Part shown: piece after piece, positions 1 to 32,712 of the stretch | Layout of the letters: the number at the start of each line of letters is the position of its first letter | Position numbering within the stretch: the stretch's first letter is position 1 | Source: Chloroflexota bacterium | Lineage (GTDB): Bacteria; Chloroflexota; Dehalococcoidia; Dehalococcoidales; UBA2162 | Direction: 5' to 3' | NCBI GenBank assembly: GCA_016190895.1 | Contig: JACPPR010000062.1 | Span: forward strand, 1-32,712 | DNA: 32,712 nt | Position numbers and translations under genes: made by a program | Notes under the pieces: model-generated | What the model saw: the letters and a program-made list of their open reading frames with translations, nothing else | Told to the model about the DNA's origin: nothing | Database searches by the model: none

Positions 1-3000
1 GCGTCATCACGGGCTACCGGCGGGTCGTTGACCGAGAATACGGTGATGGTCACCGTAGCGGTATCGAAGAGCCCGCTAGTGTCGCTCACCCGATAAGTAA
101 AGTTATCTGTCCCGTAGAAGTTGGCGGCGGGGGTATAGGTGACCGACCCGGTCGCCGAATTCACCGACGCTTGGCCATTCGCCGGGCCGGCAGTGATATT
201 TACCGTCGTAACGAGGAGGTCGCCATCCACGTCGCTATCGTTAGCCAGTACGGCAATACTCACCGCGGTGTCCTCGTCCGTCATTGCGGCGTCATCATTG
301 GCTACTGGTGGGGAAGGAGCTAGGGTGGTGAAGTTGTCGGTAGTCCCGTAGCTGGTGCCGTCACCCACTGCCTTCGCCCGGAAGTAGTAAGTGGTATTGG
401 CAGACAGACCTGTGATATTAGCGCTGAAGCTGCCGGTCAAGTTAGTGGTGATGTTGGCAGTCTCATAAATGAGACTGCCGGAAGTTGTTCCCCAATCGAA
501 GGAGACGTTGGCTGAGGATGCTGAACCCAGAGAAGTCAGATTGCCACTTACGCGAGCAGAGTTGGTAGTGATGTTGGTGGCATTGGTGGTGACCACCGTT
601 GGCGGTGTAGGCACCGGGATGTTAAAGCTAAGCTCGTTTCCATAAGCAGTACCGTCACCGGCTGCTTTAGCCCTGAAGTAATAGGTATTAGGAGACAATC
701 CGGTCACGTTGATGCTGAAACTGCCGGTGAAACTCAACGAGACTATTTGAGTTTCAAAGGTATAAACCCCCGGGCCGGTGCCAAAAACGAAGGAGACGTT
801 CGCCGAGCTTGCCGACCCGAGGGAAGTCAGGTTGCCGTTTAAGCGGACGGAGTTAGTGGTGATGTTGGTGGCGTTATTGGTGACCACCGACAGCGGTATA
901 ACTGGCAATGTGGTGAAATTGGCCGTGTTGCCATAGCTTGTGCCATCACCGACTGCCTTCGCCCGGAAGTAGTAAGTGGTATTGGCAGACAGACCTGTGA
1001 TATTAGCGCTGAAGCTGCCGGTCAAGTTAGTGGTGATGTGGGCAGTCTCATAAATGAGACTGCCGGAAGTTGTTCCCCAATCGAAGGAGACGTTGGCTGA
1101 GGATGCTGAACCCAGAGAAGTCAGATTGCCGCTTAAACTGGCAGAGTTAGAGGTTATGTTTGTAGCATTACCTGTCGTCACCGACGTTGGTTCTGTGACA
1201 GCAGCCAGTGCATTAACCAGCCCCCAGCCATAGGTGCCATCCCAACCAGTGGTTCCTTTATCTGTAGCAGTGGATTCTAAAGCATTTTTCACCTGGGCGG
1301 GCGTCCAGCCAGGGTTCTTTTGCAGAATCAGGGCAGCCACCCCGGCGGCAATCGGAGTGGCCATAGACGTCCCACCCATTACATAGTAGTCAGCCGGGCC
1401 GTTACTATCGTTAGACCCACCGGATGCGTTACTTCTATTCGGTCCGTCGTTGTCGACATAATAGGTGCCTCTATTAGCCCATGGGTAAGCGACATTATCG
1501 CGAGTAGAGATTATGTTTTTACCAGGGGCTACAATATTTGGCTTGCCCGGAGCGCCGGTATCTACTCTCGGTCCCCGGCTGCTAAAGGTTGCTATCTGGT
1601 CGACTGTCTCACTGGCTGACTGCCAGCCATTGTTGGCATAGTCGTACCAGACCTTCCTGGTAGTGTAAGCGCCGACGGCAATGGCGCTATCAGCATCGGA
1701 CGGTGAGGTAATGGTATAGTTGACATCGGGGCTATCGAATTTTACCCTGGACCCACCCAGGTCGTAATAAATGTGAAAGAACTGACTATTTGAAGAATTG
1801 TTCCTGACCTTCAAGTACCATATGCTATTGCCTGCTGGTACGTAGAGGTTATAGTAAGATAATTCGCTTTCGGTTCCCCTCGAGCTTTGTGACTGTGCCA
1901 AATTGGTGGATGCGACCAGAGTTTGAGCGGAATTATAATATTCCATCACAAGGTCATTGCTGACACCGGTACCATCGAACCAGACCAAGTTAAACTGGAG
2001 GGAGGTATCATTCGTGCCCGCCCCGGTAACATTGACCGAGATAAAATCGGTGGCGCTGCCTCCAGCCACCGTGCCTGAATAATGCTGGCTGTCATTTGAT
2101 TCATTGCCGGCGGCTATCAGTACCACCGCCCCCTGGCTGAAGGCATAGTCAACCGCCTGAGCGTCTTCACCGGTACCATCGTGATAGGTATCCCAGCCAC
2201 CGATGCTCATGGTGATAACATCAGCGTTGTACACATCGACAGCGTCCCGGATAGCATTTGTTATGGCTGAGAGTGGGATGCTGCCATCATCCCTTCCGAC
2301 CTTCAGGAAGATGAGGTCGGCGCCCGGGGCTGAGCCTTTATAGACGCCACCGGATTGAGTGCCTCTGCCCAAGGCGCTGCCGGTGACATGGGTGCCGTGG
2401 CCGGAAACGGGACTAATAACGTTATCATCCAGGGCGGGATAGTTCGAATAGTCCTTCTTGGCAACCGGGGTGGGGAAATCGGGGTGGGTCAGGTCTAAAC
2501 CAGAATCGAGCACGGCAATTTTGACGCCGGCGCCGTCATAGCCAGAAGCCCAGACATCATCGGCATTAATCTTCTGAGCGGCCAAATCATTCTGCTCTTC
2601 AAGCAGCCTCTCGGCTGTCTCCATTCTAGCGACATAGCCTCTCCCGGCCAGTGTCTCCAGCTTGTCTACTGGCATGTCCGCCAGAATGAAGCCGGTGGGG
2701 TGGTTCCCCACCGGTGGTATCCACGAGTCTAAATGCAGGGTAACATTATCAGCTTGAAGCTCGGCTATTTGTGATTGAGTTGGTTTCTGAGCCAGGTGGA
2801 GAAATATTTGCTGCCTGGTGAGGTCTGCCAATCCCGCAGCCTGTGGTTGGAAGGTATCGATAAGCCCACCCTGCTGTGGGACCTCCGCAGTAGCTGGTCT
2901 TACAGTGGCCGGTAATCTACCCGCCCTGACAGCCTGGCGTTTACCTTCAACCTGTAACGCCAGCAGGCCGCTAATCTTAGAGTCTCGAGGAGGCTCTTGA

Positions 3001-3092
3001 GCCTCTGCCCGGTTAGTGGGAAGCAGGTTACCGGGCAGTAACAAGGCCATGAAGACGAGTAGAACCAGGGCAACAGAAAACCTTCTAGCCAT
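1..3092 (-). CDS. Secreted subtilisin-like serine protease (S8) with C-terminal Fn3-like and cadherin-like repeats, partial
   Basis: The frame is open from the ATG at 3092 to the window edge, so the C-terminus is missing (about 1030 residues visible). A signal peptide (hydrophobic residues about 5-20, AEA-type cleavage near residue 30) is followed by a prodomain (about 94-168). The S8 catalytic domain has Asp196 (LDSGLD), His232 (GHGTHVTG), oxyanion Asn330 (AAGN) and Ser576 (GGTSMATP), so the triad is complete. An inserted beta-rich region (about 345-445) resembles a pre-peptidase-type domain. Three Fn3-like repeats of about 95 residues (about 635-925) and a cadherin-like/VCBS-type repeat (about 928-1024) follow, and another such repeat begins at the edge. 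It probably acts outside the cell on proteins or peptides. A strong GGGGAGGGG Shine-Dalgarno precedes the start, which lies 12 bases after the upstream lipoprotein gene; the two are probably co-transcribed. Confidence 0.93.
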   Translation of the reverse strand, partial: MARRFSVALVLLVFMALLLPGNLLPTNRAEAQEPPRDSKISGLLALQVEGKRQAVRAGRLPATVRPATAEVPQQGGLIDTFQPQAAGLADLTRQQIFLHLAQKPTQSQIAELQADNVTLHLDSWIPPVGNHPTGFILADMPVDKLETLAGRGYVARMETAERLLEEQNDLAAQKINADDVWASGYDGAGVKIAVLDSGLDLTHPDFPTPVAKKDYSNYPALDDNVISPVSGHGTHVTGSALGRGTQSGGVYKGSAPGADLIFLKVGRDDGSIPLSAITNAIRDAVDVYNADVITMSIGGWDTYHDGTGEDAQAVDYAFSQGAVVLIAAGNESNDSQHYSGTVAGGSATDFISVNVTGAGTNDTSLQFNLVWFDGTGVSNDLVMEYYNSAQTLVASTNLAQSQSSRGTESELSYYNLYVPAGNSIWYLKVRNNSSNSQFFHIYYDLGGSRVKFDSPDVNYTITSPSDADSAIAVGAYTTRKVWYDYANNGWQSASETVDQIATFSSRGPRVDTGAPGKPNIVAPGKNIISTRDNVAYPWANRGTYYVDNDGPNRSNASGGSNDSNGPADYYVMGGTSMATPIAAGVAALILQKNPGWTPAQVKNALESTATDKGTTGWDGTYGWGLVNALAAVTEPTSVTTGNATNITSNSASLSGNLTSLGSASSANVSFDWGTTSGSLIYETAHITTNLTGSFSANITGLSANTTYYFRAKAVGDGTSYGNTANFTTLPVIPLSVVTNNATNITTNSVRLNGNLTSLGSASSANVSFVFGTGPGVYTFETQIVSLSFTGSFSINVTGLSPNTYYFRAKAAGDGTAYGNELSFNIPVPTPPTVVTTNATNITTNSARVSGNLTSLGSASSANVSFDWGTTSGSLIYETANITTNLTGSFSANITGLSANTTYYFRAKAVGDGTSYGTTDNFTTLAPSPPVANDDAAMTDEDTAVSIAVLANDSDVDGDLLVTTVNITAGPANGQASVNSATGSVTYTPAANFYGTDNFTYRVSDTSGLFDTATVTITVFSVNDPPVARDD
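367..545 (-). repeat. Near-identical Fn3-repeat DNA, copy A
   Basis: This 179-base stretch inside the third Fn3-like domain of the subtilase matches 952-1130 with a single difference seen by eye (T versus G in the ATGTTGG/ATGTGGG segment). The middle Fn3 unit (about 600-900) is clearly diverged. The near identity of units 1 and 3 points to recent duplication or gene conversion. Confidence 0.9.
952..1130 (-). repeat. Near-identical Fn3-repeat DNA, copy B
   Basis: This is the partner of the repeat at 367-545. It lies in the first Fn3-like domain after the catalytic domain. It is also a likely site of assembly collapse or recombination between domains. Confidence 0.9.
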
Positions 3093-3104
3093 ATCCCCTC
3101 CCCC

Positions 3105-3566
3105 CTACTGCAGTTGGAACCCATTCTGCGGCTCGAGACGACGCTCGGCCGTTTCCAACCTGACCACGTAATCTTTCTGGGTTAGCTCAGGCAACTTATC
3201 AACCGGCATATCAGCGAGAAGATAGCCGGTGGGGTGATCGCCTACTGGCGGTATCCACGAGTCCGGATATAGAGTGATGCCGAGAGCCTTAATCTCCTCT
3301 ATTTGCGATAGTGTTGGTTTGCTGATTAGGTGAATGAATATCCTTTGGATTTCGAGAGTATCGACATTCATTCCCATCTCTTTCATCGTTCTCAGCCTGT
3401 CCGCAGTGGGGTTGTCTAGCTGCGCCTTCCTGAGGTCTATCTGAGCCAGCAACTGACCGCTAACCTTGTCGCTAATCATGGAATTGTTTGGAATGCTACA
3501 CGAAACTGCAGACAAAGTAAAGACGAGGAAACTGGTAATAACAATCAGAAGCGGTGACTTGCTCAT
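3105..3566 (-). CDS. Free-standing subtilase prodomain-like lipoprotein
   Basis: A 153-residue protein with a hydrophobic N-terminus and a plausible lipobox ending at Cys23 (SAVSC). Residues about 73-148 match the prodomain of the neighbouring subtilase (its residues 94-168), with roughly 49 of 75 identities by eye, including DSWIPPVG, HPTG and LADMPVDKL. There is no catalytic domain; the stop falls just after the prodomain. The ATG at 3566 has a good GGAGGG site. S8 prodomains are known to act as folding chaperones and inhibitors of their protease. By inference this is a membrane-anchored chaperone or inhibitor of the protease encoded 12 bases downstream, or a duplicated remnant. Only the homology to the prodomain is directly seen. 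Confidence 0.8.
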   Translation of the reverse strand: MSKSPLLIVITSFLVFTLSAVSCSIPNNSMISDKVSGQLLAQIDLRKAQLDNPTADRLRTMKEMGMNVDTLEIQRIFIHLISKPTLSQIEEIKALGITLYPDSWIPPVGDHPTGYLLADMPVDKLPELTQKDYVVRLETAERRLEPQNGFQLQ

Positions 3567-3600
3567 ATACGGTCCCTCCCCTCCTCACTACCCCTAAGTA

Positions 3601-3652
3601 GTAGACCAGGGCCACTGCTAGAGTGGCCCTGGTCTACCTGTTCTTTTTCTTG
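3601..3652 (+). terminator. Perfect 16-bp hairpin with T-rich tail
   Basis: The arms GTAGACCAGGGCCACT (3601-3616) and their exact complement (3622-3637) flank a 5-base loop. A T-rich run follows on the plus strand (3638-3652). Genes on both sides are on the minus strand, so the T tract points the wrong way for a classical terminator of the upstream gene. The stem could still stop or attenuate transcription between the surface-protein gene and the lipoprotein-protease pair, or protect mRNA ends. Confidence 0.6.
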
Positions 3653-3659
3653 ATGGCGG

Positions 3660-4670
3660 TTAAGCCCTGCGCCGCCTGACTAGCATCACGATGACAATCG
3701 CTACTACTGCTGCTGTCCCCGCTATTATTACCCAGACCCACACTGTCGAGCCGGGTGTTGGCGGCGGCACCACCGGCGCCGTTGGCGGGGTGACGGGCGG
3801 TGTTACTGGTGGCGTGACCGGCGTTACCGGCGGCGTCACAGGCGGTGTGACGGTCGTTACCGGCGCAGTTGGAGCGACTGGTGTCGCCGGTGCCGGTGTT
3901 ACCGGAGCGATGGGAATGGTCGGCGCTGCCGGAGCCGGCGGTGCGCTAACCAAACCAAACACCGTGAAGTGATTAACCTGCGCCGTTACCGTCTTAGCCG
4001 CTGTATTTACGGTACTGGTCAAATTTACCCATTTACTGCCATCCCAGTAGGCGATGTACAGGTCAGTTTCCTTCGATCCGGCTGGCAATGAGGCTAACGT
4101 ATAGTTGTAGGTCAAAGTTATCGGCGGGTTTATGACAGCCCCGTTGGGACCTAAGTCATAAGAGAGCATAATCTTATTGCCCGCCGGAGGCGCCGGCGGC
4201 GCGATGACATCAGCAACCGTCAGTGACGTTAAAGGATTGCCTTTAGCATCGGCTAATTTGGTACCCTTGGCTACACTGAGAGAGACTTCCTTGCCGCTAC
4301 TTGCCAGCAGGGAACTTGTCAGCACTTTGCCGCTCTCGTCTACCTGTAGCGGAGGCACCGCGCTCATTCCCGGAGTGAACACAGTTACGATGGTCGGTGG
4401 GCCTAGAGACGCCACAGCCGAACTCTGCAAAAAGAATTGGGTGCTTTGCTGGGTGAATAACCTGTTATCGACAGGATTTCCAGTTGCAGTGGCAAGCCCA
4501 ACTGTTACTCTGTGGTTACCAGCCGGCCAGCTCGTGGGGGGCGTCCAGGTAATAGTATAAATTAGCTTAGTCGAGCCAGCGCTTAAGGCGCTATAGCCAT
4601 AGCCGTTGGCAGGAGCAAAATAGCGGTAAACATAGCCCTTCCATATTGCGTAGCCATAGCCTAGCGTTGC
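3660..4670 (-). pseudogene. C-terminal part of the HTH/Ig surface protein, separated by a -1 frameshift
   Basis: The frame is open from about 4800 down to the stop at 3660, but it has no ATG or GTG start; the first TTG (4430) lies well inside conserved-looking sequence and lacks a proper site. It continues the Ig-like ectodomain of the upstream ORF: a Gly/Tyr-rich stretch (YGYAIW, GYGYSA), then an Ig-like strand set (YTITWTPPTSWPAGNHRVTV), a further beta domain, a Pro/Thr/Val-rich linker (about 4000-3760) and a C-terminal membrane segment (VWVIIAGTAAVVAIVIVMLV) ending in RRRRA. Re-reading one base near 4670 joins the two reading frames into one protein of about 675 residues. It may be a real mutation, an assembly error or recoding. 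Confidence 0.7.
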
Positions 4671-5686
4671 TGGATATTGACGCGTGTCACGGTGACGCTC
4701 GCCGCCCCGCCCCCGGTTTGTTGGCTGGTATAATTGACCTGGCTTCCGTCTGTGAATGGCAGGTTGAGAAGATTGGCCATCAGGCTCGGGTTGACAGAGC
4801 TAATGATTGATACGTCCATGCCTGCAATCGGTACAAGCTCAGGATTCGGAATGTTTACTGTCACCTTAAAATTATAAGTCTGACCGAGGGTGCCTGAAGT
4901 GAGTGAATTCCCATTTGAGTCAGTAATGTCGATTGTGAGCGCTTTAACCTGAGATGGCGAAGCGAACCAGAGTGAACCGGCAACAGCCAACATTAGAACA
5001 AATGCCAGGCCGATTCTCGCTAGAGCCCTTCCCTTTACCAGATGTTTCACAATATTGACTCCCATTTTGTCCCCTCCACCCATCATTATTTTCTTCTCTT
5101 TGTAGTTCTTCCTGATGGATTGGCGCAGTTCCTGATTTTTCAAGATACCAGCTACATCAGATGGTACTCTCCCTGCCAAAGTCATCAGGTCATCTTTAGC
5201 ACAACCTAACGCCTCCGCTAGTTTCAATATCACCTTTTCACTGGGCGGAGGTCTGACACCGTTTTCAATCTTGCTAAGATAGGTAAAGCTGATTCCAACC
5301 CTGCTAGCAAGTTCGTTTTGACTGAGACCGGCTTTCTCTCGTAACTCCCGTAGTCTCTTATTGAAACTGTCGCTCTTGCTGACTCCCCCAGACTTTACTT
5401 TAACATCGCCTTCTCTCAGGGATTGCAGGGCATTGCGATTCTTCAATAATATTCGAACTATGTCCGCCGGAACCTTGCCAGCTAAGGTCAGTAGCTCATC
5501 GCCATCCGCCTTGAGAACCTTAGCCAGTTTTAGTATGACTTCCTGGCTGGGCGGAGGCACTGCTCCATTCTCTATCTTGCTGAGATAGCTGAAGTCAACT
5601 CCGATTTTCTGAGCCAGCTCCCTCTGGCTCAGACCGGACTGCTCCCTCAGTTTTTTTAACTTTGAACCGAATTCGCTTGTTTGCAT
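4661..5686 (-). CDS. Tandem XRE-type HTH protein with membrane segment and Ig-like ectodomain, N-terminal part
   Basis: A 341-residue reading frame. Residues about 8-70 and 108-171 are two closely related XRE/HTH_3 domains (GLSQRELAQKIGV..YLSKIENG and GLSQNELASRVGI..YLSKIENG), an apparent internal duplication. A hydrophobic segment at about 223-242 is followed by Ala-x-Ala-like residues and an Ig-like domain from about 249. The N-terminus should be cytoplasmic and DNA-binding, the C-terminal part outside. The frame ends at 4661, but its natural continuation is in the next frame (3660-4670). An internal ATG at 5065 (residue 208) has a far better ribosome site (GGTGGAGGGG) than the first ATG, so a separate surface protein may also be made. 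I infer a membrane-tethered regulator or a chance fusion of regulator and surface-protein genes. Confidence 0.75.
   Translation of the reverse strand: MQTSEFGSKLKKLREQSGLSQRELAQKIGVDFSYLSKIENGAVPPPSQEVILKLAKVLKADGDELLTLAGKVPADIVRILLKNRNALQSLREGDVKVKSGGVSKSDSFNKRLRELREKAGLSQNELASRVGISFTYLSKIENGVRPPPSEKVILKLAEALGCAKDDLMTLAGRVPSDVAGILKNQELRQSIRKNYKEKKIMMGGGDKMGVNIVKHLVKGRALARIGLAFVLMLAVAGSLWFASPSQVKALTIDITDSNGNSLTSGTLGQTYNFKVTVNIPNPELVPIAGMDVSIISSVNPSLMANLLNLPFTDGSQVNYTSQQTGGGAASVTVTRVNIQQR
5063..5080 (-). promoter_or_regulatory. Internal ribosome binding site and start codon inside the HTH/Ig gene
   Basis: GGTGGAGGGG (5071-5080, read on the minus strand) lies five bases before an in-frame ATG at 5065-5063. 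Initiation here would give a protein starting with MGVNIVKHLVKGR and then a hydrophobic stretch, which looks like an ordinary signal peptide. The annotated upstream ATG at 5686 has only a weak site. Confidence 0.5.
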
Positions 5687-5699
5687 CCTGATAACCCAT

Positions 5700-5733
5700 G
5701 TTTAGACAAAACCTAGCATCAGTTTAGGACAAA
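5700..5733. repeat. Direct repeat overlapping the HTH-gene promoter, possible operator
   Basis: GTTTAGACAAA (5700-5710) and GTTTAGGACAAA (5722-5733) lie 22 bases apart in the same orientation, about two helical turns. One copy covers the -10 box and the other covers the leader. A protein with two tandem HTH domains could bind such a pair, so autoregulation is a reasonable inference. Binding itself cannot be seen. Confidence 0.4.
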
Positions 5734-5749
5734 TTGAATGAAAAGTCAA
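5721..5749 (-). promoter_or_regulatory. Sigma-70-like promoter of the tandem-HTH gene
   Basis: Read on the minus strand, TTGACT (5749-5744) and TAAACT (5726-5721) are separated by 17 bases. Transcription would start near 5714, giving a leader of about 28 bases before the ATG at 5686. Confidence 0.6.
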
Positions 5750-5950
5750 ACCTTGAGAGCATTCTTTAATATCAATATTTCCTGTTGACTAGCAAGTCTA
5801 CGCTTGGAAAGGGCGAGAAGACAATTTGGCCTAACGGAAACACGAAAGTATAATCATCGTTTACTTTTGTTTACTTTTTATTAGAGATTTGTGTTAAGAT
5901 GACGTCACGCCGGTTAGCGAGAAATCAGAACGCATTGAAGAGAAAATCTG

Positions 5951-5979
5951 TTGCTTAATTCTTCTCTATAGGGTATTAT
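5951..5979 (+). promoter_or_regulatory. Sigma-70-like promoter upstream of tRNA-Arg and por operon
   Basis: TTGCTT (5951-5956) and TATTAT (5974-5979) are separated by 17 bases. Transcription from here would read into the tRNA at 6067 and possibly the por genes. The rest of the gene-free stretch 5750-5950 is AT-rich with a doubled TTTACTTTT motif (about 5861-5879), and I see no gene in it. Confidence 0.5.
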
Positions 5980-6066
5980 GAACTAGGCTGGGTAAGACTG
6001 CGTTTCAGTATGACATTGAGACTTGGGGCGGACGCGAAGATAGCCTTTGCATAGCGCTCGGTTCTT

Positions 6067-6139
6067 GCCCCTGTAGCTCAGGTGGATAGAGCACCAGCCT
6101 CCGAAGCTGGTAGCGGGAGTTCGAGTCTCCCCAGGGGTA
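6067..6139 (+). tRNA. tRNA-Arg (anticodon CCG)
   Basis: The cloverleaf is complete: acceptor arms 6067-6073 and 6132-6138 (one G-U pair), a D arm with GCTC/GAGC, anticodon stem CCAGC/GCTGG around loop CTCCGAA, and T stem GGGAG/CTCCC. It reads CGG codons. The 3' CCA is not encoded; the following bases are CTAC after the discriminator A. Confidence 0.95.
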
Positions 6140-6202
6140 CTACATACAACGGCGGTTAGATAATTAGGATAATGTTGTCAGCAATACAAGGAGGAAGCTG
6201 AG

Positions 6203-6772
6203 TTGATAGATACCACGAAACTTGTCGAAATCAGGTGGCACGGGCGAGGCGGCCAGGGCGCCGTTACTTCTGCCGAGCTGCTGGCCAAAGCAGCCATTGA
6301 CGAGGGCAAATATGCCCAGGCCTTCCCCAGTTTCGGCCCGGAAAGGAGAGGGGCGCCGGTGCTGGCTTTCGATAGGATAAGTCCCAAAATTCCGATAAGA
6401 GTCAGGGCGGAAATTACCCAGCCCGATGTTGTGGTCATACTCGATTCGGGTCTGGTACGGGTAGTTAACGTTACCGCGGGACTAAAAGAGAACGGCATGA
6501 TAATCGTGAACACCAAGAGGCCGCTTGAGGAAGTGGCTGCTGAGTTTGATAAGAAGTGGAGCGTGGCTGCCGTCGACGCTACAAGGATCGCCCAGGAGGT
6601 TCTGGGGGTGAACATCGTTAATACTACCATGCTGGGAGCTTTGCTCAGGGCCGCCGGCGTGGCTAAGCTGGAATCATTACAGGAACCACTGCAAGAACGT
6701 TTCGGGCGCCTGGCGGAAAGAAATGCGAATGCCATGAAAAGGGCTTTCGAAGAAACAAAGATAAAGGAGTAG
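6203..6772 (+). CDS. porG: Pyruvate:ferredoxin oxidoreductase, gamma subunit
   Basis: A 189-residue protein of the 2-oxoacid:acceptor oxidoreductase gamma family, the usual full length. The N-terminal GRGGQGAVTSAELLAKAA motif and the AFPSFGPERRGAPV segment are characteristic. It forms the catalytic module with the alpha and beta subunits that converts pyruvate, CoA and oxidised ferredoxin to acetyl-CoA, CO2 and reduced ferredoxin in the cytoplasm. The TTG start at 6203 is chosen because AAGGAGGAAG lies just upstream. It is the first of four tightly linked genes (order gamma, delta, alpha, beta); the delta gene starts three bases after its stop. Related 2-oxoacids remain possible substrates, but the alpha and beta subunits look like the pyruvate type. 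Confidence 0.92.
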   Translation: MIDTTKLVEIRWHGRGGQGAVTSAELLAKAAIDEGKYAQAFPSFGPERRGAPVLAFDRISPKIPIRVRAEITQPDVVVILDSGLVRVVNVTAGLKENGMIIVNTKRPLEEVAAEFDKKWSVAAVDATRIAQEVLGVNIVNTTMLGALLRAAGVAKLESLQEPLQERFGRLAERNANAMKRAFEETKIKE

Positions 6773-6775
6773 AAA

Positions 6776-7072
6776 GTGGCAGTTAAGAGTGAGAGTGAAC
6801 TGGGCTGGAAAGACATAGAAACCGGTTGTATTGTAACCGAGGCAGGTAGCGCTGCCCAGTATCCGACGGGCGGCTGGCGCTCACAAAAACCGGAATATGA
6901 CAACTCTAAATGCAATAAATGCGGGCTTTGCTACATTTATTGCCCTGATTGTTCTATCACCCAGCAACCTGATGGATTTTACAAAGTCGACATGTTTTAT
7001 TGCAAGGGGTGCGGCATTTGCGCCAAGGAATGCCCCAGGGATGTCATAACGATGGTACCGGAGGCAGGATAA
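6776..7072 (+). CDS. porD: Pyruvate:ferredoxin oxidoreductase, delta (ferredoxin-like) subunit
   Basis: A 98-residue protein with two [4Fe-4S] motifs, CNKCGLCYIYCPDC and CKGCGICAKECPRD, in its second half. This is the ferredoxin-like subunit that passes electrons from the TPP site to external ferredoxin. The GTG start at 6776 is preceded by AAGGAG, which overlaps the end of porG. The next gene starts directly after the stop, with no spacing, which suggests translational coupling. Confidence 0.93.
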   Translation: MAVKSESELGWKDIETGCIVTEAGSAAQYPTGGWRSQKPEYDNSKCNKCGLCYIYCPDCSITQQPDGFYKVDMFYCKGCGICAKECPRDVITMVPEAG

Positions 7073-8248
7073 TTGGCTAAAAGGGTAGGAATGGAAGTTT
7101 CCCTGGCAATCGGAGAAGCCGCTAAACTGGCCGATGTCGATGTCGTGGCTGCCTATCCGATAACCCCTCAGACTCACATCGTCGAGCACCTGGCCGAACT
7201 GGTGGCTAACGGTGAATTAAAGTCGGCTTATATTCCGGTCGAATCGGAACACTCCGCGATGAGCGCTTGCCTTGGCTCGGCGGCAGTCGGTGCCCGGACT
7301 TTTACGGCTACTGCCGGACAAGGACTGGAACTGATGCATGAAGTGCTCTATGTCGCCGCGTCGATGCAATTACCGATGGTCATGGCGGTAGCTAACCGGG
7401 CGTTGTCAGCGCCTTTGAGCGTCTGGGGCGACCACTCCGATGTTATGGCGGTGCGTGATACCGGCTGGATTCAAATATTCACCGAGAACGGGCAGGAAGT
7501 CTTTGATACTGTTCTCTGTGCCTTCCGCATTGCTGAAGACCCGAAAGTGCTGCTGCCGGTAATGGTTCACCTGGATGGTTTTCACCTTTCCCACATGATA
7601 GAGCCGATTCTGATTTCTGAAGAGGATGAGGTAAAGAGGTTCTTGCCTCCCTTCAAATATCCTTTAGCCCTCGACCCGAAAAAACCGGTGACCATGGGCG
7701 CCTTTGCCCCGCCGGTAATCTATTCCGAGGCCAGGAAAGCTCAGGAAGTCCACCTGGCCGGTACGAAAGAGGCTATCGTGAAATGCTGGGACGAATTTGC
7801 CAGTATCTTCGGGCGCCGCTATTTGCCAGTGGAGACCTACCGCGCGGAGGGAGCCAAAACATTGCTCATGACTATGGGCAGCTTCAGCGAAACGGCCATG
7901 GAAACTATCGATAAGATGAGGGCTGACGGCAAGGATATCGGGCTGGTCAGATTGAGACTCTGGCGTCCATTTCCAACCACCGAACTGCGCCAGGCGGTTA
8001 AGGATGCCGAAACGCTAGTAGTATTCGACAGGGCTATTTCTCTTGGCAGCCAGGCCGGACCGGTCTGTTCGGAAGTCAGGTCAGCCCTGTATAACCTGGA
8101 GAAGAAACCGAGGGTAGCCAGCGTCATCGGCGGCCTGGGGGGCAGGGATGTCACTGTCGCCGGTTTTGAGGAGATAATCAACATCGGTATTAAGATGGCG
8201 AAGAAGGAAAGCCAGCAGGAAATCGAAATATTCGGAGTGAGAGAGTAA
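7073..8248 (+). CDS. porA: Pyruvate:ferredoxin oxidoreductase, alpha subunit
   Basis: A 391-residue protein, the expected length for a separate alpha chain. It carries AYPITPQTHIVEHLAEL near the N-terminus, PVESEHSAMSACLGSAAVGAR, and the TATAGQGLELMHE segment of the pyrimidine-binding domain, with the MVMAVANRALSAPLSVWGDHSD stretch typical of pyruvate rather than oxoglutarate enzymes. The TTG start at 7073 immediately follows the porD stop. Its stop codon overlaps the porB ATG by one base. Confidence 0.93.
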   Translation: MAKRVGMEVSLAIGEAAKLADVDVVAAYPITPQTHIVEHLAELVANGELKSAYIPVESEHSAMSACLGSAAVGARTFTATAGQGLELMHEVLYVAASMQLPMVMAVANRALSAPLSVWGDHSDVMAVRDTGWIQIFTENGQEVFDTVLCAFRIAEDPKVLLPVMVHLDGFHLSHMIEPILISEEDEVKRFLPPFKYPLALDPKKPVTMGAFAPPVIYSEARKAQEVHLAGTKEAIVKCWDEFASIFGRRYLPVETYRAEGAKTLLMTMGSFSETAMETIDKMRADGKDIGLVRLRLWRPFPTTELRQAVKDAETLVVFDRAISLGSQAGPVCSEVRSALYNLEKKPRVASVIGGLGGRDVTVAGFEEIINIGIKMAKKESQQEIEIFGVRE

Positions 8249-9186
8249 TGACAGAAAACTATATTGCCTTCGGCAAGCGACAGGTAACCAAAGAGGAATA
8301 TTTTGCCCCTGGCCACAGGGCTTGCATCGGCTGCGCCGAAGCCCTGGCCGTCCGGCTGGCGGCCAAAGCGCTCGGACCGAATACAATTATCGTTGCTGCT
8401 ACCGGTTGTATGGAGATTGTCGCCTCTCAGATGCCCTGGACATCCTGGAGGCTGCCCTGGATTCATACCCTGTTTGAGAATACTGCCGCGGTCGCTTCCG
8501 GAATCGAATCCGGCTTGAGGACTTTAGAGAGCAAGGGCAAGAAGCCTGTAGAGGGCATTAATGTGGTCGCTACTGCCGGAGACGGCGGCACCAGCGATAT
8601 CGGACTTCAGGCTCTGTCCGGAGCTTTAGAGCGGGGACATAAATTCCTTTATATCTGCTGGGATAACGAAGCCTATATGAATACAGGTATTCAGCGGTCG
8701 TCCTCGACCCCTTACGGCGCTTCGACAACGACGGCTCCGGCCGGTAAGCAAAGCATCGGGCAAATGACCTGGAAAAAGAACCTGCCGGCTATCGTGGCTG
8801 CCCATAACATACCCTATGTGGCGACAGCCTGCCCGAGTTATCCCTTTGATTTTATGGATAAAGTAGTCAAAGGCTCGAAGGTAGACGGTCCAGCTTACAT
8901 TCACGTCTTCTCGGTATGTCCCACCGGATGGCGGTCGGCTCCGGAGATGTCTATCGAACTGGGACGCCTGGCTGTGCAGACCGGGGTATTCCCACTGTTT
9001 GAGATTGAAAACGGGAAATACAAGATAAATGTTAATACACCGAAGCGCAAGCCGGTCGCAGATTATCTCAAGATACAGGGGCGGTTCCGCCACCTGTCCG
9101 AGCAAGAGATAAAACTGATTCAGGACAGGGTGGATAAAGAATACGATGCCCTTGTTGAACGAGCCGAGAAAGACAAAGCGGCGTAG
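8248..9186 (+). CDS. porB: Pyruvate:ferredoxin oxidoreductase, beta (TPP-binding) subunit
   Basis: A 312-residue protein with the TPP/Mg motif GDGGTSDIGLQALSGALERG and a later asparagine in WDNEAYMNTG. Cysteines in CIGCAEAL and ATGCMEIV, plus a later cysteine, fit the [4Fe-4S] cluster of beta chains. With the gamma, delta and alpha chains it completes the heterotetrameric enzyme, which supplies reduced ferredoxin in anaerobes or fixes CO2 in the reverse direction. The start overlaps the porA stop (TAATG). It is the last gene of the operon; a palindromic repeat and a tRNA follow. Confidence 0.94.
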   Translation: MTENYIAFGKRQVTKEEYFAPGHRACIGCAEALAVRLAAKALGPNTIIVAATGCMEIVASQMPWTSWRLPWIHTLFENTAAVASGIESGLRTLESKGKKPVEGINVVATAGDGGTSDIGLQALSGALERGHKFLYICWDNEAYMNTGIQRSSSTPYGASTTTAPAGKQSIGQMTWKKNLPAIVAAHNIPYVATACPSYPFDFMDKVVKGSKVDGPAYIHVFSVCPTGWRSAPEMSIELGRLAVQTGVFPLFEIENGKYKINVNTPKRKPVADYLKIQGRFRHLSEQEIKLIQDRVDKEYDALVERAEKDKAA

Positions 9187-9192
9187 GCGTTA

Positions 9193-9311
9193 AATAAGTT
9201 CAAAGTTCAAATGTCAAATAAAATCCAAATACTGAAATGCCCAAACTACTTATTTAAGCTTTGAAATTTGAACTTTATTTGACATTTGGATTTTGTCATT
9301 TGAAACTTATT
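9193..9311. repeat. AT-rich imperfect palindromic repeat after porB
   Basis: The left half (AATAAGTTCAAAG, CAAATGTCAAATAAA, ATCCAAAT) reappears in inverted form in the right half (ATTTGACATTTGGATTTTG, CATTTGAAACTTATT). The ends AATAAGTT and AACTTATT are complementary. It looks like a short mobile or MITE-like repeat and may end por transcription. There is no coding potential. It also forms the immediate upstream region of tRNA-Pro. Confidence 0.65.
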
Positions 9312-9316
9312 GCTAC

Positions 9317-9391
9317 CGGGGTGTAGCGCAGTTGGTTTAGCGCGCAGCGTTTGGGACGCTGAGGTCGGTGGTTCAAATCCACTCACCCCGA
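9317..9391 (+). tRNA. tRNA-Pro (anticodon TGG)
   Basis: The acceptor stem CGGGGTG/CACCCCG has the C1-G72 pair usual in bacterial tRNA-Pro. The anticodon stem CAGCG/CGCTG encloses loop TTTGGGA. The T arm contains GGTTCAAATCC. The CCA end is not encoded. Confidence 0.95.
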
Positions 9392-9455
9392 TTTGAGTAA
9401 ATGGACAAGATATAGACTCAAAAGTATTGCTCCCCCTCCGCCCTGAGATTCTTCG

Positions 9456-9473
9456 TCCCGACAGGTCGGGACT
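9456..9473. repeat. REP-like hairpin
   Basis: GTCCCGAC and GTCGGGAC are exact inverted arms separated by AG, set in a context (GATTCTTCG before, CCAGAATGAC after) of the type seen in dispersed extragenic palindromes. A second GATTCTTCGTC occurs about 40 bases on. It lies between tRNA-Pro and the oppositely oriented DUF1638 gene. Nothing else is seen in 9392-9548. Confidence 0.5.
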
Positions 9474-9548
9474 CCAGAATGACAGACGTTGGCGGGATTC
9501 TTCGTCTGAAGCAAAGACAAAAGGGGCGCGAAGGAAGTCTAACCGGAA

Positions 9549-10289
9549 TTACTGAGGCTCGGTCTCACTCTGGGGCATGGTCGCCTTATCAGCATCCGGC
9601 CAGAAATCCTTGAAGCTGATGGGGCGGCCCGCGGGAACGACCACGAACTCGTCATCCCATAGACCTTTAGCAATCTTTTCCATAAAAGCCGTAGAGCCGT
9701 GGATTTCCTCGTAGCGCAGGTTGAGGCGGTCGGCGCGGCGGCGGGCGGTTTCTCTGTACTCATCGAGGTTGGTCTCGCTGCTGGTATTGATGAAGGCCAT
9801 CCTTTTGTAATGTTTGAGCCGATATTTCCCCGCATAGACAGCCTGCATCCGCTGGGCACGCTCTTCGCCATATCTCTCCACCATTAATTTATAGTGCGGC
9901 ATTTTGGGAGGCTCAGCGCTATCATCTATCCGTCCCTCTATCCAGCCTTTGGAAAGAAACAGCGAACCCGGATTCTCATGCTGCTCTTTAAGATAAGCCT
10001 CCCGCGAGCCGAGAAATATAGCAATACAATCATCAGCCCTGGGTACGACGAGCGTAGCTGACCTGGATTGCAAGCCGAGAACGGCCTGGCCGCACAAGCC
10101 GTAGGCCAGCACGATAGTATCGAAATCCGAAGATTTGTCTATGGCTTCTTGTAGACTAGCCTTTAATTTTTCAGGAATGCGGTGCAAACCAAAATCGAGC
10201 GTTTCGCATTCTATCTCGGCCGGCAGCTTTGAGCGGAGCTCCTCGATGACAACTGCACAGGCCAGAATCTTTATTTTCCCGTTAAGCAT
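9549..10289 (-). CDS. DUF1638 family protein
   Basis: A 246-residue cytoplasmic protein without a signal or membrane segment. KIKILACAVVIEELRSKL at the N-terminus, the central LAYGLCGQAVLGL (about 61-73) and PRADDCIAIFLGSR (about 83-96) match what I know of the DUF1638 family. Conserved cysteines at residues 11, 66 and 88 could bind a metal. The family is often encoded near corrinoid-dependent methyltransferases in anaerobes, but its function is unknown and no such gene is visible here. It appears monocistronic, with its own promoter at 10324-10353. The ribosome site before the ATG is weak. Confidence 0.75.
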   Translation of the reverse strand: MLNGKIKILACAVVIEELRSKLPAEIECETLDFGLHRIPEKLKASLQEAIDKSSDFDTIVLAYGLCGQAVLGLQSRSATLVVPRADDCIAIFLGSREAYLKEQHENPGSLFLSKGWIEGRIDDSAEPPKMPHYKLMVERYGEERAQRMQAVYAGKYRLKHYKRMAFINTSSETNLDEYRETARRRADRLNLRYEEIHGSTAFMEKIAKGLWDDEFVVVPAGRPISFKDFWPDADKATMPQSETEPQ

Positions 10290-10323
10290 ACTTGTCTTTT
10301 AAGTTACCTTTCAACCTATCTTA

Positions 10324-10353
10324 TTTGTACAGCATTTTTGTTAGGGTTGTCAA
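10324..10353 (-). promoter_or_regulatory. Sigma-70-like promoter of the DUF1638 gene
   Basis: On the minus strand a perfect TTGACA (10353-10348) and TACAAA (10329-10324) are 18 bases apart. The start would fall about 30 bases before the ATG. It lies between the response-regulator stop and the DUF1638 gene, suggesting separate transcription. Confidence 0.5.
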
Positions 10354-10385
10354 AGAATTGGCGACAAAACATACCGCTGGACGCT

Positions 10386-11084
10386 TTAGCTCTTATGCTT
10401 ACCTTCTACCTGACCCTCCGCTTCCTCGTTGGTTAATAAGCCTCGTTGGAGGGCATAGCGCACCAGCTCGACCCGACTGTGCAGGTCTAGTTTCTCCATT
10501 ACCCGAGTCTTGTATGTCTCTATCGTTTTCACGCTCAAGAAGAGACGGTCGGCCATCTGCTGGTTAGTATACCCCTGAGCAACCAGTTGCAGTACTTCAC
10601 GCTCTCGCCGGCTGAGTTTTGCGTAGCTATCAGAGTCCACTTCCTTATCAAGAGAGCCGCTGTAGATTAGTTCTCTCACAAGGCTCTTGGTCAGAGAGGG
10701 ATAAAGAAAAACTTGCCCGCTATCGACTACCCGGATAGCTGAAATAAGTTCGGTATCGGCCGCTTTTTTTGGAATATAGCCCAGCGCCCCCGCCGATAGC
10801 GTCTCGCGAAAATAGGCTTCGTCTTCGTGCATAGTAAGCACGAGAATGGCTACCGGCAAACCTTCGGCTTTGAGTTTGCGGATAACTTCGATACCACTGG
10901 GACCGGGCATACTGATATCCAGCAAAAGGACATCCGGCTTAAGCTCCAGCGCTTTGCTGATTGCCTCATCTCCGTTGCTGGCTTCGCCGATTACCTCCAT
11001 ATCGGTTTGGGCGTTGAGCAGCATTTTCACCCCTGCCCGCAGCACTGCATGATCATCGGCTATCAGAACCCTTATCTTCTTCAC
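10386..11084 (-). CDS. NarL/FixJ-type response regulator
   Basis: A 232-residue two-domain regulator. The receiver domain has acidic pair Asp10/Asp11, phospho-acceptor Asp56 (LLLDISMPG), Thr84 and Lys106. The LuxR-type HTH (about 153-215) carries [42 protein letters not shown] split around the recognition helix. It should be phosphorylated by the kinase encoded just upstream and then bind DNA. Its GTG start (11084) overlaps the kinase stop as GTGA and uses AAGGAG inside the kinase gene, so the pair is translationally coupled. Target genes cannot be told; no matching operator was found. Confidence 0.93.
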
Positions 11085-12586
11085 TTAGTTTCATCTCCTT
11101 TTAAAGGGACTTCGATAAAAACGGTGGTACCGGCACCCGGAGCGGATTCGATGGTGAGCACTCCGCCAATCAGGGAAGCCCGCTCCTGCATGCCGTAGAG
11201 GCCGAGCTTTCGTTCGGTTGTTTTTGAGGCGAGTACGCTCCGGACATCGAATCCTTTACCATTATCTTCGACGATAGCTACTATGGACGAGTTTCTGATT
11301 CCCATCAAGACGCTTACTTTTTTTGCCCCGGAGTGTTTTGTCACGTTGGTCAGCGCCTCCTGAATGATACGGTAAAGGGCGATTTCGACCTCGGGACGCA
11401 GCCTCTTTCCCTCAAAGCCGCTGGCCTGGAATTCCGCGTTCACCCCGAATTTTTCGGAGTACTCTCTGATGTACTGCTTGAGAGCCGCAATCAAACCCAA
11501 ATCATCTATGGAGCTGGGACGTAGCTCGAGAGCCAGGTGGCGCACCTCATCTAAAGTTTCAGCCGAGAGCCGCTTTAACTCGGCGATGCCCTGCCGCATC
11601 TTTTCCGGGTCCTGGGTTTCAAGCACGCGGAAGCCTATCATCAGGGAGGTAATCGATTGCCCCACTTCATCGTGAAGCTCGCGGGCAATGCGTTTTCTCT
11701 CCTCTTCCTGCGTAGTAATGATTTTTGCCAGCAGGGCGCTGCGCTCTTCGTTCTGTTCGCGTAGCTGCCGGTCGCGTTCCTCCAGCTCTTTGGTTCGTTG
11801 CCTCACCCGTTGTTCCAACTCGCGGTTCCACTCGCCTATTTCATCCAGGGACCGCTTCAATTGGCGGCGCATCGTATCCAGGCTTTGGGCAAGTTCGCCA
11901 ATCTCGTCTCGCCCGGTAACAGGGATAGAGGCTTCCAGGTTTCCCGAGCCGAACTGCTGGGCAGTAGCTGCCAGACGCCGTAACGGGGTGACAATCTGCC
12001 GGGTGACCAGTCCCATCAGGCCGGCAGCGAGCAGCACCACCAGGCCGGTCACTAAGAGAGGACGCCCCCCCATCCAGGGTAAGGCTAAAGTTGCCTCCTC
12101 CGGTTTGGACAGGATTACCCCCAGGCCAGCCTGGCTAAGCGGAGCAAAGGCAACCAGATGTTCCCTTCCCTCACCGTGGAAATGCTTTACTATCCCCGTC
12201 GCGCGCTGTTCAACCAATGGGCGGATAACTTCCCAGTGAAGACTGTATTGGGGGGTTTCGGAGTCGGAGCTAGCCAAGATAAGACCGGTGTTATCAACCA
12301 GCTCGAGGTCGTAGCCGCCGCTCAGGCGCTGCAGGAGAGCATTGAGCCGGCTGTCTCCAGGCAGCAAGGGTGTTTCGACACCCATTTGCCCGATGACATC
12401 TTCGGTCTCCAGAGCGACATTCCGTACCAGGGCCTGGCGCTCTTGGTACACCATCTCGACTGCTTGCGTGTTTGTTTGTAAAGATATCCAGGTAAGCAAG
12501 CTCATCAGGGCCACAAAAGCGACTCCGGCGTAAATGATGATTTTTGTCTGTAAGCCCATTCTTGTCAACCGAACTGCATTCGACAT
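11081..12586 (-). CDS. Membrane-bound NarL-family sensor histidine kinase
   Basis: A 501-residue sensor kinase. It has a membrane segment at about 16-36, an extracytoplasmic sensor region (about 37-170, CACHE-like in look), a second membrane segment (about 174-196), HAMP (about 197-250), a charged coiled coil (about 250-295), a HisKA_3 domain with phospho-acceptor His305 ([12 protein letters not shown]), and an ATPase domain with N box Asn414 ([10 protein letters not shown]), G1 box DNGKGFD and GLYGMQERA. It partners with the response regulator whose gene overlaps its end. The ligand is unknown. A possible extended -10 box (TGCTAGAAT, 12604-12612 on the minus strand) gives a very short leader. 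No strong ribosome site precedes the ATG. Confidence 0.93.
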
Positions 12587-12863
12587 AATCTTTATCCGCT
12601 TTTATTCTAGCACAAAATGAAGCTAAGTTTCCTGCTAACCTCGCCCTCTGGTTCCACCCCTTCAGAGAAGAAGAGGATGAGTTTGTTTTTGAGAGGGCAT
12701 TCACACTCTCTCCTGTTACTTGCGGGAAAGCTCGAAGCAGACCGTTGATAAAGTCCCCCTTTTTCGGCAACCCGCTCTCCCGCCCTCGCCGGTTCTTCAA
12801 AAAGCCCCATTATTCAGTTGTCAGTCGGATTTTCAGGCCATATTCTGCCCATTTTTCTTCTGG

Positions 12864-14426
12864 CTAGGCCGCCATAGCCCGTTCTAAAGGCGGTCTATCT
12901 GTAGTCTTCCACAGTAATCTCGCCATCCGTTTTATATTGGAGACAGTGGCCGCCAATAAGGTGTGTATCCTAGCTCGGGATAAGCCACGGTAGCGGCACC
13001 GCCTCATACCGCACCAGCGGGCAAGGTCGGCTACCTTGTGCTCTATCTTGTAGCGGTTACGGTAGGCTTCTTTCCCTTCTTCGCTTTCCATCCTCTCTTG
13101 CATCTGGTGATAATAAGAGTGGTAATGGCTGATGTGGACTGCACGACCATGAATCTTCGAGTTGCTGTTGAAGCACTTCGGTCTAAGCTCGCAGTCTGCA
13201 CACTGGCAGCGAGAGAATTGAAAGACTATCCCGTGTCGCCGCTGGTCCTCCGTCATTACCAGGTCTCTCTTGCTGTGCGAAGTAACGCATCCGGCCGGAC
13301 AGGTAACTGTCTCGGTTGCTTCATCATACCTGAAATCCTCGACTGTAAAGAGGTCGGCGCCTCTGATGTTTATTTTCTCCGCCAGGCTGATATAACCCGT
13401 TATCTTGCCCTCGTCCAGGCGCTCGAGGTTGGCCCCGGAGCCGTAGGCTTTGTCGCCGCTGATTTCATCGGGTACCAGAGAATGGGCTTCCTCCTGTTGC
13501 TTGAGGAGAGGTCTAAGCTGGCTGCCGTCATCTCTATTGGCAGGGGTTGTCTCAACGGAAGTAATGATTTCCGATTCTTCTTCGACGATGACATGTCCCT
13601 TGTAGCCTGCCCAGCGCTTGTGGTCCTTTTTACCCATGCGGGCGTCCGGGTCGACAGGGCTGACCAACCTGTCCTTAGCTTCATCCGCTCTATCCGCCAC
13701 GGCTTTCTCCAGCAGTTCAAGGTCTTTCTGTAGTTCGGGGGTGACCCTGAGTTTCTTGTCCTTCAGTTCTCTGGCAACTCCATCCAGCAGACTTCTAGCT
13801 TCATCAATCTCTTTCTCCAAACCTTCTTCCATGCGGGTAAACCGGTCCTGCTTGACGACCTGTAAATCTTTAATGCCCAGTTTCTCCGCGAGCTTGGTAT
13901 CCTGGTTTTCTACCGTCTTAAGTACGTTACGGCGACATAATTTGATAAGACCGCTCAGGCTGGTGATGGCCATATCCGCTACGACATGCGTGGAGTCAAT
14001 AATCTGACGTTTGCCGTTGACCAATCCCTTGTCAATACATTGCCGGACGATATTCTCGAAGATTGAGCGGAACTTCTCTTCACCTAATCTCTGGGCTCTG
14101 AAGGTGCAGACGGTGGAATAGTCCGGCGGTTCTTCATCCACAGCAAGCCCGAGGAAGTACTTGTAGGCCAGGTTTATCCTGGCGTTTTCTTCGACCTGCC
14201 GGTCAGAGTCCCCGTAGATGTACTGTAGCAGGCATAGCCTCAGCATAAACTCGGGGTCTTCCGCCGGCCTGCCAAAGTCCGGGGTATATCTATCTTTGAC
14301 TAAGTCATTTACGAATGAGAAGTCCACCACCGCGTTTATCTTCCTGAGCAGATGGTCCTGGGGGACAATCCGGTCATACAGGTAGCTGCCGTAGAATGAG
14401 GATTGGGGTATCTTGGGCTTGAGCAT
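12864..14426 (-). mobile_element. IS1182-family transposase (IS element body)
   Basis: A 520-residue full-length transposase. The DUF772-type N-terminal region (about 15-125, with FGRPAEDPEFMLRLCLLQYIYGDSDRQVEE split in typical fashion) is followed by a DDE domain with Asp144 (IIDSTHV), Asp325 (SGDKAYGSG) and Glu462 (YKIEHKVADLARWCG). A cysteine cluster (Cys376, Cys380, Cys407, Cys409, Cys412, Cys418) between the second Asp and Glu fits the family's zinc-binding insert. The gene is intact and could be active. Terminal inverted repeats were not found with confidence, so only the coding part is delimited. The gene-free strip 12610-12863 between the kinase and the transposase has no gene I can support. 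Confidence 0.9.
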
Positions 14427-14499
14427 CTTCTCTGCCTCCGAGCGATTTTGACCTCATTGTAGCGTGAAAGCAGACGAAATGCTATCTCAAAGGGTTTGG

Positions 14500-14859
14500 C
14501 TACTTCCCTGTGAAATTGTCAGTGCGTCGCAGTTCTTTTTCCCCTCGCGGGATTACCACGCGGTACTTGATTCTTCTCAAGTCCGCATCTGTGAAAGTTT
14601 TGGAATAAATGATATTCCCTTCTCTATTCTTAGCTATTATGGGGTAGGGCGAATTGAAAGTCATTGTCTCAAACTTCAATTCCTCGCCGGGAATAGCGGT
14701 ACCTATCAAAGTATCACCAAAAAATACCTGAAGTGCCTCATCTGCACCGTTGTGTACTCGAATAGTTATCGAAGGTTCGCAAGCCACGAAAGCAGAGGAA
14801 AGAGTCACCAATAAAATCAACGGGAGAAAGATATTAGTTATGGCACAAGAGGATTTCAT
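14500..14859 (-). CDS. Small putative lipoprotein behind the Rhs tip
   Basis: A 119-residue protein with an N-terminal hydrophobic segment (about 9-24) and a cysteine at 27 (AFVAC) that may be a lipid anchor, though the lipobox is imperfect. The rest (SITIRVHNGADEALQVFFGDT and following) looks like a single small beta-sandwich. I recognise no family. It starts 47 bases after the Rhs-tip gene on the same strand and has an AAGGGG site about eight bases before the ATG. Position directly after a toxin-like Rhs C-terminus makes an immunity role possible, but this is inference from order only. Its stop lies about 75 bases from the transposase start, so the IS may have altered its 3' end. Confidence 0.6.
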   Translation of the reverse strand: MKSSCAITNIFLPLILLVTLSSAFVACEPSITIRVHNGADEALQVFFGDTLIGTAIPGEELKFETMTFNSPYPIIAKNREGNIIYSKTFTDADLRRIKYRVVIPRGEKELRRTDNFTGK

Positions 14860-14906
14860 GACGGTGTCCCCTTCAAACCATTATCGCGTTACTATCAAAA
14901 GCAATA

Positions 14907-15821
14907 TCATTTCTTTGGGAAGTGGCGATTTGCATAATTATTAGCTCTTATTTCACTTGGCCGCCAATCGTGCGGCAAAAGCATTTCCCACATGTATGGC
15001 CCATACCAGTCTGCATACTTGTTATCCTCGAACCTGGCCTCAGCAAGATTGGCCCACAAAGCTTGTTCCGAGCGGTGATAAACCTCGTGGGCAACGTAAT
15101 TGTCAAATACCTTAGCACTCTTAAATTCTTGGTCGGTGCGAAGCAAGATGGGGTCCGGATACAGAGACATGCCACCAGTTTTGAGTGTCTTCATGATTTC
15201 TAACGATTCACCTTGGCTGATAAGGCGCAACTGCACCGGTTCATCGAAACTTGGCAATCCTGGCATGTCAGTAAGGAAGCTTATCGTTTGTGTAGGCAGT
15301 TCGATATCAACGATATCGAACTGTATGTCGGAATCTATCATGTACTGTGTGTACTTCTGCTGTTGCTGTCTGAGTTCTTCCCACTTGGCAATGTCCTCAA
15401 AATAATCCATGACCATAGCTTCCATGAGCGAACCCGCTGCATAGTCCATGCCATACTCGGCCATCGCCTCAAGCATTGCCAGAACCTCAAGTTCATTTTC
15501 AAATTCTACCCATAGCCCCGTCGGGTCAACATATCTTAGAGGATTGTTGAAGACATAGGAGTATCGATTCATAGATTGGGGATTGGCCTGATTCTGTACC
15601 ACCGTATCCGCGCTGATGAACCTCCCAATCGTTGGGTCGTAGTACCTTGCCCCGTAGTAATAGAGACCGGTGCTCTCCAATCTCTGCCACGTAAAGAGCT
15701 TGTCCGTAGGCATTGTACCCTGACTTTCTAAACGGTCTCCGAAGGGGCTGAAGCCCCTTCGAAAAGAGTATTTCCACCCTTCCCTTGTCAAAGGAAGGGG
15801 GATTAAGGGGAATGGATTCAC
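14907..15821 (-). CDS. Orphan Rhs-core tip with HExxH toxin-like C-terminal domain (truncated)
   Basis: Residues about 19-103 are the last part of an Rhs/YD core (TGLYYYGARYYDPTIGRFISADT, ending NNPLRYVDPTGLW), written here as separate pieces of one stretch. The preceding thousand or more residues normal for such proteins are absent, and the first 20 residues read through repeat DNA. After the core boundary comes a unique tail of about 200 residues with HEVYH at 245-249, a zinc metallopeptidase signature, and a later PSEIRANNYA segment that could hold a third ligand. Polymorphic toxins place variable effectors exactly after this DPxG boundary. The piece is probably a displaced tip left by recombination; there is no credible signal for its expression or export. 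Confidence 0.7.
   Translation of the reverse strand: MNPFPLIPLPLTREGWKYSFRRGFSPFGDRLESQGTMPTDKLFTWQRLESTGLYYYGARYYDPTIGRFISADTVVQNQANPQSMNRYSYVFNNPLRYVDPTGLWVEFENELEVLAMLEAMAEYGMDYAAGSLMEAMVMDYFEDIAKWEELRQQQQKYTQYMIDSDIQFDIVDIELPTQTISFLTDMPGLPSFDEPVQLRLISQGESLEIMKTLKTGGMSLYPDPILLRTDQEFKSAKVFDNYVAHEVYHRSEQALWANLAEARFEDNKYADWYGPYMWEMLLPHDWRPSEIRANNYANRHFPKK
15740..15761. repeat. Palindrome at the broken edge of the Rhs fragment
   Basis: CGAAGGGGCT and AGCCCCTTCG are exact 10-base inverted arms around GA. A second, weaker hairpin (CCTTCC..GGAAGG, about 15778-15799) lies next to it. The repeats sit where homology to Rhs proteins ends. Confidence 0.55.
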
Positions 15822-15878
15822 TATAACAGCACGTATTGCGTCAAAAGTAACTGTTACCGAAGCCCACCCTTTTGCGCA

Positions 15879-15907
15879 TTTACTTCAGCGGAGAATTCCT
15901 ATACAAT
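15879..15907 (+). promoter_or_regulatory. Promoter of tRNA-Gly
   Basis: TTTACT (15879-15884) and TACAAT (15902-15907) are separated by 17 bases and end ten bases before the tRNA. This is the expected layout for a monocistronic tRNA gene. Confidence 0.6.
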
Positions 15908-15916
15908 ACAGCTAAT

Positions 15917-15992
15917 GCGGGAGTAACTCAGTTGGTAGAGTTCCTGCCCTCCAAGCAGGTTGTCGCGGGTTCGAGCCCCGTCTCCCGCTCCA
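15917..15992 (+). tRNA. tRNA-Gly (anticodon TCC) with C at position 33
   Basis: All stems pair: acceptor GCGGGAG/CTCCCGC, D stem ACTC/GAGT, anticodon stem CCTGC/GCAGG, T stem GCGGG/CCCGT (one G-U). The CCA end is encoded, unlike the two other tRNAs here. The anticodon loop is CCTCCAA, so the base before the anticodon is C, not the almost universal U33. It may be functional, a decaying copy, or contain a sequence error. Confidence 0.88.
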
Positions 15993-16008
15993 CAAAACTA
16001 ATTAAGGT

Positions 16009-16143
16009 CTAGTGTCCTGAGTTATTAAGCCATTACATAAGTTTTTTCCGTCTCACCCTCACCCTAACCCTCTCCCCTCAAGGGAGAGGGAACTGGAAAA
16101 AGGAAGGCTATTTTTGTAAAAGATTTCTGACTCAGGACACTAG
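16009..16143. repeat. MITE-like element, copy 1 (intact ends)
   Basis: Perfect 14-base terminal inverted repeats, CTAGTGTCCTGAGT (16009-16022) and ACTCAGGACACTAG (16130-16143), enclose about 107 bases with no coding potential. The interior holds a CCCTCTCCCCTCAAGGGAGAGGG-type hairpin (about 16070-16091). A shortened relative is at 21920-22007 and the hairpin core recurs at 30748-30792. Confidence 0.8.
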
Positions 16144-16180
16144 CCTGGCTGCATTTATCTTACGGTGAGCCGACCGCGCT

Positions 16181-16198
16181 GTGGAACGTTTCCACGTT
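16181..16198. promoter_or_regulatory. Overlapping inverted repeats before the ABC permease gene
   Basis: GTGGAA-CGT-TTCCAC (16181-16195) overlaps AACGT-TTCC-ACGTT (16185-16198), some 40 bases before the permease ATG. This could be an operator. No regulator is identified. Confidence 0.35.
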
Positions 16199-16234
16199 GT
16201 CTCCTACTTCTCTTTCTGCTATCATTAGCCAATT

Positions 16235-19200
16235 ATGAGGTTCTTGCTATCAGAATTTCACCTGGTGGTCAGAAGAAGCCTGGCTAACTGGCGACTCCTC
16301 TCAACTGTGATAGTCGGCGTACTGATTACCGTGGCCTTTTTGTCCAGCACCCCATTCTACGCCAACGCCATAAATGACCTCGGTCTGAGCCACTCCCTGC
16401 GGGAAAACGAAATCGAAATGCTCGATATTCAGGTCCACGCACCTAACTATACCGTCAGCTACGATAACTACCGCGATGCCGAGGGAATCATCAGTCAACA
16501 GATATCGCGTAATATCAGGCCGATTGTCCGTCAGGAGGAGAGATGGATTCAGAGCCAGTCCTATTTTGCCGGTTGGGCTGACCGTCCCGTTCCCGCCGGC
16601 GCCGACCGGCCCGAGGGCTATTTTCATGTTTTCACCAACCTTGATAAGCACGTCAATATATTGAATGGAAAACTAGCCGCCCCTCCCCCTGCCGGTCTCA
16701 CCGCAGCAGATATCGAACGGCCGGATTTTGCCATCGAAGCTATGATTGGCAGCCAAACGGCAAAGAAATTCGATGTCGGTGTCGGCGACCGCCTGGTCTT
16801 CATCGTCGGCTCCGGCGAAACTGAAAAACGGATGAATATCGAGCTTACCGCTATTATCGAGCCTACCGACCCTGAAGAGGAGTTTTGGTTTCTCAAGAAT
16901 GATGTCTTTACAGTAGACGGGCTGAAAGCGCCGCTTTTTATCCCCGAGCAGACCCTTTTTGAAGCAGTAAATCTTTACTCCCCGTCTACCAGGGCTAATT
17001 TCAACTGGTTTTATTTTGTCGACCTGAACAAGATTAACACCGAAAACGCCGGCATCATCAAGGATGCGGTCGAGCGTATGGACCGCCAGTTGCTGGCAAG
17101 CCTGCCCCGAGTGGCTACGTTCACTACCCTCGATGTGATTATCAAAGAGTACCAGAGCAAGCTGATGTTTACCCGCATACCTCTCTTCCTGATTGTTTCC
17201 CAGATTGTCGCCATTATCCTCTACTATCTGGTTACGGTCTCGAATATGCTTATCGAGCGCCAGGCCGGTGAGATTGCCCTTTTCCGGAGCCGGGGCGCCA
17301 GCACCTGGCAAATCATCGGCATTTATTTCGGCGAAGGTCTGCTGATAACCGGAATCGGCGCTATTATCGGTCCTTTTCTTGGGGCCTTTATCTTCAGCTT
17401 GCTTGGTATGACCGCTGCATTTAAACCCCTTACCGGAGGTGGGCTGATGCCGGTCAGGTTCTCGGATTCGGTACTGGTGCTGACGGCAATAGCTGCCGGA
17501 CTCTGCCTATTCACTCTTCTGGTGCCGGCGATTCAGGCGGCCCGCCGCGGTGTCGTTCACCAGAGACAGCAGGCGGCCCGGCCCGGATTCAAGCCTGTCT
17601 GGCAGCGGTTTTATCTCGATATCGTGCTCCTTATCTTCGGCGGCGTGCTCTACTGGGAGTTGCGGGAACGCGGTTCCCTGCTGACCCTGAATGTCTTCGG
17701 GGGCATGGGTATGGACCCGGTGCTGCTGATAACGCCGATGCTCCTGCTCATGGCGGTAGCCATCATCTTTCTCCGTTTGTTTCCCATAATCATCGGACTC
17801 GCGACCAGGTTCAGCCGCTATGTCAGCAACGCCCCGATGGCGCTCGGACTCTGGTACATGGCCAGAAACCCCGTTCATTACGGCCGTCTGATTCTCCTGC
17901 TGGTTATGGCGGCAAGCGTCGGCGTTTTTTCCGCTACTTTCTTGGGTACTCTGGAGCGGAGCTATAACGAGCGAGCCTATTATCTTGTCGGCAGCGATGT
18001 TCGCCTGCAGCGATTCTTTGACTGGAATACCCCGAAAGGCACGGTACAGCAGCGTTACTCGACTGTCCCGGGAGTGGAGAATGTTAGCCCGGCTTACCGG
18101 GGTGACGGAGTAGTCGGCACCCTTTTCACCCAGACAGATTTGAAGGTGCTGGCAATAGACCCTACCACTCTTAATGACATCGCCTGGTATCGCGATGACT
18201 TTTCCAGCCAGCCTTTGTCCGGGGTAATGAATACCTTGATTAAGGATGCTCCAATCCAGCAGGGGCTGAAGTTGCCTGAAGGCACGAAAGCAATCGGTCT
18301 CTGGGCTTACCCTGAGGCAGGAAATCTTAGGACAACTGTATATGTCAGCCTTACGGATAGCCAGGGCCGGCACATCGATTTCAATCTTGGCTCGACGGCA
18401 AACCAGACCTGGCGCTACCTGGAAGCCGACCTCACCACTTTCTGGAACCAGAGCTTACCGCCCTACCCGCTTTACCTCGACGTCATTTATGTCAGACCTC
18501 AAAGTGGCGGAGGATTCGGCAGTGTTCAGGGTATCTCTTTCGATGACCTCCAAGTGCAAGTCGGTGACTCGACAGTAGTAATAGATGATTTTGAGAGTGT
18601 GAGCCGGTGGACGGTCGCCACCGATGAGTCATCCGGCTCCTTCTCAGGACAAGGAACTCCTCAGTTCAGATTCGTTACCAACCGACAAATAGTCCATAGC
18701 GGTGACAACTCCGCCCGGTTAAGCTGGGGCATCCGCCGCGGCACAATTACCCCGGGCGTTTATGCCGACAAAGACACCAGACCGTTGTCAGCAATTGCCA
18801 GTCGCTCGTTTCTGGAAAACGCCCAGCTTACTGTCGGCGGCTTTGCCCAGGTGCGGATATCGGGACAAAATGTGCCGCTGTTTATTGAGGACGCCATCGA
18901 TTACTTCCCCACCCTCGACCCGGCTGAAAGGGGCTTCCTGATTGTCAATCTCGACCGGTTGGCCGCTTTACGGAACCTGGACTCGATAATTTTTTTCTAC
19001 CCTAACGAGGTCTGGCTTTCCCTCGGCGGAGATGAACGGCAGCGGGCGGACGCTATAGAAATCTTGAAATCGCCAGGCTATCGAGCCTATGAGGTCTACG
19101 ACACGGAGGAGCTAATAAGCAATCTGAAAACCGACCCTCTGGCAGGCGCCGGCTGGAGCGGTGTGCTGATGATTAGTTTTCTCGGCGTGATTCTGGTTAG

Positions 19201-19576
19201 CAGCCTGGGCTTCGTACTTTACAATTATCTTTCTGCCCAGCAACGCCAGCTAGATTTCGCCATCCTCAGGACGCTCGGTTTCTCGCTTCGACAGATAATC
19301 GGCCTGGTCTGTTTCGAGCAGCTTTTCATCATCATCTTCGGGCTGGGATTGGGTACCGTCATCGGGGTAAGGCTGAGTGACATCATGATGCCCTTCCTCC
19401 AGCTTACCGAGAAGGGGGAGCGGGTCCTGCCTCCTTTTATCCTGACTATTGACTGGGGCATCATCGGTATTGCCTATGTCATTATGGCACTGGCATTTGT
19501 CATTACCATTTCCCTGGTCATTCTGTTCTTCTCTCGTGTAGCTATCTATCGAACCTTAAGGATGGGCGACAGATGA
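16235..19576 (+). CDS. Very large FtsX/MacB-type ABC transporter permease
   Basis: A 1113-residue membrane protein with two FtsX-like units in one chain. A first membrane helix (about 20-45) precedes a large extracytoplasmic domain (about 46-310). A helix cluster (about 315-440) contains the FtsX-typical ALFRSRGAST coupling segment. Further helices lie at about 465-580, a second large ectodomain at about 580-965, and a final four-helix FtsX unit at about 970-1105 with AILRTLGFSLRQI. The second ectodomain contains a segment VVIDDFESVSRW that resembles a carbohydrate-binding jelly roll. It should work with the two ATPases encoded directly downstream as an exporter, lipoprotein-release or mechanotransmission system; the substrate is unknown. 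The ribosome site before the ATG is weak. Confidence 0.88.
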   Translation: MRFLLSEFHLVVRRSLANWRLLSTVIVGVLITVAFLSSTPFYANAINDLGLSHSLRENEIEMLDIQVHAPNYTVSYDNYRDAEGIISQQISRNIRPIVRQEERWIQSQSYFAGWADRPVPAGADRPEGYFHVFTNLDKHVNILNGKLAAPPPAGLTAADIERPDFAIEAMIGSQTAKKFDVGVGDRLVFIVGSGETEKRMNIELTAIIEPTDPEEEFWFLKNDVFTVDGLKAPLFIPEQTLFEAVNLYSPSTRANFNWFYFVDLNKINTENAGIIKDAVERMDRQLLASLPRVATFTTLDVIIKEYQSKLMFTRIPLFLIVSQIVAIILYYLVTVSNMLIERQAGEIALFRSRGASTWQIIGIYFGEGLLITGIGAIIGPFLGAFIFSLLGMTAAFKPLTGGGLMPVRFSDSVLVLTAIAAGLCLFTLLVPAIQAARRGVVHQRQQAARPGFKPVWQRFYLDIVLLIFGGVLYWELRERGSLLTLNVFGGMGMDPVLLITPMLLLMAVAIIFLRLFPIIIGLATRFSRYVSNAPMALGLWYMARNPVHYGRLILLLVMAASVGVFSATFLGTLERSYNERAYYLVGSDVRLQRFFDWNTPKGTVQQRYSTVPGVENVSPAYRGDGVVGTLFTQTDLKVLAIDPTTLNDIAWYRDDFSSQPLSGVMNTLIKDAPIQQGLKLPEGTKAIGLWAYPEAGNLRTTVYVSLTDSQGRHIDFNLGSTANQTWRYLEADLTTFWNQSLPPYPLYLDVIYVRPQSGGGFGSVQGISFDDLQVQVGDSTVVIDDFESVSRWTVATDESSGSFSGQGTPQFRFVTNRQIVHSGDNSARLSWGIRRGTITPGVYADKDTRPLSAIASRSFLENAQLTVGGFAQVRISGQNVPLFIEDAIDYFPTLDPAERGFLIVNLDRLAALRNLDSIIFFYPNEVWLSLGGDERQRADAIEILKSPGYRAYEVYDTEELISNLKTDPLAGAGWSGVLMISFLGVILVSSLGFVLYNYLSAQQRQLDFAILRTLGFSLRQIIGLVCFEQLFIIIFGLGLGTVIGVRLSDIMMPFLQLTEKGERVLPPFILTIDWGIIGIAYVIMALAFVITISLVILFFSRVAIYRTLRMGDR

Positions 19577-19606
19577 TGTTGCTCGAAGCATTTCCGGAGG
19601 CATGGA

Positions 19607-20512
19607 ATGGCTGGCTCCCGGCAGGATAACTACATTATCTGCGAAGACCTGTTCAAAATCTACAAGGTGGCCGACCTCGAAGTGGTCGCCCTGCGTGGAC
19701 TCGACCTCCGCGTAAAAAAAGGTGAAATGATGGCCATTGTCGGCGCCAGCGGCAGCGGCAAGACGACTCTGCTGAACATCCTGGGCGGGCTGGATAGTCC
19801 CACGGCAGGAAACGTCGTAGTGGGCAAGAGCAACCTGCTGAAGATAACGGCAGCCGACCTAGTGAGATACCGCCGCGAGGACGTGGGCTTCGTCTGGCAG
19901 CAGGCGGGCAGAAACCTGGTCCCTTATCTTACCGCCGCACAAAATGTGGAGCTACCCCTCATCCTGCTGGGGTGGTCACAGAAGGACCGCAAAGAGCAGG
20001 CGGAAGAGATGCTCGAGGCAGTGGGACTGTCACACCGCAAGCAGCACCTGCCTGACAGGCTCTCCGGTGGTGAGCAGCAGCGAGTTGCCATCGCTGTCGC
20101 CCTGGCCAACAATCCGCCGTTACTACTGGCCGACGAGCCGACCGGCGAGCTGGACAGCCATTCGGCCGCCGATGTCCTCGACGTTTTCCAGTCTCTCAAC
20201 CACGCCTACGGGATTACCGTGGTTATCGTTACCCATGATATTTCAGTAACCCACAAAGTGCAGCGGGTAGTTACGATTCGGGATGGCCGTACCAGCCTGG
20301 AATCTCTGCGCAGCAACGGGCCGGCGACCACGTTACATGACCCGCAGCACACTTATGACGAGTTTACCGTCCTGGATGGCGCCGGACGCCTCCAGATTCC
20401 CCGGGAATATATGGACAAATTGAAACTAAAGGGACGTGTGAAGGTGACACTGGAGAAAGACCACCTTTCTATCTGGCCGGAAAAGGGCAGCCCGGGATAT
20501 ATCGAAAAATGA
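19607..20512 (+). CDS. ABC transporter ATPase with AbrB-like C-terminal domain
   Basis: A 301-residue MacB/LolD-type ATPase with Walker [12 protein letters not shown] (about 43-53), signature LSGGEQQR, Walker [13 protein letters not shown] and switch histidine in VIVTHD. After the normal end (about 228) it has some 70 further residues; [18 protein letters not shown] and [17 protein letters not shown] look like an AbrB/SpoVT-type swapped-hairpin domain. That domain may give dimerisation or regulation. The start at 19607 has CCGGAGG six bases before it; it follows the permease by 30 bases. Its stop overlaps the next ATPase start as ATGA. Confidence 0.9.
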
Positions 20513-21186
20513 AAGAGGCATTGGTAGCGGCTCGCCATCTGGAGAGAGTCTTCGACCTCGGCTCCGAGCGTGTTCGAGCCGTGCATGATGTCGACCTGGA
20601 ATTAAATTCCGGCTGGCTGCTGGCGATTTCCGGACGTTCCGGGTCGGGAAAGACTACTTTGCTCAACCTGCTGGGCGGACTGGATACTCCCTCTTCCGGA
20701 ACCGTCTCCTTTCAGGGGCAGGAGCTATCGAAACTTTCTGAATCTGAGCTAAACCAACTGCGTCGCCATCGCATTGGCTTTGTCTTCCAGTCCTTCGGCC
20801 TGTTACCGCTGCTTTCGGCCTTTGAAAATATCGAAATTGCCTTGCGCATCGGCGAGTGGAAACGCGGCGAGCGCGAGAGCCGGGTCGAAGAGTGCCTGGC
20901 GCTGGTGGGATTAGCTGCCCGCGCCCACCACCGTCCTTACGAGCTTTCCGGCGGAGAAATGCAGCGGGTCGCCATCGCCCGGGCTATCGCCCCCCACCCT
21001 TCGCTTATTCTCGCCGATGAGCCAACCGGCGAGCTGGACCTGGCCACCGGTACTGAAATCTTCAACCTTCTCAAACAAATCACCAGAAAAGAAGGCGTGG
21101 GCATCATCGTCGCTACTCACGACATAGCTATGGCCAAGATTGCCGATGAAACCCGCCAGATTAGCGACGGTACTTTTGTCAGTTGA
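20509..21186 (+). CDS. ABC transporter ATPase, LolD/MacB type
   Basis: A 225-residue ATPase of normal length with Walker [12 protein letters not shown], signature [15 protein letters not shown], Walker [13 protein letters not shown] and the ATHD histidine. It is translationally coupled to the preceding ATPase (four-base overlap). With two distinct ATPases and one double permease, the simplest reading is an ATPase heterodimer on a fused permease. The 104 bases after it separate it from the convergent bam cluster; no clear terminator is visible. Confidence 0.92.
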
Positions 21187-21290
21187 CCGTGAAGCCTGGC
21201 CGTTCTGTGGCAACTGCCGGCTGGCTGAAACAAAAATGGGTGATGCGCCAGAATTACCTGACACATACCCCCGATGGTGCGCACCCGCGA

Positions 21291-21905
21291 CTATTGTTCT
21301 GGCTCGGGTTCGAGAGAAAACGAGGCAGATGCAAGCGCTTTGGTTAAAAGATAGGCTTCCTGGAGCGCTATCGTCGGGCAGAGAGCAAAGCATTCTTTGC
21401 AGTCCCAGCATTCCTTGAGGGCTATCTCCGGAATGAACATTATCTCGCGTCTGGTTCCCCGGTCGACAAATGTGACGGCATTCTTCTTGGCTACTTCGTC
21501 ACAGTATCTGACGCACAAGCCGCAAAGAATGCAAAATGAAGGTTCTTTCTCGAAGCGGTCTGCATCGGCTCCATACTCACGGGCTAACTCCTGCAATGGT
21601 ACGGACTCCGGAGCGTGAGCCAGCATCAGTTCAAGAAGCATTTTGCGAATCTTATCTATCCTCTCGGACCTCGTTCTTACCACCAGGTTAGGGGCGACGG
21701 GGCGGGAGCAGGCAGTATCGAGACTTACCCTGCCCCTGGCTTCTATTTCCACCATACAGATTCGGCAGGCGGTGTAGGGTTTCAGCTTTTCAAAATAACA
21801 GAGTGTCGGGATATATATTCCGGCCTTTCGTGCCGCTTCGAGAACAGTCATCCCTGCCTCGGCTTTGACCTGCTTGTTATCGATAGTGAGGATAATTTCG
21901 CTCAT
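21291..21905 (-). CDS. bamI: BamI-like NuoG/HoxU-type iron-sulfur subunit
   Basis: A 204-residue protein. Residues 1-80 are a plant-type [2Fe-2S] ferredoxin domain (cysteines in LCYFEKLKPYTACRICMVEI and TACSRPV). The NuoG-type His/Cys cluster region that usually follows is reduced to AHAPESVPLQEL and has no cysteines. Two [4Fe-4S] motifs follow: CILCGLCVRYCDE and CWDCKECFALCP. It is the last gene of the cluster and matches BamI in position and build. It would link the FMN subunit to the FeS chain. The MITE-like element between it and bamH leaves only 14 bases before its ATG, which has a modest AGAGG site. Confidence 0.8.
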   Translation of the reverse strand: MSEIILTIDNKQVKAEAGMTVLEAARKAGIYIPTLCYFEKLKPYTACRICMVEIEARGRVSLDTACSRPVAPNLVVRTRSERIDKIRKMLLELMLAHAPESVPLQELAREYGADADRFEKEPSFCILCGLCVRYCDEVAKKNAVTFVDRGTRREIMFIPEIALKECWDCKECFALCPTIALQEAYLLTKALASASFSLEPEPEQ

Positions 21906-21919
21906 TGTTGTTCGCCTCT

Positions 21920-22007
21920 CTAGTGTTTTGAGTTATTAAACCATTACTAAGTTTTTTCGTCTCACCCTAACCCTCTCCCGTCGAGGGAGAGGGAACTGGA
22001 AGACTAG
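21920..22007. repeat. MITE-like element, copy 2 (internally deleted)
   Basis: It begins CTAGTGTTTTGAGTTATTAA, ends in ACTAG, and contains the same CTCACCCTAACCCTCTCCC/GGGAGAGGG core as copy 1 at 16009-16143, but it lacks about 45 internal bases. The terminal CTA at its right end is the TAG stop of bamH. Confidence 0.75.
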
Positions 22008-23695
22008 TGTGATGCTGTGGCTAATATTTTGCAGACACCCGAAGGGCAGCGCTTCTCCTTGATATGGACTTCAAGCTCATCGCGGAAATGCTTGATAGCA
22101 CTGCGCGCCGGGTTAGAGGCAGTTTGCCCCAGAGGACATAGCGCCGCTACTCTCTGGACTTCAGATATCGCTTCCAGGAGTTCGATGTCGCCCTCTTTCC
22201 CGCCTCCATCATTAATACGATTGACAATCTTGAGCATCTGCCTGATGCCATCGCGACAGGGGGTGCACTTGCCACAGGACTCATTAGACAGGAAGGTGAG
22301 GAAATATTTGACCATATCCACCATACACGTTTTCTCATCGATGACGACCAGACTGGGGCCCAGCGAGCCGCCAGCCTTGCTTATCTCATCGAAATCCACA
22401 GGCAGGTCGAGCAGACTCTCCGGGAGGAACGCGCCCAGCGGCCCGCCAACCAGGACTGCTTTGAAGTTATTATCTTCCCGGATGCCGCCACCGATATCGA
22501 AGATGACTTGTCTCAAGGTCATTCCCATCGGCACTTCGACCAAGCCGCTATTGTTGACCGTACCTACCAGAGAGAAAACCCTGGTTCCCTTGCTGCTTGC
22601 CGTGCCGATGCCGGCATACCAATCGGCGCCCTTATTAACAATCAGGGGCACACTAGCCCAGGTCTGCAGATTGTTGACACAGGTCGGTTTGTTCCACAAC
22701 CCCCTCTCCGTGGCGTGGTCATACCTCACTGTAGGCTCGCCCACCCGGCCTTCGATTGCCGCCATCAAGGCTGACATTTCGCCGCAGACATAGCCTCCGG
22801 CATCGATATTAATCTTGATGTTGAGGTCGAGGCCGGAACCAAGGATATTCTTGCCGAGAAGCCCGTATTCTTCAGCTTGTTTGATAGCTATGGCAGTGTT
22901 TTCTACAGTCAGAGGGAATTCATCACCGACAAAGATGTAGCCTTCATTGGCCCCCATAGCGTAAGCGCCTATAATCATTCCTTCCAGGATATTATGAGGA
23001 TTCGCCTCCATCATCCTTCTATCGGCAAAGGCGCCGGGGTCGCCCTCGTGACAATTGCAGATAACATACTTGGTATCACCCACGGCTACCCTGACAGCGT
23101 CCCACTTAATACTGGCAGGGAAGCCGGCACCGCTTCGCCCCCGCAGGTTAGATTTCTTGATTTCCGCAACTACCTGCTCCGGCGTCATAGTTTGCAAGAC
23201 TTTGACCAAGGCGGAATAGCCGCCCACAGCCAGATAATCTTCGATGCTCTTGGGGTCGAGCTTGCCATTATCGCCGATGGTAAGCCGCATCTGGCCTTTG
23301 TAAAACGGTATTTCGGACTCGTGGATGGCTTTTTCGCCGGTCTTCGGGTCGGTATAAACCAGGCGGTCGATGACCTTCTTGCCGACTACGGTTTCAGAGA
23401 TGATGTCAGAGGCGTCCTCAGGAGTCACCTGGACGTAGCAGATTTCCTCGGGATAGATAACCACGATAGGCCCTGCTTCGCAAAAGCCGGGGCAGCCGGT
23501 TTCTCTAATATTGACCTTCGCTTGTAAGGTTCGCTTCTTGATTTCTGCCTTGAAGGCGTCGATAATGCTCCGGTTACCGAGGGCGTGACAGCCGGTCCCG
23601 CCGCATACCGCGATGCAGGGCTTGCTGTTATCTCTTTTGGACAGGATATTCTGACGCCGTTCTTCTAATTCGGCGGGCGAGCTTATTCTTGGCAT
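22004..23695 (-). CDS. bamH: BamH-like NuoF/HndC-type NAD(H)- and FMN-binding subunit
   Basis: A 563-residue protein. A thioredoxin-like [2Fe-2S] domain (Cys31, Cys36, Cys68, Cys72) is followed by the NuoF domain with the NADH/FMN loop GRSGAGFPASIKW (about 186-198) and NCHEGDPGAFADR, an SLBB region, and the C-terminal [4Fe-4S] site (Cys474, Cys477, Cys480, Cys520). It is the NAD(H) entry or exit point of the complex. HndC-like relatives often carry two more [4Fe-4S] motifs after a C-P-x-G-V-C segment; here the chain stops twelve residues after CPSGVC begins, and the stop codon lies in a MITE-like element, so a truncation is possible. GGGAG precedes the ATG. Confidence 0.85.
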   Translation of the reverse strand: MPRISSPAELEERRQNILSKRDNSKPCIAVCGGTGCHALGNRSIIDAFKAEIKKRTLQAKVNIRETGCPGFCEAGPIVVIYPEEICYVQVTPEDASDIISETVVGKKVIDRLVYTDPKTGEKAIHESEIPFYKGQMRLTIGDNGKLDPKSIEDYLAVGGYSALVKVLQTMTPEQVVAEIKKSNLRGRSGAGFPASIKWDAVRVAVGDTKYVICNCHEGDPGAFADRRMMEANPHNILEGMIIGAYAMGANEGYIFVGDEFPLTVENTAIAIKQAEEYGLLGKNILGSGLDLNIKINIDAGGYVCGEMSALMAAIEGRVGEPTVRYDHATERGLWNKPTCVNNLQTWASVPLIVNKGADWYAGIGTASSKGTRVFSLVGTVNNSGLVEVPMGMTLRQVIFDIGGGIREDNNFKAVLVGGPLGAFLPESLLDLPVDFDEISKAGGSLGPSLVVIDEKTCMVDMVKYFLTFLSNESCGKCTPCRDGIRQMLKIVNRINDGGGKEGDIELLEAISEVQRVAALCPLGQTASNPARSAIKHFRDELEVHIKEKRCPSGVCKILATASH

Positions 23696-23708
23696 AGTTT
23701 TCTCCCAC

Positions 23709-24158
23709 TCACAGGTTTTTCAACACGTCCTCTGCCTTGACCGGCGATACCTTGCTGTGATACTTGCCGTCGACCACCATCACCGGGCCCGAAGAGCAGC
23801 AACCGAGGCAGTTAACGACTTCCAGGCTGACTTTCAAATCGGAATTCGTTTCACCGGCCTTGACCCCGGTGATGTCCTGGACCTTATCGAGCAGACGGGG
23901 GGCGCCGCGAACATGGCAGCCGGTGCCATTACAGACGTGAATTTCGTGAAGTCCTTCAGGGACGACTCTGAAGGATTTATAGAAGGTTGCCACATGCTGC
24001 ACCCGGCTCAAAGGCACGTTCAATTTCTTACTGACTTTCTCTAATACTTCTTTGGGAAGCCAATCATTTTCGTGCTGAATCTCCAGCAATACTTGTATCA
24101 GGGAACTGGCATCGCCCGCGTGCCTGTCTATAATCCGGTCTATTTTAGCGTTGTCCAT
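23709..24158 (-). CDS. bamG: BamG-like NuoE/HndA-type [2Fe-2S] subunit
   Basis: A 149-residue thioredoxin-like [2Fe-2S] protein of normal NuoE length. The helical N-terminal half (SLIQVLLEIQHENDWLPKEV) precedes the cluster motif with cysteines in VCNGTGCHVRG and VNCLGCCSSGP. It would pair with the NuoF-type subunit encoded 13 bases downstream, forming the NADH module of the complex. It starts 24 bases after the MvhD-type gene. Both HndA and NuoE proteins fit the sequence; the Bam assignment comes from gene order. Confidence 0.85.
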   Translation of the reverse strand: MDNAKIDRIIDRHAGDASSLIQVLLEIQHENDWLPKEVLEKVSKKLNVPLSRVQHVATFYKSFRVVPEGLHEIHVCNGTGCHVRGAPRLLDKVQDITGVKAGETNSDLKVSLEVVNCLGCCSSGPVMVVDGKYHSKVSPVKAEDVLKNL

Positions 24159-24182
24159 AGCCGTTTCCCACCCCTCTTTTGC

Positions 24183-24974
24183 CTAACTCAATACTTGCTC
24201 TTTGACATCCGCGAGAACAAAGCGCTTTTGCGCTTCATCGAACCTGACTATGCCTTGCCTGGCCGAGTGGTTCAGGTAGCTCGATGCCTCGGATGGGCTT
24301 ATGGCCAGAGCTTCAGAAACTTCTTCAACAGACATTGGTTTTTCCCGCAGGAGCAACATGATTTCTTCCGTTCTCAGTTTATCTGCAATCAAATCACGGA
24401 ATAGTTTCTTGAACTCATCGCCCGCGAAATACCTGTCATATTCTTCTGTCGTCTCGAAGCGGACTCTCAGTCTCTTTCTCTCCAGGATTTTAATGTAGGG
24501 AACCAAACGTGTCACTGCCTCAAGCTTGAGTTTCAACCTGTTAGCATCTATGCCTTCGCCGACTCCAAGAGGGCCTAGCTCTTTTATTTGCCCGGTGAGG
24601 TCAATCATCACCTGGGCAAAACGGTTTCCCTCGGACGCAGATACCCATTCCAGCCTTAATCTCTTGGGGTTTACCCCAACCTGCTCGAGCAGTTTCTTGG
24701 TGAGGTGCATGACGCTTAGTGCGTAGTAGTTTCCCTGCGTAATATAGTGGCAATCGCCGAGGTGACAGCCACCCATGAACACCCCGTCCACTCCGTTTGA
24801 AAAGGACCTGAGAATGAATGCCGGGTCGACCCTGCCGGAGCAGGGCACCCTTATCACCCTGATATTGGGGGGATATTGATACCGGGAAACACCAGCCAGG
24901 TCCGCCCCGGCGTAGCAACACCAGTTACACAGGAAGCCTATTATCTTCGGTTCAAAATCACGCCTAGCAACCAT
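24183..24974 (-). CDS. bamF: BamF-like MvhD/FlpD protein with C-terminal winged helix
   Basis: A 263-residue protein. The MvhD domain (about 10-125) has FLCNWCCYAGADLAG, VPCSGRVDPAF and GCHLGDCHY, with cysteines 16, 19, 20, 45, 70 and 75 in place for an FeS cluster. MvhD proteins pass electrons to HdrA, whose homologue is encoded 69 bases upstream. Residues about 198-256 form an extra helix-turn-helix-like region (MSVEEVSEALAISPSEASSYL, then a basic wing). Short MvhD proteins lack this. It may bind a partner protein rather than DNA. The gap to bamE contains a CTGAGC..GCTCAG hairpin. Confidence 0.83.
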   Translation of the reverse strand: MVARRDFEPKIIGFLCNWCCYAGADLAGVSRYQYPPNIRVIRVPCSGRVDPAFILRSFSNGVDGVFMGGCHLGDCHYITQGNYYALSVMHLTKKLLEQVGVNPKRLRLEWVSASEGNRFAQVMIDLTGQIKELGPLGVGEGIDANRLKLKLEAVTRLVPYIKILERKRLRVRFETTEEYDRYFAGDEFKKLFRDLIADKLRTEEIMLLLREKPMSVEEVSEALAISPSEASSYLNHSARQGIVRFDEAQKRFVLADVKEQVLS

Positions 24975-25008
24975 TTTTGACTCACTCTTTCCTTCGACAT
25001 AGTTTACA

Positions 25009-25031
25009 CTGAGCGAAGCGAATGTGCTCAG
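25009..25031. repeat. REP-like hairpin between bamE and bamF
   Basis: CTGAGC (25009-25014) and GCTCAG (25026-25031) are inverted arms around an 11-base loop, in a context typical of dispersed extragenic palindromes. It may tune mRNA stability inside the operon. Confidence 0.4.
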
Positions 25032-25043
25032 GACAAGTCTTAA

Positions 25044-28000
25044 TTAGCGAGTTTCTACCAACTCCGGAGCCTTCGCCGGCGCTTTCACCGCCGCATCGAT
25101 TTGGGCAAAGATTTCATCATCGGTAAAATGTTTCAAGGCAATAGCCTGTGTCGGGCACTTGGCATTACACAGGCCGCATCCCTTGCAGAGAACCGGGTTA
25201 ACCACGGCTTTCTTGCCTTTTTCTTTCTTTTGAAGCTGAACGGCGCCGTATTTGCAAACCGCTTCGCACGCTCCGCACCCGATGCACTCGCTCTCTTTAA
25301 CTTCGCAGATAGAACCCTGGGCGATGACCGACTTATTTGAAAGTATCTCGGCAGCCCGGGCGGCGGCAGCCAAAGCCTGGCTGACCGTCTCCGAGATATG
25401 CTTGGGATAGTGAGCTATTCCGCACAGGAAAACGCCGTCCCCGGCGGTATCGACAGGTCTCAATTTAACATGAGCTTCTTGCAAGAAACCATCCGGATTC
25501 AAAGGCACTTTGAAGAGCCGTGATACTTCTTTGCTCGATGCCGAGGGGATGACGGCAGCCGCCAGAGCCAGTAAATCCGCATCCAGGGCAATCTTTTTAC
25601 CCATAATGTCATCGGTGGCGGTGACCCGCAGAATACGCTTGCCGCCTTCTTCGACGACTTCCACCTGGGGCTTATCATCCGGCTCGTAGCGGATAAACTT
25701 CACTTCCTTATCCGCCGCCTCACGGTAATAATCTTCTCTGAACCCGTAGGTCCTCATATCCCGGTAGATGATGTAGACATCGGTCTGGGGGTTGATTTCT
25801 TTTAGCTTCAGGGCATTCTTGACCGCCTGGCTGCAGCACACGCGCGCGCAGTAATTTCTATCTTTTTGCCGGCAGCCGACGCACTGAATCATGACCACGC
25901 TCTGAGCGTTCGTTACCTTCTGTTCTTTTTTGGCAATTCGCTCCTCCAGCTCGAGCAGGGTCAACACCCTGTCATCCTGCCCGTAGAGGTACTCGGTGGG
26001 CTTATATTCGCTGGCGCCGGTAGCGATGATGCTGATGCCATGTTGAATCTCCCTGACCATTTCTCCGGTCTTCACTTTGGTGGTGAAATTGCCCACATAT
26101 CCGGAAGTCTCGGTGATGGTGGAATCAGTCATTTTGTGAATCAAGGGATTCTTGTAAACTTTACTGGCGATATCAGCCAGATACGCCTGAACGTCCATCC
26201 CTTCCAGCGTATACCGAAGCCTTCGGGCTATCCCGCCAAGCTCGCTGTCTTTTTCGACAAGGAAAACTTCGAATCCCTGATTGGCCAGGCTGAGGGCGCT
26301 GGTCATACCGGCCAGACCGCCCCCGACCACTAATCCTCTCTTATCGACCGGCAGCTCGAACTCCTCCAGAGGCTCTAACCGGCTAGCCCGGGCTACCGAC
26401 ATCCGGACAATATCCTTTGCCTTTTCGGTGGCGTCTTCATGCTCTGTGGAATGGACCCAGGAGCAATGCTCCCTGATATTAGCCATATCGAAGAAGTACT
26501 GGTTAATGCCGCCCTCACGGAGCGTCTCCCGGAATGTCGGCTCGTGCGTTCTGGGAGTGCAAGCGGCAACAACCACACGGTTGAGTCCCTTTTCCCTGAT
26601 ATGGTCGGCTATCTGCTGGGCATTTTCAGTAGAGCAGGCAAAGAGGCTTTGTTGAGCGTGAACAACGCCCGGTAAGGTAGAGGCATATTCGACTACCGCC
26701 GGAACATCCACCACCCTGCCGATGTTGGCGCCGCAGGCGCACACAAACACCCCTATCTTAAGCTCTTCTCCAGAGACGTCCCTCTCCAGGGGATATGCCT
26801 TTTTCCTGGCCAGCTTGCCCCGCCGGCGCGCCAGTAGTTGACCGACAAGGGCGCCGGCGCCGCTAGCTGTCATCACCGATTCGGGAATGTCTACGGGACC
26901 CTGGAAGGCGCCGCTGACAAAAACGCCCGGCCGGGAGGTCTCGATAGAGTTAACCGGACCGGTCTGGCAGAAACTATGCGAGTTGAGTTCGATGCCGAAC
27001 TTCTCAGCCAGCTCATCGACATTTTCAGGCGGGTTCAGCCCGACGGACAAGACCACCATATCGAACTCTTCTTCCTTCACTCCATCATCGGTGGTCGAGT
27101 ATTTGATGGTAACATTCTTGCTTTTCGGTAGCTCTTTGCCTACCGATACGTAGCTTCTGATAAAACGGACCCCGGGCAGGCTTTCCGTCCTCTGGTAAAA
27201 GCGCTCGAAGTCCTTACCGAAAGACCGAATATCGTTATGGAAGACAGCCGCCTCGATATCGGTGTCATGGTCTTTAGCCAGAATCACCTGCTTCTGGGTA
27301 TAGGTGCAGCAGACGGCCGAGCAATAGCTATTGCCGCCCGGGATAACCTGTCTGGAGCCGACGCACTGAATCCAGGCAATTTTCTTGGGATGTTTGCCGT
27401 CGGAAGGTCGCTTTATCTCGCCTTCGTGAGGGCCTGTCGAGCACAGCATCCGCTCGAAGTCCAGACTGGTTATTACGTTTTCGAATTTGCCGTAGCCATA
27501 ATCATTCCTCAGCCCAGGATCGAATACCTGATAGCCAGGAGCCAGGACTATCGCCCCAACTTCTATCTCTATTTTCTCCGGTTTTTGATAGAGGTCGATG
27601 GCATTTTTCTCGCAGACTCCCACGCAAATCTGGCATTTTTTATTCTGCAGGAAGAGGCATTTGTCAGGTTCGATATAAGACTTAAGCGGAGTCGCCTGCG
27701 GAAAATAGACATGGATGCATTTGCTATTGGATAATTCCTGATTGTACTTATCGGGGACTCTGACCGGGCAGTACTCGGCACAAACGCCGCAGCCCGTGCA
27801 TTTGTTCTCCAGAATGTATCGCGGCTTATTAATCAGGGTAACCTTGAAGTCTCCGGCCTCGCCTTCGACACGCTCGACTTCGGTAAGGGTCATTATCTCG
27901 ATATTGGGATGACGGCTGGCTTCATTGAATTTGGGAGACTCGATACACATCGAGCAGTCATTGGTAGGGAAGGTCTTATCGAGCTGAGCCATCTTGCCGC

Positions 28001-28160
28001 CAAGAGCCGGCGATTTTTCAATCAGATAAACCTTAAATCCCATATTGGCCATATCGAGCGAAGCCTGAATGCCGCTGATGCCTCCGCCGACTACCATCAC
28101 ATCCCCGATGTTACTCTTCACGGGATTATTACTCTGCTCTTTGATTGGTTCCTTTGCCAT
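25044..28160 (-). CDS. bamE: BamE-like double HdrA flavoprotein
   Basis: A 1038-residue protein made of two HdrA-like modules. The first has FAD site VVGGGISGIQA (about 23-33), two ferredoxin-type motifs (CTGCGVCAEYCP at about 121 and CQICVGVCEKN at about 176) and CVGSR. The second starts with KIGVFVCACGANIG (about 468), has FAD site VVGGGLAGMTSA (about 611) and CVGCR, and ends in two [4Fe-4S] motifs, CIGCGACEAVCK and CKGCGLCNAKCP. HdrA is the flavin-based electron-bifurcating centre of heterodisulfide reductases. Its length and order match BamE. It starts one base after the fdhD stop, with AAGGA in the end of fdhD. Confidence 0.9.
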   Translation of the reverse strand: MAKEPIKEQSNNPVKSNIGDVMVVGGGISGIQASLDMANMGFKVYLIEKSPALGGKMAQLDKTFPTNDCSMCIESPKFNEASRHPNIEIMTLTEVERVEGEAGDFKVTLINKPRYILENKCTGCGVCAEYCPVRVPDKYNQELSNSKCIHVYFPQATPLKSYIEPDKCLFLQNKKCQICVGVCEKNAIDLYQKPEKIEIEVGAIVLAPGYQVFDPGLRNDYGYGKFENVITSLDFERMLCSTGPHEGEIKRPSDGKHPKKIAWIQCVGSRQVIPGGNSYCSAVCCTYTQKQVILAKDHDTDIEAAVFHNDIRSFGKDFERFYQRTESLPGVRFIRSYVSVGKELPKSKNVTIKYSTTDDGVKEEEFDMVVLSVGLNPPENVDELAEKFGIELNSHSFCQTGPVNSIETSRPGVFVSGAFQGPVDIPESVMTASGAGALVGQLLARRRGKLARKKAYPLERDVSGEELKIGVFVCACGANIGRVVDVPAVVEYASTLPGVVHAQQSLFACSTENAQQIADHIREKGLNRVVVAACTPRTHEPTFRETLREGGINQYFFDMANIREHCSWVHSTEHEDATEKAKDIVRMSVARASRLEPLEEFELPVDKRGLVVGGGLAGMTSALSLANQGFEVFLVEKDSELGGIARRLRYTLEGMDVQAYLADIASKVYKNPLIHKMTDSTITETSGYVGNFTTKVKTGEMVREIQHGISIIATGASEYKPTEYLYGQDDRVLTLLELEERIAKKEQKVTNAQSVVMIQCVGCRQKDRNYCARVCCSQAVKNALKLKEINPQTDVYIIYRDMRTYGFREDYYREAADKEVKFIRYEPDDKPQVEVVEEGGKRILRVTATDDIMGKKIALDADLLALAAAVIPSASSKEVSRLFKVPLNPDGFLQEAHVKLRPVDTAGDGVFLCGIAHYPKHISETVSQALAAAARAAEILSNKSVIAQGSICEVKESECIGCGACEAVCKYGAVQLQKKEKGKKAVVNPVLCKGCGLCNAKCPTQAIALKHFTDDEIFAQIDAAVKAPAKAPELVETR

Positions 28161-28161
28161 C

Positions 28162-28956
28162 TTATCCGTCCTTACCAGTCGAGTATCCTTCAGACGCCCG
28201 GCCCAGCCGCTCCGGGTGGGAATACACCATCAGGCGACTGCCACGGGCGTAGCCAACCAGGGTAATACCTAACTCACGACCTAGCGAAACAGCCTTTGCC
28301 GTAGGTGAGGTGCGTGAAACAACTACCGGGACCCCCATCTTGGCCGCCTTACGCACCATCTCGGAGGAAAGTCGTCCCGTGCTCAACAGTATGCCGTCTT
28401 TAGTCTTTAGTCCTCGCAACAGGCATTCGCCCAGTATCTTGTCCAGAGTGTTGTGTCGCCCGATATCCTCAGCCACTACCATCAGTTTCTTAGAATCGGC
28501 CAGCGCCGAAGCATGCACGCCGCCGCTCAGCCGGTATAGCTCCTCCTGGTCTTGAAGCTGCTTCATCAGGGATAACACTTCTGTCGGTGTAACGACGAAA
28601 GCCGAGTCCACTTTCTGTCCCTGAGCGGTGAAAGTAGCGCCCCCGCCGCAGCCGGAGGTCAATGTGCGCCGGGTCGGCGCCTTGTATTCTGCGTTGTTCA
28701 GCTTGACATCAGCCAGTGAGTCATCTTCGCAGACCCGCATCGTGGCCACATCCTTCATACCGGTGATAATGCCCTCGGCGTAGAGGAAGCCGAGGACAAG
28801 CGGGGTCAGCCTGGTCGGAGTACACAGGATGGTAACCAGTTCCTGGCCGTTGATATAAATGGTCAGCTCCATCTCGCCGGGCACGTGCGCCGTGCCCCTG
28901 ACCCACCCTTCATCAGAAAAGCGGTCGACTGTAATCTCCGGCGCCATACCGTTCAT
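28162..28956 (-). CDS. fdhD: FdhD-type sulfur carrier for Mo/W cofactor enzymes
   Basis: A FdhD/NarQ family protein. Known members take sulfur from a cysteine desulfurase and pass it to the metal of bis-pterin formate dehydrogenases. The family segments LVLGFLYAEGII, TSGCGGG, FVVTPTEVLSLM, GGVHASAL, EDIGRHNTLDKI and STGRLSSEMV are present. Only the first cysteine of the usual Cys-x-x-Cys pair is kept (CGGG). The frame is open back to 29073 inside bamD; I prefer the ATG at 28956 or 28947, where family homology starts and a GGAG site is near. No formate dehydrogenase gene is visible, so it most likely serves the tungsten enzyme encoded at the head of this cluster. Confidence 0.88.
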   Translation of the reverse strand: MNGMAPEITVDRFSDEGWVRGTAHVPGEMELTIYINGQELVTILCTPTRLTPLVLGFLYAEGIITGMKDVATMRVCEDDSLADVKLNNAEYKAPTRRTLTSGCGGGATFTAQGQKVDSAFVVTPTEVLSLMKQLQDQEELYRLSGGVHASALADSKKLMVVAEDIGRHNTLDKILGECLLRGLKTKDGILLSTGRLSSEMVRKAAKMGVPVVVSRTSPTAKAVSLGRELGITLVGYARGSRLMVYSHPERLGRASEGYSTGKDG

Positions 28957-29017
28957 CTCCAGTTCACCAATCGCTTGCTCTTGTTCGCTTTCTCCATAGT
29001 TAACCTCTCTGAAGCGG

Positions 29018-30163
29018 TTAGGGCAACGCCTCCTGGATAATTTCCGTGATGTCCTTAATTTCGATAGCTTCACTATTTTGCCCGGTCAACCGGCTATCCT
29101 CGAAGTTGACGATGCAATACGGGCAGCCAGTCACCAGCGTCTCAGCCCCGGCTTCCTTGGCCTGGTCTAATCTGAGGTTCGAGAACCGTTCGTTCTTGGG
29201 CGTATCCATCCAGATTCTGCCACCGCCCCCGCCGCAGCAGAGACTATCTTTGAGCGAATCAGCCATCTCAACCAGTTTCAGACCGGGCACCTTCTTTAAG
29301 GCTTCCCGAGGTTCGTCATAGACGCCATTATGCCGCCCCAGGTAGCAAGGGTCGTGATAGGTGACTTTCTTGGCGTACTCTTTGGTCGGCTTAATCTTTC
29401 CTTTATCGATAAGCTCGAAGAGATACTGGGAGATATGGACTACCTCGAAATCTACTTTAAATTCGGTATACTCGTTCTTGAAGGTGTGGTAGCAGTGAGG
29501 GGAAGAAACCAGGATTTTCTTCACACCTTTTTCGATAAAAGTCTTGATGTTTTCCCTGGCCAGGCGTTTGAATAAAGCCTCATCGCCCGTCTTGCGGATG
29601 CTTTCGCCGCAGCAATTCTGCTCGGCGCCCAGTATCCCGAAACCTATGCCTGCCTTGTTAAGGATACCGGCTGTAGCCACGGCCACTTTCTTTAACCTGG
29701 CGTCATAGGCGGTATAGCAGCAGGGGAAATACAGAATTTCCATAGTTTCGGTAAAGGGTTTTACCCCCAGCCCCTCCGCCCAGGCTGTCCTGTTCTTTCG
29801 AGGTTCGCCCAAGGGGTTGCCTTCAGAACCGAGACTGGCGCTCACTGTGTGGATAGGAGCCGGAGAAATGCCGGCGTCCGAGGCAATTCTGCGCAAAGAG
29901 ACCCCGACTTCAATCTGCTTGACGCCTCGGGGGCACTTCGTAGGGCAGTTATTGCAGGTGGTGCAGCGCCATATCTCTTCACCGTCTATCTCCGGCAAAC
30001 CGAAGTTAGCCTGGCGGATTATGTTACGGATACTGAATTTTCTGACCCGGTTCCAGGGGCAGACGGTATCGCATAATCCGCACTGGTAGCAGTATTTGAA
30101 GGCTTCTCCACCAGCTTCTTTTATGATTCCTATTGCTTCTTTATCGGGGGCTACAATTTCCAT
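29018..30163 (-). CDS. bamD: BamD-like HdrD-type FeS protein
   Basis: A 381-residue protein. It has two N-terminal [4Fe-4S] motifs (CYQCGLCDTVCPWN at about 25 and CTTCNNCPTKCPRG at about 67), then two cysteine-rich CCG domains: PCCYTA with NCCGES, and DPCYLGRHN with LCCGGGGGR and a final CPYC. CCG domains hold the non-cubane clusters of HdrB/D. It should pass electrons between the HdrA-like subunit and BamC/BamB. It starts 33 bases after bamC, with AGGATTAGG upstream. Its 3' end lies close to the fdhD start. Confidence 0.88.
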   Translation of the reverse strand: MEIVAPDKEAIGIIKEAGGEAFKYCYQCGLCDTVCPWNRVRKFSIRNIIRQANFGLPEIDGEEIWRCTTCNNCPTKCPRGVKQIEVGVSLRRIASDAGISPAPIHTVSASLGSEGNPLGEPRKNRTAWAEGLGVKPFTETMEILYFPCCYTAYDARLKKVAVATAGILNKAGIGFGILGAEQNCCGESIRKTGDEALFKRLARENIKTFIEKGVKKILVSSPHCYHTFKNEYTEFKVDFEVVHISQYLFELIDKGKIKPTKEYAKKVTYHDPCYLGRHNGVYDEPREALKKVPGLKLVEMADSLKDSLCCGGGGGRIWMDTPKNERFSNLRLDQAKEAGAETLVTGCPYCIVNFEDSRLTGQNSEAIEIKDITEIIQEALP

Positions 30164-30196
30164 TTTTGCCTAATCCTTTTAGCTCTCCTGAGCTAT

Positions 30197-30724
30197 TTAG
30201 CCATTTTGTATCTGGCTAAGCGTCTCTTGTACCTTCTTCAAGCCGTGTTTTCTGACCAGCGTCTCTAAGGCTATCTCCGTCTCTTCAGGCTTCTCCTCTT
30301 CAGGTTCTTCCTCGACATCTCTTTCTTCGTAAGTGAGACAGCCAGGCTCGCAGACCTGAACGCACATCGGCTTCTCCAGCGGCGGCACGCTTTCACACAT
30401 ATCGCATTTTAGAGGCAGATTGGAATCAGGCTCCTTGAAAATATCCCGGGAGGGGCAGGATGCCCCGCAGAAGGTGCACAGGGTGTATTCCTTGCCGCTG
30501 ATGGTGTGGACTTGTCTGCCGTTGCATTGGGCTGGAGTGTAGTCACTGGCATATACCGGCACGTACTCATTTGCCAGTTCGTTGCGGAACACTCGAATCC
30601 GCGACCTGGCCGGATTAACAATGCTGCATTTCGGTATGGCGTGAAATGCGGAGCATGCCATCTCACAGGCCCGGCAGCCGGTGCATTTATCAGTATTGAC
30701 CTTGATTACCTTATCTTTTTTCAT
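30197..30724 (-). CDS. bamC: BamC-like [4Fe-4S] electron-transfer subunit
   Basis: A 175-residue ferredoxin of the HybA/DmsB kind. Cysteines occur in CTGCRACEMACSAFH (about 14-26), CTFCGASCPS, CDMCES and CVQVCEPGCLTYEE, enough for three [4Fe-4S] clusters. An acidic Glu-rich stretch (about 138-150) and a helical end follow. In class II benzoyl-CoA reductase BamC binds BamB and feeds it electrons. It is separated from bamB by about 148 bases of repeat DNA, longer than any other gap in the cluster. Confidence 0.85.
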   Translation of the reverse strand: MKKDKVIKVNTDKCTGCRACEMACSAFHAIPKCSIVNPARSRIRVFRNELANEYVPVYASDYTPAQCNGRQVHTISGKEYTLCTFCGASCPSRDIFKEPDSNLPLKCDMCESVPPLEKPMCVQVCEPGCLTYEERDVEEEPEEEKPEETEIALETLVRKHGLKKVQETLSQIQNG

Positions 30725-30747
30725 CTGTGACCCGCCCTTCGTTCATC

Positions 30748-30865
30748 ACTACCCTCTCTCCCTTGAGGGGAGAGGGCTGGGGTGAGGGTGACTTTTTAGA
30801 TGTACCCCTCACCTTAATTCCTGAATCAAGTTCAGGACAGGCTCTCTCCCGCAATGGGAGAGGAA
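30748..30865. repeat. Repeat-rich spacer between bamB and bamC
   Basis: The segment 30748-30792 is an inverted-orientation copy of the CTCACCC..CCCTCTCCC/GGGAGAGG core found in the elements at 16009 and 21920. A second hairpin pair (CTCTCCC..GGGAGAG, about 30842-30864) and CCTGAA..TTCAGG (about 30823-30839) follow. No gene fits in the gap. Confidence 0.65.
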
Positions 30866-30872
30866 ATATGCA

Positions 30873-32712
30873 CTATCCTTTTGCTGCTCCGGCCGAGACC
30901 GTTTGAGCCGGGGCGACCTCGCCATCGGTCAGAATGCCCCTCTTTTCAAAGTCTTTTCTGACGTAATCCAGACCGAGCTTGTCCAGAGTCTCCGCCGTGG
31001 GAATGCCTTCTTCGTTCCATCCCCTGTAGGCGTAGTAATCGCTGAGCAGCTTCTGTTCCCATTCTTCGTTTCTAGGCTTGCCATCCACGCCTACTGCCCA
31101 GTGGTCTTCCGGCGGCCTCTCGTCCTTTCTCCTCATGCCTCTCCTTACGTTGAGAGCCCTGACGAGATTCCGGTTCCTTTGCCCGATTTCCCAGAGCTTG
31201 GCTTCATCAAGCCCAATTCCGGTCGCCAGAGAGATTATCTCCGGTTCATTGTGAATGTGATAGGCGACCTTGCCGCCGAACTGGCCCCTGAAGGATGAGA
31301 GGAAGGCGCACAGCCCGGTGGCGTCGTCTATATAATGCATCATCTCATCCCATTCGGTAATGGCGCAAGCAGCTTCATTGGATAGCAGCTCGCGTTTCTT
31401 CCATTCCAGGAAAATCTTCTTGAATTTTTCGTCGGGAACGGCAGTCCATTCTTTCACAAAGGCCTCTCTTTCCTCCACGGTGGGGAATGGGTCCTGCGGG
31501 AAGGAGCCTTCGATTTGGGTAATTGCCATCTTCTCTCCGGTGGCTATCATCAGGAAATACCGGGGGTTCACTTTGCCCAGCTTGATGGGAAGCTGTTCGA
31601 ATTTCTTGGTGGTATTGTGGTCGAATTTCTCAGCGCCCTTGCCAATCTGGCGGGCGGCTGCGTAAACGCCATTAGCTAATATGTCGCCGATGCCTTCCCG
31701 GCGAACTATCTTATCGAGCAGATAATGAAACCTGCCCCTGATGTCGGACGGCATTCCCGGGAAGTCTTTATCGGTCAAGATGCCGGCTTCGAGAAGCTCA
31801 AGGGCGAAGGCGATAATCTGAGGAGTTGAGTAGGCATCCACTCCGTATTCCTGAGCGATAGGCAGTATTTCATAGCTGAAATCCAGTTCTTGAAAGGCCG
31901 CCATGTGGAAGGTGTCCTTGGCGTAGCATTTATAGGAGAATCTCTTACCTCCCGGCATAGTAATCACATTATGGCATTGTTTGGGACAGTTGAAGCAACC
32001 CGTTTGCCGGTCCAGGTAGTCGTACTTCAGCTTTCTCCAGCGCTCTTCGAGTTCTTTGTTCCAGTAACCCTTTTGACGCTTACGCGCATTGCCCCAGGCA
32101 AAGTTGTCGTGGTGGAAAGAGTCATCCTCGTCGGATGCCATCCAATCCCCGAGCTGTTCACGGTGCTTGGCCATTTGTACGTATTCAGGGGAATGCCCTC
32201 TTTCCCTGGCCAGCGCCTCGTTTTCTTCGTGCCTTGCCATAATCGTTTTTCTCGCATCCATACTCATCTCAAAAAGCTCAGCGGGTTTGGCGACATAGAC
32301 GTCCTTCGTCCCGCGAATGGCAATCGCCTTTAGCCTCTTATCTCCCATAATCGCGCCAATGCCGCCCCGAGCGGCGCTGGCATCGCTATGGTCTATAGAA
32401 GCAGTATAAACCCTGTTTTCACCGGCCAGACCGATGGCGGCTACCTGGGCTTTCTCCTGACCCAATTCTGCTCTGATAAGGTCGGCAGTTTCCCGGGTGC
32501 CTTTGCCGGCAAGATACCTGGCGTCACGTATTTCCACTTTGTCATTGAATATCCAGAGGTAGACCAGGTGTGGGGACTTGCCTCGAATGATGATTTTGTC
32601 ATAGCCGGCGAATTTCATCTCGGGGCCGAAGTAGCTGCCCATCAGGGAATGCGCCATCAAGTTTGTCTGAGGGGAGAAGGTGTTAATCGCGGTGCGGGTG
32701 GCGCCCGGCACC
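30873..32712 (-). CDS. bamB: BamB-like tungsten aldehyde-ferredoxin-oxidoreductase-family catalytic subunit, partial
   Basis: The frame runs off the right edge, so roughly the first 50 residues are missing; 613 codons are visible. It belongs to the AOR family, which binds a tungsten bis-pterin and one [4Fe-4S] cluster; CFNCPKQCH with a later cysteine in DATGLCAFLS fits the cluster. RGGIGAIMGDKRLKAI, YGVDAYSTPQIIAFALELLE, EGIGDILANG, QIEGSFPQDPFP, DEMMHYIDDATG and NVRRGMRR resemble BamB as I remember it rather than aldehyde-oxidising AORs. BamB reduces benzoyl-CoA to the 1,5-dienoyl-CoA. It heads a nine-gene cluster on the minus strand; its promoter is outside the window. Confidence 0.87.
   Translation of the reverse strand, partial: VPGATRTAINTFSPQTNLMAHSLMGSYFGPEMKFAGYDKIIIRGKSPHLVYLWIFNDKVEIRDARYLAGKGTRETADLIRAELGQEKAQVAAIGLAGENRVYTASIDHSDASAARGGIGAIMGDKRLKAIAIRGTKDVYVAKPAELFEMSMDARKTIMARHEENEALARERGHSPEYVQMAKHREQLGDWMASDEDDSFHHDNFAWGNARKRQKGYWNKELEERWRKLKYDYLDRQTGCFNCPKQCHNVITMPGGKRFSYKCYAKDTFHMAAFQELDFSYEILPIAQEYGVDAYSTPQIIAFALELLEAGILTDKDFPGMPSDIRGRFHYLLDKIVRREGIGDILANGVYAAARQIGKGAEKFDHNTTKKFEQLPIKLGKVNPRYFLMIATGEKMAITQIEGSFPQDPFPTVEEREAFVKEWTAVPDEKFKKIFLEWKKRELLSNEAACAITEWDEMMHYIDDATGLCAFLSSFRGQFGGKVAYHIHNEPEIISLATGIGLDEAKLWEIGQRNRNLVRALNVRRGMRRKDERPPEDHWAVGVDGKPRNEEWEQKLLSDYYAYRGWNEEGIPTAETLDKLGLDYVRKDFEKRGILTDGEVAPAQTVSAGAAKG

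Follow-up and report, generated by a model that had tools for sequence, protein, structure and literature searches.

The window analyzed here is the whole 32,712-nucleotide contig G000:C43 of a draft genome from the order Dehalococcoidales. On its minus strand lies a gene that opens with a 341-amino-acid (aa) frame, in which two Xre-type helix-turn-helix (HTH) domains are followed by a hydrophobic segment (aa 225-241, with four basic residues ahead of it) and, at the end of the frame, by a beta-rich, Ig-like start (Table 1). The Pfam HTH_3 model matched this ORF in two stretches (9e-38, 128.5 bits versus a curated cut-off of 23), and both domains were modelled at pLDDT >90. The DNA-binding and membrane parts of the window copy therefore share the first frame, and with it one chain. 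This frame stops at a TAG codon (4661-4663), and the remaining surface parts are encoded in another frame that runs down to position 3660.

Downstream on the same strand, beyond a 16-bp hairpin, are a gene for a 153-aa lipoprotein-like protein (3105-3566, minus strand) and then a subtilase of more than 1030 aa (3-3092, minus strand). The 153-aa protein had no match in Pfam; it resembles the propeptide region of the adjoining subtilase, and could be a stand-alone inhibitor or a folding helper. Divergent from the HTH-surface gene, at 6203-9186 on the plus strand, are genes that, by eye only, look like those of a four-subunit 2-oxoacid:ferredoxin oxidoreductase.

Table 1. Features of the HTH-surface gene, its upstream region and its downstream border (positions in the window).
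Feature	Position	Strand	Basis
Distal operator TAGACTTGCTAGTCAA; 3 mismatches, 1 in the general form	5785..5800	-	comparison
Proximal operator TTGACTTTTCATTCAA, overlapping the −35 box; 2 mismatches	5734..5749	-	comparison
Putative promoter TTGACT-17-TAAACT	5721..5749	-	
First frame, 341 aa: HTH1, HTH2, membrane segment, Ig-like start; stop TAG	4661..5686	-	ORF list, Pfam, structure model
HTH1, aa 5-65, Xre/HTH_3; additional relative to other members	5492..5674	-	Pfam, structure model
HTH2, aa 110-172, Xre/HTH_3; aligns with the single HTH of relatives	5171..5359	-	alignment, Pfam, structure model
Internal ATG (5063-5065) with strong Shine-Dalgarno-like GGAGG; possible start of an HTH-free product, weakly supported	5063..5079	-	
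Membrane segment, aa 225-241, signal-peptide-like	4964..5014	-	
VKA preceding LT, signal peptidase I-like site; position kept in 24/24 homologues	4940..4948	-	
Net one-base frame change, approximate place; relatives continuous here	4661..4676	-	
Second frame: Gly/Tyr-rich part, beta domain (YDLGPNGA... type), Pro/Thr linker, C-terminal membrane segment, basic tail	3660..4664	-	
C-terminal membrane segment (VWVWVIIAG...LVRRRRA) and RRRRA tail	3663..3743	-	
16-bp hairpin separating the gene from the protease genes downstream; on the plus strand its tail is T-rich	3601..3637		

A first-pass annotation of this DNA had described one composite protein with a double HTH, a membrane segment, Ig-like and Gly/Tyr-rich regions, a Pro/Thr linker and a second membrane segment. 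All of these parts are present, but in the window they do not form one open frame. The two frames of the window align with the relatives across the junction and the fused homologues are uninterrupted there, and the composite is therefore the architecture of the family. Indeed, 12 relatives carry the HTH, membrane and surface parts in a complete single frame of about 545 to 704 aa, with one giant form of 1301 aa, so that the HTH and the surface protein are not always separate genes, and the predicted combination of a cytoplasmic HTH, a membrane segment and an Ig-type exterior in one gene holds for most relatives. The order of parts in these proteins is HTH, linker, membrane segment, an Ig-like domain with a Gly/Tyr stretch and a second beta domain (often CARDB), followed by a Pro-rich linker, a C-terminal membrane segment and a basic tail. 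Another three fused members are cut short by the end of their contig: one in G131, one in G036, and the additional copy that the window's own genome carries on G000:C57. The CARDB model scored above its cut-off in relatives L007, L009, L011 and L016, and a structural match to 3idu (CARDB; TM 0.64) was found for the relatives; Pfam gave no CARDB match in the window copy itself, and besides CARDB the whole-model structure search returned generic Ig/beta matches only. In the relatives, the product is thus an Ig/CARDB-type surface protein with a C-terminal anchor.

Among the 20 HTH-membrane genes that we collected, 16 have the surface part (the frame-changed window copy included) and 4 have TPR repeats instead. 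In three of these four, the next gene separately encodes the surface protein, which shares up to about 50-60% identity with the C-terminal half of the fused proteins; the fourth stops at a contig edge. Because such split forms exist, the covalent link between HTH and surface protein is not essential. Four surface homologues occur without an HTH (G011, G146 and two in G138). At a set of loci of another family (L081, L093, L095-L098 and L160), the gene or split operon precedes one for a conserved membrane protein of about 246 aa, in most cases one for an 83-aa protein, and often one for a larger exported protein (DUF4129 in L093).

A single HTH is the rule in the relatives. The window's tandem arrangement is unusual, with one other case, at L159 2-433 (G032:C23), which is truncated by its contig end. 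A tree of the HTH domains recovered no origin for HTH1. Within the host's order, 19 of 156 genomes contain the HTH-membrane module. Its presence in other orders was considered and dropped, since samples of the class and phylum (393 and 400 genomes) held no full-length match and yielded HTH-alone or partial matches only. The HTH-only relatives in these samples are soluble regulators, some of which also contain PAS-LuxR or Crp-like parts. Elsewhere in the class, the same HTH subfamily heads proteins of 325-391 aa (L063, L066-L072 and L074; L066 is PAS-LuxR-like and L071 Crp-like), several of which have upstream the same palindrome that is described below.

The upstream sequences of the family members have in common CTTGACTTTTTACTCAACAT, which forms the inverted repeat TTGASTNNNNASTCAA with the −35 box as its left half. 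This palindrome overlaps the −35 box in 18 of the 20 HTH-membrane genes, a count that takes homologues of common ancestry as if they were independent, and in these 18 promoters a −10-like hexamer lies 17 bp after TTGACT. Information content is 1.6-1.8 bits in both half-sites, as compared to 0.1-0.5 in the flanks and the remaining promoter spacer. The right half-site lies within the spacer, at positions that a role in the promoter would not by itself keep constant, and yet it reaches 1.6 bits per position; the remainder of the spacer holds 0.5 and the sequence downstream 0.1. In the giant members (the G000 paralogue and G006), the palindrome sits close to the start codon, downstream of the apparent promoter.

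In the window itself the palindrome was matched three times, versus 0.37 expected, and no shuffle reached three. Two of these matches lie ahead of the HTH-surface gene, the distal one 51 bp (about 5 helical turns) upstream of the proximal one, and both are weaker than the family pattern (2 and 3 mismatches). The only other match (9393-9408) is weak, with 3 mismatches, and far from the proteases. The HTH had previously been proposed to bind DNA at 5700-5735. DNA binding as such is strongly supported by the conserved putative operator, but the region was misplaced: the TTTGTC(C)TAAAC repeats at 5700-5735 are not conserved in relatives, and the conserved operators are instead at 5734-5749 and 5785-5800.

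To what extent is this palindrome specific to the family? Across 21 genomes, the stricter pattern TTGACTTTTTASTCAACA had 30 matches with up to 2 mismatches, all but two of them at family genes; of the two elsewhere, one is within a dehydrogenase-like gene and one ahead of a response regulator. The reversed control of this pattern had 0 matches in the same 21 genomes. Exact matches of the general form, TTGASTNNNNASTCAACA, were all at genes of the HTH-membrane/surface family, and its single-mismatch matches elsewhere barely exceeded the control. Two matches at the end of contig G000:C85 represent the promoter of the C57 paralogue, because the C85 end and the C57 start (L150, L086) overlap by 141 bp and belong together.

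The palindrome was also present, within 1 mismatch, upstream of 8 of 18 soluble Xre genes of the same subfamily in other lineages, versus 0 of 23 generic Xre genes (Fisher p = 0.0005); 7 of the 18 soluble relatives had none within 2 mismatches. No palindrome was found at the surface homologues of the HTH-less genomes G011 and G146. The predicted operator thus follows the HTH, and not the surface part or Xre genes at large. Since the palindrome is nearly private to the family's own promoters and tied to the HTH, the HTH very probably binds its own promoter. In G138, which also carries an HTH-bearing copy, an HTH-less giant paralogue (L155 2981-6514) has an exact site 72 bp upstream (G138:C13:7408) and is a probable target in trans. 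A counterexample is a soluble 102-aa HTH protein of G008 that is close to the fused family (L089 2668-2973, G008:C26): it lacks the operator, in a genome that has this stand-alone HTH plus a fused copy.

A second copy of the palindrome occurs in 14 promoters, at a distance of 42-44, 51-54, 63, 73-74 or 94 bp. With 10.5 bp per turn, these spacings correspond to 4.1, 5.0, 6.0, 7.0 and 8.95 turns, that is, to whole turns of 4, 5, 6, 7 and 9. The 14 pairs give R = 0.87 for the 10.5-bp period, a value that 0 of 200,000 random sets reached, and p = 7×10−5 when distinct spacings only are used; kinship of the promoters reduces the effective number, and five separate spacing classes are all in phase. 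This phasing suggests that two bound dimers may touch each other or form a loop.

Taken together, we consider it likely that the HTH-membrane-surface gene encodes a self-regulated surface protein. In the proposed mechanism, the N-terminal Xre domain (doubled in the window) would bind the palindrome over its own −35 box, usually with the upstream repeat on the same helix face, and would thereby lower its own transcription. That the HTH probably represses its gene, rather than activating it, is read solely from the position of the site. The same chain would continue through a signal-peptide-like membrane segment into an Ig/CARDB-type surface protein with a second, C-terminal anchor, and the amount of surface protein would thereby probably feed back on its own production. 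Most of the genomes are drafts, and these functional statements rest on sequence comparison.

The frame change bears on whether the window copy itself still works in this manner. Because 12 relatives carry the layout in one complete frame, it is peculiar to the window copy or to its assembly; with one draft genome at hand, it may be either a real mutation or an assembly error, and if real, the window copy may be truncated. A programmed frameshift was rejected, as no slippery heptamer was seen at the junction (by eye only) and the relatives are continuous there. It is possible, though we do not favor it, that the window copy is a decaying gene, in which a real mutation has cut the double-HTH membrane protein short and left the surface part without translation. 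The degenerate window operators would fit such decay, as would the paralogue in the same genome, which is apparently intact as far as its contig end. On the other hand, about 330 codons past the frame change are open and still alignable to the relatives, and single-base errors are frequent in draft assemblies.

For the family as a whole, self-regulation raises the question of how the HTH would be coupled to the fate of the surface part. In all 24 homologues examined, simple rules identify basic residues, a hydrophobic core and then [VTA]xA at a nearly fixed distance. This is the pattern of a type I signal peptide, in which a basic n-region precedes a hydrophobic core and small residues occupy positions −3 and −1. 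The HTH-less homologues start just ahead of this segment. The membrane segment therefore resembles a signal peptide of the cleavable kind. A search of 12 genomes identified signal peptidase I in 11 of them and M50 proteases, which nearly all bacteria possess, in all 12. Site-2 proteases clear signal-peptide remnants, and cut RseA and FecR following cleavage of their exterior (PMC10470546, PMC10202637). We tentatively propose, as the most probable coupling, that the amount of HTH free to reach the operators might be set by export together with signal peptidase cleavage, to which a cut by a site-2 protease may be added. More speculative is the full form of this idea, by which the repressor would be an N-terminal extension of the surface protein's signal peptide, and signal peptidase and then a site-2 protease would free one HTH per export, so that the cell would count its exports. 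Lasting tethering, with repression exerted from the membrane, is an alternative coupling. If export or cleavage does control the HTH, the cell would have a direct gauge of how much surface protein it has delivered.

M50 genes lie near the family gene in G008, G045 and G011. We discarded this proximity as evidence, since the G011 homologue is without an HTH and plain synteny may explain it. The neighbours of L079, L084 and L091 include an M50 site-2 protease and a CinA-like gene in all three cases, together with an Rce1-like CAAX protease in L079 and L091 and, on the other side, a DUF1616-like gene and a reductase in L079 and L084.

Another way to separate the two activities would be to make two products, with an internal start yielding a surface protein that lacks the HTH and has a normal signal peptide, and with the full-length chain serving as the regulator. 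A strong Shine-Dalgarno-like site precedes an in-frame ATG just ahead of the membrane segment in 8 of 20 genes, versus 4.6% of windows from other ORFs, and the HTH-less homologues begin at the corresponding Met. However, the site also arises under synonymous recoding (Fisher p = 0.44) and is absent from 12 of the 20 genes, and we therefore rejected the internal start as a conserved feature. We regard the two-product scheme as unlikely; it is in any case compatible with autoregulation and hence no full alternative to it.

The first-pass annotation had viewed the protein as a one-component transmembrane receptor, whose exterior would detect a signal at the surface and whose membrane-held HTH would control other genes, for example the adjacent proteases. 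The layout does fit transmembrane transcription regulators, which are common (PMC10269533), and a hydrophobic segment is combined with a conserved ectodomain. Such a receptor nevertheless appears improbable, given that the operators lie almost solely at the promoter of the gene itself, that TPR repeats replace the ectodomain in four members, and that the signal peptidase-like site in 24/24 homologues would sever the exterior from the HTH. Control of the protease genes in particular was not borne out: the palindrome is almost private to its own promoter, the hairpin lies in between, and the protease neighbours did not recur at the relatives' loci. A RodZ-like role, in which the HTH would be a protein-binding cytoskeleton module that does not bind DNA, is very improbable despite the identical order of parts and weak HTH_25 and RodZ matches, as HTH_3 scores far more strongly than HTH_25, the RodZ equivalog model reaches 31.7 bits versus a cut-off of 208, and a conserved operator accompanies the HTH.

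The self-regulated surface protein thus provides a clear, testable case, in which a structural surface protein would carry its own promoter-specific predicted DNA-binding domain, with the candidate operator already identified. Our literature searches, whose coverage was incomplete, retrieved no description of the HTH-membrane-surface family or its operator; several known systems share parts of the design. ToxR, CadC and TcpP belong to a class of transmembrane transcription regulators that a survey found to be common (PMC10269533), and likewise have a single chain that runs from a DNA-binding domain through one membrane segment to an exterior. Here, however, the domain is of the Xre/HTH_3 type, a structural surface protein with a C-terminal anchor forms the exterior, the putative operator is private to its own gene, and a signal peptidase-like site is conserved past the membrane segment. 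RodZ has the same HTH-membrane-exterior order but is a cytoskeletal HTH_25 protein, whereas an operator is present here. RseA and FecR (PMC10202637, PMC10470546) offer an analogy for a possible intramembrane cut after exterior cleavage, by which the cytoplasmic part would be freed; the proteins described here differ in having no anti-sigma domain, and their processing is a proposal from sequence. The soluble Xre repressors SinR, 434 and RstR have the HTH_3 fold and a palindromic operator over their own promoter, and here such an HTH is joined to both a membrane anchor and a surface protein. PutA-type autogenous repressors (PMC5293562) are proteins with another main job whose N-terminal DNA-binding domain represses their own gene, as is predicted here, with membrane location as the switch. 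PutA, however, is a ribbon-helix-helix enzyme that moves reversibly, while in this family an Xre domain would be carried by an exported surface protein.

Follow-up and report, generated by a model that had tools for sequence, protein, structure and literature searches.

Reduction of the benzene ring without ATP, at about -620 mV, is among the hardest steps of anaerobic metabolism, and the proton relay that serves it is known from the structure of BamB. The closest characterised system is BamBCDEFGHI of Geobacter metallireducens (4z3w), with which the operon described here shares eight subunit types, the gene order, the AOR fold, the tungsten-ligating Cys322 and His260, but from which it differs in having an inserted fdhD gene and a canonical BamB coexisting in the same genome. 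A second BamB beside the canonical one is also known from G. metallireducens itself in the form of Gmet_1802 (the likeness is one of copy number), and two bamB homologues have been described in a second cluster of Geobacter FRC-32 (both from the accessible parts of PMC1924859). A similar tandem in Geobacter argillaceus falls into another group of our tree, II_other, and one protein of the pair has no tungsten-ligand cysteine. In the portion of PMC13101534 available to us, the list for ORM2a ('Candidatus Anaerobenzenivorax') has FdhD, detected by proteomics, between BamD and BamE, and the proteins are said to map to one cluster; that organism belongs to the Desulfobacterota, however, and the likeness is one of FdhD placement. 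The available text of PMC13328260 places BCR-type enzymes in two WOR clades, 62 and 63, of which clade 63 may or may not be the variant clade described below.

A bam operon with an inserted fdhD gene

The window (the whole 32,712-nucleotide stretch that was analysed) carries on its minus strand, between 21291 and 32711, eight homologues of bamB to bamI in the succession B, C, D, E, F, G, H, I, with profile matches to AFOR_N/AFOR_C, Fe-S, CCG/HdrD-like, HdrA with two nucleotide-binding modules, FlpD/MvhD, NuoE, NuoF and NuoG-like families. All eight subunit types named in the earlier note are thus borne out, as is its guess of a Chloroflexota genome, but the cluster is neither intact, with bamB cut at the contig end, nor in "exactly" the bam order, with an overlooked fdhD gene between bamD and bamE. 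The BamB-type tungsten catalytic subunit (30873-32711), a member of the variant clade II_core, lacks ca. 71 N-terminal residues relative to 4z3w (its third residue corresponds to residue 74 of that chain): as far as our search shows, the window is the whole contig (1-32712), so that bamB is truncated at its 5' end. A search for a contig overlapping this end matched only the window itself and a paralogue on contig C24, and a plasmid search gave no match.

The remaining subunits follow on the same strand in bam order. The BamC-type [4Fe-4S] protein (30197-30724), assigned by family matches, has a counterpart immediately behind BamB in many of the loci that were retrieved and is followed by a BamD-type HdrD/HdrBC-like protein (29018-30163; CCG domains, E 7e-39). 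Beyond fdhD lies the BamE-type double-HdrA flavin protein of 1038 aa (25044-28160), with nucleotide-binding matches beginning near residues 20 and 610 and an HdrA2 model match (E 1e-294) that at 980 bits stays below its cut-off of 1100. The BamF-type MvhD (24183-24974; FlpD, E 2e-52) ends in an HTH-like stretch seen as weak HTH matches at about residues 195-245. It is followed by the BamG-type NuoE (23709-24158; 2Fe-2S_thioredx, E 5.5e-47), a BamH-type NuoF combining an FMN/NADH-site domain with an N-terminal 2Fe-2S thioredoxin-like part (22004-23695; TIGR01959, E 6e-132, and Complex1_51K) and the BamI-type NuoG-like ferredoxin (21291-21905; Fer2_4, Fer4_7).

The inserted gene (28162-29073, minus strand, with its start probably near 28956) encodes an FdhD sulfurtransferase, with an FdhD-NarQ domain scoring 257 bits against a cut-off of 27 (E 3.2e-76). 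It belongs to a bam-linked subfamily with identities of 57-85% within the group vs. 20-42% to nine other FdhDs, and its TSGCGGG motif retains one cysteine. This FdhD probably matures the cofactor. Elsewhere in the window, we considered phenylglyoxylate dehydrogenase as the identity of a 2-oxoacid oxidoreductase at 6203-9186 and rejected it; PorB exceeded its cut-off, and PadE, PadF, PadG and PadI were far below theirs.

A BamB paralogue with an altered active site

By sequence, the best solved relative of the catalytic subunit is BamB (4z3w; phmmer E 2.1e-199, ca. 56% identity), with the next at 8e-49, and BamB also leads by fold (Foldseek 9e-50, TMq 0.83, compared to 2.5e-24 for 1aor). For phylogeny, exact duplicates were removed without being counted, as were five AORs of the aldehyde type and seven contained sequences (157 to 145 rows), followed by five rows shorter than 450 aa (145 to 140) for tree and residue counts; the tree holds 95 of the 140, with canonical rows alone thinned, and the rows are not independent since several genomes contribute more than one. 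Because the groups are named by a motif in the active-site loop, trees were built without that loop, using three AOR-family proteins from the same genome as outgroup and no YdhV sequence. The canonical clade (48 rows, SH-aLRT 99), in which an orthologue of 4z3w BamB should branch, did not include the window protein, and it excluded the protein again, at 99/99, when both active-site segments were removed (15 canonical rows of 42). The window protein's own clade, II_core, had an SH-aLRT of 62 with L051, 99 without it and 86/86 in a second tree, while II_other did not form one single clade (2 changes). Members of II_core come from Chloroflexota, Bacillota, Pseudomonadota, records titled Deltaproteobacteria and MAGs titled Betaproteobacteria. 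Judged from these comparisons, the catalytic subunit is of the benzoyl-CoA reductase type, yet a paralogue and not an orthologue of the characterised BamB.

Two segments distinguish the clade. In the proton-relay loop (residues 185-201, EQLGDWMASDEDDSFHH; 32109-32159, minus strand; alignment to 4z3w numbering), Glu251 is replaced by Trp190 and Glu257 by Asp197, while His260 is kept as His200. The positions of Glu251, His255, Glu257 and His260 accordingly read Trp, Glu, Asp and His and as a set do not match BamB, though His255 occurs in only 49 of 93 canonical rows. In the tungsten-cysteine segment (residues 258-275; 31887-31940, minus strand), Cys262 corresponds to Cys322, and Asp266 and His269 take the places of Leu326 and Thr329. 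Glu251, an invariant and potentially proton-donating pocket residue according to the accessible part of a review (PMC12096430), is present in 93/93 canonical rows and 0/25 variant sequences. All 25 of the latter keep the tungsten-ligand cysteine, have Asp for Glu257 and carry a conserved Asp one position before the lost Glu251; His260 is retained, and the tungsten cysteine has Asp326 and His329 as new neighbours. Of the 16 changes fixed in the clade, six lie in the relay loop, which makes up 11 of the 294 positions that are conserved (P ca. 4e-6, a descriptive value as the groups are named by the same loop). An AlphaFold model was discarded as a guide to relay geometry for being too uncertain (pLDDT <50 at residues 180-193).

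Sequence, fold and tree hence agree with the earlier note in preferring a class II BCR-type complex to an aldehyde AOR, an identity that we rejected for the BamB-type subunit on the same three grounds; the subunit neither clusters with aldehyde AORs nor lacks a protein ligand to tungsten, a lack that defines such AORs in the consulted part of PMC12096430. The same note had held that membership in an uncharacterised clade without the substrate-side residues would speak against its reading, and this applies in part: the protein lies outside the 4z3w clade and has lost Glu251, but does not join the aldehyde AORs. We found no description of the altered relay in the parts of the literature consulted; multiple BamB copies and FdhD within bam clusters are already published.

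Co-occurrence with canonical BamB and downstream enzymes

The window's genome encodes a canonical BamB on another contig, C24. Two genes of the benzoyl-CoA pathway that lie outside the window, and so out of view of the earlier note, Had (462 bits) and Oah (527 bits, read across two contig ends sharing exactly 141 bases), exceed their NCBI cut-offs. The dienoyl-CoA hydratase Dch was not found: TIGR03189 had no match at E 1e-50 in this 79% complete genome or in six relatives searched, and with the Dch-like protein of genome G002 as query only weak enoyl-CoA hydratases appeared, the best 38% identical. Canonical BamB is also held by 20 of 23 variant-bearing genomes (hand tally), and Had is over its cut-off in 17/23. 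Oah does not reach its cut-off in 8/23, with long sub-threshold matches in G073 and G076 and short ones in G004, G064, G067, G069, G074 and G085, so that the variant and the known downstream pathway do not strictly go together in these assemblies.

In genome G016 (listed as 90% complete), the variant is the sole BamB match, and a single contig (C10) carries Had and Oah over their cut-offs close together with a Dch-like hydratase. Several loci titled Betaproteobacteria or Burkholderiales have the variant BamB adjoining other bam genes, and canonical and variant BamB lie next to each other in L040, L044, L046 and L067. In G002, the variant BC pair stands with an Hdr-like set instead of the window's D-I order (L159, by eye).

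Candidate functions of the variant reductase

We consider it probable that the operon encodes a second tungsten-dependent, electron-bifurcating, ATP-independent aromatic acyl-CoA reductase of the class II BCR kind, acting on benzoyl-CoA or a substituted relative. In favour of this are the closeness to BamB in sequence and fold, the tungsten cysteine kept throughout the clade, the full set of subunit types, Had and Oah in the same genome, the bam neighbours in the loci titled Betaproteobacteria or Burkholderiales, and G016; against it count the lost Glu251, the failure to find Dch in the 79% complete genome, the eight genomes with Oah below its cut-off, the Hdr-like company of the BC pair in G002 and the tungsten cysteine being shared with the YdhV clade. 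BamB2/BamC2 would hold the tungsten-bis-metallopterin site, and the D-E-F subunits would split ferredoxin electrons by flavin bifurcation, sending high-potential electrons to NAD+ through G-H-I and low-potential electrons to tungsten for a two-electron dearomatisation of the aromatic acyl-CoA. The substrate-side proton relay would be rebuilt, with Glu251 lost, an Asp one place earlier, Glu257 changed to Asp, His260 kept and Asp326 and His329 near the tungsten-ligating cysteine. The variant would probably serve as a second catalytic module beside canonical BamB, with either benzoyl-CoA (under different conditions) or a substituted derivative of it as substrate.

The former case, an ordinary isoenzyme with the same substrate and reaction whose altered loop is neutral or adjusts redox properties or regulation, is quite conceivable, if short of probable. 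G016, with its lone variant and, at another place in its genome, Had, Oah and a Dch-like protein, fits it, the conserved Asp before position 251 could provide the carboxylate, and the available text of PMC1924859 describes a benzoate-induced bamB paralogue in G. metallireducens. The retention of canonical BamB in most variant genomes, the concentration of clade-fixed changes in the relay loop and the charge that Asp326 and His329 bring near the tungsten site argue against it. That same co-occurrence is consistent with a reductase for a different aromatic acyl-CoA (e.g., hydroxy- or otherwise substituted benzoyl-CoA) feeding the same pathway, as are the fixed polar substitutions around the pocket and, in the Betaproteobacteria-titled loci, variant BC pairs beside other bam genes as expected of alternative catalytic modules. 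D. gibsoniae has six bamB copies, and in the excerpt of PMC4148979 available its authors left open which of them serves 3-OH-benzoyl-CoA. This second option can be entertained tentatively, given that no inspected neighbour gene names a substrate and that G016 has no other BamB match. About as tentative is a reading in which the clade, found in several phyla and usually paired with canonical BamB, would be a second tungsten ring reductase with a function of its own. It would use a different proton delivery (Glu251 lost, Asp326 and His329 added) on a non-benzoyl aromatic acyl-CoA; BC modules would be interchangeable on a common bifurcating D-I part, and FdhD would be a maturase dedicated to the system.

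It seems unlikely that the complex reduces a cyclic or enoyl-CoA of low potential that is not aromatic, or that it runs in reverse as a dienoyl-CoA oxidase: the eight genomes in which Oah stays below its cut-off (with short matches only in six) would suit this, but they are many-contig drafts, in several of which a gap is known or likely, and Had is over its cut-off in most variant genomes. An AOR-kind aldehyde or carboxylate oxidoreductase wired to an Hdr/Nuo bifurcation module is very improbable, as the AOR fold and the existence of bifurcating aldehyde enzymes (PMC13328260, in part) are outweighed by the agreement of sequence, fold and tree on BamB and by a tungsten-ligand cysteine that the consulted part of PMC12096430 reports for BamB and YdhV clades only.

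An aromatic acyl-CoA reductase of this kind would place ATP-independent ring reduction in Dehalococcoidia-type Chloroflexota and likewise in MAGs titled Betaproteobacteria. For marine Chloroflexi, the available text of PMC5736913 proposes benzoyl-CoA reduction by class I enzymes (bzd type), which are unrelated and ATP-dependent; bzdO had no match in the window's genome or in G016. As a natural clade with the tungsten cysteine and His260 but no Glu251, the variant also probes which residues are essential and whether the family serves more than one substrate. The variant operons of L161 and L052 have Fdh-like proteins of the DMSO reductase family close by, and similar-looking ones are seen by eye in L039 and L163; for the two proteins scanned, all of the 25 NCBI models listed stayed below their cut-offs, so that they name no substrate.

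The operon and its catalytic subunit

The draft genome G000 (2.09 Mb in 96 contigs, 79% complete) carries nine consecutive genes that run from the end of contig C43, which constitutes the window, on its minus strand and, judged by sequence, form a real class II benzoyl-CoA reductase (BCR)-type operon whose catalytic subunit comes from a paralogous clade. These genes encode a BamB-type AOR-family protein (30873-32711, its N-terminus cut off by the contig end), BamC (30197-30724), BamD (29018-30163), FdhD (28162-29073), the double HdrA protein BamE (25044-28160), BamF/MvhD (24183-24974), BamG/NuoE (23709-24158), BamH/NuoF (22004-23695), and the NuoG-like BamI (21291-21905). An earlier note describing a complete bamBCDEFGHI set in exact bam order was right about the eight bam genes and overlooked fdhD, which sits between bamD and bamE; its phylum call of Chloroflexota stands, with Dehalococcoidales being an order of this phylum. 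At E 1e-100, BamB-type matches are scarce in the class, with 13 among 393 sampled genomes. The same contig encodes a four-subunit pyruvate-type 2-oxoacid ferredoxin oxidoreductase (6203-9186) as a possible source of reduced ferredoxin, a DUF1638 protein (9549-10289), and an ORF resembling a transposase by eye (12864-14426).

The solved structure closest in sequence to the window's BamB is Geobacter BamB (4z3w; E 2e-199), followed by 1aor (8e-49), and 4z3w is also the top match (9e-50, TMq 0.83; 1aor, 2.5e-24) in a fold comparison of its AlphaFold model (mean pLDDT 76). The only NCBIfam match, the PRK09849 AOR model, scores 188 bits, below its 868-bit cut-off. Reading the protein as an aldehyde AOR is disfavored because sequence and fold both put 4z3w first and 1aor well behind.

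A separate BamB clade and its active-site residues

We placed this BamB among homologues from the best 80 of at least 554 loci confirmed by contig scan, together with homologues from relatives and from the genomes to which the loci belong. In the main tree of 95 rows, from which the active-site loop was left out, a canonical clade of 48 rows (SH-aLRT 99) includes 4z3w and a second BamB of G000, and the window's protein falls into a variant clade of 24 rows (SH-aLRT 99; 62 for 25 rows with L051 included); the other forms make up 19 rows, 18 of them in a single clade. A smaller, carefully built tree (42 rows), with both the loop and the W-cysteine segment removed, gives 99/99 for the canonical clade and 86/86 for the window's group (15 rows). 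The split is thus independent of the loop, since loop-free trees recover it.

The review text on BamB names Cys322 as W ligand, His260 and Glu251 as ring neighbors, and Glu251, His255, Glu257, and His260 as invariant at the Zn/proton-relay site (PMC12096430). Among the rows compared (93 canonical, 25 in the group that holds the window's protein, and 19 of other forms), Cys322 (93/93, 25/25, and 15/19) and His260 (93/93, 25/25, and 18/19) are largely retained. Glu251 is present in all 93 canonical rows and in none of the 25 or of the 19 others (the latter read off loop sequences), with Trp at this position in 23 of the 25, and position 257 is Glu in 93/93 canonical rows, Asp in 25/25 variants, and variable among the other forms. 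Leu326, found in all canonical rows, is Asp in 24/25 variants, and position 329 is His in 25/25 variants and Thr in 76/93 canonical rows. His255 is His in merely 49/93 canonical rows and is therefore not invariant in this wider sample, in contrast to the review (PMC12096430).

The loop reads GDWMASDEDDSFHH in the window versus GSPQEMKVHDEKWHT in Geobacter. Canonical rows conserve 294 positions, and at 16 of them the window's group has a different fixed residue; the relay loop holds 6 of these 16 changes versus 11 of the 294 positions (P about 4e-6), a count that is only descriptive because the groups were named by loop motif, and the W-cysteine segment holds 3 of 16 versus 13 of 294 (P about 0.03). 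A conserved Asp immediately precedes the lost Glu251 position in the window's group and may take over the role of Glu251, on which the AlphaFold model is silent because pLDDT is below 50 at residues 180-193. Separately, four BamB homologues of Geobacter-type loci (L059:7770-9743, L058:2464-4479, L075:7705-9756, and L212:2-1789) have Asn or Ser in place of the W-ligand Cys, and each adjoins a homologue retaining Cys.

FdhD, paralogues, and co-occurring pathway genes

An fdhD match lies between bamD and bamE in 6 of 51 such pairs (duplicates kept), namely in the window, L048, L052, L221, L104, and L100; the L052 match is weak (81 residues) and its gene appears broken. In locus L065, fdhD follows bamD at the contig end, and in L227 and L238 it is directly downstream of a BamB gene. 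The eight bam-linked FdhDs (all of these except L052) share 57-85% mutual identity and 20-42% with nine other FdhDs from the loci, and they group with support of 87/82. This grouping is not purely positional because some of the nine, among them L091, L110, and L114, also adjoin bam genes, and FdhD is no marker of the variant because bam-linked FdhDs accompany canonical, variant, and other BamB forms. For ORM2a, the text of PMC13101534 assigns FdhD to a single gene cluster, where it is listed after BamD and before BamE; this FdhD was detected by proteomics and is termed a chaperone.

The second BamB of G000, on contig C24, is 60% identical to the window's and neighbors homologues of bamC, bamE, and bamF (L024:2032-8683) as well as a PaaX-like regulator (L024:8726-9592; 219 bits, under the cut-off of 264.55). 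No homologues of D, G, H, or I adjoin this locus, which may borrow them from the window operon. BamB paralogues are also on record for G. metallireducens (66% identical, benzoate-induced; PMC1924859), FRC-32 (PMC1924859), G. bemidjiensis (PMC2996986), D. gibsoniae (six copies; PMC4148979), and D. multivorans (two copies; PMC5109826).

Regarding downstream enzymes, G000 encodes Had on C36 (462 bits, cut-off 339) and an Oah split over C36 and C20, whose ends have exactly 141 bases in common; read through this junction, Oah scores 527 bits (cut-off 464). Searches of this 79% complete genome found neither Dch nor class I bzdO. Twenty-three genomes contribute the 25 variant sequences (G000, G002, G004, G016, G061-G077, G080, and G085), and by hand tally 20 of them also have a canonical BamB, which is partial in two (G065 and G069). 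The remaining three are G016, G063, and G075, and the contigs of the latter two (L038 and L050) start within the bam set. Had is above cut-off in 17/23 genomes and Oah in 15/23 (joined G000 Oah included), with long matches below cut-off in G073 and G076 and short matches only in G004, G064, G067, G069, G074, and G085; bzdO is above cut-off in two (G066 and G070). In G016, listed as 90% complete, the variant is the sole BamB, and C10 carries Had and Oah near a Dch-like hydratase that shares 70% identity with a G002 counterpart itself named by position only.

By eye, one locus in each of three relatives (L159, L160, and L161) has a PaaX-like gene beside or near the variant operon (236 bits when scanned in L160, under cut-off), and Hdr-like genes follow the variant BC pair of L159 (G002) in an order unlike the window's. 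Fdh-like DMSO-reductase-family proteins are encoded near variant bam operons or Had-Oah (L161:9853-12000, L052:811-2874, and L163:12162-14279); NCBI models give no function for the first two, and the third was judged by eye.

Proposed electron flow and distribution

By analogy with the Geobacter complex, as partly covered in PMC12096430, ferredoxin electrons would enter at the Hdr-like D-E-F part, from where flavin bifurcation would send one electron up through G-H-I to NAD+ and the other down via BamC to the W site; two such low-potential electrons, together with protons, would dearomatize the ring. The sequences show the components, the clade, and the residues; all kinetics, substrate included, are inferred, with benzoyl-CoA or a relative as candidates. 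WOR clades 62 and 63 contain BCR-type enzymes according to the text of PMC13328260. Literature searches gave one paper for class II BCR together with Dehalococcoidia and none for BCR together with Chloroflexota and tungsten or for class II BCR together with Sterolibacterium, and the parts of main texts covered hold no description of a Glu251-lacking clade.

The variant BC pair adjoins other bam genes in several Betaproteobacteria-titled loci. Class II BCR-type genes were seen in L040, L044, L046, L067, and other MAG loci under the titles Betaproteobacteria, Burkholderiales, Sterolibacterium, and Ramlibacter, in contrast to the literature, as far as covered, that ties class II enzymes to strict anaerobes.
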